64,000 nucleotides of DNA, taken from NCBI GenBank assembly GCA_026168455.1, contig CM047426.1, forward strand, positions 69,846,916 to 69,910,915. Reading direction: 5' to 3'. How positions within the stretch are numbered: the stretch's first letter is position 1; every line of letters begins with the position of its first letter. The notes beneath the pieces were generated by a model. The model worked only from the letters and a program-made list of their open reading frames with translations, had not been told where the DNA came from and ran no database searches. Source of the stretch: Theocolax elegans. Its lineage: Eukaryota; Arthropoda; Insecta; Hymenoptera; Cerocephalidae. This document shows, in pieces, positions 1 through 64,000 of the stretch. The translations under genes and the position numbers were made by a program.

Positions 1-971
1 TTGTTTTTAATTGTTAACCTTTAGAGGACGGGAATTTTCTGGTTCAAAAAAGCTTTTTTTTCTATAAAATTAATGTCTAAAAACATCGAATCACTTTTAA
101 CCTTTACAGGACGGGGATTTGGGTTTACTGTTTTCTCTCACTTTTCTATAGAAATCGAGTTTATGTGATGTCTCACATCTCAAAACTAACACATGTAAAG
201 GGTCGATCATGGGCATGGCCCGTATAGGTTAATAGGTTAAAAAAACGTTATCTTACATGTGTAACAGCTTTGTAATCTTAAAAACCACAAAATATACTAA
301 TATAAAGTTATAAATATAAGGTTAATTAGGCGTGCGTACATGCGTGTATGTGTGTGTGCGTGTGTGTGCGTGTGTGTGCGTATAGGTTTTGTAAATAGAA
401 TAAAATGCATTTTAAGACATTAATATTTATTAAACATAAATATTATAGATAATATAATTAAAATATATGGTTTAATATAATTTCCAAATAATTACAACAA
501 TCTTAATATAATATAATATTAATAACTTTGCACTTTTTTATACAATACAAAATTAAATCTTTTCACATATTTAAAGCAATATAATACTGCATAAACTTTT
601 ATATTATTAAAGTGTTTTTTTAAACTTTCACTATTTATATATTGTATTTTCCTTTTCAATCGATACCTTCGAACTCTTAGTAAATTAAGCTTCTGAGCAT
701 TATCAATTTTTTTATTCATTTTATATTTATAAAAAATTCTTGATAAAATTCTAACCTGAAAATTTATATACAATACTATATAATTTGTAGATACTATTAC
801 TAACCTCACATTCGAACTAACAAAATTGACTTTTACTATAACCTCACATCCAAACTAACAAAATTAGGCCCTGACTTAAATTCCATTACATTCGTATCCC
901 GGCCCTTAACAGGCGGCCTTTTCAGGCCCTGTTTTCTAGTTCAGGCGGCCTGGCTAGAATTTCTACTCGGG
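1..971 (-). mobile_element. CCCGAG-type nonautonomous DNA transposon, truncated by window edge
   Basis: This is an inverted, near-identical copy of the element at 25235-26442. The first bases of the window match the reverse complement of about 26221, and the match runs to the terminal CTACTCGGG at 963-971. There are no convincing coding regions; the 96-codon frame at 519-809 also exists as a non-conserved frame in the other copy and is not supported. The interior has a GT microsatellite and clustered GGCCT/AGGCC palindromes near the end (about 895-955). The other terminus lies outside the window. It sits directly against the right half of a second MITE (972-1286), so it is a nested insertion. 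Confidence 0.75.
331..380. repeat. GT-rich microsatellite
   Basis: Run of GTGTGTGCG-type units inside the CCCGAG transposon. The matching copy (about 25850-25885) has the reverse-complement run, so it is part of the element and not a new expansion. Confidence 0.8.
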
Positions 972-1286
972 AAAATAACAAAATGGCTCAGTGGTAAAGA
1001 GCCAGCATTCGGATCTAAAGATCGAAGGTTCAAATCCCGCGGCTGGATAATATTTTTTTTATTTTTTTTTTAAATTTATGAGGTATGGCCAACATATTGG
1101 CAATAGTTTACAAATGATAAAATAGTAACTATTGCCAATATTTGGCAAAGATATGGGAGGATGCTGTTTGGCGGTATGTTGGCAATACATTGCCAATTGT
1201 CGCGGCAACATATTGGCAATATGTTTGCAATAACTATTGCCTATTGCTCTGCAATATAGTGGCAATAGTTTATATTTTTACGCGGG
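972..1286 (+). mobile_element. Right half of palindromic MITE A (CCCGCGTA family)
   Basis: Matches the right half of the complete copy at 10907-11600: tRNA-like domain, T-rich spacer, then repeated TTGGCAATA / TATTGCCAA palindromic words and the terminus TTTTTACGCGGG ending at 1286. The left half would lie beyond the nested CCCGAG element and outside the window. The 68-codon frame on the minus strand here recurs at 26538-26744 only because the MITE is repeated. Confidence 0.8.
981..1046 (+). other. tRNA-like domain in MITE A
   Basis: Contains TGGCTCAGTGG (a perfect Pol III A-box pattern) and GGTTCAAATCCC (B box) at tRNA-like spacing. The anticodon arm is irregular and the acceptor ends do not pair well, so it is not read as a functional tRNA gene. 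The same domain lies at 11292-11357, 26457-26521 and, inverted, 25041-25108. Confidence 0.6.
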
Positions 1287-2487
1287 AAATATATGTGTTA
1301 GTTAATAACAATAAATAAATAATAAATAAGTAAATAAATTATACACAAATGAAGATCATAGTGGGTCACTGAATATGCAAGTGATAACTAAAAAAATCAA
1401 CTTTGGTTAAGATAGGATTGATACACTGAAAAAAAAAATTAGTAAAATCAAACAAATTTTGTTTGAAACAAATAAATGATTTATCTGGTATGTACTTATC
1501 AAATTATTTACTTATTTCAAGTAAATATATTTATTCACTTTAAATAAAACTTTAGTAGGACTAAACAAATAAAGAATAACCGGTAACAAATATATTATTT
1601 GAATCAATGAAAATTATAATATATATTTAAATAATCAATTTCTTGATTTAACGAAATAAATATTAAAAACCGACAAATCTTCATTCAAAGCAACAAAATA
1701 TTTCTTATTAACCAATAAATAATTTTTTATAAGAAATAATCAATTATCCCAAGTAGAAAAAAATTGTACAATTTGTATACAAATTATATAAAAAAGCCTT
1801 TATACACCTGGAATACAATTTTTATAAAAAAAATGATTATATACAATTTGTATAAAATTTGGATGTATTTTTTATATAGAATTTATATTTATTTCTTACA
1901 GTAAATTAAAATTGTAGTTTAAGGTTTGGTAATACATACGATATTAATTATAAGAACACATATATATTTAACAATTGATAATTTGAGGCTGTAATATAAA
2001 TTTTTCATGGTTCCACCTTAAATTGTTTTAAAAATGAAAAATCTTTTTTTTCTACTACCAGCTGCCTCATACTTTGCTTTACTGTCTGCTGATCCTGCAA
2101 ATTCCATCCCTGCTTTTTCGCTCATGCCATCGTGTAACCTATTAGAAATTTCATACATGCATTTTTAAACTGAATATTAAAAATTATTATTACATATCAC
2201 AATAATAATCACTAAGTATAGTATTAATTGCTTCTTCATTCAGTCCAGGTCGTTTATTTTCCGAATTATTTTTTTTTCCTTTTCCCTTCAAACAGCATGA
2301 CGACAAAGCTTTCTTTTTAAAAATGCCATGCATTTAAGCTCTTGCAAAACAAGTTTGTTTGAGTTGCGTATTCTGAATTTGCTTTAAAACATGTTTCTTT
2401 ATAAAAACGTCTGATCCCTTAATTAGTTCAATAATCTGTAATCAATTATTATTTATATAAAACGTATTCTATTAAATATTGTATATT

Positions 2488-2713
2488 TGTTGCGAATGGA
2501 GAAGGTGATAGGAGAGGACCGAATAAAAAATTGATCGGACGCCGGGACTCGAACCGAGGATCCGCGAGTTTCCAGTCACGAGACCTAACCACTAGGCCAC
2601 CGTCCGCGATTTCTTATGTCGTAGTTGCATTCGTCATGATATTTCGCGTTTCGGTCATCCTACACCGTTCTCACACACGCGCCGATCCGCGCGTCGATGT
2701 TACGTACGTAACA
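2488..2713 (-). repeat. TRIM LTR, left copy
   Basis: 226 bp, TGTTGCG...GTAACA on the plus strand. Differs from the right copy by scattered substitutions and small indels, for example at the region downstream of the tRNA-like domain. In the favoured minus orientation this is the 3' LTR. Confidence 0.75.
2535..2607 (-). other. tRNA-like domain in left TRIM LTR
   Basis: 73 nt with a 7-bp acceptor stem broken only at its outermost pair, D stem GGCC/GGTC, a 5-bp anticodon stem around an 8-nt loop, and T loop TTCGAGT. The A box TGGCCTAGTGG and B box GGTTCGAGTCC fit the Pol III consensus. The oversized anticodon loop and a mismatch in the T stem argue against a working tRNA. Confidence 0.65.
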
Positions 2714-3033
2714 CCTCCGACGGCCGGGAATACGACGTCCTCGTCGTGTTTATTGTCGTTATACCTCCGGATTATTTTTATTCATCACCTACTCTTCTTT
2801 ATCGACGCGTCTCTCGGATCCGCTGCGTGGAACTTCTGACTTTCACGGGGACGAAACGCTTTATTTATTTATTTTCGAGGCTCGTTCGCTCGGTACACTT
2901 AATTATTTTTTCTTCATTAATTAGACCACGGAGGATAATGTAGGAATTGATTTTTACGTGGGTTCGTTCACTCGAGAGAGATACCAGCAGTGAATTAGTG
3001 GATTCTACTCTCCCGCACCAGGGATGCCATTTA

Positions 3034-3259
3034 TGTTGCGTATGGATAAGGTGATAGGAGAGGACCGAATAAAAAATTGATCGGACACCGGGACTCGAAC
3101 CGAGGATCCGCGAGTTTCCAGTCACGAAACCTAACCACTAGGCCACCGTCCGCGATTTCTTGTCGTAGTTGCATTCGTCCTGATATTTCGCGTTTCGGTC
3201 ATCCTACAACGTTCTCACACACGCGCCGATCCGCGCGTCGATGTTACGTACACGTAACA
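3034..3259 (-). repeat. TRIM LTR, right copy
   Basis: 226 bp, same ends and the same order of features as the left copy. In the favoured minus orientation this is the 5' LTR, so its tRNA-like domain could act as an internal promoter. Confidence 0.75.
3081..3153 (-). other. tRNA-like domain in right TRIM LTR
   Basis: Second copy of the 73-nt domain, with two or so substitutions but intact A and B boxes. It sits at the same position in its LTR as the first copy, so it was copied as part of the LTR and not inserted separately. Confidence 0.65.
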
Positions 3260-5313
3260 TATTCATTAGTATAAAAAAATTATATAAAAATCATAAAAAT
3301 CTTAAAATAATCATTTAATTTAAATATTTTGATAAGACAAATAATTTTTTGTTTATCATTTAGAGGATAATAAGATTTAACCTTAACAAAAATTAATTTT
3401 AATCAGTATTGTATGTATATTTTTCGGTATCTTACGCCTTTATCTTCATTAGGTTTAGTATACAGAAGCGTCCATATGCCTTCTTCATCATAGCATTCAT
3501 TAGGTTTATCATTATCTTGAAATTTTACTTCATCTTTAATAGTATTGGTATCAAAATTTTCTTTTAGCGCTTTAATTTTTTTTGCCGGATTTAACCTCAA
3601 ATCTAAGTTTGAATTAAATGCACTTGCCTCTGAACTACAGAAATCTTTACATTCAATAGCCTAAAATCATTGTTAATATTAATAAATGCAATATTCAAAG
3701 TAGATGCTATTTTTATTAAGATTAACATCTTACTGGTTCTGACTCATCTTCGCTTGATTCAATCACGTAAATGCTCCGCTTTTTTGTTTCCGATTTTATG
3801 ATATTGTCTAACTATAAATTTAATTACGTATTTTAGTTAATTCTTAACATAATAATAAGATTATATAAGCATCATACGAACCAGAGAGTAATCTTTATTA
3901 TGAAAATTTTATTCGTCATCAGATAAATTAATAGTTTCGTTTGAAGGTTTGATAAAAGATCGCCGATTGTTGATATTATTTAAATTATCTACATCTTTAC
4001 TAGTCGATTGTTTACTTTTATATGAGGATTCAAAATAATTTATAAAATTGTCAATCATATTAACAGGCGACGGCATATTATAAGAACGTCTATCTTTAAT
4101 CTGTTGCTCGTTTACAATAGTCTTTTCTTCATTTACTAAACTTTTTTGAAACTGTTCATTTTCTAAAATCTATAAAATATTAAATATGTTAACATATATA
4201 TATATATATAATAACTAATATAAATTGCATGTTTTACTTCATTCTCCGAGTTGTGTAGTTTATCAAACAAAATATCATTATTGATGTTTTCTAAGTTTAC
4301 ACCCGGATTAATAAAACTTTCTATTTTCTCTAAATCCTAAAAAATAGAATAAACATTATTTATTTAAATTTATATCAAATTTTCTGATTATATTAATTAA
4401 TATTTACTGAGGAAATTTCCTTGATGGAATCTAATGTTTTAGTCGTTGAAGCAAAGAGAGAATCAATCTCGATTCGTATTTGGCCAATTTTTTGCGCAAC
4501 CCAAGAATCATGTGAATTTACACGATTTGGCAGTTTCGTAAGATGAAGTTAATTCTTGCAAGATTTTTTTATTTATTAGCACATCAGCTCGATTCCTTTT
4601 TGATTTTAAAATCTTATTTTGCTTAAAATGAATAAATGATATGGTTAAATAAAATTTTTGAAAACTATCTATAAACTATCAAAAACGTGTGTCTGTTTAT
4701 CGTTAAGTAAACATTATTTTTTGTAATGAAAATATATTCAATTTAATTTCATGCCAAGAAGTAATTGTAAATACTTTTATTTTTATTGAAGTAGCTGCAG
4801 TTGTATTTGATAAACCCTCCGTTTTCTTTGCAGCTGCTTTATTTCGTACATTGTCCTCGTAATTTTTCTTTAAATTATCGATGCAGTCAAGTAGTACCGA
4901 TTCATCAGCTGTAAATTAGATAGTATTAATGTATTATATTACGTACATATTGAATACGTAAAAATTAAAGGCTAATACAAAAGTTTAAAAACTATGTTAT
5001 ATGAAATACTTATAAAAATAGAATTAATGTTTTATATATCTTACTTGACATTTCTATTACGCGGCCTTGAAATGGTCTTGCTTTAGGCGAATCTTCTGGC
5101 CACAAAAAAGTTATTTCCATATTTTTGGTTATATTCGTTATTTCAGGATCAAGCAAAATTGAATGTTTGTAAACTATGCTCCATGAAGTAGGATTCACAC
5201 ATTGAATTAAAAATTGCATTTCCGACATTTTTGTCAGTTGCAGACTTACGTAATAATCACGAAAATATTGCGAGAACTGAAGAGCAATTTGTGATTGCAA
5301 TTAGGTTAAAGTC

Positions 5314-5582
5314 TAAAATAAAAACAAATGATAAAAAGATTCGATAAAAAAAATGGAAATTCATATTGAGATGAGTACACGAAGTTCATAGCGAATTATT
5401 TTTTTCTGAAAAAACTAATATTCACATAATTTCTGTACTTAGTTTCCGAAATGAAAAAAAGAAATTAATAATTTGACAATGGTATAATTTTATAATATAC
5501 TTATTTAAAATAAAAATGCAAATAAAGAAAGGATTAAAATTAAAAGGTTATTGAACTATCAGTATCAACACTCAGACGATGG
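5314..5582. promoter_or_regulatory. Divergent intergenic region, likely shared promoter
   Basis: AT-rich gap between the first recognised exon of the minus-strand accessory gene and the first possible plus-strand coding segment (ATG at 5583 opening a short frame with RRWMKKGKLGVLRDP just upstream). The head-to-head layout implies one bidirectional promoter. No TATA box or repeat is clear enough to call. Confidence 0.35.
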
Positions 5583-6068
5583 ATGAAAAAAGGCAAGTTG
5601 GGAGTTTTACGTGATCCGAAAAATAAGATGGATCAGAAGTTTATTGAACCAAAGAAATTATAAATATAATTCAAGAACCGCAATAAATTTCGATATGTCT
5701 GAACAATTGATGGATTTCGTGAGTTTTAATTTTAAAACATATCCGAATAAAGCGATCTTTTAAAAAGACATTTTTTTCACTTAAATATTTTTGACGAATA
5801 ATAAGTGTTTGGCGTGGGATATTTTATTAAATATGATTTTATTAAACTTAATTAAATCAGTAAAGGTGCAATTATGCCCATGCAACTATATTTTACATAT
5901 TATATCTTCAGATTTTTATATATGGTTCTTCATATTTTTATACTGCAATATTAATAAATCAAGTTTAAAAATACAGTAAAATATAAATTAAATGCATAAT
6001 AAATAAAAATTTTGAAAGTTTAAAACTAAATTAAATTTAAATTGCAAATATAATTTTATTAAAGGAGA

Positions 6069-8390
6069 ATGAAATCAACGAAACTAATCAGCTTGAAAGT
6101 GATAATGATTATCCTGAAACAGATTCTGTATCTGTTGTTATACGAATCTTTGGAAGATTTAGATATTTCCATAAATGACGATCCAGAAGATCTAGAAGAT
6201 TTCGCTAGCGATGAGGATAATTTCATGCGTCAAGAAGTTTATTTAAATTCTGGTGTTTCTGTAGCTGATGTTGTATCTAAATTATTAACCTACTATCTTC
6301 GACATTCCATTACAAAACACGCTTTATATGACCTATTTGAAACAGTGTACGAATTACTACCAAAGCCGAATTACTTACCAAAAAATAGATATTTTTTAGA
6401 GAAATTTTTAAAAAATTTAATACCAAATAGTGGAATTGTAAAAAAACACCAAATATGCGAAAATTGTAGTAACTATTTAGGCGAGTATAATAGCAAAACT
6501 CGTGCATTGATTTGTATTTATTGCAAAAGCGATAAAGTAAACGGGATTTTTGCTGACTACAATTTAAAATCATTGTTAAAAGACGCCTTTGAATTTCGAA
6601 ATTTAAGTTACTTTATTAATTTAAAAAAAGATAAAGATAATAGCCTTAATTTCATTAGTGACATTACTTGGGCAACTCAGTATCTAAATTTAAGAAAGAA
6701 TGTGATACCAGGAACCAATGATATAGTATTACTATGAAATACTGATGGGTTACCCGTATCTAATAATTCAAATGGTCAGGTTTGGCTAGTTCAAGCGCAG
6801 ATTTTGTCTGTACCTCCTGAACATAGACGAAATTTTCAGTTTATTTGCGGTGTTTATTATAGTAGAGAGAGGCAACCAAATATGACAACTTTCTTGAGAC
6901 CATTTGTCAATACTTTAAAAGATTTATATAATAATGGTTTGGAGTGGTTTGATAAAGAGACGAATTCAGTGAAACATTCGAAGGTTATTGCTCCCATTGC
7001 AACTCTTGATGCACCCGCAAGATCAATGGTCCAAAATATTATGAAATTTAATGGTGAGTTTGGGTGCACGTTTTGCGAGCATCCAGGTGAGTCGCGCAAA
7101 ACTGGTTCGGGAACAACAAAAATTTTTCCAAAAATTGAGCCACCACCGACAATGAGGACAAAAGAAAGGATGATTTCGCAAGGTACACAAGCTATTGCTG
7201 AAAATCTGAAGCACGTGAAAGAAGTGAAAGGATTATCAATAGCTTGCTTAATTCCTTCTTTTGATATAGCAACTTCCTTTGTTCCGGATTATATGCATTC
7301 AGTTTTGCTAGGAACTTTTAGGAGGTTGCTTACACTGTGGTTTGATGGAAAATATAAAAATTACCCTTTTTATATTAAGAAACCACTAAGAGATGAAATT
7401 GATAACATACTTCAGCAAATTTTTCCTCCGGATTATGTAACTCGTACACCGAGAATAATTAAATTTATTCATTATTGGAAAGCTTCGGAGCTTCGAGAGT
7501 GTTTAACACATTACTTTCCTATTTTGCTAAGAAATAAATTGAAAGAAAAGTATTATCACCATTTTTTATTACTTGTACAAGCTATTGTTTTACTACTACA
7601 AACTAAGATTACTTTTCAAGAATTAGATGATGCTGAAGTTTTGCTTATACAATTTACTGATAATATAGAACCATTATACGGACGTAATAAATGTTCTTTC
7701 AATTTACATCAGGTTACGCATATAGTTGAGAGTGTACGAAGGTGGGGTCCCCTCTGGTCCTGGTCAGCATTCCCATTCGAGGACGGAAATGGTCAAGTTA
7801 AAAAACGAATTCATGGTCCCAATAAAATTGAAATGGAGATAGTAAATTCATTATACATATTTAATGCAAGTTTAGTATTAGAGCATAAATTATCCCTTCG
7901 AAATAATACCTATTCCAGAAACGAAAATGTTGAAGTAAAATGTTTGGGAAAACCGATAAAACCAACGTATAATGAAAATGAATTAGAAGCTATTCGTCAG
8001 TTTTGCTTGAATGAAGAAATTACTATAAATAATATTTTAGTCTATGTTAAAATAAAACTTGGGAAAGAAATATATACTTCGATAAGGTATAAGCGTCAAA
8101 AAAAACGCAAAAATTATTATGTCTATTGGAATGACTCATTTTTTGGTATTATTCTGTGCTTTTTATCTGTAAAAGGATTAATATTTATAGTGATTCAACA
8201 ATTTGTAAAATGTTATAATGTTGTTAACAGTATTGTATATAGAAGCTTTAACATTAATTTATCAAATTATATTGTTCCTGTGCAAGACACATATTGTATA
8301 CACGTAATACCCTTAAGTATTATCCAGGGTAAACTTATACGAGTTGAAAATTACGTGTGTTTTCCTATAAATACATACGAAAAAAAATGA
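6069..8390 (+). pseudogene. tnp2/CACTA-like transposase with one internal stop
   Basis: A single frame runs from 6069 to 8390 with one TGA at 6735-6737. The upstream part has an acidic N-terminus and a zinc-binding pattern CENC...CIYC. After the stop come NTDG (candidate first catalytic Asp at 6744), CTFCEHPGE (CxxC), PDYMHSVLLG (second Asp) and GPLWSWSAFPFEDGNG with a candidate catalytic Glu. This order matches the tnp2/DUF4218 transposases of the CACTA (CMC) group. The last residues (NYVCFPINTYEKK) have a homologue in the arms of the element at 56530-58154. A 27-codon segment at 5583-5663 may be an upstream exon. The single nonsense codon, three codons before the catalytic Asp, is the only clear lesion, so the protein is dead unless the stop is read through. 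Confidence 0.8.
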
Positions 8391-8632
8391 TACATAAAAT
8401 ATAATTGATATGACTAATGTATTTATTTACGAAAATATATATTATACATATAATTGTAGTCCATTTTTACAGTATAATTTATAAGAACCAAATCTTCGAA
8501 TTATTTATAGGTTATATACAAATTTTATACAAATTGTATATAATCATTTTTTTATAAAAATTGTATTCCAGCTATATAAAGACTTTTTTTATATAATTTG
8601 TATACAAACTGCATAATTTTTTTCTACTTGGG

Positions 8633-10017
8633 ATTTATTCGAAATAATTGATACTATGTTACTAATAAATATATGTTAAAAAACAATACATAAATAAATG
8701 TACAATTAAATAAATATTAAAACTAATAATTTATTATTCGAATTAAATAAATATGTGTTTTTGTCACATAAAAATAATTTGTAAATTTCAAAATTATTTA
8801 TATAAGTAAAAGATTATTTCGGCGTTATTCGTTCAGTAATTGAATCTTTATAGTTTCCGGTGAAGTGCAATCCACCCCTGGAAATGAAACTTATTTATTT
8901 AATTATTTTATATTACATGTGTTATGAAGATGTTATTATTAGGTTCTAACTAATTATTAAGTATAACGCTTATACATATTTTCGTTTAACGCTTACGCAC
9001 GCATTTTTATATGTACAACGCAACGCATGAATACAATTTTTGGCACGAACAGTAAATTTTGGAACTCCTATTTAAAGCAACTTTTGGCTTTTTCGCCACT
9101 CGCGAGAAAATACGTAGCCACCTAGTAGCAGAAGTTGGAATAAATGCGCGCGAAATTCAAAATTAATTAAATTATTTTAAAATAATTAATTAAATTATTT
9201 AACTATTGTTTTAAAGCTACTATTATGTAAAGAATAGAGACTGTTAAAACAATTATTTTTTATATTTTTTCGTAATTACAATTTAATAAAATCTTTCACA
9301 AGAATAAACAAATAATCATTTATTATACTCAAAGAAACATTTATTTGACTAGCATCTAACTGCTTTAGTTGACATTTATTCCGTTCAAATAAGCAACTTC
9401 TTTAAAAAAATATAGTACGTGTATAGAACCAGGAAATTATTAGCTTATTTAAAACCAATAATTATCTGTTTAGAACTAATTATGAGTATTCATAACAAGT
9501 ATAAACATTTATACAAATACAAAATTATTTGTAACATTCAAAGTTTATTAAAATTAAAGAAAATTGTTTCAAGAAATAGGAGTAAATTTTGATCCAAGTA
9601 TATATTGTTACAAAGAAATATTTGTTGACATTTAGTAAATAATTTTTAGGCGAACAAATAATCTTACTGTTATGAAACAAATATTTGTACAGTTTAACCA
9701 TGCTTTTACTTAAAATGATTTACTTGCTTCAAATAAATAAATGCTGTTATTTTAATTTACGCATGTTTGTTCATAGTAATTAATTCACTAGTTTATTTAT
9801 TATTTATTACTATTAAATTTAATTAGAGCTAATAATTATTCGTTTTTTTTAAATAATTATTTAATTTATAACACATATTTTTTAAATTTTCAAATATGGT
9901 TAGATTATTTACAAAAAAAGTCTTATATAGGAGTAAATTTCGATTAAAGTATAGTAATTTTTTTGATACCATAAAATATATATATCGAAAGTGTCATCAA
10001 AGTCAATCAAAGTGTAT
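8633..10017. other. AT-rich interior of CACTG element, no gene
   Basis: No ORF or RNA feature found. It is made of AAATAAATATTT-type sequence typical of this element. A slightly richer patch at about 8990-9150 has no recognisable content. Confidence 0.5.
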
Positions 10018-10425
10018 CGTTCCCAATAAGCTGCCTATTTGAAACTAATATATATTTGCCTCACCAGAAAAGGCTGATCTAACAAATGTAGATTTGAGTA
10101 CAGTACATGATTATTTGTTCCTAAATTAATTTACATTGGTAATAAATTAAAATGTATTAGACTTTAATAAATATTTACTTGACAAGGAATACGATAAATT
10201 TATTACATTTTAACAACTGACTTCCTGATTCTACACAATTATTATATCGTTCCTATTAAGCTGCCTATTTCAAACAAATAAATCTTTCCCTCACCAGAAA
10301 AGGCTGATCTAACAAATGTAGATTTGAGTATAGTACGTGATTATTTGTTCCTAAATTAATTTACATTGGTACTAAATTAATATGTATTAAACTTTAATAA
10401 ATATTTACTTGACAAGATGTTTAAT
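10018..10425. repeat. Tandem duplication, about 230 bp, in CACTG element
   Basis: The block beginning CGTTCC..TAAGCTGCC at 10018 repeats at 10248. Both copies contain TCACCAGAAAAGGCTGATC and GATTATTTGTTCCTAAATT. Related sequence occurs at about 58600-58930 and inverted at 53880-54130, so the unit belongs to the element. Confidence 0.7.
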
Positions 10426-10906
10426 AAATTTGTGAAAATATTAAGAAAATGATTTTTTGATATCATGTATGTGTAACTTCATTTTCAATGATTTTATTAT
10501 TTCAGTGTAATAAATATTTACTTATTAGATTACCTATTTATCAAATACACATGTGTTTTAATGTAGTAAATATGTGTTAAGTTCGTACATCATTTATGTA
10601 CTTATAAAATGAATATTAAGTTAACAATTAATAAGTAATCGAAGAAATATTTATTGGTAATTAAAAAAAAATTATTTAGCAAAAACATAATCTTATACTT
10701 TTGTTAAACAAATTTGTGTACAATTTGATTACACTTTACTTGCAATACATTCTAATAAATTTGTTAATTTTTATTAAATAATATATACTTGTTTTAAATA
10801 AATAATTGCTGTTTTTTAATTTACAAATGTTTGTATTTACTACTTAATTCAGTAATTAATTTATTATTTATTAATATTAAGTTTATTTAAAACCTATAAT
10901 TATTTG

Positions 10907-11600
10907 CCCGCGTAAAAATATAAACTATTGCCACTATATTGCCGAGCAATGGGCAATAGCTATTGCAAACATATTGCCAATATGTTGCCGCGACAATTGG
11001 CAATGTATTGCCAACATATCTCCAAACGTACAACCGCCCATATTTTTGCCAAATATTGGCAATAGTTACTACCTTACCTTTTGTAAACGATTACCAATAT
11101 GTTGGCCATATCTCATAAATTTAAAAAAAAAATAATAATAATAATAGCCATTTTGCTATTTTGTTATTAAGAGTTAATTTCAGGCTATAAAGAACAGTTG
11201 AATTCATAAAATTTTGGACTTAGAAATTTTTTAACCACATTTTTCAACTGTTCTTTATAACCTGAAATTAACTTTTGATAACAAAATAACAAAATGGCTC
11301 AGTGGTAAAGAGTTAGCATTCGGATCTAAAGATTGAAGGTTCAAATCCCGCGGCTGGCTGATATTTTTTTTTTATTTTTTTTTTAAATGTATGAGATATG
11401 GCCAACATATTGGTAATAGTTTACAAAAGGTAAGATAGTAACTATTGCCAATATTTGGCAAAAATATGGGCGGTTGTACGTTTGGAGATATGTTGGCAAA
11501 ACATTGCCAATTGTCGCGGCAACATATTGGCAATATGTTTGCAATAGCTATTGCCCATTGCCCGGCAATATAGTGGCAATAGTTTATATTTTTACGCGGG
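10907..11600 (+). mobile_element. Palindromic MITE A, complete copy
   Basis: 694 bp, beginning CCCGCGTAAAAATATAAACT and ending with its inverse. Arms of about 230 bp are filled with TTGGCAATA/TATTGCCAA words. The centre has a second inverted repeat (about 11166-11280). The right arm has the tRNA-like domain; the left arm has lost it. The flank is TG on each side. The related element at 59041 shows the uninterrupted site, which confirms the boundaries. Confidence 0.85.
11292..11357 (+). other. tRNA-like domain in MITE A
   Basis: Same domain as at 981-1046, with a few substitutions (GAGTTAGC in place of GAGCCAGC). A and B boxes are preserved. Confidence 0.6.
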
Positions 11601-12517
11601 TGGTTGATTTAAAAATAATTTTTTAGTTTACAATAAATATATTTTAGAAATTCAAGTATTGGTTTTGAATGTTTCAAAGAAATCGTCTTATTTGTTTTAA
11701 ATAGTTTTAATTAGTGTTAAGCAAAAAATTTACAGCTGCAAGAAGATATTTTTTTGTTTCAATTAAATATTTTATCAAATATTTTTATCCCTTTTTTATA
11801 AAATTTTTGTTTATTATGAATAAATATTTGATAGTTCTTAGTAAATATTTATTATAAATATTCTTATAGCATCAAAAAAATCACTTAATTGTACCAAAAT
11901 ATACTATTATTTTGATCAAATAATTTCTTCTTTGATTTTAATAAACTTTGTTTGTTGCAAGTAATTTAAATTTAAATAAATTATTTAACAAACTCGATTT
12001 ATGAAGGAAATTTAATATACTTCTATAAAATTATGCTATATATCAGAATAAAATTTTATACTATGCGGTATAGTAAAAATTCTAAATAATATACATTTGC
12101 ATACATTTTCATACATAGTATAGTAAAATTTAGAAATATTACTGTCAAATATATCCAGATAAGTGAGCAAAAATTATGAAGAAAGCGTAAAGACAATGCG
12201 ACTGGTCAAGACCGCTAATTACCCTGTTTCAACGATAACAATAGTAAGTATTAATTATTTGTAATAATGTTTATTACTACAAACTTAATATATGAAGTAA
12301 GCAAAATGCGTCAACAACAAAAAGCTCAAATGATAGGTTAAGTTTGTTAATTGAAAAGAAACCTTTGCCACATACAATACATTTAAAAATGTACAACAAA
12401 TACATTCTTTTTTGTTAGAAACATCAAAGAGATGGAATCAGAGGTAAGAGATGCGGCCAGAGTATGAATGCGTTAAAGTTTTTGTGTATTTATGCCTCTA
12501 TTCCTCTCTTTCCTTAA
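11601..12517. other. CACTG element interior, no gene
   Basis: The first part aligns with 59066-59300. The remainder is AT-rich with no ORF. A short non-repetitive stretch at 12160-12250 has no recognisable function. Confidence 0.45.
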
Positions 12518-13424
12518 GGTGGTTCGTTACCGGTCGCGGGGGGAATCGGTGCGGGGAGGGATTGTCGATTTCAGCTATTGTGGAAGTATTATGAACGACA
12601 AAATTAAAATACTAACCCCATGTAAAAACATTTGCCCGCGTGCTCGACGCACCGACTCGGCGAATTAAAAAAATTATTTTATTTTCAACTCGCCGTATCT
12701 CACAATGTAATTAATGGATCGTTCCAAAAAAATTACAGAGTATACACCATAAGTACTAGTCCCTTACTGCCGCATTACAAAATGACTAAGGTATTATAAA
12801 ACACGTAAAAAAAATTATAAACAAAAAACATTTTTTAATTCGCTACTAATTTCTTAATTAAAAAAAAGTGAGTGGGGAAGTTTTAAAAAATGACAAAATA
12901 AAACTGCTGTATTATTTAAAATATATTAAAGAAGATGTGTACAAAATTTGAGGTCCAAATATGCAGTGGAAAAAAAGTTAGAGGTGATTTAGTGTTTTGC
13001 GTTCAAATAAAGACAAACGCGCACTTGGCTGACTGGGAGTCTCTCATTTCTGTCTTGTAGGGCCCTTGTAGCTTATAGCCCGCGCGACATTTTTTTCACA
13101 TCTACGCTTGTATCTCGACAATAACAATGGATATGCATATTTTTTAAGACGGGAATCTCTTTAGAAATAAATATTCTTTTATTTAAAAAGTTTTTATATT
13201 CAATCATAGGTGTAGAAATATGTATAAATTACGGTAAAAGGATAAATTGTGTCATCACTCCATAAGAGCCTGTAGCAAAATTTTGAAGTTTGAACTAATT
13301 TATTTAAAAAATAAGGTCCGTGACCATATTCAAACCTTATTTGGTCATCAAAGCATATTAAATGGAATGTTTATAACTTGGTTTCATTCATATCTGTTAT
13401 TGTCGACTTTAGTATCGAACCACC
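12518..13424. mobile_element. TTAA-flanked MITE (GGTGGTTCG ends)
   Basis: Ends GGTGGTTCG and CGAACCACC, both next to TTAA (12514-12517 and 13425-13428). A TTAA target with GG...CC ends fits piggyBac-like or Kolobok-like nonautonomous elements. 907 bp with no coding sequence. A related element with GG...CC ends lies at 29121-29614. Confidence 0.65.
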
Positions 13425-13455
13425 TTAAGCCTAAAATATTAAATGAAGTATAGTG

Positions 13456-13843
13456 ACCGACGCGGTGGCGGAGTGGTGGAAACGCACCTCGGCCGATCGC
13501 GAAAGTTAAGCAGCGCTGAGCGCGATTAGTACTTGGATGGGAGACCATTCTCGTGCGGCTTTCGTGATCGGTTAGGTATTTTTTCACATTCTACAACGCG
13601 AGCGGGAGGTGTGAAACGTTCTGTTTCGGTGTCATATAGCCTACGCAATGTGACTTTGACACCCAAACAGAATATTTCGAAGACACCGGGCCATCTCGGG
13701 TGGTTGGGGATTAAAAAAGGTGGGGAAAAAGCACCCACACAGAGGTGGTGGGTAGACGCCGTTGAAGTCCTCCAGGCGGGGACAAACGGCAGGATGTGCC
13801 AGAAAAATGACACCAAAACTAGTAAATAAAAAAAATATAAATA
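13456..13843 (+). mobile_element. 5S-rRNA-derived SINE, copy 1
   Basis: The head (about 13485-13550) reads GCCGATCGCGAAAGTTAAGC then ATTAGTACTTGGATGGGAG, matching the 3' half of 5S rRNA including its internal Pol III promoter. It is preceded by a GTGGCGGAGTGG segment resembling a tRNA D arm. A unique body follows (TCACATTC...CAAACAGAA) and an A-rich tail. Imperfect direct repeats beginning AATATTAAAT flank it (about 13436 and 13844). A second copy lies inverted at about 58160-58533. The long frames in this region on both strands are not conserved and are not coding. Confidence 0.75.
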
Positions 13844-14194
13844 AATATTAAATAAGGTAGTGTAAGTTGTGCTCTTAATATCGAGTTGTATTTCAATATC
13901 AATAACATTATTAATTTTATAAAATTTAATATACAATATATATAATATTTAATATACAGTATAGTAAAATTTGATGATTCGAAAATTTACGATACCATAT
14001 ACTAAAATTTAGTATAAATTGAGTTTGTGTCTCAATTAAAATACAGTATAGCAATTTTTACTGAAGATTATAGGAATATTTAATCATACATTTCTCTCCG
14101 TGTAATTAGTTCTAAATACATATTTGTTTATTTCAAACAAACTAATTTGAAATAAATCAATTTATTTGTTTCAAATAAATTATTTTTTTCAGTG

Positions 14195-15752
14195 TATCAT
14201 TTACTGTCAACTTAATTAATTTACCTATTTAAGGAATCTGAATCGACCTATTTTTGTATTTCTTAGTTATAAAAGGGTTGAATTAGTTTTATAGTGATAA
14301 ATAATATTATGGGAGAACACGTAATTGCTAATAAAGTTTCTGCTTAAATTGTAATTGTAACACAAAAGTGTCGATGGCGCCGATGGTAAGGTGTCAAACT
14401 TGACCTGGAGGGTTCCAGCTTCGATTTCCAACCAGCTCAATGGTTTTTTTACAAATTTCAATGTATTCCATTTATATATATTTCATCTAAACTAATAAGT
14501 AAACCTTAATAAAGTACACTGAAATTTTAATACGAAATAAAAATTGTGCAAAGAAAATAGAGATGGTGTGATATGAACATGATATCTGAAACTAAATTGT
14601 TCTTTTTACACATATCTTCAGCAAAACTGAGTAAGCTTTGTTATATGCTTCAGTAATACAAGTTTGTCACTACCTTTCTACGCAGCATAGTGATATTTTA
14701 AACTATTTTTGTAATTTTCAAACGTAATGATCCATTTTATTCAAGTTGCATTCTTAATCTAATAGTGTTTACGTAATAACTGTTTCACCGAGCGACAGGA
14801 TTTGAAGTGTAAAAGTACGTATAATATTATTATTTTAGATATTTTAACTAAAATTCCACTAGTTTCTTGAAGGAAACGGGTAACTTGGGGGATTTGTAAA
14901 ATTTAAGTCCGTTGAAGTATGAACATTATATCTATCGTAAAGTCTTAAATTTCTATAGAGATATATATCGGGTTAAAGAATTTTTAAGTTCGATAGATAC
15001 AAAAGATTTTCGTAAAACAATTATTATACTTCCTTCTATTATACATGCTTACAGTAATCTACATTCGCCGATTGATGAGTGGCGTGATTGAATATATAGT
15101 ATTACAGCACATTTATCGAATAAAGATTGCATTGCTAATAAATATTGTTTTATATTGTACATACTCCAGTACATGATGTTTATTCTTATTCTCATGATAT
15201 TTAATTTTAAGTTATACATATGTGCTGAATCTTATATTTCTTTCTAACTTATTCAATCAGTTAATATAGAACTGAACATTCTAAAAGTATATTATTAAGA
15301 ACAGGAATGTCCATGATAAATTAAAAACCAATTTCTAGTATTTTGAAATTATTATATGGTTTATTTAAAAAGTCTATTAAGGAGAAAATAAATATAAGAA
15401 TTATAAAAAGCCAAGACAGACAAGATGACAGAGCCAAATTTCCTTTCAATAATGCCATTGTTGAATAAATAAATATTTTCGTTTCAAATTTTACTAGAAA
15501 TTTAGAGAGATGCCGAACTCATTATATCAAATATGTTACATTAAAATTTAATGAAAACCACAAGAATATTGTCTTTCATTGTATTATGCAATAATCTATA
15601 AGTATTACAAAGTTACAAGATTAGTTGCGTGCATATATTAATGAGAATAATTGTTTAAAAATTTTTTGTCGTTCTGCACTAAAATTATAAAATTTTAAAA
15701 CATTTAACATTTTTAATATTGTATATATCGTAATCAGTCTCGATGGTGTTAA
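14195..15752. other. AT-rich stretch without recognised features
   Basis: No ORF above background. The only hint is a weak tRNA-like patch at 14372-14437. The rest could be single-copy intergenic DNA or old repeat. Confidence 0.4.
14372..14437 (+). other. Weak tRNA-like sequence
   Basis: GATGGCGCCGATGGTAAGG resembles a degenerate A box and GCTTCGATTTCC a B box, at a plausible spacing. It could be the head of an old SINE. No clear tail or duplication was seen. Confidence 0.3.
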
Positions 15753-15754
15753 TC

Positions 15755-16257
15755 TTGAAAACTTATTTGCGATCTGACGGAGGCAAAGGAAAAAAATCTT
15801 AAAAAGACAGATTTTTTTATTATAAGCAACGTGTTTTTTTATAAGGCGTGGTCTGCCAACCTCTTCAGTCTATTTATTAGACACAAAAAAAAATTACAAT
15901 TTATTGAGAACGCACATATGACAATACACTGACAATAAAAGATTTCGTACCTTTAATCGGATTATCGATGCGTCAAATGATCTGTCAAATTATGTGTACA
16001 TCGTCGTGTTTATAGATGTAGCGAGTGTAAACACAGGAAACGTCAAACGGTTGTTAATTAGACATTTAAATTTCTAAGAACTGGCAAATAAGTGGTATTT
16101 AAAAATTTAATATCCTCTTTCTTGTTGATATTATTACTATGAATTTTCAGAAATCAAACGTTTGTTGTAATTACGCCAACGAAACATTGCTTATAATAAA
16201 AAAGTCTGTCTTTTTAAGATTCTTTTTTTCTTTGCCTCCATCAGATCGCATATAAGT
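15755..16257. mobile_element. Foldback MITE interrupted by the Gypsy element (main part)
   Basis: Left arm CTTGAAAACTTATTTGCGAT... at 15755 is mirrored by the sequence ending at 16257 and continuing after the Gypsy element at 23410-23422 (AAGTTTTCAAG). The arms share GGAGGCAAAG, CTTAAAAAGACAGA and TTATAAGCAACG words. The target duplication is ambiguous (TTA or TTAA). There are no ORFs. Confidence 0.7.
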
Positions 16258-16389
16258 TGCGACGAGAGCCCTTGCTATAGGCAATACGCCGTGCTCTCGC
16301 GCTTAACATCTCGCGGAGCAAGCAGGATTAAGGGACTGCTCCCCACTCCTATACCGACAAACGAGAGACACCTAGCGGCCGTCGACGGG

Positions 16390-16397
16390 TATATATA
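16390..16397 (+). promoter_or_regulatory. LTR TATA box
   Basis: TATATATA inside GGGTATATATACAGG, about 130 bp from the LTR start. It would place transcription start near 16420, just upstream of the hairpin array. Confidence 0.65.
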
Positions 16398-16457
16398 CAG
16401 GCGCGCGGACCAGAACAGACAGTCGGCTTGGCGCAGTGGCCCGAGCAGGAACACTCC

Positions 16458-16831
16458 CTCTCTACCTCGGTTCACCAGGTTGAGAGCGCGATCCTCTCGG
16501 GAGCTGAGACAAGCTCGAGTCCTGACCGTACCCTCGGTTCTCCAGAGTACGTCAGTAATAACCCGACTCGGTTCTCCCACTGGTTCACCGTGGGCGAAAC
16601 GAGGAAGGTGCTTGGCCCCGCGACCGCGTACGTGCCCCCGCGACACCGTAACCGCGAAAGCAATAGACGACTCTCCTCGGTTCACCAGGATAGTCGTCTG
16701 CGAAACTTGCTCCTTTGGCTATCGGCGCACCATAGTGGAGGGAGGCAAGTCGACACCGTCGTACACACCTAGCCAGTTTCGTTTTAGCGTTTGGGTCGAT
16801 AACCCTCTTGGTTCTCCAGAGGATTATCGAC
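16458..16831 (+). ncRNA. Hairpin array with shared apex in LTR leader
   Basis: Six hairpins: stems 16458-16467/16477-16486, 16522-16534/16544-16555, 16576-16580/16590-16594, 16665-16677/16687-16699, 16719-16722/16732-16735 and 16795-16808/16818-16831. Loops are CGGTTCACC, CGGTTCTCC, TGGTTCACC, CGGTTCACC, CGGCGCACC and TGGTTCTCC. Stem sequences differ entirely while pairing is kept. Each loop can fold further into a bulged pyrimidine, GG:CC and a four-base loop. This suggests a repeated protein-binding RNA motif, perhaps for Gag and packaging (inference). The same array is in the 3' LTR at +6244. Confidence 0.7.
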
Positions 16832-16990
16832 ACCACCGAGATTTTCTGCCTTATCGACGATCGAGTTGCTCTCGTCGAGGGGTAACCGCGTCATTAGTAT
16901 ATTGTAACCTTGTATTCCGTATTAGTAATTATATTGCCTGGCTAGCATATCACACATATATTGTATATACACAGTCATAACACGCATGCG

Positions 16991-16996
16991 AATAAA
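16991..16996 (+). terminator. Polyadenylation signal in 5' LTR
   Basis: AATAAA downstream of the hairpin array. It is the copy of the signal used in the 3' LTR at 23235. Confidence 0.55.
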
Positions 16997-17165
16997 TTTA
17001 TGTGACTAACGAGACTCTTCTTGTATTCATTTGTTGCAGAGACATAAGGACGAGCGGGTTGTAATTTAATTAAGCGAATAATAAATACTCATTTAGAAAT
17101 AAAAAGTGTTGGTCTTTACGTAACCCCACCCTGGTTTCCTTACTTGGCAAAATCCCTCGGTTACA

Positions 17166-17183
17166 TGGCGCTCGGACAGTTTA
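17166..17183 (+). other. Primer-binding site
   Basis: TGGCGCTCGGACAG begins immediately after the LTR terminal CA, as expected for a tRNA 3'-CCA primer. The priming tRNA was not identified. Confidence 0.7.
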
Positions 17184-17295
17184 GATAGAGTAGTTAGTCA
17201 CACGAATTTATGGCATCTCGTTACACCGATCGATTGTAGGTACACTAGAACAGCGCGTACACTAGCACAATTTTTGTAAACAGATAGTAACCAAG

Positions 17296-18312
17296 ATGGG
17301 CGTTTCTTGGATATATAAACTCAAGAAAGAAGAGCTGATCAATGAGGTAAAGAAGAATGAGTTAGATTGGGAAGGAACGGTTGCCGAACTACGAGAAAGG
17401 CTGGTCGTTTTTGTGCGCGCAAACCCGGATAAATTTACCGATAAGCCCGAAGATCCAGTCGAAGGCGAAGAAGATAAACAGACGTTATCGACCGAATTAG
17501 AAATACCAGTCTCAATGGCCGTCAGAACAATGGAGTCGATGAGAAAATGGAATTGTTTCTTCAGTGGTAAAGAGAGTCTATATGCATTTCTGGAACGAGT
17601 CGATGAATTACAGCGAGCATATCAGTTTACCGACAAACAAATGATGCAAGGAATTACAGAACTGTTACGAGGTGACGCGCTGCTGTGGTATCGAAATATC
17701 CAGGAAGAAGAATTAACGTGGCAGCGACTAGTAGAAAAGTTACGTTTATATTTCTTGTCACCAAGTGAACTGCGTAGTCTCGAAAAACAGATCAACGACC
17801 GTCATCAGAGGAATGGAGAAGCAATTCGTAACTACTTACTTGATGTCGTTACTCTCATGAGACGGCGAGGAGGATACGATCTAGAACGTCAACTGAACAT
17901 ATTGTATTATAATATGAGATCGGAACTAAGACTGTACATCAAGCGAGGCGAAATTAAGTCTATTGATGACTTCGTTCAACAAGTGGAAGAAATAGAAGAA
18001 ACTCTCCGTGAGACAAAAGTACAAACGGGAGAAATAAAATTTCATCCGAGACAGAATACTCCAGGGTCTACAATGACTGTCACACAGACCTATAATAGGA
18101 AGGAATGCTGCTGGCGCTGTAAGCAAAGAGGCCACGATAGATTTAATTGTAGAAATCAATCTAAAAAATTCTGCTCTTACTGCGGAAGAGATGACATTTT
18201 AACTCGTGATTGTAAGTGTCCGAAACCGGGAAACGGAGAGCGGGCCGGCTCGACCAACAAGAACAGCCGGCCCTCGGAAAGGAAAATCGATACTATGTCC
18301 AGGCCAGAGTAG
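17296..18312 (+). CDS. gag: Gag polyprotein of young Gypsy element
   Basis: 338 aa from ATG at 17296. Residues about 7-42 (KLKKEELINEV...ELRERLV) resemble a SAP motif, a helix pair known from chromatin-associated proteins. The middle (about 75-220) looks like a retrotransposon capsid fold (WNCFFSGKESLYAFLERVDE ... ALLWYRN). Near the C-terminus is a zinc knuckle CWRCKQRGHDRFNC (CX2CX4HX4C). A second knuckle-like CSYCGRDDILTRDC has Ile where His is expected. Gag overlaps pol by 97 nt, and pol is in the -1 frame. The structural protein would form particles and bind the RNA. Confidence 0.9.
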   Translation: MGVSWIYKLKKEELINEVKKNELDWEGTVAELRERLVVFVRANPDKFTDKPEDPVEGEEDKQTLSTELEIPVSMAVRTMESMRKWNCFFSGKESLYAFLERVDELQRAYQFTDKQMMQGITELLRGDALLWYRNIQEEELTWQRLVEKLRLYFLSPSELRSLEKQINDRHQRNGEAIRNYLLDVVTLMRRRGGYDLERQLNILYYNMRSELRLYIKRGEIKSIDDFVQQVEEIEETLRETKVQTGEIKFHPRQNTPGSTMTVTQTYNRKECCWRCKQRGHDRFNCRNQSKKFCSYCGRDDILTRDCKCPKPGNGERAGSTNKNSRPSERKIDTMSRPE

Positions 18313-21302
18313 GAAATATTAGATGCACTGCATTAGTCGACACCGGAGCAATAAATTCATTTATAAGTAAACGCATGGTCAAGAATTGTGAGTTGGCGGA
18401 ATGGAAGATTACACCCGAAGAAAGCACAGCTAGTTTGGCGGATGGTACAGAAATCATACTCACCGGAAATATCACCGGAGAATTGGAAATTTCAAACTGT
18501 CAATTAAAACACAATTTCTATATCATGGAAAGCCTGGGACCAGATATTTTACTAGGAATGGACATTTTAAAAAAGTTACAAATGAAAATCATGTTTAACG
18601 GGGTAGAGTTACAAGCTAGAAATGCTGAAAGAAATTCGATTTACGAAGTCACGGTGAGAAATGGGCTATCGGAGATATCAAGAGAGGACATTGCGAAATT
18701 ACAGGCTCTTATAGAAGAGGAAAAAAAGGAATTTGAGAAAATTAAAGGAACAACGCCTCTCATTAAACACGAGATCCGGTTGAATAGACAGACACCAATA
18801 AAACAACGTTACAGACCGTGTAATCCAGAGAAATTAAAAGTGATGAATCTTGAAGTAGATAAAATGATTGAGGAAGGGGTAATAAGACCGTCCAACAGTC
18901 CATGGAATTCAGCCGTGGTAATCACCAAAAAATCGAACGGCAAATGGCGGTTTTGTATCGATTTCCGAAAAGTAAATGAAGTATCGGAAAAGGATGCATA
19001 CCCCATACCCCAAGTAAATGCTACTTTGGATAAATTACGAGGGGCAAAAGTTATTTCAACGATTGATTTGAAGAATGGCTACTGGCAGGTTCCTCTAGAA
19101 GATAAGAGTTGCGAAATTACGGCATTTACAGTTCCAGGGCGTGGTTTGTTCGAGTTTATGACTATGCCTTTCGGGTTGCACGCAGCACCAGCTACGTTCC
19201 AGAGACTTTTGGATCGAATTATAACGCCAGATTTGGCCCCGAATGTATTCGCATACCTTGATGACATTGTGATTATATCAGAAACTTTTGAGGAGCATAT
19301 CCAAATTTTAAGAAACGTATTAGACAGGTTAAAAAGAGCTAATTTAAGCCCCAATTGGGAGAAATGTCACTTTGGTAAGAATAGATTAACATATCTCGGT
19401 CATGTCATCGATAAGGAAGGTTTACATACAGACCCACAGAGGGTAGCAGCCGTGCAAACACTGGAACCACCTAAAAATGTAAAACAGCTAAGAAGATTTC
19501 TCGGCATGGTATCATGGTATCGCCGTTTTATAAAAGATGCATCAACAATTTGTGCACCGTTGAATAAGTTATTAAGAAAAGCAGAAAGATGGAAATGGAA
19601 CGAACAACATCAAGAAGCATTTGAAAAATTAAAAGTAAAAATGACGGAAACACCGATTCTCGCATGCCCTGATTGGGCAGTGACGTTTAAGCTGCAGACT
19701 GACGCGAGCAAAGAAGGATTGGGCGCTGTCTTAACACAAGGTGATAAAGAAGAAGAAAGAGTAATTGCGTATGCAAGCAGATCCCTGAATAGAGCAGAAC
19801 GAAACTACTCTGCTACGGAATTGGAATGTCTAGCAGTAAAGTGGGGAATATGGAAAATGCGCGATTATCTTGAAGGATATCACTTCAAGGTGATAACCGA
19901 CCACCAGTCTTTGAAATGGCTCGACAAAATAGAAAATCCGTCAGGAAGATTAGCCCGATGGGCAATGGAATTAAGCCAATGGGACTACGAGATAAGTTAC
20001 CGAAGAGGTCCAGACAATGTGGTTGCAGATGCGTTATCACGTCAACCAATCCAAGTATACACCGTAAATCAAGTGATAAAATGTAAATGGTACAACGAGA
20101 TGATGGATAAAGTAAGGAAAGATCCGGATGGTAACCCAGAGTACTGTATTACCGGGGGTCGGTTATACCGACACATTTTACACACACTCGATTTTAATGA
20201 GTATGATCAAATAGAAGAATGGAAATTATGTATACCAAAGGAAGAACGAGTGCGTGTACTAAAGGAATGTCACGACGCACCGGTATCTGGACATCTGGGA
20301 ATAGCAAAGACACTTTCCCGAATGGCTCGATTATACTACTGGCCGGGAATGTTACGAGAGGGGACGAAGTATGTGCGAGCGTGCGATAGCTGTCAAAAAC
20401 ACAAGGTTCAACAACAAGCCCCTCCAGGAAAAATGCACGCAACAAAAGTAGATCAGCCATGGGAAATGGTATCGGTGGACCTAATAGGGCCGCTACCGAG
20501 ATCAACAGATGGTAATGTACAACTGTTGGTAATGCAGGACAGATTTACCAAGTGGGTAGAGTTGCGCCCTCTACGTAAAGCAACATCCGAATCGGTAACA
20601 AAAGCTCTAGAAGAGCAGATAATATTACGATATGGTTGTCCGCGTACGGTGGTAAGTGATAATGGTCGGCAATTCATTGGTAAAGAATGGAAGAAATTAT
20701 TACAAGATTGCAATATCAAAACAAGATATACACCACCGTATACGCCACAATGCAATCCGGTAGAAAGGACAAACAGAGTGATTAAGACAATGATTCGACA
20801 ATACATCACGGATTCGCAGAAGACCTGGGATCGACATATAGCGGAGATAGCATTCGCATATAATACCGCACCAAGTGATGCTACTGGATATTCACCCGCA
20901 TATCTGAATTACGGTCGCGAACTAAACCCACCAGGCAGCCTGAGCCAGGAAGTGGGAGGTTCATTACCAACGGAGGTAGGAACCCGCCGTAAACGCCAGC
21001 AAAACGCAATTGAACTCGCGCGTATTTTGTTAGCACGCAGCTTCGACAAACAACGACATAGTTATGATTTACGTCGTCGTAAATGGAGTCCAACAATAGG
21101 AGAACAAGTATTATACAAAATACATAAACTCTCAAATAAAGCGAAAAATTATAATGCCGGATTGGATAAGAAGTCAGAAGGCCCGTACCGTGTAACAAAG
21201 AAAATATCACCAGTAATATTCGACTTAGAGGACGGAAACGGTAGAAAAATAAAGCACGTTCATATACGAGATCTAAGGACGTACATAACTCAAGCGGACT
21301 AG
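18216..21302 (+). CDS. pol: Pol polyprotein (protease, RT, RNase H, integrase)
   Basis: About 1028 codons, open from 18216; the first codon shown is GTG, so expression must come from -1 frameshifting or another route, not an ATG. Domains in order: aspartic protease (LVDTGA, about 40), reverse transcriptase (FCIDFRKVN, then YLDDIVII at about 345), RNase H (QTDASKEGLGAVL, TDHQSLKWL, ADALS), integrase zinc finger (H...H, CDSCQ), catalytic core (VDLIGP, SDNGRQF, NPVERTN) and a basic tail. The second Asp and the Glu are separated by 34 residues. No stop or frameshift seen. No canonical slippery heptamer was found in the 18216-18312 overlap. Confidence 0.93.
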   Translation: MSETGKRRAGRLDQQEQPALGKENRYYVQARVGNIRCTALVDTGAINSFISKRMVKNCELAEWKITPEESTASLADGTEIILTGNITGELEISNCQLKHNFYIMESLGPDILLGMDILKKLQMKIMFNGVELQARNAERNSIYEVTVRNGLSEISREDIAKLQALIEEEKKEFEKIKGTTPLIKHEIRLNRQTPIKQRYRPCNPEKLKVMNLEVDKMIEEGVIRPSNSPWNSAVVITKKSNGKWRFCIDFRKVNEVSEKDAYPIPQVNATLDKLRGAKVISTIDLKNGYWQVPLEDKSCEITAFTVPGRGLFEFMTMPFGLHAAPATFQRLLDRIITPDLAPNVFAYLDDIVIISETFEEHIQILRNVLDRLKRANLSPNWEKCHFGKNRLTYLGHVIDKEGLHTDPQRVAAVQTLEPPKNVKQLRRFLGMVSWYRRFIKDASTICAPLNKLLRKAERWKWNEQHQEAFEKLKVKMTETPILACPDWAVTFKLQTDASKEGLGAVLTQGDKEEERVIAYASRSLNRAERNYSATELECLAVKWGIWKMRDYLEGYHFKVITDHQSLKWLDKIENPSGRLARWAMELSQWDYEISYRRGPDNVVADALSRQPIQVYTVNQVIKCKWYNEMMDKVRKDPDGNPEYCITGGRLYRHILHTLDFNEYDQIEEWKLCIPKEERVRVLKECHDAPVSGHLGIAKTLSRMARLYYWPGMLREGTKYVRACDSCQKHKVQQQAPPGKMHATKVDQPWEMVSVDLIGPLPRSTDGNVQLLVMQDRFTKWVELRPLRKATSESVTKALEEQIILRYGCPRTVVSDNGRQFIGKEWKKLLQDCNIKTRYTPPYTPQCNPVERTNRVIKTMIRQYITDSQKTWDRHIAEIAFAYNTAPSDATGYSPAYLNYGRELNPPGSLSQEVGGSLPTEVGTRRKRQQNAIELARILLARSFDKQRHSYDLRRRKWSPTIGEQVLYKIHKLSNKAKNYNAGLDKKSEGPYRVTKKISPVIFDLEDGNGRKIKHVHIRDLRTYITQAD

Positions 21303-21426
21303 TCGGAAATAACAATCCACGCGAGAGACCGATAATGTCAACAATAACATCAGGAGACGTCCTACAATACATTAGCGGTTTGCTAGCGCCTCGCAGGAAA
21401 GTTAAAAGAAATTAGTTACGTTCGAC

Positions 21427-22380
21427 ATGTCGTTCGAAGAGGTAGTCCTCGAGACGGAGCGAGCAGTGGCAGCGATCCAGGCAGAAATGGAGAAGGAAGG
21501 GTGGATAGTGCCGGAGTGGCCGGAAAAGGACGAGGAAAAGGAAACACCAGGAAAGGAGAAGGTGGAAGGAGAGAAAGACTGGGAGTATATTCCAGGACCG
21601 ATACCCCCGCAGACACCGACCTACCAGCCAACACCTTTGGAGGTCCTCACCAAACGGGTCTATCCGCGGACAAAAATAATTACGCCAGCAAAGAAACGGC
21701 CAAAGGCGCAGGTGACGAGGAATGTGCGGACGTCAGTCATCAAGCTGACACGAGCAAGAAAGACCAGGCCTAAGGTAGGAAAGGAGAGGCCTCGCATCAA
21801 GCTGGTGGAAGACGTGACAGGAGAGGCATGGGCACTAAAATTAGCCGCGCTGCGCCGTAAAGTGGCCAGCAGAGAAACGGAGAAGGAGAGAGGATCGAAA
21901 CCGGTAAAAAGACCGGTCCGGCCGACGCGGAAGACGGTGATCGTAGAGCCACCGGGATGGCGATCAACTTCCTCAGCACCAGCAGAGCCACCAACCACAC
22001 CACCGGTTAAAAAACAGCCAATAACATCGGCTCCAACTCCGCCAGGAACACCGGCAATAGTAGCGGCGACACCACCAGCACCAAGGACACAAGGGTCAAC
22101 ACAGTGCACTCCCACACCGGAGGTGACTCCACCAACCCCACCACTGACCCCAGTACAGCAGGAAATAAAGCCGGCAACAACATCAGCTGAGCAGGCAGAT
22201 AAGCGACCAACAGTCAGGGTGGAGATTCCGGATGGACCGGTAGTAGAAGTACCGATAGGAAGGAGGGTGCATCGAGTCGAGAGTGGCGGTCAACGATGGG
22301 CGATTCGTCTGGATGCGGTGGGAGTGGTGAAGACGATAAATAAATATAGTGAGTATTACCTGTTACCGTACACCGATTAA
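21427..22380 (+). CDS. Third ORF of young Gypsy element, Pro/Thr-rich, not envelope-like
   Basis: 317 aa from ATG at 21427, 124 nt after the pol stop, in the position where errantiviruses carry env. The N-terminal third is acidic and Glu-rich, the middle is basic (residues about 80-165), then comes a Pro/Thr/Ala tract (about 175-250), and a short more ordered end (VRVEIPDGPVVEVPIGRRVH). There is no signal peptide, transmembrane segment or furin-like site, so an envelope role is unlikely. No family recognised. The composition suggests a disordered nucleic-acid-binding or adaptor protein, which is inference only. Confidence 0.75.
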   Translation: MSFEEVVLETERAVAAIQAEMEKEGWIVPEWPEKDEEKETPGKEKVEGEKDWEYIPGPIPPQTPTYQPTPLEVLTKRVYPRTKIITPAKKRPKAQVTRNVRTSVIKLTRARKTRPKVGKERPRIKLVEDVTGEAWALKLAALRRKVASRETEKERGSKPVKRPVRPTRKTVIVEPPGWRSTSSAPAEPPTTPPVKKQPITSAPTPPGTPAIVAATPPAPRTQGSTQCTPTPEVTPPTPPLTPVQQEIKPATTSAEQADKRPTVRVEIPDGPVVEVPIGRRVHRVESGGQRWAIRLDAVGVVKTINKYSEYYLLPYTD

Positions 22381-22491
22381 AGAAACTGTTATCGGCCGTA
22401 AGACAGTTTTCTTAGTTACCGATTGAAACGTTCATTACCCCCGGGATACCGATTTGTGATAAGAGCGAAACGATCTTTCACTCTCCGAAAT

Positions 22492-22501
22492 AGGAGGGGG
22501 A
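22492..22501 (+). other. Polypurine tract
   Basis: AGGAGGGGGA directly before the 3' LTR TG, where plus-strand priming is expected. Confidence 0.8.
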
Positions 22502-23409
22502 TGCGACGAGAGCCCTTGCTATAGGCAATACGCCGTGCTCTCGCGCTTAACATCTCGCGGAGCAAGCAGGATTAAGGGACTGCTCCCCACTCCTATACCG
22601 ACAAACGAGAGACACCTAGCGGCCGTCGACGGGTATATATACAGGCGCGCGGACCAGAACAGACAGTCGGCTTGGCGCAGTGGCCCGAGCAGGAACACTC
22701 CCTCTCTACCTCGGTTCACCAGGTTGAGAGCGCGATCCTCTCGGGAGCTGAGACAAGCTCGAGTCCTGACCGTACCCTCGGTTCTCCAGAGTACGTCAGT
22801 AATAACCCGACTCGGTTCTCCCACTGGTTCACCGTGGGCGAAACGAGGAAGGTGCTTGGCCCCGCGACCGCGTACGTGCCCCCGCGACACCGTAACCGCG
22901 AAAGCAATAGACGACTCTCCTCGGTTCACCAGGATAGTCGTCTGCGAAACTTGCTCCTTTGGCTATCGGCGCACCATAGTGGAGGGAGGCAAGTCGACAC
23001 CGTCGTACACACCTAGCCAGTTTCGTTTTAGCGTTTGGGTCGATAACCCTCTTGGTTCTCCAGAGGATTATCGACACCACCGAGATTTTCTGCCTTATCG
23101 ACGATCGAGTTGCTCTCGTCGAGGGGTAACCGCGTCATTAGTATATTGTAACCTTGTATTCCGTATTAGTAATTATATTGCCTGGCTAGCATATCACACA
23201 TATATTGTATATACACAGTCATAACACGCATGCGAATAAATTTATGTGACTAACGAGACTCTTCTTGTATTCATTTGTTGCAGAGACATAAGGACGAGCG
23301 GGTTGTAATTTAATTAAGCGAATAATAAATACTCATTTAGAAATAAAAAGTGTTGGTCTTTACGTAACCCCACCCTGGTTTCCTTACTTGGCAAAATCCC
23401 TCGGTTACA
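22502..23409 (+). repeat. 3' LTR of young Gypsy element
   Basis: 908 bp, the same length as the 5' LTR and identical in every stretch compared. It repeats the TATA box (22634), the hairpin array (about 22702-23075) and AATAAA (23235). Confidence 0.92.
23235..23240 (+). terminator. Polyadenylation signal in 3' LTR
   Basis: AATAAA in R of the 3' LTR, the expected functional signal for the element's transcript. Confidence 0.6.
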
Positions 23410-23422
23410 AAGTTTTCAAGAT
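23410..23422. mobile_element. Remaining tip of the interrupted foldback MITE
   Basis: AAGTTTTCAAGAT continues the right arm that stops at 16257, after the AAGT target duplication. It is the mirror of CTTGAAAACTT at 15755. Confidence 0.65.
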
Positions 23423-24416
23423 TTAACATTTTTAACCTAAAGCTTTGTATTATGGTAGATTGCTTTGTAACAATGTGCAATAATTTTGGAGTTCTCCTAA
23501 AATTTTAGGAAAGTTTATTAGCAATATCAGGGAAACTGTCGATATTTATTAAATAAATAATCAGATTACATTTTATAGAGCGGTTAGAAAACTACTTCCT
23601 TAGAATGACATCAAAATAATGATTATAAAATAATTAAGCATATATGTATAACAATTGACAAAATTTATTAATTAGAATGAATGGAATGAATATTTCGTTG
23701 CTAAGAGAGAAGTTAACTTTCTATAGATTGCTTATATAGCATAACCAGCGATAGGAATAGCATGATCAAACATGCTTTGACTTTTAGCTATCGATATCAC
23801 ACTGATTTCGCTTGTTCTGTTTAATTTTACTCACTTCCTTCATTTTATTTAATAAAATAAATATAAATAAAACCAGAATTTTCTATTATTTTAATAGAAA
23901 TGCAATTACATCCATAAAATGCATATTTAAATTATTTTTTATTAACATATAATAGTACTTGACAAATTCTTTATTAAATCTTCAATATCCGCGAACATTC
24001 AAGAACTGATAAATTTTGTATACTATTAGGTTAGCAAAGCTATTATTAAATTAAATTTGTTTTTCATGATCGTCGACGGAAGGTAACATAATTGATACTT
24101 TTCTCTGTTCAATTCTAGATCTGCGTCTACTAGTGTTATCAGTACCAGTTCTAACCATTTTAAATGTTCCTCAAAAGTTTGAATTATAAAGATTTATACA
24201 GAATCCAGATAAATAAGGAAATTCAGCATTTTAATGCTAAGAAATACATAGACCAAGCTTGTAAATATGGATTAATTCATCTATCCAATCAGCATTCTTG
24301 TAAATTGCCACAAGCCAGAAATCAAATAAATTATGTAAAAATTAAGTTCATTATTATAACAGCTTTTATATTTGTACTGATTATATTTTAATTCATGTTA
24401 CAGACCCAGTTTTTAT
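23423..24416. other. AT-rich stretch without recognised features
   Basis: No repeat, RNA or domain recognised. A 75-codon plus-strand frame at 24164-24391 has no recognisable motif and no support, and is not called. Confidence 0.4.
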
Positions 24417-24668
24417 ACGGAGAAAAAAGTTATAGTAAAAGTTACAATGTTGTCTATTAATGCAAGGACAGACTGACACAATCCAAAAATTTACCATAGT
24501 GTATAATAAAATTTACTGAACTTGTAGTAAATATTACCAGAATTGTAGTAAAAATTAATAACTCTCTAGTAAAATTTATTATACAATATGGTAAATTTTT
24601 GGATTGTGTCAGTCTGTCTCCGCATTACTAGACAACATTGTAATTTTTACTTCAATTTTTTTCTCCGT
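24417..24668. mobile_element. Small MITE with ACGGAGAAAA ends
   Basis: 252 bp. Starts ACGGAGAAAAAAGTTATAGT and ends AATTTTTTTCTCCGT. The arms share TTACAATGTTGTCTA, GACAGACTGACACAATCC and ACCATA words, so the whole element can fold back. The target duplication is unclear. Noncoding. Confidence 0.75.
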
Positions 24669-25040
24669 GTAAAAATAGAATGTTTATTATTTTTTATTAT
24701 TTTCAAGAAAAACGAACTTACGTTTAATAATATGCACATATGAATAGAATATATTTAATGGTTTATGTAAGTACATTTAAAGCGAGCCTTCTTTAATTTC
24801 CCGCGTAAAAATATAAACTATTGCCACTATATTGCAGAGCTATGGGCAATAGCTATTGCAAACATATTGCCAATATGTTGCCGCGATAATTGGCAATGTA
24901 TTGCCAACATACCGCCAAAAAGCACTCTCCCATATCTTTGCCAAATATTGGCAATAGTTACTATCTTACCATTTATAAACTATTGCCAATATGTTGGCCA
25001 TACCTCATAAATTACAAAAAAAAATAAAAAAAAAATATTA

Positions 25041-25108
25041 GCTTGCCGCGGGATTCGAACCTTCGATCTTTAGATCCGAATGCTGGCTCTTTACCACTGA
25101 GCCATTTT
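25041..25108 (-). other. tRNA-like domain, left arm of MITE A
   Basis: Reverse complement of the domain at 26457-26521. It reads TGGCTCAGTGG and GGTTCGAATCCC on the minus strand. Confidence 0.6.
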
Positions 25109-25234
25109 GCTATTTTGTTATTAAGAGTTAATTTCAGGCTATAAAGAACAGTTGAAAGTGTGGTTAAAATAAATTTCTAAGTCCAAAATTTTATGAATTC
25201 AACTGTTCTTTATAACCTGAAATTAACTCTTCAT

Positions 25235-26442
25235 CCCGAGTAGAAATTCTAGCCAGGCCGCCTGAACTAGAAAACAGGGCCTGAAAAGGCCGCCTGTTAA
25301 GGGCCGGGATACGAATGTAATGGAATTTAAGTCAGGGCCTAATTTTGTTAGTTCGGATGTGACGTTATAGTAAAAGTCAATTTTGTTAGTTCGAATGTGA
25401 GGTTAGTAATAGTATCTACAAATTATATAGTATTGTATATAAATTTTCAGGTTAGAATTTTATCAAGAGTTTTTTATAAATATAAAATGAGTAAAAAAAT
25501 TGATTATAAGTACTCAGAAGCTTAATTTACTAAGAGTTCGAAGGTACCGATTGAAAAGGAAAATACAATATATAAATAATGAAAGTTTAAAAAAACACTT
25601 TAATAATATAAAATAATATAATAATAATATAAAAGTTTATGCAGTATTATATTGCTTTAAATATGTGAAAAGATTTAATTTTGTATTGTATAAAAAAAGT
25701 GCAAAGTTATTAATATTATATTATATTAAGATTGTTGTAATTATTTGGAAATTATATTAAACCATATATTTTAATTATATTATATATAATATTTATGTTT
25801 AATAAATATTTATGTATTAAAATGCATTTTATTTTATTTACAAAACCTATACGCACACACACGCACACACACATACACGCATGTACGCACGCCTAATTAA
25901 CCTTATATTTATAACTTTATATTAGTATATTTTGTGGTTTTTAAGATTACAAAGCTGTTACACATGTAAGATAACGTTTTTTTAACCTATTAACCTATAC
26001 GGGCCATGCCCATGATCGACCCTTTACATGTGTTAGTTTTGAGATGTGAGACATCACATAAACTCGATTTCTATAGAAAAGTGAGAGAAAACAGTAAACC
26101 CAAATCCCCGTCCTGTAAAGGTTAAAAGTGATTCGATGTTTTTAGACATTAATTTTATAGAAAAAAAAGCTTTTTTGAACCAGAAAATTCCCGTCCTCTA
26201 AAGGTTAACAATTAAAAACAATTGTAAAATAACAAATACATTCAGATTTAGTTTTTACTACTAATTAAGTGCCTTAATATCACCTGAACATACCCACAAA
26301 ATAGTATTACATAAAACAGGCCCTGATCTCCACCCCATTACATTTTTTAAAGGCCCTTTACAGGCACCTGTTCAGGGCTTTTAATATTCGTCAGGTACCT
26401 GAACAGGGCCTTCTTTTTGCCTGGAATTCATTTCTACTCGGG
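25235..26442 (+). mobile_element. CCCGAG-type nonautonomous DNA transposon, complete copy
   Basis: 1208 bp, from CCCGAGTAGAAATTC to ATTTCTACTCGGG, flanked by AT on both sides (2-bp duplication). Both ends carry clustered GGCCT/CAGG palindromes, similar but not identical between ends. No ORF of note. A second copy in inverse orientation starts the window. The CCCxxGTA termini match the autonomous element at 1748. Confidence 0.85.
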
Positions 26443-26456
26443 ATAACAAAATAGCA

Positions 26457-26521
26457 AAATGGCTCAGTGGTAAAGAGCCAGCATTCGGATCTAAAGATCG
26501 AAGGTTCGAATCCCGCGGCAA
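26457..26521 (+). other. tRNA-like domain, right arm of MITE A
   Basis: TGGCTCAGTGG A box and GGTTCGAATCCC B box, the closest match to Pol III consensus among the four copies. Confidence 0.6.
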
Positions 26522-27351
26522 GCTAATATTTTTTTTTTTATTTTTTTTTGTAATTTATGAGGTATGGCCAACATATTGGCAATAGTTTACAAATGATAAA
26601 ATAGTAACTATTGCCAATATTTGGCAAAGATATGGGAGAGTGCTTTTTGGCGGTATGTTGGCAATACATTGCCAATTGTCGCGGCAACATATTGGCAATA
26701 TGTTTGCAATAACTATTGCCCATAGCTCTGCAATATAGTGGCAATAGTTTATATTTTTACGCGGGTTTAAATCAAGTTTTGGTTCGTAAATATCGCTGAA
26801 TATATTTTACACATATCTTTTATTATATTTCATAGAAATTTCGAAATGTTTTTTTAAGATTATTTTTTGTTACTGTGGAATGTATTAAAAAATTTCCCAC
26901 AAAAGGATACCGAATTAATATACATTAATGCAAATATTGTGTTTCGGAGATATCGACTGAAATTCTTATATTTATAATATTTTTTGTTTTTATTATATAT
27001 CTCTAAATAAGATAAACCTAAATATAGGACATTGATCGACTTTTATAGTATTGTGATAATGTTCAAGCAATTTTCTTAATGTTTGATTTGAAAAAACAGA
27101 AATAGTAAATTAAAATAAACAATATAAATCTATAACTATTTTTCATTCAAACAGCCATTTTAAATAAATATAAATCTACATGAACGTATTTACACCAATC
27201 ATTGAATATTTACCATGTAAATGTATGCACTCAATGTATAAAGTATATTAAATATATTTTCAAATTTGCAATAAACGTTTTTAATACCAATTTCATAGTA
27301 GCTTATTACACATTAGAGAATACGCAAAAAATGACTTCTTAAAGATAAAAA

Positions 27352-27356
<5 letters not shown>

Positions 27357-27388
<32 letters not shown>
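27357..27388. repeat. TA microsatellite
   Basis: About 16 TA units. Confidence 0.9.
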
Positions 27389-27391
<3 letters not shown>

Positions 27392-27913
27392 TAGAAAACT
27401 AAAAAATGTTGACTGAAAAATTTATAAAAAGGCATAAAATGGATATAGATTAAAAATATAATTAATTATCTTGATTACATGAAGTTATAAAATATTTTTA
27501 AATGTCACTAAAAATTCTCTGATTATTGTACAATATACACATTAATTATTTATTTTTATTTCTACTGACATTAAGCGAGCAAAGTACTTGGGAGCAGCAA
27601 AACGCACCTTACCTTATCTGCTTGTTGCGTACGCTTGTGCAGGTGAAGGCGCAGGTGGAAATCCAAACGATGTCAGACGTTAAGAACACGGATGATGCCA
27701 TCATTTGACCTCGAAAACTTGGAGAGCATATTTGGTATAAAAAGGAAGCAGGTGCTATTTAATATTGTGTTGGAACTTTTAATACCCCGAAAAAAATTTA
27801 GTTAATTCAATAAAATGCTTATTACATATATCGTAATTGTAGATTTAAATAAATATTCAAAAAGAGGCGTTTTTATCGATTTTTAGTGAACTAACCATTT
27901 AATTTATTTAATT

Positions 27914-27951
27914 GGCGACGTTCCGATGGAAGTCTTCCATCCTCATCAGGC
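27914..27951 (-). ncRNA. Hammerhead-ribozyme-like relic
   Basis: On the minus strand: GCCTGATGAG, an 7-bp stem GATGGAA/TTCCATC, then CGGAACGTCGCC. The hammerhead core is CTGATGA ... CGAAAC GTC; here the second part has one change (GGAAC for GAAAC), so it is probably inactive. Penelope-like retroelements are known to carry such motifs in their terminal repeats, so this may be a Penelope relic; no reading frame remains nearby. Confidence 0.5.
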
Positions 27952-28218
27952 TATACCTTTATTGAAACAATCATTTGTTACACCAGCATTTTACAATTTT
28001 GCATATATATATCTAAATATAATTACTCACTATTTGGTCAAATTAATGCACATATGTGGCATTTTTCATAATTTCCATGGTATCTCTAATGTGTCGCTCT
28101 AAAATCAAAAGCACAAGCAAGTAGCAAAACGTCAGTGTAAAAATTTTTTGCACAAAGATTGAGGTTATGTAACTTATTTTTACCTTTCTTCTCTGAATCG
28201 TACTTATATAACATCATA

Positions 28219-28266
28219 GAATTTATTTAATAAATAAATAAATAAATAAATTAATAAATAAAAAAA

Positions 28267-28337
<71 letters not shown>

Positions 28338-28370
28338 ACAAATAAATACATAAATAAATAAATAAGTAAT
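28219..28370. repeat. AAAT microsatellite
   Basis: About 38 units of AAAT/TAAA with few interruptions. Confidence 0.95.
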
Positions 28371-29120
28371 TAATTTAATAAAACACACAACACCAATTAA
28401 GCAAAAAGCAGTCAATATCAATAAGATTTATCCGAAATAAAATTTGCTAGTCATATCACAGATAGTTGGTAAAGCTAGAATTCAAATTTTTGCGACCCGT
28501 CATTATACACTTGTAGTACCTGTCAATTTGACCGCATTGATGACTTAGACGTGTAGCAAAAATTTGAATATTAATATATCTTATACGAAATGCAATATCA
28601 TTAATTAACATCAAACTTATGTCAGTAATATTAAAAAACTCTTTATAAATAAAACTAAAAAAATAATTAATGAATCCGTAACCATATAAATATTATTATT
28701 TGTACTTTAATATTGTTATAATTTTAAGTTATATTACCATTAACTCATTAAATAAATATTAATCTTAAGTAAATATGTTTAAGCGTATAAAAATAACGCA
28801 TTTTATTAAATTAACTAAATCTATTTTTCCAGTACACGGAGGAGAAGATATACTGTAATTTATTCTGTCTTCATTTCAGTATTCTTTAATTTCAAAATTA
28901 CTTATTAAATTATTAATTATTTTAATATTTATTTAATAGTAAATAATTAATATTAAAAAGGTATATAAATCAGTAAGTATGGGAAATTAGCAATTACAAT
29001 TTAAATAGTAGAACCATTTTTATCAAATCGCCAACTATTTTCTTTTAATAAAAGAAACTTTATTTATATCAGTCTCCTTTTCACGTTGCTTAATAAATAT
29101 TACACTTTATTTATACTTAA

Positions 29121-29614
29121 GGTATTGGTTCATCGTTAAATTCACATCTTAGAAGAGATTCACAATTATAAAGAATAGATTTCAAAGTTTACGCGTTATA
29201 AGGTACAGATCTTTTTTAAGGTCTACATTAACGGGGTGCCATAGTCAATATTTATCCTCCCTACCTTATCGGCAATAATGAGTATTAGTAATTAATTTGT
29301 AAATAAAACAGTATGTGAAAAAATAAAAGAAGAGGCGCCTTCGTTTATTAATAATCTAACTGTGTGCTGAATTTCAGATTAAAATTATATTGCGTTTTTG
29401 AGAAAAGTCTTAACAAAAATGTGAACCTAACCTCAACGAGGTGAAAGTTTTGATATTTTTGGTAAGACTTTTCTCGAAAACGCAATAATATTTTAATCTA
29501 AAATTCAGCACACAGTTAGATTGTCAATAAACGAAGGCGCCTCTTCTCTTATTTTTTCACATACTGTTCTACTTTTTTATTAATTAATTATCAAAAATTG
29601 AGTACAGAACCCCC
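29121..29614. mobile_element. TTAA-flanked MITE with internal palindrome
   Basis: Ends GGTATTGGTTC and GAACCCCC between TTAA tetranucleotides (29117-29120, 29615-29618). Most of the interior (about 29285-29592) is one long imperfect palindrome with GAGGCGCCT, ACTGTGTGCTGAA and GAGAAAAGTCTTA on both arms. Noncoding. Confidence 0.65.
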
Positions 29615-29866
29615 TTAAGCAATGGATTCACACTTTAAATTTTAGAGAGTATATACAACATAAGTTTTGTCTCTATATACTGACATAATTATATACTTTT
29701 TATTATTATTTAACATACACTGAAAAAAATTTTTCTTATATACAGTAGATAAATTTACTTGAATAAGTTCATTTACCTAAAATAAAAAAATATTTACATA
29801 AATTAAACAATTATTTCGATCAAAATAATATTTACTTAAGAGTAATACTGCTACGTATTATAATTT

Positions 29867-30110
29867 TGTTATGTATTGTGGGATAAATAATCAGGTTCGT
29901 GTAACTTCGGTTGAACTTTATTTTGATTACACTAACAATATATTTACACAAGTTTTTGAACGTGATGCGCCGCAGTGTACTTGCGGGAGAATATGCGTCC
30001 GCTCGAAGCGGTAGTCCGCTTGCTTCTGCCTCGCTCGTCTGGTCGCGCACTTCCGCTGACGAGGTGGCGCTAACGTAGCTCGCGTACTTTACAATTTTTA
30101 GGACACAACA
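29867..30110 (-). repeat. 3' LTR of decayed Gypsy element
   Basis: 244 bp. Has an extra 17 bp (around 30002-30020) relative to the other LTR. Preceded on the minus strand by a purine tract AGGGGTGAAGGGA (30111-30123). Confidence 0.88.
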
Positions 30111-30123
30111 TCCCTTCACCCCT
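30111..30123 (-). other. Polypurine tract
   Basis: AGGGGTGAAGGGA on the minus strand abuts the 3' LTR. Confidence 0.7.
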
Positions 30124-30471
30124 AGATTATGTTCACCCCCGCTTATAGTCGCGGTCGCATTCGCGTTTACAATTGAATTGTTCGAATCGTAGTGCTTAGA
30201 TTAATAATGCGTGGAATAAGATATGACACTATTGCTCGTCACGTGATATGGTTTTATCAAATAATACATGTGGATTACACGTAATGAGCCGCGGATGAAG
30301 TATTATAGAAACATAATATGTTAAGGAATAATGCTATTAGAAGATATAATGTAATGTAATTTTGAAGTAGCAATATAACAAACAAGGTCAATCTATTTTA
30401 AATAGTACGATTAAGTAAATTAAAATTTAAATATAACACTCTAAATATAGTTCCGCCCGTGCGGTATAAAC

Positions 30472-33400
30472 TTAATAGATCACACAATCGCCGTAACGAT
30501 CAGGTATTCGTCGTTCGCGTCGAGGGCGAGACTGCGCTTCAGGTGAGACTGGCTCTACTTCTTCTGTGTCAAAACGAGGGTCTCGAGCCAGTGGCACGTG
30601 TACGATAGGCACGTCATGCGTCACGTCCTGTTCCGGCCCTGCATCGGCGACGGCGCTCGGCAGGTGCGCGTTTGCTTCTTCAGGCTGGGGCGCTGTAGCA
30701 CTTTGCTCTCGACTCTCGCGCAATGTTTCTTGTCCGGTGCAATGCTTGTCGTTGTGAGACTCGTCCTCGTCCTGTATGTAATCTTCGCGTGTTTGGATCG
30801 CTCTTGGTGGCTCGCTATAAAGCTCTACCACTGGATATCGCTTCGCGTTGGCCTTTATCCGAAACAGCTGGTCCACGCTTCTTGAGTGCAAGGTTCCGTC
30901 TCTGTCCTCTACTGCGTATAGGCGATTTCCTGCACTTACTTTGATGACTCCTTCTGACCATTTAGGTGTGTGCTTTCTGTAGTCTCTGAAACGTACCGCG
31001 TCGCCGACGTTGAAGGACCTGGTAATGCTTGTTAGTGCCTTCGGATTTAGGAGTCGTTTGGTTTCCGGTCGTATGCAGTCTAAGGACGATCTCACCTTAA
31101 GATTTGCGTAAAAGTGATCCGCCGGCGCACGTTGTGTAACTGTGTTTCGTACCGTTCTCATTGCAAAGACGACTCTTGCTAGTCTCGTGTCGCGATCGAT
31201 TTCTGCAGCGTGTTTTCTCCACAACTCCTTGAAGGTACGCACTGTGCGCTCAGCTGCTCCGTTGGATGCTGGGTGGAACGGAGGTGAGTTTAGAAATTGC
31301 ACTCAGTTTTTCTCTAGGAACTGGGCGAATTCCTTCGATTTAAACTGTCGACCATTGTCCGAGACTAGTAGTGCAGGAACTCCCAGATCCGCGAAGACCT
31401 CTCTTACAGTTTTTATCAATTCTCTGGCTGTCATCGAAGAAACCTTTTTTATTATAGGAAACTTCGCAAATGCGTCGATCATTATTAAATATACGTCTCC
31501 GTCAATAGGGCCTGCGTAGTCTACGTGCACTCTTTCCCACGATCGAGTTGGTGCTGGCCAAGCTAGAGGAGGTGTTGATGGTGGACTGCTTCTGTTTTCT
31601 TGGCATACCTGGCAATTTGAGCGGGCAACTGCTTTGGTTCGCACAATGCCATGGTGCGCTGAATGAACTGCATCTAGTACCTTTTTTCGTAGGACAGCTG
31701 GGACTACAACTCTGTCCCCTCGAAGCAAGCATCCCTGCTGGACGTTTATCTCTGCTCTTATGTCCCAGTATGCCTTGAGGTTCGCTGGCGCTTTATTCGG
31801 CCAACCATTTCTTATAAAGTCGAGAACTTTCGAAGTTTCTGGATCGACTGCTGATGCTTTGGCAACATCTGCTGAATTGATCGGGTTACTCCCTATTTCA
31901 AGAAGGTGAATGCCTACAGGCTCTGGAAATTCTTCGTTCTCTTGTTGCGGTAATGGCAGGCGTGAAAAGGCATCAGCATTGCCATGCTTCTTTCCCTCTC
32001 TGTAAACGAATTCATATTCGTATGCTCCTAAAATCAGTGCCCAACGAATTATCCTAGGTGACAGATGCTCAGGTGTCGTCGATCCTTTTTTAAATATTTC
32101 TAGTAATGGTTTATGATCTGTTATGAAGAGTATATGAGGACGACCGTAGATGTGTTTGTGAAACTTTGAAACACCAAATATGAAGGATAAGGCTTCCTTG
32201 TCTACTTGAGAGTAGTTTCGCTCTGAGGATGTAAGCGTACGTGATTTAAAAGCAATTGGCCTTTCAGTCCTATCTGGTTCTATGTGCGACAGTACTGCTG
32301 AAACTCCGTAGGGACCATCGTAATGTGTGAGAATTTTGCTGCTGGTAAGAATAGTTTCGACTGTGACTAAGGCGGTCTCATGCTCTTGGGTCCAATTCCA
32401 GGCGACTTCGTTATGTAGAAAGCGATATAACGGTTCGAATAAAGTAGCCCTGTCAGGTATAAAACTATCGTAGAAATTGACAACACCCAAAAGCGCTTGT
32501 AATTCGGCTTTATTTTTGGGCGCAGGCGCTCTCGTGACTGCGTCTACTTTATCCGGCAGTGTATGGATTCCGTTTTTGTCTATTTTAAATCCTAGAAATT
32601 CGATAGCTTGGACGCCAAAAAAACACTTTTGTCTTTTTATTTTTAACCCGTGGTTTATTAATATATCGAGTACCTGCCTTAACCGTTGGTCGTGCTCGCG
32701 TTTAGTTTTTCCTGAAATCAGTATGTCGTCGGCCAAAATTGCAACTCCGTTGACTGTAGCTAACAGTCCTTCCATAATTCTTTGCAGAATGCCTGCTGCA
32801 GTAGAGACTCCAAACGGTAAACGGTGGACTGCAAATAAGCCTTTTATTGTGTTTATCGCTAATACGTGCGATGCCTCTTCGTCGACGGTGAGCTGCGCGT
32901 AAGCCTGGTCTAAATCGAGCTTTGAAAATATTATTGCTCCCGCCAGCTTGACGAATAAATCGTCTATAGAAGGGAGAGGATAGCGATCTGGTTTTAATAC
33001 TTTATTGACTGTAGCCTTATAATCCCCACATAATCGGATATTTCCGTCTCTTTTTGGTACAATTACCACCGGCGTATCCCAGTCTTAGTAGGGTATTGGC
33101 ACAAGAACTTCTACATCCTGTAATCGTTGAAGCTCCTCTTCTACTCTCGTTTGCAAGGCGTAAGGCACTGGACGGCTCCTCAGATAAATAGGTTGCACTG
33201 TACGATCGAAATCTAGTTTAATGGGGGGGGCCTTAAATTCGCCTAACGTTTAGTTGCCCGATATTAGGGCTGGATGTGTAATACTTGAACAGATTTCCGA
33301 AGTAGCGTCGGTATTTTGAAGTCGTAGCGAGTTGATTCCTTGAATGGTTAGCCCTAAGTGACAGAACCAATTACGGCCCAAGAGATTTTGATCCTTGCAT

Positions 33401-34023
33401 CCCTCTACGATAATTAATGGTACGGTTGCACAGCGGCCTCGAAACGAAACTTTTACCATTCTTCGTCCAACTATGCGGACCTCGTTTTCGCCATAGTCGT
33501 TCAATTTTAGGCCTTGGATCGGTGTAAGTGTAGAGGTGTCACCCCAGAGCTTGGCGAATGTGTTTTTGTGCATTACGGTTACTGCGGCCCCCGAGTCGAT
33601 TTCCATCCAAACTCGCTTGGCGTCTATTTCCAATTGTACTGTAATTGCGGGGGGAACGGCCCATGTACTAGCGTTCGAATCACCGCTCACTTGAAAGAGC
33701 TCGTATGCATTTTTATTTTGTGATTGATCCGCACCTTGTGCCTTGGAGGATTGTGCGCTGGAAACTGCGCGCTCGCTGTCTAAGGCCACTTGGTGCTTGG
33801 ACGCCGTCACAGTAGTTTCTGCCTTAGCCTCTTCTGCTCCGCGGTTTCGTTTTGCGTTGCTCCCTCGTTTCTTTGCTTTGTAGAACGATTTGCGGGTCCC
33901 TGCTTGGCAGACTTTGAACACGTGGCCACTGCGCTCGCATACTGTGCAATATAGCGAGTCGGGGCTCATCGTACATTGCGGTACGTGGTGGTCGCCACCG
34001 CACTTGTAACACACATACAACAC
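30472..34023 (-). pseudogene. pol: Protease-RT-RNase H-integrase region of decayed Gypsy element
   Basis: One frame from 34023 to 30472 is broken by TAA at 33250-33252, TAA at 33085-33087 and TGA at 31303-31305. In order: zinc knuckles CYKCGGDHHVPQC and CTVCERSGHVFKVC; protease EIDSGAAVTV; RT (LCGDYKATVN, LPFGVSTA, LADDILISG, with the first residue of the usual Y/F-x-DD changed); RNase H (FITDHKPLLEI, NADAFSRLP); an integrase whose zinc-finger region is shortened (TKAVARSNCQVCQ); catalytic residues in VDYAGP, SDNGRQF and NGAAERTV. The C-terminal extension ends RRERRIPDRYGDCVIY. It is of the K02A2.6-like Gypsy type common in insects. Not functional as it stands. Confidence 0.88.
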
Positions 34024-35979
34024 TGTTTATTATTTTTCGCGTCGAGGGTTTGCGCTCGGTTTTGCGTATGCGTCGGTGAATCCGCGTGCGCATTGACTTC
34101 TGTTCTGTTTGTCGATAATCGAGCTACTTGGTGGCTTATTGTATCGGCATTTGACATTTCTTTTACGTGTGATAGCGCAGACTCCGCGCGTGACGCGGTT
34201 TCTATGGCGATTTTTAAGGTTAGGTCGGGCTTTTGTAGCAAACGCGCCCGTACGGCATCTTCGGCGCATTCCGCACACAAACTGGTTACGTATCATGTCG
34301 TCTAATTTAGTACCAAATCCACAGTCGGAGGCTAACCTACGTAATTCTGCAACGAATTCAGTTTCACTTTGCCCGTATTTCTGTGTCGAATGATGGAAAC
34401 GATAGTACGCGGCTACTTCGTTGACCTGCGGACGAAAGTGATTTCCTAACTCTTGTATTATTTCTTCGTATAGTACTGAGCCCACTTCGCGCGGATGTAG
34501 TACATTGCATGCCAAGTTATACATGTCTTCGCCGCAACGTGTAAAAAAATGCGCGCGTTTTAACTCTGCGTCTTGTAACGTGGTATTTCGTCCTAATACC
34601 AGTTACAAGTTATTTGTTTATTAATACAGGGACGACGGCCCCGAAGAACGCGTCTTTGTCGTCGCCGTGGGTTAATAGTTAACCCGTCGGGACACGGTAG
34701 CGGAAATAGGACGATCTCCTACGTACCGACACACGTGGCGGGAAAATCGGGAATCGGAAGGTTGTTTGCGGGTTAATTTATAGTTAAAATGATAACGCGA
34801 CCGTTATATTAAAATAAAACAAATAAGTTTTTATTTAATGAGTTACACGGAGGTGCCCGACAATACTTAACGAGGCGTTCTCTCGGTCGCGTGGTATATA
34901 CGCGGCAAGCAGGGGCTGCCCCCGTGCTCGCCCCGCGCAATACCCAATCAATTTCGGTAGCACCGGTATGCTACCGAACAAACATACGTGCACACACACA
35001 ACACACTCTAACGTATACCGACCAATGTCGGGTACTTACCGGGCTGGGTTGTCCATAGGCCCTGGTGTGCGTCGGCGCCCCGACGTCTGCTGGCCGGTGG
35101 AGTCGGCCCGGTTTCCCGTCGTCCTCGACGGTAGTCTGCAGGTGCGGCCTGATGTCGCGGCCATTCGCCTACCTCGGGGAACACTCAACCCGTGGTATTT
35201 GGTCCTTCGCACTGCACTCACACGAACTCACGAGCACTCGCGTACGGCTTCCCGGAGCACGGACGAACCGGTCCGGTACTTCCCGTGGCGCGCGGAACTA
35301 GACGTGACGATGTGTCAAAGGGTGTTGTCGCGGTCAAGACCGGCAGCGTACTGAGCTTTTCGGGAATTGTCGCATTCCCGAAAAGTACCTATCACGCACA
35401 CACACAATAACAATTGTATATACGGATGTTCGCACACATCCTCGGTCGTCGACATAAACACGCGTGTTTCGTGGCCTTGAAGAGGCAACGCACAAAACAA
35501 TAACAACGTGCGAGATTTTAAGATATAATATTTAATACATACTACGAAATAATATAATACATTAAGTATTATTTATTCCATTGCAACGACGTCTCGTCGC
35601 AGTCTGTAACTCGCATAGCCGTGAAATTGAAATCGAGCAGCGTCACCCATCGTGGCCACTCCGTTGGTCGCGATGTATCGTACGGTTTTATACTTATTGA
35701 TGTGGCTACTACGGAGGGTGCGCTATTTGAAATTCGACTCCAGTCGCTTGAATTCTGGCTGTTGTTCTCCGTCATGTTTATTACGCGGTGTATTCTCGGT
35801 ATAGGCGCTTTCGTGTAATATGGCGCTCGGACGCTCGTGTTTGTTCTATACTTAGCTAAGGAATGTCTGCAATGCTTGTTGTGGCTGATTCCGCGTCGTT
35901 CCTCGCCGTTCCGTTGTATGTAGATTATCGATAAGTGTCGGTTGATGCGTAGTTTTTCGAGTCGGCCATTGCATTTCAC
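33966..35979 (-). pseudogene. gag: Gag of decayed Gypsy element, split by an insertion
   Basis: The N-terminal part (about 35589-35800) includes WPRWVTLLDFNFTAMRV. The C-terminal part (34580 down to about 33970) includes HFFTRCGEDMYNLACNVL and FRPQVNEVAAYYRF, with at least two frame changes between 34280 and 34020. A 1000-bp block (34581-35580) separates them. An LQ-coding site is repeated on both sides of the block, which marks its target duplication. Confidence 0.75.
34581..35580. mobile_element. 1000-bp GC-rich insertion inside gag (solo LTR or unknown)
   Basis: Starts TGGTATTTCG, ends TTATTCCA, and is flanked by an imperfect 8-bp duplication (TTGTAACG at 34573-34580, TTGCAACG at 35581-35588). 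TG...CA ends suit a solo LTR, but 8 bp is too long for most LTR integrases and suits hAT- or P-like transposons. It contains hairpins CGGTAGCA...TGCTACCG (34952-34977) and CTTTTCGGGAAT...ATTCCCGAAAAG (35356-35382). The frames of 128, 78 and 72 codons show no domain. Confidence 0.55.
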
Positions 35980-36131
35980 TCGGCACGAGAAGGACGTGAC
36001 TTTTAGCGAATTCTTGAATTCTTAGAATCGGCCGTCGAGTGAGTGCGGCGTTGCTGCCGCAGCGTCCTCTCTCCCGCTTCGTTCGTTCCGTTGACTGCAT
36101 GGTATTTCGAATTCCTCACCTCGTCGCCATT

Positions 36132-36358
36132 TGTTATGTATTGTGGGATAAATAATCAGATTCGTGTAACTTCGGTTGAACTTTATTTTGATTACACTAA
36201 CAATATATTTACATAAGTTTTTGAACGTGATGCGCAGCAATGAACTTGCGGGAGAATATGCGTCCGCTTGCTTCTGCCTCGCTCGTCTGGTCGCGCACTT
36301 CCGCTGACGAGGTGGCGCTAACGTAGCTCGTGTACTTTACAATTTTTAGGACACAACA
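36132..36358 (-). repeat. 5' LTR of decayed Gypsy element
   Basis: 227 bp. On the minus strand it is followed two bases later by TGGCGACGAGGTGAGG, the likely primer-binding site. Confidence 0.88.
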
Positions 36359-37691
36359 AATTTAATTCATTAAATTCAAGTATGCATTATGTTAATAAAA
36401 GTGAAGTTCTTGTAAAGGTAGAAGATCATTTATTAATATCTAATAAATCAATTTACTTCGTTTTAAAAGTCATCTTTAAGTAAATAATTTACTTGTTTTA
36501 AAAGATTATTTTTTTCAAATATCTACAACTATTTGCTATCAAATAATTTACTAAAATTTATTAAATATTATTTAAATTTCAGCAAATAATTATTTAAATT
36601 AATATTCAGTATGTTTAAAAGATACAAATTTATTTCCATAATTTAACAACACCATGTAAGTAAGTAAATACTATGTCTAAGAAAAAGATCACTTAATTTA
36701 GAAAAAGATTTGTTAGACCAACAAAATTTATTTTACAAATTATAATTAAAATAATTTTATGAAAAATAGAAAATATTTACTTCTTTTTATTGTAGCTGTA
36801 AATAACAATTGTTCATTTGACTCTGGTTAATTACTTGTATTTGTATAAGTGCAGCTTATACATGATTCAAAAACAATATGTACGGAGAGCTGCATTGATA
36901 TAAGAATTGAAAGAATTGAAAGTACCAACATAGGATAATTCTGTAATTGAGTCATCCACAAATTATTTTATTAATAATAAATTATTGCTTTATAGTATAC
37001 AGTCTTGTTTCCACGCGTGGGTCTTTGCACTATTTAATAATATGCCACAAGTCGCTTTGCATAATATATTAGGCCCCTTAAATTTTAAAATAAGATAATA
37101 GCTAAGATGTATGTAATGATTCATAAAATGTAACATCAGTTAATATAGTCAGAATTAACACCTATATGAAGCGGTAACACCAACGTATTAACCAACGGTG
37201 GTGCAAGTATTATTTTATTTAAAAGAATAAAAAAGAAGAAATGTCCATTTTATTAGTTTTGCAGAAATTAATTTTCCACAAATTAACATCATTAGAATAT
37301 TATTTATTTATTACTGTAAGACATGGCAGGGCCAGAAATGAAAAGTAAAAGTATAAGATACTTTTAATAAAAAAAATCTGTATTCAGATTGAAAGACATT
37401 TTTGCATGATTCAAAATAATTGTCGATTTCAGTTTGATTTCAGTTCTTTCAATTGCAGAAATTTTTTATATGTAATTTTTGTAATATTAAAAAAAATGTT
37501 TAATTAAAATTAAAATTTTATAAGTGAAATTGTGAATTTTTCAGTAAAAAACCCCTTATACTGTAAAAAATATTTAGTGAATGTTATTTTTTATAAGTCC
37601 ATTGTGATCGCATTGATACGAGGATAATTACAAATTTTTTAAAGAGTCGTTTTTTATTAGTTTTTTGGCTTGGAAGTTTCAGTAGTCCGCG

Positions 37692-37708
37692 TACGTACGT
37701 ACGTACGT
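37692..37708. repeat. ACGT microsatellite
   Basis: Four to five ACGT units (GTACGTACGTACGTAC). Confidence 0.85.
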
Positions 37709-37984
37709 ACAACTTTTTATACATACATTTTACCATTAATTATTACGATTGCACAACCGATAATTAATTTTGTTGTCAACAATTAATTGTCGTGGTGCCA
37801 GGTATAAACTGTATGTATTCAAAAATTATAATAAATATATATTATTTGTAATATTAATAACAAATTATATTTAGATATATATCTAAAATAAGAATTTTTC
37901 TGTGAATTCCCATTTTACTGTAAATAATTATATAAATAAACAATATCATTTTTAGACTTTATGTGTCCCTGGAATTATGACAAA

Positions 37985-40600
37985 CAGTTCCTAGATCTTT
38001 CGGGAATTTCGGAGGAAATTCGGGATGAGTCGACTAATTACGGGGTTTCCTGGATATTTCGGGAATTTCTGAAATATTTCAGAAAGACTCCACTACTTAC
38101 GGGATATCCTGGATATTTCGGGAATATCTGAGGAAATTCGTGATGACTCTACCAATTACGGAATTTCCTCAATCTTTCGGGAATTCCTGAGGTATTTCGA
38201 GATGACGCTACCAATTACGGGAATTTCTGGATATTTTGGGAATTTCTCAAATATTTCATAAAGACTCCACTAATTATAGTATTTCCTGGATATTTCGGGA
38301 ATATCTTAGGAAATTCGGGATGAATCTACCAATTACGGGATTTCCTGGATCTTTCGGTAATTGCTGAGGTATTTAAAAAAAAACTCCACTAATTATGGTA
38401 TTTCCTGGATATTTCGAGAATTTCTGTGGTATTTTTGGATAACTCTACAAATTAAGGGATTTCCTGGATATTTCGGGAATTTCTGAGGTATTTCTGGATA
38501 ACTCTACTAATTACGGGATTTCAAGGATATTTCGGGAATTTCTGAGATATTGTGGAATGTCGCTACTAATTACGGGATTTTTTGGATATTTCGGGAATAT
38601 CTGAGGAAATTCGTGATGATTCTACCAATTACGGGATTTCCAGGGCCTTCGGGAATTGCTTAGGTATTTCGGGATGACGCTACAAATTACGGAATTTCCT
38701 GGATATTTCGGGAATTTCTGAGGTATTTAAAAAAAAACTCCACTAATTATGGTATTTCCTGGATATTTCGGGAATTTCTGAGGTATTCCTGGATCACTCT
38801 ACTAATTACGGGATTTCCTGGATCTTTCGGGAATTTCTGAGGAAATTCGGGATAACACCAATAATAACGGAATTTCCTGGATATTTCGGGAATTTCTGAA
38901 ATAATTCAGAAAGACTCCACTAATTATAGTATTTCCTGGATATTTCGGGAATATCTGAGGAAATTCGGGATGAATCTACCAATTACGGGATTTCCTGGAT
39001 CTTTTGGAAATTCCGAGGTATTTCGGGATGATTCTACCTATTACGGGATTTCCTGGATATTACGCGAATTTCTGTGGAAATTCGGAATGAATCTACTAAT
39101 TACGGAATTTCCTGTATATTTCGGGAATTTCTGATATATTTCTGAGAGGCTCCACTAATTACGGGATTTCCTGGATATTTCGGGAATTTCTGAGGAATTT
39201 CTGGATAACTCTACAAATTAAGGGATTTCCTGGATATTTCGGGAATTTCTGAGGTATTTCGAAATGTCTCCACTAATTGTGGTATTTCCTGGATATTTCG
39301 GAAATTTCTGATTTATTTCGGGATGTCGCTACTAATTACGGGATTTCCTGGATATTTCGGGAATTTCTGAGGTATTTCTGGATAACTCTACTAAATAAGG
39401 GATTTCCTGGATATTTTGGGATTATCCGAGGAAATTCGGGATGAATCTACCAAATACGGGATTTCCTGGATCTTTCGGTAATTGCTGAGGTATTTAAAAA
39501 CAAACTCCACTAATTACGGGATTTCCTGGATATTTCGGGAATTTCTGAGGAATTTCTGGATAACTCTACAAATTAAGGGATTTCCTGGATATTTCGGGAA
39601 TTTCTGAGGTATTTCGAAATGTCTCCACTAATTGTGGTATTTCCTGGATATTTCGGAAATTTCTGATTTATTTCGGGATGTCGCTACTAATTACGGGATT
39701 TCCTGGATATTTCGGGAATTTCTGAGGTATTTCTGGATAACTCTACTAAATAAGGGATTTCCTGGATATTTTGGGATTATCCGAGGAAATTCGGGATGAA
39801 TCTACCAAATACGGGATTTCCTGGATCTTTCGGTAATTGCTGAGGTATTTAAAAACAAACTCTACTAATTATGGTATTTCCTGGATATTTCAGGAATTTC
39901 TGAGGTATTTCTGGATAACTCTACTAATTACGGGATTTCCAGGATATTTCGGGAATTTCTGAGATATTGTGGATGACGCTACTGATTACGGGATTTCCTT
40001 GATATTTCGGGAATATCTGAGGAAATTCGGGATGAATCTACGAATTACGGGATTTCCTGGATCTTTTGGGAATTCCGAGGAACTACGGGATGATTCTACC
40101 AATTACGGGATTTCCTGGATATTACGCGAATTTCTGTGGAAATTCGGGATGAATCTACTAATTACGGAATTTCCCTTATATTTCGGGAATTTCTGAAATA
40201 TTTTAGAGAGACTCCACTAATTACGGGATTTCCTGGATATTTCGGGAATTTCTGAGGAATTTCTGGAAAACTCTACAAATTAAGGGATTTCCTGGATATT
40301 TCGGGAATTTCTGATGTATTTCGAAATGTCTCCACTAATTGTGGTATTTCCTGGATATTTCGGAAATTTCTGATTTATTTCGGGATGACGCTACTAATTA
40401 CGGGATTTCCTGGATATTTCGGGAATTTCTGAGGTATTTCGAAATGTCTCCACTGATTGTGGAATTTCCTGGATATTTCGGGAATTTATGAGGTATTTCG
40501 GGATGACGCTACAAATTACGGGATTTCCTAGAAATTTTGGGAATTGCTGAAATATTTCAGAAATACTCCACTAATTACGGGATTTCCTGGATATTTTTTA
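37985..40600. repeat. 59-bp minisatellite, array 1
   Basis: About 44 units of 59 bp, each with GGGATTTCCTGGATATTTCG, GGAATTTCTGAGG and ACTCTACTAATTACG. Spacing was checked at 38466, 38525 and 38584. A six-unit block of 355 bp is repeated almost exactly (39151-39505, 39506-39860), with a third partial copy from about 40207. Frames across the array, such as 39969-40196, follow the repeat and are not genes. There are no unique spacers, so it is not a CRISPR array. Confidence 0.95.
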
Positions 40601-42084
40601 TTTTAATACCTTGTTTTAATATATTATTATTTTTGTCTTCAATATTATTTTTGTTGACTATTTCTTGTTTTTGTTTTCTGTCAATACTTATTTTTACAGT
40701 ATCTTTGTTTTTGATTCTTCTTTATAATTTTGAGATTCTTCTATTACATTTTCTTTCGTTATTGTATTTTTTTCAATATTGTGTCCCAATCCTTGTTTTA
40801 ATCGCGAGCGAAACGAGCGTTTTTGGCTAGTGTTTAATTAAAATTCAAAGAAATAGATAAAATAAGGGAGTTAGAATTAAAATTATTTCTTTATCAGATA
40901 ACAATGTCAGATTCAATTGCAGAATTTATTTATCAGATAACAATTTTCAAAGTATGATTAGAATAACAATTCTTGGAAGGTGTTTTTGATTTCAGTACTT
41001 TCAATTGCAGAAAACTATTATGGAATATAAGTTACATATAAAAAAGGTTATTATTCTATAAAATTGTTTATCTACTGATGTAAAGCACGGGAAGGATAGG
41101 CATAGTTTATTTAAAGAAAATTAAAAAAAAGAAGTTTCCTTTTTATCATTTTTGTGGAAATTAATTAAAACTTTTTATAGAGTTTAATCAAAATATATAA
41201 AAGTTTAATTAAAAAAAATTCAGTGTATGGTATGGTAAAAAATACTTGTCAATTATTCCGCTTTGATTTCAGTACTTTCTGTTGCAGAAACTTTTTGGAG
41301 TTTAAGCAAAAAAAATATAAGTATAAATATTCAATTAAAATTACTTGTCGATATTTGATTTCAGTACTTTCTATTGCAGAAACTTTTTATGGAGTTTAAG
41401 CAAAATATGAGTAGAAATAGGATGGTAATAATTAAAGATTTTTTTATCAGAAAACATTTTTCAAAGTGTGATTGGAAACCATACTTGCAAATGTTGACAT
41501 TTTCGTAGAAGGTGTTTTTATTAATACATCAGTGTATAATTTTAATAAATTAATAAAAAATAAAAATAAAATAAAAATATTTAATTATCATTTCATTTAT
41601 GCGTTAAAAAAATGGTTATTTCTTACAAAACAGTAAAATGAAACATTTCCTAGTTGCATTGTATTTATTTTACAAACAAATTTGTGTATTATGACATATC
41701 TAATAATCATTTATTCAAAGAAAAATACAACTACGGTTAACAGTGAATTACGCCACCATACCATATATCCATTAGATAATATGTACAATGTATTTTTTTC
41801 TCTTCTTGACAAGTCACAATTAAACTTGCCTAGAATAAAGGATCATCGATTTATTCCTTAAATATAATTATGTAAATCTAAATATATACTATATAGTTTA
41901 GATTACAACTGGACTGGCACATGTAATAGAAAGTTTCTTCTCGAAGCGACTAAAATTTGCCCATTATTATATTATAACACATTTGTTTATGCTATATGTG
42001 GGACTGTATATATTTCAGTTTATAGTTAGACTTAAGCCAGAACCACAATTATTTACTTACACAAAATTTATTTCATTAATTAAA
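40601..42084. other. Foldback element interior, no gene
   Basis: AT-rich. A 97-codon hydrophobic frame at 40537-40830 starts inside the minisatellite and is a composition artefact. Confidence 0.5.
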
Positions 42085-42234
42085 TCAATGACTCAATTAC
42101 AGAATTATCCTATGTTGGTACTTTCAATTCTTTCAATTCTTATATCAATGCAGCTCTCAGTACATATTGTGTTTGAATCATGTATAAGCTGCACTTATAC
42201 AAATACAAGTAATTAACCAGAGTCAAATGAACAA

Positions 42235-42278
42235 CTCCAGCGAATGAATACCATTAAACAAATAAGAAAAATCCTATG

Positions 42279-42321
<43 letters not shown>

Positions 42322-43372
42322 TACATACTCATAATAGTGCACTTTTAAGGTAGCCTCTCGTCACTTAAATTTAAATTTGTTTTGCTGTATCTTCAGAGAT
42401 TTATGATAATATTTTCAAGGTAAAATGTTCCTCACAGCAAATTTGCTTTAATTTTACTTTGTACCAATAATTTTTCATTTCAGAGACGTTATTTGCTTAA
42501 AATTAATATACTTTAAAAATAACCCTTTCTTATTCAGTGAATTTAATATGATACACTTATAGTTTTAATTAAGCTTAATTTTTATTTAAGCTTAAATTTA
42601 TTTGTAACAAATTAAATTCTATATTATTGGGTTACTATAATAATTAATGACAACAGTACAATTTAATATTATAATTTTAGTACAACACAAGAAATTCTAT
42701 TTAATTACTTAACTATATATGTTAGTTAGTGTCACTATCAAACATTTTTTAGGCATGTGAAAGTTACAAAATTATTAAATGCCTTTTACACTTACCAAAC
42801 AACTGGCACATTGATTTTATTTAAATATTATAAAAGGTATTCAATAAATATATGTAAAGAGAACAATAACTTATCAACATTCTTTTAAATTATTTATGTC
42901 AGTACATATAACTATTAAGCAATCATTTCACTTAACGTTGGAAAGAATATCATTCTACATATGTTCTAGTCCATATAATTATTAAATATTATGTACTTGG
43001 CAAAGTATCGAACACATATATTGGCTTTATATAGAAAATAAAATGATTATTCAGTAATTTTAATTAGGATAGAGAACGATAATTTTTTAATTATTTTGGT
43101 CAATGTGGAAAACATTGAGATATCATGAGGGATTCATTATAAAAATACAAGCATAAGTCCCTTCAAATAATATAAACTTAAAGCAAACACATCAAATTAT
43201 ATAAATAAAATGAATTAATAATATAATAAATATAATTAAAATAATGTAATAATATACATTTATTTTTTGTGCAATTCTTATTAATATTATACTTTAAGAT
43301 TAAAAAAAGTTATACCATCACTTTCATGGAAATGAAAACATTGTTTTCATGGTTAGAATTTTATCAATGTTT
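42235..43372. other. AT-rich stretch with a TA microsatellite
   Basis: TA run at 42279-42318. Otherwise no feature recognised. Confidence 0.5.
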
Positions 43373-43819
43373 ATTAGTGTAAATGAATTTATTGTTCGTC
43401 TAGTTATTATAATGAGCTGGGGAATTATTACATCCCTTTTCAAGGCTATAAATGCATATAAACTTATTAAAATATAAACGTAGTCAAAATAAAGAAAAAT
43501 AAGATAGATATTAAAAAATAACCGAAAACTCACCAATAAGTCATGTTAAGTTAAAAAAGAATCATGGTGTTACACAGTGGTCTTAATAAAATTTACAAAA
43601 ACTCAATAACTGACAAAGCTTATTGGTGAGTTTTCGGTTATTTTTTAATATCTATCTTATTTTTCTTTATTTTGACTACGTTTATATTTTAATAAGTTTA
43701 TATGCATTTATAGCCTTGAAAAGGGATGTAATAATTAAAACATCCGAAACGTCGGCAAAAAGATTGTTTTGTTACAGTATAATTTGTTCGTGGTGATCAA
43801 TAAATTCCCCAGCTCATTA
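43373..43819 (-). mobile_element. Penelope-derived foldback, nonautonomous
   Basis: Flanked by a 13-bp duplication TTTATCAATGTTT (43360-43372, 43820-43832). Arms are inverted: GGTGAGTTTTCGGTTATT and GCCTTGAAAAGGGATGTA occur on the right and their inverses on the left. The left arm lacks about 73 bp including the ribozyme-like part. A tail of about 40 bp lies between the left arm and the duplication, as in Penelope elements, and shares GTTCGTC with the tail of the element at 48285. Confidence 0.7.
43713..43756 (+). ncRNA. Hammerhead-like motif in Penelope-derived foldback
   Basis: GCCTTGAAAA, stem GGATG/CATCC around an AT-rich loop, then CGAAACGTCGGC. The second core block is intact; the first departs from CTGATGA. 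See the copies at 48338 and 51276. Confidence 0.5.
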
Positions 43820-43838
43820 TTTATCAATGTTTGTTTTT

Positions 43839-43868
43839 CTCTCTCTCTCTCTCTCTCACTCTTTCTCT
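43839..43868. repeat. CT microsatellite
   Basis: CTCTCT run with one interruption. Confidence 0.85.
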
Positions 43869-44019
43869 AGTCGAGATGTCAAAGGTCGACATGCTAGTGT
43901 AGGATATGGGCGAATATGAAATCTTTACCTTGCAATAGTATCTGCATTGCACTACAATAAAAAATACCGAAACGGAATAATGTCAGGTATTGGAAATAAT
44001 TATGTAAATAAATAATTTT

Positions 44020-44233
44020 GAGGCCTGCGATGGCTCGGTCGGTAGGGCGTCGGGCTCGTAATCTGGAGGTCCCAGGTTCGATTCCCGGTTCCGGCCGATT
44101 GATACAAGCACCACTGGCGAATGTATTTTCAACAAGTGCTTTCTTAACAAAGACATCGTATGACCTCCGTCGCTGATTAGCACCGGTTTGGGAGCATAAA
44201 AAGAGCGACGTTAAAATAATAAAAAAAAAAATA
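44020..44233 (+). mobile_element. tRNA-derived SINE, head type 1
   Basis: Flanked by a perfect 12-bp duplication ATAAATAATTTT (44008-44019, 44234-44245). The head (44021-44096) folds as a tRNA with A box TGGCTCGGTCGG, anticodon loop CTCGTAA and B box GGTTCGATTCCC. The tail (from about 44102, ACAAGCACCACTGG...GAGCGACGTTAAA) plus A-rich end is shared with the SINE at 47655. Confidence 0.88.
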
Positions 44234-44245
44234 ATAAATAATTTT

Positions 44246-45185
44246 AATTCATAACTTTTCACACAAAATCAGCCAGATGATTCAGCTGTGACAAAAGTAT
44301 TCACCTGAAACTAGCTCCCTCTCGTGGCCACGTTTGAACTTCTTCTATAAGTTTTTACTTCTGTACGCGCTCTCTCACGGGCTGGAAAGCATTGTTTTTC
44401 TTTCTATCTCATGCCTTTCCTATACTATCTCTATTTCATTTTGTTTGAAGTTGACTATATATATCAAAAGGGAGAAGACGAAAATTGAGGAAAGGAAATC
44501 AGCAAGCAATATCTTTGGCATTGATTTTCTTGATTGTGCGTAAATGGATTTGTGTAAAACTTGTTGTACAGTAAAGATTAATAAATAAGGAACGTAATGC
44601 GTGGTCAATAGCACAAATACATAATGTAATAATACAGCGGTTATAAAAGTAAAAATCTGGGGGGCTAGTTAGCTGTATATAATGGCTCTCGCGCCTATAC
44701 TTGCGTCAGGCGCTATCGCGCCTTTTGATTGAATTAAATGTACTTAAGTAAATGTTTATTAGTTTTATCTATTTTATATTATTTACGTAAAATAATCATT
44801 TTTTTTAAATTAATCAATTTATTTAATATTTTTTTACTTTGTTGTGAAAAAGAGTATTCAAACAAATTTTTTAAATATTTATTACAGTTGAAATATATTT
44901 TAAAGAATTCAAATATTCCGCTTAGTTAGTTCCTTGTAACATACATAGAGGGCGCTTTCTGGCTCTCGCAAGTGACCAAATATTTGTTTGATTCGTATAT
45001 AAGAAGCTTTAATGAATATGAAAGTATGCGTTAGGAATATCTGTAATTTATGAGTTGCGTCTTGCGTTATCTATATTATATTAAAATTCATCCGTTCTTC
45101 GGTGTCCAGCGGTGGTGTCCGGTGTCCCGCAGCGGTGTCCGGTCTCCTGTTGTAAGAATTAAGAGTATGTGTGGAGTGGAAGGGT
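44246..45185. other. No gene recognised
   Basis: Moderately AT-rich. Short frames (69, 64, 63 codons) have no motifs. At 45095-45150 a GGTGTCCGG-type repeat leads into the second minisatellite. Confidence 0.4.
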
Positions 45186-45189
45186 TAAC

Positions 45190-46205
45190 GCTGATATTTT
45201 GGGATAACTTCACTAATTACGGGAGTTCCTGGATATTTGGGAAATTTTTGAGTTATTTTGGGATAACTCCACCAATTACGGGATTTTATAAGTATTTCAC
45301 TAATTTCTTAGGTATGCGGGGATAAATCCACCAATTTCAGGATTTCCAGGACATATCAGGGTTTTCTGTTGTGTTTCGAGATAAATTCACTATCTGAGGG
45401 ATTTCCTGGACATTTCGGGAATTTTGAGGTATTTCGGGATATCTCCACCAATTTCGGGATTTCCTGGATGTATCGGGATTTCCTGGGGTATTTTAGGATA
45501 AATTCACTAACTGAAGGATTTCCTGGACATTTCGGGGTTTTCTGTTGTATTTCGGGATAAATTCACTAACTGAGGAATTACCTCGATATTTCGGGAATTT
45601 TTGAGTTATTTCGGGATAACTCCACCAATTACGGGATTTCCTGGAGATTTCGGTAATTTTGAGGTATTTCAGATATCTCCACCAATCTCGTGATTTCCCG
45701 GACGTTGCGGGATTTTCTGAGGTATTCCAGGATATCTCCACCAATTTCGTGATTTCTTGGACTTATCGGGGTTTTCTGTTGTATTTCGGGTTAAATTCAC
45801 TAACTGAGGGATATCCTGGACATTTCGGGATATCTCCACCAATTTCGGGATTTCCTGGATGTTTAGGGATTCTCTGGGGTATTTCGGGATAAATTCTCTA
45901 ACTGAGGGATTTCCTGGACGTTTCGGGAATTCTTGAGGTGTTTCGGCATATCTCCACCATTTTCGGTATTACCTGGACGTTTCTGGGATTCTTGCGGTAT
46001 TTCGGGATATCCCCACCAATTTAGGGATTTCCTGGACATTTTGGGAATTGTGAGGTATTTCGGGATATCTCCACCAGTTTCGGTATTTCCTAGCTGTTTC
46101 GAGTTTTTCCGGGGTATTTCGGGATAACTCCACTAATTACGGGATTTACCTGGATATTCGGGAATTGCTGAGGTATTCCGGGATAACCCAACTAATTACG
46201 GAATA
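45190..46205. repeat. 59-bp minisatellite, array 2
   Basis: About 17 diverged units with the same 59-bp period (checked at 45855 and 45914), built from TTTCGGGATTTCCTGGA and GGGATA(A/T)(A/C)TCCAC words. More diverged than array 1 and outside the foldback element. Frames across it on both strands are artefacts. Confidence 0.92.
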
Positions 46206-46590
46206 AAATATTAAAAGAGTGTTTAAGCACTTTTGCCAGTACTCCAATTTTTGTATATTTTTGTACCAAATTAAATTATTATATTAGGAACATACCTATA
46301 AGTAATATTATAAGTAATTAATAATAAATAATTGTTATTACATACATAAATAATGTTAAAATAAAGTGGTCACAGTAATACTAACATAGACTGTAACAGT
46401 TCTGTCAATCTAATAATCTTTAATAACTTAAATAATATATTTTAATGTAATATATATTTTATTTGATGATTCGTTCTGTTTTTTGTCGCATTTAAATATA
46501 CGTTTTTACTCATTTTTCGTCACACTCTATTATAAAGGCGTAAAATGAGTGAGAAAGGCGGATAAAAAAATTAAAATTTTATTTTTGATT

Positions 46591-46595
46591 TATTA

Positions 46596-46630
<35 letters not shown>
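46591..46630. repeat. TA microsatellite
   Basis: About 20 TA units. Confidence 0.9.
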
Positions 46631-46638
<8 letters not shown>

Positions 46639-46714
46639 TTATATCAAGATCCATCTGTCCTCCGCTGTCCGGGATCCCGAAAGTTACAAGAATTAAACGT
46701 GTGTGTGGTGTGGA

Positions 46715-47235
46715 ATGGGTAACGCTGAATACGACAACCACTCATCACATATCTCATATGTAATGATAGGTGCAGGAGGAGTCATGGGGGGGGGGGGTAA
46801 ATTTAGAAAATTTTTAAAATATTTTATAGGGGTTATCGGTAAATGTGAATTAGAATATGACGACCATTCTTTTTTATTCTAAAAAAACTAAGATGAGATT
46901 TTTGGTTACGGTGAATAGCGATGTGATAATCACTCTTCATTTATCCTCCATTTATTGTTAGATGGTGGTGGGTTAACAGGGGGAGAGGGGAAATAAAATT
47001 ATAAAAAATTCCAAAAATAATTTAGGGGTTTCGATACAGGTGAATAACAATATGAGAACCACTCTTTTTTATCCCCTATTTTAAAGATGAAGGAAGGTGT
47101 GAGGAAGGGTCAACATTGAATATGACAACCAGTCTTAATTTTTCCCCTTGTACTGATTGAGTGATAGGGGGAAAGAGGGGGGTTTAGTTGAAAAATTCGA
47201 AAAATATTTTATAGGGGTTTTCGGTAAAAAAAAGC
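46715..47235. repeat. Degenerate tandem repeat with GAATATGACAACCA words
   Basis: Recurring order at roughly 120-190 bp: GAATA(C/T)GACAACCACTC, a G-rich run, then ATTTTATAGGGGTT. Copies are at about 46727, 46853, 46920, 47045 and 47115. Too diverged to define a unit. Confidence 0.5.
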
Positions 47236-47654
47236 GGTCACAGTAATACGAACATTGACAAAAACAGTACTATTACTCTAATAAATTCTGATAATATATA
47301 TAATATAATATATATAATTTAATGTAATACATATTTTAACTGACGATACGTTTTATTTTTTTTTTATTACATTTATATTGATTTTTTTTACAAACATTTT
47401 TCATCGTCTTCTATTTCTAAGATGTAAAATGCGTGAGGAAGGTGGTTAAAAAATTTAAAATATTAATTTCTTTCATTTTTTTAATGTAATACTAAATGTA
47501 ATATTAAAATAACTTTTATAATTAATATTCAATTTTTTATTATTCTAGTTGGATATCATTTAAATTTTTTGGTTACAATTACTAAAATTCTTTTTTATAA
47601 AAGATTTTTGAAAATAAAACAATATTAATAAAATGTGAAAATAAATCTTTTAGC
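47236..47654. other. AT-rich stretch, nothing recognised
   Basis: No ORF, RNA or clear repeat. Confidence 0.4.
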
Positions 47655-48091
47655 GAGCCGCGGTGGCTCATAGGTAGAGCTCCCGACTCTCACACCGAGG
47701 GTCGTGGGTTCGATACCAGACGTGTACCTCTGAAAGTTTTTTCATGTGCATTTTTCGAACACCGCGACTCAGTGGCTCGGCGTGTCACTATAATGTGACG
47801 TCAGTTCAGGTGCGCGTGCGTTTCGTGCATTTGTCAGTGCATGAGAGACACGGGCATCTGAACTATAGGGAACGTTAGGGACGCGAAGATGTAAAGAGGA
47901 TCGCGGTGGTTCCATCGGGAGGACAGGAAACTGTAATTATTAGACTAATTACAGTGACCGATGATATCTTCCGATGGACACAAGCACCACTGTTTCAACT
48001 ACATGTGCTTTGTTTACAGACACACCGTTCACCTCCGTCGCTGATGAGCCCTGGCAGCATAAATAGAGCGACGTTAAATAACAAAAAAAAA
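47655..48091 (+). mobile_element. tRNA-derived SINE, head type 2
   Basis: 437 bp flanked by a 12-bp duplication AAATCTTTTAGC (47643-47654, 48092-48103). The head has TGGCTCATAGGTAG (A box) and GGTTCGATACC (B box). The body is unrelated to the other SINE, but from about 47980 (ACAAGCACCACTG...TCCGTCGCTGAT...GAGCGACGTTAAA) the 3' end is the same family. A frame at 47906-48199 is incidental. Confidence 0.88.
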
Positions 48092-48337
48092 AAATCTTTT
48101 AGCAAGAATTTTAATCTGAAAAAAATTTTTATAAATTCAATTATTATGTATAATTATTTGTTTGAAAGAATAATTGAATACATACGATGCATTAGCTGAG
48201 TTTAGTAATTTTGTATGAAATTTTAATTCTTCATCTCCTTTCCGTGAAACATCATGAAAAAGCATGAAATATATGTAAAATGGTTTAATAAAAAATAAGA
48301 CTCAAATTGATCTCCACGAACTCAATTTTTATTAACT

Positions 48338-48380
48338 GCCGACGTTTCGGACGTATTTTTAAGCCGTCCCTTTTCAAGGC
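48338..48380 (-). ncRNA. Hammerhead-like motif, left Penelope repeat
   Basis: Minus strand: GCCTTGAAAA, stem GGACG/CGTCC, CGAAACGTCGGC. Inverted partner of 51276-51318. Confidence 0.5.
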
Positions 48381-48506
48381 AATACAAAAAAACCACTTAT
48401 TAAACTAACAATTTGCAAAAATTAATATGATAAAAACAATAAAACTCACGTAGAACATAATCTTACCAATAAAAAAAGGCGCAGAGATATTAAGTTAACA
48501 TATTGG

Positions 48507-50489
48507 GTGAATCACAACTCTCCATCAATATCGCACATAACTATCAAATTAAAATTAATATTAAAGATTAAAAAAGATATCCCTCCTTATGTTCGTGATA
48601 CATTGTGTCTTGGCGAAAAATTTAATTTTACCTCCTATTTCGATAAAAGCACCGCTTTCGAAATTTTGAAAGACATTGAGTTCCACCTTCAAGTTAATGA
48701 AACTAACACACAAGATAACAATACTAATGACGATTTAAATTATGAAAGTATTGCGGTTAGGAATAATAAATTAAAGAAAGAACTTGTACAGTGTGTTAAT
48801 AAATTTGTTACGAATAAGAAACACACGAGTTATACGGATAGAATTATTGCAGAAAACTACAACAAAACAGTTAAATTTCTGAAAAACAACCAAGATGTTG
48901 TGTTCACCAAGGCGGATAAGGGGGCGGTATGCGTTATTATGAAGATATCTATGTATATTAGAAAGATGGAGGACTCACTCAATGACAGAAAATATTATAC
49001 AGAAATTAAAAAATGCCCGCTTAGGAAATTGCAAACTAAAATTCAATCTATTATAAAAGATTGGGATACTAAAGGCATTTTTAATAATGAAAATAGTTTT
49101 GATAATATTAAATTAAATTTAGACAACACTAACATTCCTAAAGCTTATGGGTTAATTAAGATTCACAAAGAAAATTTTCCCATTCGTATTATAGTATCTG
49201 CTCTTAATAGTCCTACTTATGCTTTTGATAAAGCGTTAAGTATATTATTTAATAAATATATTCCAAAACCAGTATCAAACTTAAAAACTAGTACAGAATT
49301 GAAAAAAATATTAGACAATTTGAGTGTTCCCTCCAATTACAGATTAGTTTCTTTTGATATGGTTTCTCTTTTTTCAAATTTACCAAAAAATTTAATACTA
49401 CAAGCAATATAAAAAAAATGGAGATTTTTGAAAAATAGCATTCCCCTCGTTAAGATTGAATTTATGGAGGGGATAGAGCAACTCTTGGACTCAACCTTTT
49501 TGCAGTTTAATAATAAAATATATAAACAAGTAATGGGAGCTCCTATGGGTTTTTGTACCAGTCCATGGTTCGCAGATATGGTTTTAGAAACTTTAGAAAT
49601 TTCATATCTTGATAGTTTTAAGAACGACATACTACTGTATAAAAGATATGTAGATGATACTCTATTAATAATTAAAGAAAATAAAATCGATGAGGTTCTA
49701 AACAAGTTTAATAACTTTTGTGATCCTCTTAAATTTACATTGGAGCTAGAATTGGATGGTAGATTGCCTTTTCTTGACCTACATATTTACAGATACGATA
49801 ACACTACGCCTATAACCAATTGGTATAGAAAAAACTCAGCTTCAGGCCGTTATCTTAATTTTCATTCACACCACCCACAATCTCAAAAAATAGCTATGGT
49901 TTACAACTTAGTTGATAAGGCAATTTCACTATCTAATTCCATTTTTCACAAAGAAAATGTTAAAATAATAACGAACATTTTATTAAATAATAATCATCCG
50001 CTCGCATTTATTCGAAAATATATTAATAAAAGAATTGTATACTTAAATAATAATATTAACACTAATATTAACGATAATCTATTAAACAGAAATCAAATCC
50101 GGAGACCAAGGGTTGTTTTACCATTCATAAAGGGATTGACCCCGAAACTGAACGTATTTATTAAGAAGCATGATTTTCTATTGATTAATCGCACTATAAA
50201 TAAATTTAACAGGATTATTAAATTAGGTAAAGACAAAACAGTAAAGAATGAAATTTGTAATATTGTATATAAGATACCATGTGGTAATTGCCCAGCGTTA
50301 TACATAGGCACAAGGAAGCGTAAACTCAAAACCCGCATAAGAGAACATGAATATGACGTAAAAAATAAAAATGACAGATCCGCATTAGCGGTCCACACAA
50401 TTAAAACAGGACATAGCATTGATTTAAAAAAAAAACATGTATCATGGACATTAAAAATAATTTTAAAAAACGTATGTTCTCTGAAATGA
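48507..50489 (+). pseudogene. Penelope-like RT and GIY-YIG endonuclease, lightly damaged
   Basis: One frame with a single TAA at 49410-49412. N-terminal part has DVVFTKADKG, the DKG motif typical of the family. RT motifs: KAYGLIKIHKE, RLVSFDMVSLFSNLP, MGAPMGFCTSPWFAD, YVDDTLL (catalytic Asp pair) and LPFLDLHIYR. The C-terminus has a GIY-YIG-like domain: CGNCPALYIGTRKRKLKTRIREHE. A frame change in an A-run near 50429 removes the natural C-terminus, which continues to about 50597. The ORF begins inside the left terminal repeat with no clear ATG. Function in life: RT and endonuclease of target-primed insertion. Confidence 0.88.
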
Positions 50490-50636
50490 TGAATATTTAT
50501 ATACATGACGAGACATTAAACCGTATTGAAGACGTAAATTTTCTAAAAAACATATATAAAGTTACGCTTGACAGTGTTAAAATGTTACGTGCGTAGGCGG
50601 TATAGTACATCGATAATTATTAACTCTTTCGCCTGG

Positions 50637-51058
50637 CCCTCCACTTAATGTGTTCAGTCTCTGGGTATGGGGGGATTATGCGGCGCATGGAGGTGGTACG
50701 TCTTATGAGCTGCCGGGGGGAATCCTAGTAGGCTTGGATTTAACAGGTCGAGTGTGTTACTTCTTCGCGGCGCATGGTTGCCTAATACATGAGAGAAGTT
50801 TCAGCTCGTTTGGCCCCGCAATATATTTGCTCTTTTATTATTTTGATACGTTTCGCACGTTTGTATTTGTACGTATACACGTTGTGCATATATTATATGT
50901 ATATATGTACACACTTGTATATGTATATGCCGAAATGTATTGTTAGCGGTTAGACGACGTTGAGATTATATATCATTTATAATAGTATGTAAGTCTTACT
51001 AGTTACAGGACTCCCTTCGGGGAGGTCCTCGTTTCTCTTCGATATGTTAAGTGGAGGG
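50637..51058. mobile_element. MITE with CCCTCCACTTAA ends inside the Penelope element
   Basis: CCCTCCACTTAA at 50637 and TTAAGTGGAGGG ending at 51058. Less AT-rich than its surroundings. A 98-codon frame at 50650-50946 has no motif. No target duplication was recognised, so boundaries rest on the inverted repeat. Confidence 0.5.
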
Positions 51059-51275
51059 TTACAAACGCGATGGTAAAAGACCTTTTAATTTTAATTGTAA
51101 AATAATTCTTTTCTCTAGTTTATATTCAGTTTTTTTTTAATCTTTAATATTAATTTTAATTTGATAGTTATGTGCGATATTGATGGAGAGTTGTGATTCA
51201 CCCAATATGTTAACTTAATATCTCTGCGCCTTTTTTTATTGGTAAAATTATATAATAAGTGGTTTTTTTTGTATA

Positions 51276-51318
51276 GCCTTGAAAAGGGACGGCTTAAAAA
51301 AACGTCCGAAACGTCGGC
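51276..51318 (+). ncRNA. Hammerhead-like motif, right Penelope repeat
   Basis: GCCTTGAAAA, stem GGACG/CGTCC, CGAAACGTCGGC. Compared with 43713-43756 the stem changes on both sides (ACG/CGT against ATG/CAT), keeping pairing. Confidence 0.55.
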
Positions 51319-51422
51319 AGTTAATAAAAATTGAGTTCGTGGAGATCAATTTTAGTCTCATTTTTTATTAAACTATTTTTGGACGAACGATAACTTCTTT
51401 TACCATCTATATGTAAAATGGT

Positions 51423-52405
51423 CAAAGAATAATTTTATATTCTAATTTTTGTTGTTGAAAATATTATTCTGTTAGGAAAATATCACATTTTTGTGTGAAA
51501 ATACTGTAAGTAATGATATATATGTTACTACGTATTAAAAATAAAACTAAAAATTCCTTACTCCAGTGTAAGTTTTATCATGTCGATTATTTTTAATTTT
51601 TTGTCATTGTTTCAGTATTATGTAGAAATATGTTCAGTATCTATAGACTCTTGTGTAATTGACTAAGATTAAATAAGTATATACAATGTTGCAAATATAA
51701 TACACTGTTATTTTTATTTTATTGACTAAAAAAAATTGTTCGTAACTGAATACTATGTTAATTAATTACACATTACATTATATTTTACATTTTTATTATA
51801 TAAATTTATTTATAAATTTTAAAAAAATATAAAAAATAAGTATATATTTAGTGTAATTTCGACCGAAGGAGCGTTAGCGACCGAGGAATTGTTGCTAGTA
51901 TATGAATATAAGTTTACCGTTAAGAGAATATAAATGCGAAAATGAACAATATATTGCTGTAGAATTAATAGTACAATCAGCTTTTAAGGTGACATAACAA
52001 ATAATGCTTTAAATCAAGTAAGTAAAAAATAAGTAGTGATAAAATGATTAATAATTAATTTAGTTAAATAATTTTTTTCTCCTTTTTTTAAACAATTTGA
52101 ACTAAGAAAAAATATTTACTTGCATCAAGTTAATAATTTATTTATTTTCAAGACATAACAAGTTAGAGCAGTGGATTTGTAAGTAAAAAATTTACTTAAT
52201 ACAAAAAAAAAAGTTTGCAATTGAAACATTATTTACTTAAGTGTAAGATAAATATATTATTTTAAACACGTATTATTTTTTTTTAAGTAAATATTAACTA
52301 TATTGCAGGTAATTCTTTTTTTGTAAACTTAATTTCTAGGAAATTTTGTTTTAATTTAACAAAATACTTGTTTGATTGAAGTAATTATTTATTCAAAATA
52401 ATGTT
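51423..52405. other. AT-rich stretch, nothing recognised
   Basis: The end of this stretch (from about 52010) has AAGTAAATATTTACTT words like the CACTG elements. No ORF. Confidence 0.4.
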
Positions 52406-52409
52406 TTCG

Positions 52410-52672
52410 ATAGAGCATCCGTAAAGTACGACTTTACGTACTGTTTTGCGGACGTAAAGTGCGACTTTACGAACACGTGTACAGTCTTTACGGACACGTG
52501 TACAAAAAAAAATATTGTATTGAAATTGCTAAGAACTTTACGGATACTCTCTCGAAAAGTAATGTTCGCGCCTCGGCCGTAAACTTTTTCAGCCTCGCAT
52601 GTAAAGTAGCGATCCACACTCGGCTGAAAAAGTTCTACTTTACGGCCTTGGCACGAAAACTACTATTTATTT
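52410..52672. repeat. Small element of GTAAAGT-CGACTTTAC palindromes
   Basis: GTAAAGTACGACTTTAC and GTAAAGTGCGACTTTAC sit near 52422 and 52454, with CACGTGTAC words repeated and GGCCGTAAACTTTTTCAG mirrored by CTGAAAAAGTTC...ACGGCC. Probably a MITE. Boundaries uncertain. Confidence 0.5.
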
Positions 52673-52882
52673 AGATATTTGAAAAAAATTTTTATTTGCT
52701 GTTAGCAATTAATTTGTTAAATTCAATCAGTATTTACCGAATTTAAGTATATATTTCGTTAGAATTAAGTAAATTTTTATTTTAGATTAAAGTAAATATT
52801 TACTTGCGACATTGTTAGTAAATTATTTACTTAATTCAAATAAAATTTATTTGACTTTACAAAATTTTTTTTCAGTGTATTG

Positions 52883-53032
52883 CTCTTTTTATACTCCCAA
52901 CTTAGCGCTAATCAGCGACGGGCTTATATGATGTCTTTAAAATGAAAGCATTTGTTGAAAATATATTCCCCAGTACTGCTTGTAATAATCGGTGGACACC
53001 GGAATAGATCCCAAGACCCCCAGGTACGAGGC
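52883..53032 (-). mobile_element. Old SINE fragment, minus strand
   Basis: Reads on the minus strand as a diverged copy of the SINE at 44020: GGGGGTCTTGGGATCTATTC head remnant, CAAATGCTTTC, CCGTCGCTGATTAGCGCTAA and GGGAGTATAAAAAGAGC tail. Truncated and mutated. Confidence 0.65.
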
Positions 53033-53040
53033 TGCCACTA

Positions 53041-53041
53041 G

Positions 53042-53092
<51 letters not shown>
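53041..53092. repeat. TA microsatellite
   Basis: About 26 TA units. Confidence 0.95.
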
Positions 53093-53093
<1 letters not shown>

Positions 53094-54147
53094 CTATACT
53101 TCAAGTGCAATGAGAATTTTCAAACGTTCGTTGTAAGTACTCTAGGACCCGTTACAGTTTACGTCTACTCATTTAAAATTATGTAAAATTGTGCGGTAGT
53201 TGATCTAAAGCGGCATTGATCGCCTGAAATGTGTGGCACATTTTCTACCGTTGTTCTTATGTTTTTAAGTATCACTGAAAAAAAAAATTTATTTGAAACA
53301 AACAAATTGATGTATTTGAGATTAAATAGTTTAAAGCAAACAAATATGTACTTAGAACTAATTATGAGTATATTCATAACAGGCAAATATCTATTTAATT
53401 TTAATAAACAATTTATTCAAATTTAAATTATTTGTAACAAACAAAGTTTATTAAAATTAAATAAAAAACTGTTTTAACGAAATAAAAATATATATTGATG
53501 CAAAATAAAGTTATTTTTTTGGTGCTGTGAAAATATTTATGATAAATATTTATTAAGAACTAGCAAATATTTATTCCCAATAAGCAAAAATTTAACTAAA
53601 AATGGGGTAAAAACATGTAATAAAATATTTAAATGAAATATGCAAATATATGTTTGCAGCTATAAATTCTATGCTAAATGCTAATTAAAAAATGTAAAAC
53701 AAATTAGACAATTTCTTTGACATAAACGAAACCAATATTTGAAATTTTTAAAAATATTTATTCTACAATGTCAGATCAATCAAATATATATATTACATCC
53801 ACATAGGCAAACCATACAAAATGAAATTTTACTTGCATGGATTCAGCAAATCAATTGTTAGAATCTAACAAATTTTTGAAAGTAGTTGGCTAGTAAATAT
53901 TTATTCAAGAGTTATCCATATATTAACTCAATACGTATGAAACCTAAATTCGGACAAATAATCATTTACTATATTGAAACTTGACTTTGTTAATTCTAAT
54001 CTAATAAATTTATGAAAGTTGTTGACTAGTACATATTTATTCAAGTCTAATCTGTATTAATTCAATACGTATGAAACCTAAGTTCAGAACTAGTAATCAT
54101 TTACTATATTGAAACATGCATTTGTTAGTTTAGTAAATGTCAGATCT

Positions 54148-56041
54148 CCCGCGGGGTGTCCTGTTCCCGTATGCGACGCGTCCCCCGGGTGGCGGATGGG
54201 GGAAAGCTCATCACGCTTGCGTGAAGGGTAGAGGTGAAACAAAATAGCCTCCGTGGACCAAACGTTGAAGAAGAATGATGAGCAAGCGAATGGAATACCT
54301 ACTACCCCAAGCGAGCAGCTCCAAACTAGGAGTCCATCCCACCGTCGGTTCCGATCGGGTGAAAGCCCCGGTGGCCGGCGCTGGGTTCACGGATTTTGGG
54401 GGAGGCCACCAAGCGCTTCGTTCTACGAACACGTCAGAGGTGGGGCCCTCGAAAGAAAACCCCCAACAACAGCCGTCGTTACAGATGTTGAGTGTTGCAT
54501 CCGCAAACAGGTTACGAAGTGGCAGCGTTACCAGCCTTGGTAGTGCCATCAGTGGCATCTCTGCCTATAGTAAGGAATCTCAAGAGGAGATAGAAATATT
54601 CCGCAAGGAATACGAGAAGGTAGAGAAGGCGCAAGAGGAGATCGACTCCACTTACGACCACCTAAAGAGCGAACTCCAGGCTATGTTGGCTGCTTGTGCA
54701 AAGCAGCCTAACATCTCCATGGTCGTGAAGGCAGGGCTGAAGACCGTAGACACTCTTGTACAAGAGTTCTACGGGAAAACCAAAAAGATGTTTTCGGCAG
54801 TCGACGATTACAAGTGCCAAGTCGAGGATTATCGAGTTGGTCACGAGAATCGTCGGCGGCCTAAGAGAAGAGGCATAATAGCTAAAGCCGTCTTTACGGC
54901 TACAGCTAGAATGCAGGCTCAAAAGAGAAGTAAAGAGGGCCCCCAAAGCCCCCCCCCCCCGAGGTCTCTAAGAGCCGAAAGAAGAAGAAGCCTCGAGAGG
55001 AAGTACCACCACGTGGCATGAACAAGGAGCAATCCAAGTCAGTGGCGGGAAAAAAGCCATCAGCCAAGTCGGGACAGGCGCCTCTTGATAGGAGAAAGCG
55101 CCAGATGGCGCCGGTATCCACCCTGATGGTCACTGTCGCGAGGGACCGTACGTTTGCTGAAGTCTTGGGGAAGCTCCGAAAGGAAGTCAATCCGGACGAC
55201 AGCGGCGCCCAGGTTCTGAGCGTACGGTTGACAGGGCGGGGAGATGTCCTGCTCCGGCTGGGCAAGAAGACGGACGCAACAGCATTCGCGGAGAAAGTCC
55301 GCACGGCTACTAAAGGTATGGGAGAAGTTAGGATCCGAGATCGAAGGGTGACCCTGGAGATCAGAGACCTGGACGCTCTCACAACGGGGGACAAAGTGGT
55401 GGCGGCCCTAGATAAAGTTCTCGCGTCTCCGCCTGAGAGCCGAGAGGTGAAGCTTTTGGGTCCCAACCGCAATCAACAAAAGACAGTCATCGTGAAGCTA
55501 GATCACGAGACCGCTGACAAGCTAAAGTCGATGCGACATCTTTGCGTCGGCTTTGTAAGCTGTCGCGTTCGGGATCGAGTTTTGGTCGAGAGGTGCTATC
55601 GGTGCCTAGACTTTGGCCAAACGAAACGGAATTGTAAGGGAGTGGACAGGTCCTCGTCATGCTACAAGTGCGGCGAGCCTGGACACAACCTTAAGAATTG
55701 TAAGAGTGCTCCCCAATGTTTCCTTTGTCCTTCAAAGGGTGCTCAGGGAGTATCTCACATGGCGGGGTCCGGAGCCTGTGCCATCTTTCGGCGCGCGGTC
55801 GAAACCGCAAGGAAGGCCGTTTCACGATAAGTGGCAGTCTCAACGTGGGAGGATAGAGTAAGGAACGAATGACGCATGTCACAGACACGCGTCCCAGCTT
55901 GAAGTAATACGAAAAACAGTTCCGGGCTGGGCAGGTGAAAGCGTTGGGTTTGGAGTTTTAGCCGGTAAGAATCCGGCACTGGCGACGAGTGCGTCGTCGT
56001 CTTATGTAAGATTTCTCCAGTTTCCCACGAAAAAAAAAAAA
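54148..56041 (+). mobile_element. ORF1-only half-LINE (R1/Jockey-like)
   Basis: Flanked by AAATGTCAGATCT (54135-54147) and AAATGTTAGATCT (56042-56054), one mismatch, and ends in a poly(A) run from 56030. Contains a GC-rich 5' leader and one ORF1; there is no ORF2, endonuclease or RT. After ORF1 comes a 190-bp 3' region with hairpin AGCCGGTAAGAATCCGGC. The clear duplication and tail show it moved as a unit. Confidence 0.85.
54275..55830 (+). pseudogene. ORF1 (Gag-like, three zinc knuckles) split by a C-run frameshift
   Basis: Two frames: 54275-55021 (248 codons) and 55018-55830 (270 codons), overlapping at ATGA. A run of 12 C at 54949-54960 lies before the overlap; past it the second frame reads EVSKSRKKKKPREEV, so a length change in the run probably split one ORF of about 518 aa. 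The first part has a coiled-coil-like acidic segment (SQEEIEIFRKEYEKVEKAQ). The second ends with CYRCLDFGQTKRNC, CYKCGEPGHNLKNC and CFLCPSKGAQGVSHMAGSGAC, the knuckle series of R1/Jockey-group ORF1 proteins. It would bind RNA. Alternative: a real stop-restart junction. Confidence 0.8.
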
Positions 56042-56054
56042 AAATGTTAGATCT

Positions 56055-56529
56055 AGCAAATATTTTTTACATTTAAATAAGCAACATATTAGAACGAAAT
56101 ATTATTTATCTAGAACTAGAAAATCATTTTTATAATTATATAAACAATTATACAACCCGCACAGCACGAAACGCTTTTCAAATGTTTTTAAAACATTATG
56201 ATAATTTAATATTCTTATATACTCAATATCAAAACATTTAAAACGTTTCGGAAACGGTTTTTTTACTTTTATTTTGAAACGTTATAACGTTCGATAGGAA
56301 ATGTTTCGTGCTGTTCGGGGAAGCTTAAACTGCAAGATACTCTGATAATCTCATGGTTCTGTTTTTAAAACCAGAAAGGTTTCTTTTTGTAATACGTAAC
56401 ATTTTTTTATTAATATCGATAATGAGATAATTTTGCTATTAACTATTAGATACTTTTTTTAATTTATTAAATTTTAAAATTTTGGTAGTTTCCACGTACA
56501 CCTTTTTACAGGTTTTTACGTATCCCCTA
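56055..56529. other. AT-rich CACTG element sequence, no gene
   Basis: A near palindrome around AAACGTTTCGG...CGAAACG at 56165-56310, otherwise nothing. Confidence 0.45.
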
Positions 56530-58154
56530 CCCATGTAAAAAAAAAATATAAGATTTTTATAAAAAATGTATAAAATCAGAAATATAGATATTTTATAAAA
56601 TTTATATACTGGAATGGTTCTATATAAATTTTATTAATTTTTTATAAAATTTATTTTTTAAATACAAAAATGATATTTTTTTCAATTTCTTTTATTTTTT
56701 CTCGTGCAAATTAGGAGCAAAACATAAATAATTGTTTACGCGCATTATTTTACCTTTTATGTGATCAACTGGTACAACGTTCACAGAATAAGTTTCACGA
56801 AATGGAAAAATAAAGTTTGAAAAATCTAAATCAAATTCGGGAATAGAAATTTGCGGTGCTTGCGAATCAGTGAAAATAATTTATAAATTTTTTATAAAAT
56901 TTTTATAAAATATATTTTATATAATTTTTATAAAGAATTGGCCATATAAAAATTGTATAAAAATACATTTTATAAAATTTTTATAAAAAAATATATAGAA
57001 GGACTATTTAAAAACTAAATTAAACGTTTCAAATGAGCTGCACCATCCTGCAGTAACAGATAAAAACATTTAGATGGCACGACAGAGAGGTTATAAACAC
57101 CAAAAAAATTAGTATTTCAGCGCGAAGAAGAATTACTGCTGCCACCGACGATATTGATAAAAAAGTCCACAGTTCCTCCTTCGATTTGGCTGAAAGTTTT
57201 GAACGCCTTTTTGCTTTTGTCAAAATTGTTGCATCCGGCGGACTCTTAACACGTCGACTTGGACATCGTGAAGGTTAGACGGGGTCTGACCAAATGTTTT
57301 GTTCTGTGGTTGTCAAGTCAATATTCAATTTTTTCTTTGGTTGCTAATGAAAAAGTTGAAAACTGTCTTGACAACCAAAGAACAAAACATTTGGTCAGAC
57401 CCCGTCTAACCTTCACGATGTCCAAGTCGACGTGTTAAGAGTCCGCTGGATGCAACAATTTTGAAAAAAGCAAAAAGGCGTTCAAAACTTTCAGCCAAAT
57501 CGAAGGAGGAACTGTAGACTTTTTTATCAATATCGTCGGTGGCAGCAGTAATTCTTCGTCGCGCTGAAGTACTAATTTTTTTGGTGTCCATAACCTCTCG
57601 GTCGCGCCATCTAAATTTTTTTATCTGTTACTGCAGGATGGTGCAGCTCATTTAAAACGTTTAATTCAGTTTTTAAATAGTCCTTCTATATATTTTTTTA
57701 TAAAACTTTTATAAAATGTATTTTTATACAATTTTTATATGGCCAATTCTTTATAAAAATTATGTAAAATGTATTTTATAAAAATTTTATAAAAAATTTA
57801 TAAATTATTTTTACTGATTCGCAAGCACCGCAAATTTCTATTCCCGAATTTGATTTAGATTTTTCAGACTTTATTTTTCCATTTCGTGAAACTTATTCTG
57901 TGAACGTTGTACCAGTTGATCACATAAAAGGTAAAATAATGCGCGTAAACAATTATTTATGTTTTGCTCCTAATTTGCAGGAGAAAAAATAAAAGAAATT
58001 GAAAAAAATATCATTTTTGTATTTAAAAAATAAATTTTATAAAAAATTAATAAAATTTATATAGAACCATTCCAGTATATAAATTTTATAAAATATCTAT
58101 ATTTCTGATTTTATACATTTTTTATAAAAATCTTATATTTTTTTTTTACATGGG
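56530..58154. mobile_element. CCCATG-type foldback derived from a tnp2 transposon
   Basis: 1625 bp. CCCATGTAAAAAAAAAATAT at 56530 and its inverse ending CATGGG at 58154, flanked by TA. The two arms (about 790 bp each) are inverted copies. Each contains a coding remnant: plus strand of the right arm near 57880-57992 reads ETYSVNVVPVDHIKGKIM and NNYLCFAPNLQEKK then TAA, matching the last residues of the transposase at 6069-8390. Both arms therefore come from the 3' end of a related autonomous element. A further frame, RRRITAATDDIDKKV at 57406-57591 (minus), is present in both arms; origin unknown. Confidence 0.8.
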
Positions 58155-58159
58155 TACAC

Positions 58160-58533
58160 CTTTATTCCATTTCCAATTTTACCCCCTCTTTACCCCATCT
58201 TCTCGCATTCGCCCGGGGTTATGCCCGTGGAGAGAGGGAAAACCTGTGGCCAAACCCGTTGAGATAAATGCCATTTAGGAAAACCTCCTCCGAGAAAGGC
58301 GGTGTGTTCGAGAACAATTCTGTTTGGGTGGCAAGGTCACATTGCGTAGACTTTAACACCGAAACCGAATGCCTCACACCTCCCGCTTACGTTGTGGAAT
58401 GTGAAAAAACACCTAACCGATCATTTAAGCTAAGCCCGAGAGCGGTCACCCATCCAAGTGCCAACCGCGCTCGGTGCTGCTTAACTTTCATGACCGGCCG
58501 AGGTGCATTCCGCCACTCCGCCACCGTGTCGGT
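58160..58533 (-). mobile_element. 5S-rRNA-derived SINE, copy 2
   Basis: Minus strand: GGTGGCGGAGTGGCGGAATG, GAAAGTTAAGCAGCACCGAG, GCGGTTGGCACTTGGATGGG, then the same body as copy 1 (TTTTTTCACATTCCACAACG). The 5S part is diverged from copy 1 but keeps the internal promoter order. The far (3') boundary is approximate. Confidence 0.7.
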
Positions 58534-59311
58534 GTTTTTTTAATTTATTAAATTCTAACAATTGATTTCCTGATTCCATGCAAGTAATATTTCGTTTTGA
58601 AGAATCTGCCTATTTGAATGTAATAAATATTTGTTTGATCTGACATTTGTAAATCTAACAAATGCATGTTATAAATAGTAAATTATTTTTTCTTCCGAAC
58701 TTAATTTACATACGTACTGAGGTGAATGGATTAGACTTGAATAAATTTTTACTAGTAAACAACTTTCATAAATTTCTTAGATTCTAACAACTGTTTTCGT
58801 AATTCAATGTAAGTAATATTCTAATAGTTTACTTATTTAAATGTAATAAATATTTGCTTGTTCTGACACTGGCTAATCTAATAAATGCGAGTCTCAGTAC
58901 AGTAAATGATTATTTGTTCCGAACTTAGTTTACATACGAGTTATTAAAAATATATATAAATAATTGCTGCTATTTTGATTTACGAATGTCTGAACCTAGT
59001 AATGTATTTACTAATTAAGCTATTTTTTATTATTATTAAATTTAATTCGAGCCAATAATTATTTGGTTGTTTTAAAAATAATCTTTTAGTTTCCCATTAA
59101 CATATTTTAAAAATTTAATTTTTGGTATCGTTTGTTACAAAGAAATCATCTTATTTGTTTTCCTTTTTTTGAATTGGCTCTAAGTACATAATCTATAGCG
59201 GCAAAAATACATTTGTGTGTTTCATTTAAATATTAGTTACATGTTTTGCCCCATTTTAATGAAATTTTTAATTATTGGGAATAAAAATTAATAAATATGT
59301 TATATATATAT
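58534..59311. other. CACTG element arm, contains the empty site of MITE A
   Basis: Aligns with 10190-10900 plus 11601-11900. At 59061-59069 it reads ATTTGGTTG without the MITE that splits the same site at 10907. Confidence 0.6.
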
Positions 59312-60533
59312 TGTAACGGGGCGATTCAAGCGTATGCTCCTCGTCGAGCACCGCTTTCAAGGCGAGAACTTACCTGCGCGGGCCTCGCGCCACGCTGCTG
59401 TGTTCTGCGATGCCGCGATACCGCGCACGGGCTTTAGCCGTGTTGCAACCGCGGTACCTCGGTGACGATGCGCCGTTAACAACGATGACGATTCTCCGCC
59501 GCGTGGAGAATCGCCGGACCGAGTCGCACTCGGGTAGATTTGTACAAGCCGCGTGAAGGATGCGTGCTTGTGGTTGCTCGTGCCCGTAGAGGAACACGAG
59601 GCTCGGCCGCTCAGGATGCGCGACAACGGAAGTGTTATCGCGCCCGCGGAGGCGGCTGGGTAAGCGGGATAGGTGGATACGGGGTACTCAAATTACAACG
59701 AGAGAGAATGATAATTTATGATTAAATCTATTACGGGCGAATATTTACAATAATATTTACAAAAGAATATACAAAAGATGTACAGGCGCTCGGTAGCGCT
59801 CAATAACGCACGGTGTTAAACAATTAACAAATACTGGGTTGTTTAAGAATAAGAATCATCTAGGAACTACGGTGAAACAACGCGTAACCTCGACGGCGCG
59901 CAGGCAATCGCGACGGCCCGGTCGCGGCTATATCCACACGCGCGCACGCGCTCGTGCGCTCCTACGTCCCACGGGGAAGACGCGGGGAATCGGGTAACCC
60001 GAGTTACCGATCTACCTAGCCACGTGCGCGAGGAAGCCTGGTTGGGCGAATCGCGCCCTCGAACCGACAGTGCTTGCTGCACTGCGTCTCGCTCTTCCCG
60101 GAAGAAGTCGATGCCACCCGATCCAAGTTGTAAACAACTTACTTGGTGCGCAGGAACGCGCCGGCGAAACGGCTACTCTCAATCCCGTTCTCTCTCTTTC
60201 TATCTCGCGAAGCTTCGACGAGTGCAAGTCGTCCCGGGCGGCTATCCGTCCTGGAGGTGAACAGACCCGTGTCCTCAGAACGGCTTGTTCTCCGGGAGCT
60301 GCCTCGACTCACCTCGTGCACTCTCGCTCTCGATCTCGTCGCACGTCTCGCCTCTCTTACGGCTTCCGCTCTTTCTTTCACGTGAATCACGACCGCTCGT
60401 CGATACGGCTCGTAACGGACTGCCCGAGACTCGGTGTCTCGCGGCCCTTCGCGACGTTGCGCGCAATCACATGATTACAGCTGGTTTTCGAGTTTACGGG
60501 CTATTGTGCTTTTCGGAACACGCGCCCGTTATA
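59312..60533 (-). repeat. 3' LTR of a third Gypsy element
   Basis: On the plus strand it starts TGTAACGGGGCG and ends CGCCCGTTATA, so on the minus strand it runs TATAACGGG...CCCGTTACA, about 1222 bp. It follows a purine tract and the end of pol. GC-rich. Short frames on both strands are not conserved. The partner LTR is outside the window. Confidence 0.7.
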
Positions 60534-60545
60534 CCCTCCCTCCAG
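60534..60545 (-). other. Polypurine tract
   Basis: Minus strand GGAGGGAGGG directly before the LTR start. Confidence 0.7.
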
Positions 60546-60726
60546 AGTCGACTATACCCTGAATAGGAGACTCTAAAAAAAAAACTACGAAGAAAACAAC
60601 TATCGCGACGTTGGATCATAGGATTTTAAGGAGGGCTTGATAAATCGGAATACACTCAGGATAAATCAAGGTTTAAACAACGTGAATTTTTACCACAACA
60701 AATAGAAGGGAAGGTTAGGAACATCA

Positions 60727-63700
60727 TTAGGATACGTCGTTTTTAGTCGCGCTTCGCGTTTTTCGTGACGAATCTGTTACGTTAACCGAAACGTTTTTAT
60801 TTCGCGAACCTTTCGGACGACCGCGGCCTCTTTTCATCGGTTCGGACGGTTTATCCGTAATTCTAACGCGAGAGGGCTTTCCGGTCCTCTTTACAACAAT
60901 CGTATTCTTTCTTGGTCTCCCCCTTCGCTTGGGGTTCGTTTGTGTTTTTACAGGATTAGCGTCTCCCGAACATCGTGCCCGCGTCTGCACGTTGACGCTT
61001 CGCTCGCTGTTTGATACACGCGCATGTGTATCCGCAATTACATTTTGCTGCGCGCTCGCAGACTTTCGCTCGCTGGAAATCAGCGGGTCGCGCATCGCTT
61101 TATCGGCGCTCGCATCCCTCGGTGGTTGAGCGTCGATCCCGACGTCGTCTTCTTCTTGTGCAGTCTCAAATGGCTTTATTTGCGAGACGTGCACTAAGTC
61201 AACGATATAGCCATCTTTATCGAGTAATCTATACGTATTTGGACCAAGTCGTGCAGTAATTACGTAGGGCCCTGCGAAATTAGGCGCTAATTTCGCAGCG
61301 CGGCCCTCGGTGGCCGAGGAAAGAATTTTATTTACTTTCCACACCGTATCTCCGATTTGATACTCGCGAGAACGGTGTTTGGCGTCATAATACTGCGCTT
61401 GACGTGCTTGCGCCTTTCTCGCGCAGTCAGCTGCTGTATCGCGCACGTCTGCTAGGACGCGCATCCTAGCTTTCCAGTTCTCGATTGCGTTCTGCTGTTC
61501 TTGCTCAGCAGCGGCTATATCTTGCGCTCTCTTCATAAAAGACGGCGGAGTAGGCTGTCGGCCGTAGTTTAAGAGCGCTGGGCTCGTTTCTGTCGAGCTA
61601 TGTACCGATGTATTGTACGCGTAAACTATCTCGTGTAGTTTTTCGTCCCAAGTTGAGTGGCTCTCCTCGATAAAAGACTTTATCATGGTCTTAAGGGAAC
61701 GATTAACGCGTTCTACAGGATTCGCCTGGGGGTGATATGGAGGCGTAGTAGTGTGGAGCACACCTTGCTCTTCAAGATATTTGTCGACAAGACGATTTTT
61801 AAATTCAGTCCCGTTGTCCGACAAAAATATCTCGCTAACTCCATAGCGCAAGAATACTCGCTCTTTAAGCTCTTTTAGTATCGTTTGCGCGTTCGCCTTG
61901 CGAATCGCTGCGCACTCTATCCACCGCGTGAATAGGTCTTGGAATACTAAAATGTATTCTTTGCCGTGTTTACTGCGGGGAAATGGACCCATGATATCCG
62001 CCGCAACGACTTGCCATGGTCGATCAAAAACACGGCGCCCCATCAAACCTGCGGGCGCTCGTTGCTCAACTTTACATTGTTGGCAAACGAGGCATGTTTT
62101 AACGTACTCTTGTATGTCTCGGTACATTCTAGGCCAAAAATAATATAATGAGACGCGAGCGTATGTTTTCTCGCGCCCCAAGTGGCCTGCAGTCGGCTCG
62201 TCATGGCATTCTTGCATGACTCCTTGTCGCTTTTCCTTTGGAACGACAATTTTCCAAGCATCATCCTCGTCGATTTCTGCTGGAAGTATTTCGCTTGGGC
62301 GGTGTATATACAGCTGTCCACCTATCGTTTTATAGCGTGGAAAGTCTCGCGGCTGTTGCTGTATTTGTTCGCGTAGGCGCGTATACCACGTATCGCGCGT
62401 ATCGCTCGCCCATGTGATTGCGCAAATCTCGGGCGCTTCGTCCTCGTGCATTCTCGACAATGCATCGGGAACGTGATTAAGCGCCCCTTTGCGATGTTCA
62501 ACAGTAAAAGAGTGCCCTTGCAACTCTAGCGCCCATCTCGCCAGGCGCCCTGTTGGATTGCGCAAATTGCATAGCCAGCGAAGACTGCTATGGTCGGTTA
62601 ATACCCGGAAGGTATAACCTTCAATATACGGTCTAAATTTCCGTATTGCCCATATTACAGCGAGGCATTCCCTCTCGGTTACGCTGTAATTGCGCTCAGC
62701 TTGCGTCATAGTGCGACTAGCAAATTCGAGCACTCTCTCTTCGCCGTCTACGTACTGTAAAAGTACGGCACCCAAGCCTGAGTCGCTTGCATCCGTTTGG
62801 ACTACAAACTGAGTTGAAAAGTCCGGACGCTGGAGCACGGGCGCTGTAGCCACGAGCGCTTTTATTTGTGTAAAAGCCCCTTGTTGCTCCTCCCCCCACT
62901 CATATTTACGCCCCTTCTTCGTAAGTTGCGTAAGTGGCTCTGCGAGTGTCGCAAAATCCGGTAGGAATTTGCGATACCACGACGACATTCCCATGAATCG
63001 TCGGAGCTGCTTTAAGTTTTTGGGGGCCGGGTATTGCATTATCGGTGCAATTTTATCCGGATCTGGGCGAAAACCGTCGTGATTAACAAGGACGCCGAGG
63101 TACTTAACTTCCTCTCGGCAGAAGACGCTCTTCTCCCTGTTAATCGTGAAACCTGCGGCCTTTATTCGCTGGAGCACTTCCTCAAGCATTTTGAGGTGTT
63201 CCTCGAACGTCTCCGTAGCGATTATTATGTCGTCTAAATATGAGAACGACCACGGCTCTAACTCAGGTGTAATTATCGAGTCTATGACTCTTTGAAAGGT
63301 CGCCGGCGCATATGCAAGGCCGTAAGGCATGCGCGTGAACTGATATAGTCCCAACCCTGGTACAGTAAAAGCTGTAAAGGGCCGCGACTCTTTCTTCAGC
63401 GGTATTTGATGATAAAAGCTGCTGAGATCGAGCGTACTTATATACTTTGATTTTTGTAATTTTCGAAGTATATTATCCATATATGGTAATGGATAGGCGT
63501 CAGGCTTCGTGACAGCATTTACCTTGCGAAAGTCGACGCAAAATCGATACGCACCGTTCGATTTGCGGACCATCACGACTGGACTCGACCAGCCGCTGGT
63601 TGCAGGTTCAATTATACCTGCCTCTAGCATTTCGAAGACCTGCTTATGCATCTCTTCTTCGATTTTGCGCGAAACCGGATAGTACTTTTGTTTCACGGGG

Positions 63701-63999
63701 CGCGAGGATCCTACATCGATCTCGTGCATTATCCGTGAAGTACATCCGAGTTTCGCTTCGCTAGAGGTTAAAACGCGATTTAGCAGACGCTCTACTTCGT
63801 CGCGTTCTATCTGCTCAACTCGCGCGAGTCCAATAGCAGATAGTTGCAATAAACCCCAAGTGCTGAGACTAGCTACTTCTAGCTTAACACTTTGCTCCGC
63901 TTGTTTTAAATAAAGCAGGTTGGCGTTAGGGTCATGCACTGCATCAAATAAACGACAAAAATTTGTACCGATATAGCAGTCGTGATCAAGGTCGGGCAT
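60727..63999 (-). CDS. pol: Pol of third Gypsy element with AT-hook tail, 5' end cut off
   Basis: 1090 codons, open to the window edge, so protease and gag lie outside. RT: FCVDFRKVN, YLDDIIIATE; RNase H: QTDASDSGLGAVLL, TDHSSLRWL, PDALSRM; integrase: HDEPTAGHLGREKT with CLVCQQC, then ADIMGPFPR, SDNGTEF, NPVERVN (34 residues between second Asp and Glu), and a GPY-like DTVWKVNK...NFAGPYVITARLG. The last 60 residues are basic and carry two AT-hook cores, KRRGRPRKN and KRGRGRPKGSRNK. AT-hooks bind the minor groove of AT-rich DNA; a targeting role is inference. No stop or frameshift in the visible part. Confidence 0.92.
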   Translation of the reverse strand: MPDLDHDCYIGTNFCRLFDAVHDPNANLLYLKQAEQSVKLEVASLSTWGLLQLSAIGLARVEQIERDEVERLLNRVLTSSEAKLGCTSRIMHEIDVGSSRPVKQKYYPVSRKIEEEMHKQVFEMLEAGIIEPATSGWSSPVVMVRKSNGAYRFCVDFRKVNAVTKPDAYPLPYMDNILRKLQKSKYISTLDLSSFYHQIPLKKESRPFTAFTVPGLGLYQFTRMPYGLAYAPATFQRVIDSIITPELEPWSFSYLDDIIIATETFEEHLKMLEEVLQRIKAAGFTINREKSVFCREEVKYLGVLVNHDGFRPDPDKIAPIMQYPAPKNLKQLRRFMGMSSWYRKFLPDFATLAEPLTQLTKKGRKYEWGEEQQGAFTQIKALVATAPVLQRPDFSTQFVVQTDASDSGLGAVLLQYVDGEERVLEFASRTMTQAERNYSVTERECLAVIWAIRKFRPYIEGYTFRVLTDHSSLRWLCNLRNPTGRLARWALELQGHSFTVEHRKGALNHVPDALSRMHEDEAPEICAITWASDTRDTWYTRLREQIQQQPRDFPRYKTIGGQLYIHRPSEILPAEIDEDDAWKIVVPKEKRQGVMQECHDEPTAGHLGREKTYARVSLYYFWPRMYRDIQEYVKTCLVCQQCKVEQRAPAGLMGRRVFDRPWQVVAADIMGPFPRSKHGKEYILVFQDLFTRWIECAAIRKANAQTILKELKERVFLRYGVSEIFLSDNGTEFKNRLVDKYLEEQGVLHTTTPPYHPQANPVERVNRSLKTMIKSFIEESHSTWDEKLHEIVYAYNTSVHSSTETSPALLNYGRQPTPPSFMKRAQDIAAAEQEQQNAIENWKARMRVLADVRDTAADCARKAQARQAQYYDAKHRSREYQIGDTVWKVNKILSSATEGRAAKLAPNFAGPYVITARLGPNTYRLLDKDGYIVDLVHVSQIKPFETAQEEDDVGIDAQPPRDASADKAMRDPLISSERKSASAQQNVIADTHARVSNSERSVNVQTRARCSGDANPVKTQTNPKRRGRPRKNTIVVKRTGKPSRVRITDKPSEPMKRGRGRPKGSRNKNVSVNVTDSSRKTRSATKNDVS

Positions 64000-64000
64000 A

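Follow-up and report, generated by a model that had tools for sequence, protein, structure and literature searches.

Why should the long terminal repeat (LTR) of a Gypsy-type retrotransposon carry six hairpins whose stems differ while their tips are nearly the same? The case comes from a 64,000-nucleotide stretch of Theocolax elegans DNA (contig CM047426.1), here called the window, which holds the array on its forward strand at 16458-16835. We find the hairpin array to be real and unusual, and from its sequence, its predicted folds and its variation among genomic copies we infer what it may do.

The element and the position of the array

The array belongs to an element of the Ty3/Gypsy type. 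The two LTRs have TG...CA ends, agree at 908/908 bases and are enclosed by an AAGT target-site duplication, and Pfam matches follow one another in the order gag, protease, reverse transcriptase, RNase H and integrase. The element has these features:

16258..17165, forward strand: 5' LTR, TG...CA ends, AAGT flank at 16254-16257
16390..16397, forward strand: likely TATA box TATATATA, a motif match
16991..16996, forward strand: AATAAA, a motif match that recurs at 17080 and at 17098, probably marking where R ends
17166..17179, forward strand: likely primer-binding site TGGCGCTCGGACAG, adjoining the LTR end, read from the sequence
17296..18312, forward strand: gag ORF, 338 aa, with a Retrotrans_gag match and Cys/His motifs near the C terminus
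18216..21302, forward strand: pol ORF, with protease, reverse transcriptase, RNase H and integrase
21427..22380, forward strand: third ORF, 317 aa, pI 9.8, after pol
22492..22501, forward strand: likely polypurine tract AGGAGGGGGA, before the 3' LTR, read from the sequence
22502..23409, forward strand: 3' LTR, AAGT flank at 23410-23413

A second copy of the array sits inside the 3' LTR at 22702-23079. GGGAAAC at 18228, a heptamer of a usual slippery type, stands in the phase needed for a -1 shift between gag and pol. The Cys/His positions of Gag are near-invariant in an alignment of 28 sequences and resemble a nucleocapsid zinc knuckle. Among 98 Gag relatives the named hosts are the ants Lasius, Cataglyphis, Odontomachus and Temnothorax and the wasp Microplitis.

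The initial annotation had placed the array just after the TATA box and probably in R, and this placement is reasonable: as DNA motifs, the TATA box at 16390 and the three AATAAA signals at 16991, 17080 and 17098 bracket it. Because of this bracketing the array probably lies in R, the location also looked for in a response element of the Rev/Rex type, and it would therefore occur at both ends of the RNA. Transcription would start near 16421, with a predicted leader of about 875 nt.

The surrounding DNA holds several other repeats. Just upstream of the 5' LTR, at 15790-16226, two inverted arms of 43 nt, 93% complementary and 351 nt apart, look like a small inverted-repeat element. On the reverse strand, 29865-36358 is a second LTR-type element with fragmented retroelement-like ORFs and direct-repeat flanks about 91% alike; it gave no match to the model of the hairpins described below. 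At 37988-40596 and 45224-46204 lie tandem arrays that repeat every 59 bases or so and are about 70% related to each other, and one repeat recurs in several copies, some of them inverted, at 1-1341, 10853-11600 and 24796-26766. Two adjoining frames at 48426-50489 resemble a reverse transcriptase of the Penelope type that ends in a GIY-YIG-like part.

Geometry of the six hairpins

The apex pattern YGG(TTCW|CGCA)CC has seven forward-strand matches per LTR, which in the 5' LTR start at 16468, 16535, 16569, 16581, 16678, 16723 and 16809. A scan of the 64-kb window found none outside the LTRs on the forward strand and none anywhere on the reverse strand. Six of the seven copies in each LTR are hairpin apexes:

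16458..16486, forward strand: hairpin H1, apex CGGTTCACC at 16468-16476
16522..16555, forward strand: hairpin H2, apex CGGTTCTCC at 16535-16543; weakest stem, with a mismatch 2 bp below the bulge
16567..16603, forward strand: hairpin H3, apex TGGTTCACC at 16581-16589
16569..16577, forward strand: seventh motif copy CGGTTCTCC, lying within the 5' stem of H3 and lacking pairing flanks of its own
16664..16700, forward strand: hairpin H4, apex CGGTTCACC at 16678-16686
16706..16750, forward strand: hairpin H5, apex CGGCGCACC at 16723-16731; most divergent apex
16792..16835, forward strand: hairpin H6, apex TGGTTCTCC at 16809-16817

One plan is predicted for 6/6 hairpins, consisting of a lower stem, a 1x1 mismatch, an upper stem, a bulged pyrimidine, two GG:CC pairs and a four-base YKCW loop. 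The upper stem has 2 bp in H2, 4 bp in H1 and H4, and 5 bp in H3, H5 and H6, and the bulged base is C in 4/6 hairpins and U in 2/6. In 5/6 hairpins the mismatch is the fifth or sixth pair down from the apex (p 0.031, post hoc). As pairing continues below the mismatch, whole stems reach 9 to 16 bp, exceeding the length obtained by counting uninterrupted pairs only. Much of the initial annotation is upheld by these folds: the bulged pyrimidine, the two GG:CC pairs and the four-base loop appear in all six, the stems it had put at 4 to 14 bp are present and longer as a whole, and its six loops match the pattern, to which the copy in the H3 stem has to be added.

Folded singly, the hairpins have z values of -2.2 to -6.0, and a 461-nt fold has z = -4.1, with 0/100 shuffles equally stable. 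In a fold of the whole predicted leader the GG:CC pairs have probabilities of 0.84-0.99, while the H6 pair just under the bulge reaches only 0.5. Between a bulge with a tetraloop and an open 9-nt loop, folding energy alone decides, because GG:CC is invariant among the six. Nine bases of H2 (16531-16539) recur as CCCTCGGTT at 17154-17162, where U5 ends, ahead of ACA.

Pairing, chance and variation among copies

The claim of six inverted repeats whose stems are unrelated while the apex is shared is confirmed by the mean pairwise identities, which are 0.81 over the 9-nt apex and 0.35 over each of the left and right arms (10 nt). Each arm is matched to its own partner: pairing scores with the true partner are 6 to 12, those with other partners average 2.15 with a maximum of 5.5, and the true assignment is the best of 720 permutations. 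Among other positions of a 9-nt loop in 16420-16880, 0/269 score above 6.0 and one equals the score of H2. A six-member family of like-looped hairpins appeared in 0/86,144 dinucleotide shuffles (maximum 5), with thresholds chosen after the array had been seen. Hairpins with the bulge and GGNNNNCC and at least 4 bp number 5, compared with a mean of 0.05 and a maximum of 2 in 2000 shuffles; over both strands, the rest of the 64 kb holds six more shapes of this kind, closed by different loops.

In a gap-free alignment of the six hairpins, 10/12 pair positions have changed on both sides, and 87.5% of cells pair, against 62.3% after shuffling. The covariation score is 0.750, against 0.256 for shuffled and at most 0.300 for slid controls, but since the structure was derived from the same sequences it exceeds its slid versions for that reason alone. 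In the RNAalifold consensus the count of pairs with two-sided changes is 13/15. If the hairpins descend from one common ancestor, the two-sided changes are compensation; if they arose separately, they are pairing maintained under different letters. A model built without H5 misses it at default filters and without filters finds it at 7.8 bits (E 0.96); hence, H5 belongs to the array by its stem and geometry more than by its sequence.

The hairpin model matches the six hairpins in each LTR and otherwise gives weak antisense or chance matches; no credible further member was found in gag, pol or the third ORF. Among 4227 Rfam families, none matched 16258-17300 at E <= 5. The apexes occupy all three reading phases, and they therefore have no shared coding sense. 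A coding origin of the motif was rejected on these phases and on the 229-aa frame across the LTR, for which none of 298 candidates was a homologue at E <= 10.

To evaluate how the array varies among genomic copies of the family, we searched the same genome (657,985,991 bases in 1277 contigs) and scored the 40 most similar among 60 candidates for LTR copies, a number that is a lower bound; they have 95-100% identity over the LTR. These 40, the window's two included, were grouped into 25 insertions, none being dropped. Variants found in at least two insertions were called shared and have either propagated or been hit twice, while private ones mostly represent decay after insertion. The hairpin core was defined as the apex plus 12 nt per arm.

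Across the 25 insertions the core has 0 shared and 16 private-only variable sites of 198, compared with 13 and 27 of 262 between the hairpins. The stretch after the array has 11 shared and 43 private-only of 285 sites, and U3 has 13 and 22 of 163. Core and spacer differ in shared variants per site (p 0.0008) and not in private ones (p 0.52); tested as shared against private, p is 0.011, or 0.021 with the post-array stretch added. For whole folded hairpins, 2/222 sites are shared, compared with 11/238 in the spacers (p 0.022), and the comparison of shared with private variants gives p 0.10; both shared variants keep pairing (U.G to U-A at 16700, C-G to U.G at 16710). These p-values are guides, as the insertions share ancestry and the sites are not fully independent. 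The lack of shared core variants is a sign that the hairpins are under selection in the copies that propagate.

Private changes fall on the apex and on the stem at similar rates (5/54 and 11/144 sites), and they break pairs at 7/11 changed stem sites and, in whole hairpins, at 10/18 changed paired sites. As none is common to two insertions, we read them as decay after insertion. No compensatory double change was seen among the 25 insertions. The selection on the hairpins that had been proposed is thus backed by the two-sided changes at 10/12 pair positions and by the 0/198 shared core sites, and not by the private changes. The suggestion to compare loop with stem changes and to look for covariation gave a divided answer, with nothing shared in either part of the core on one side, and equal private rates and no double change on the other.

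A search of IMG/VR for relatives by pol gave no pattern match, and a search by a Gag alignment gave 37 candidate stretches in IMG/VR and 81 in GTDB contigs, of which 0 were confirmed in either set. Two viral contigs retrieved by a two-motif DNA pattern were rejected, their number being about the chance expectation and the best model match reaching 11.3 bits (E 0.37).

Candidate readers of the array and comparison with known systems

Our preferred, still tentative reading is that the array would offer multivalent docking to an RNA-binding protein, most likely the element's own Gag nucleocapsid, and mark full-length RNA for packaging. In the RNA of the element the six inverted repeats would fold, each presenting one near-constant apex, with the stems serving to present the apex and the apex carrying the sequence contact. 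The Gag nucleocapsid would bind the array multivalently, and this binding would select full-length RNA for packaging. A tip that is repeated six times while its stems are interchangeable would be a natural fit for a multivalent contact. We place Gag first among the candidate readers because it must recognise the element RNA and carries the near-invariant Cys/His positions; the third ORF protein would come second and host or translation factors after it. Against the Gag reading, the sites are confined to the LTR array, with none credible through gag, pol and the third ORF, and R would be a poor signal for full-length RNA because spliced RNA, should it exist, would keep R as well. A bolder version, which we hold to be doubtful, would see the array as a six-hairpin, operator-like cassette at both RNA ends, a landing pad on which Gag would start capsid assembly and whose stems would be free to change if they stay paired.

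The apex might instead be read by a host RNA-binding protein, or the array might give the leader a structure that serves ribosome entry or shunting or stabilises the RNA. The long predicted leader of about 875 nt is in line with this, as are the absence of ATG from the 728 bases of U3 and leader at 16258-16985 (dinucleotide-shuffle mean 5.9) and the four short upstream ORFs that follow before gag. Zero ATG is reached by a fraction of 0.0005 of shuffles for that stretch and 0.006 for 16421-16985, but by 0.089 for the array alone (16421-16880), which is not striking, and a translation element would not need one exact apex six times; we regard this alternative as unlikely. To a response element in R, by which the third ORF protein would export unspliced RNA from the nucleus in the manner of Rev or Rex, we give a smaller chance still. 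This protein is basic (pI 9.8), rich in Pro, Thr and Lys/Arg, and has a net charge of +12 in the 30 residues 87-116; the available parts of two papers describe an HTLV Rex response element that lies largely in R (PMC6714889) and an export factor encoded by the Gypsy-related element Cer1 itself (PMC10309623). However, it has no homologue among 5007 candidates and no Pfam match, its structure model is mostly of low confidence or unstructured (mean pLDDT 54.8), and the splice sites were scored by a crude matrix only. If it did read the array, insects would have in this element a simple counterpart of the Rev/Rex systems.

The remaining explanations do without a protein that reads the RNA. Loops kissing each other, or the copies at the other RNA end, could lead to dimerisation or circularisation, as Ty3 dimerises through a palindrome in a hairpin loop according to the part of the source available (PMC11381356). 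The apexes are partly self-complementary, that of H5 pairing with itself at -7.9 kcal/mol, but most apex pairs reach only -1.4 to -4.7 kcal/mol, the TTCU apexes being worst, and GG and CC are likely taken up by pairing inside the hairpin, which leaves such contacts improbable. Even less probable is a by-product of local copying whose shared apex would be a functionless leftover: other scraps near the hairpins are repeated too, for example CGTGGGCGAAAC/CGTCTGCGAAAC (repeat family D15), and the seventh motif copy lies in the H3 stem, yet arms that changed and still pair, and the 0 shared core variants in propagating copies, would be left unexplained. Were the motif a double-stranded DNA site for a transcription factor or an insulator, its shortness and its repetition in an LTR near the promoter would fit; such a site would have no need of complementary flanks, which 6/7 copies have, and the array lies downstream of the likely start, making this the most improbable of the explanations. 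Docking of Gag is our preferred reading; the array would offer one presumed RNA-protein contact replicated six times by nature, which makes the question directly testable in vitro.

The MS2 operator consists of a bulged A, two pairs and a four-base loop. The likeness to it that had been pointed out holds for the geometry, as the predicted fold has the same succession of bulge, two pairs and four-base loop, and fails for the bulged base, which is C (4/6) or U (2/6) instead of A. Judging from the available parts of two papers on MS2-type packaging stem-loops (PMC4751978, PMC6281560), these signals and the array share a recognition feature on variable stems, in the array as predicted folds. MS2-type signals are dispersed through the genome, whereas the array is clustered in one LTR, and they belong to RNA viruses with a capsid protein as binder, whereas here the element integrates as DNA and the binder is putative.

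Retroviral and retrotransposon systems offer other parallels, again as far as the accessible portions of the papers go. HTLV, like this element, encodes a basic extra protein, and its structured RNA lies largely in R, thus partly at both RNA ends, where the array probably lies too, but its RXRE is one complex stem-loop structure and not six like hairpins (PMC6714889). Cer1 of C. elegans is Gypsy-related and also encodes an additional protein beside gag and pol; this protein, CERV, has 517 aa, a spliced five-exon mRNA and predicted folded domains, whereas the third ORF is a 317-aa frame with a mostly unstructured model and no homologue. The same portion of the Cer1 paper describes no hairpin array and notes that many elements have 3' ORFs of unknown function (PMC10309623). 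For Ty1 and Ty3, packaging sequences are reported as not precisely defined (PMC4974528), and Ty3 packaging needs the UTRs among other sequences (PMC4974528, PMC11381356). Both have functional packaging or dimerisation structures at the RNA 5' end, a position similar to that predicted for the array, but Ty1 uses a pseudoknot and Ty3 a loop palindrome, and these excerpts describe no repeated apex (PMC4974528, PMC11381356). The titles and abstract openings found in searches of the open-licence literature describe no comparable array. By analogy, the array may work like packaging-signal hairpins or like a response element, being at most a candidate member of either class. If the landing pad is real, the solution of the phage operator would have been reached independently in an animal Gypsy LTR retrotransposon.
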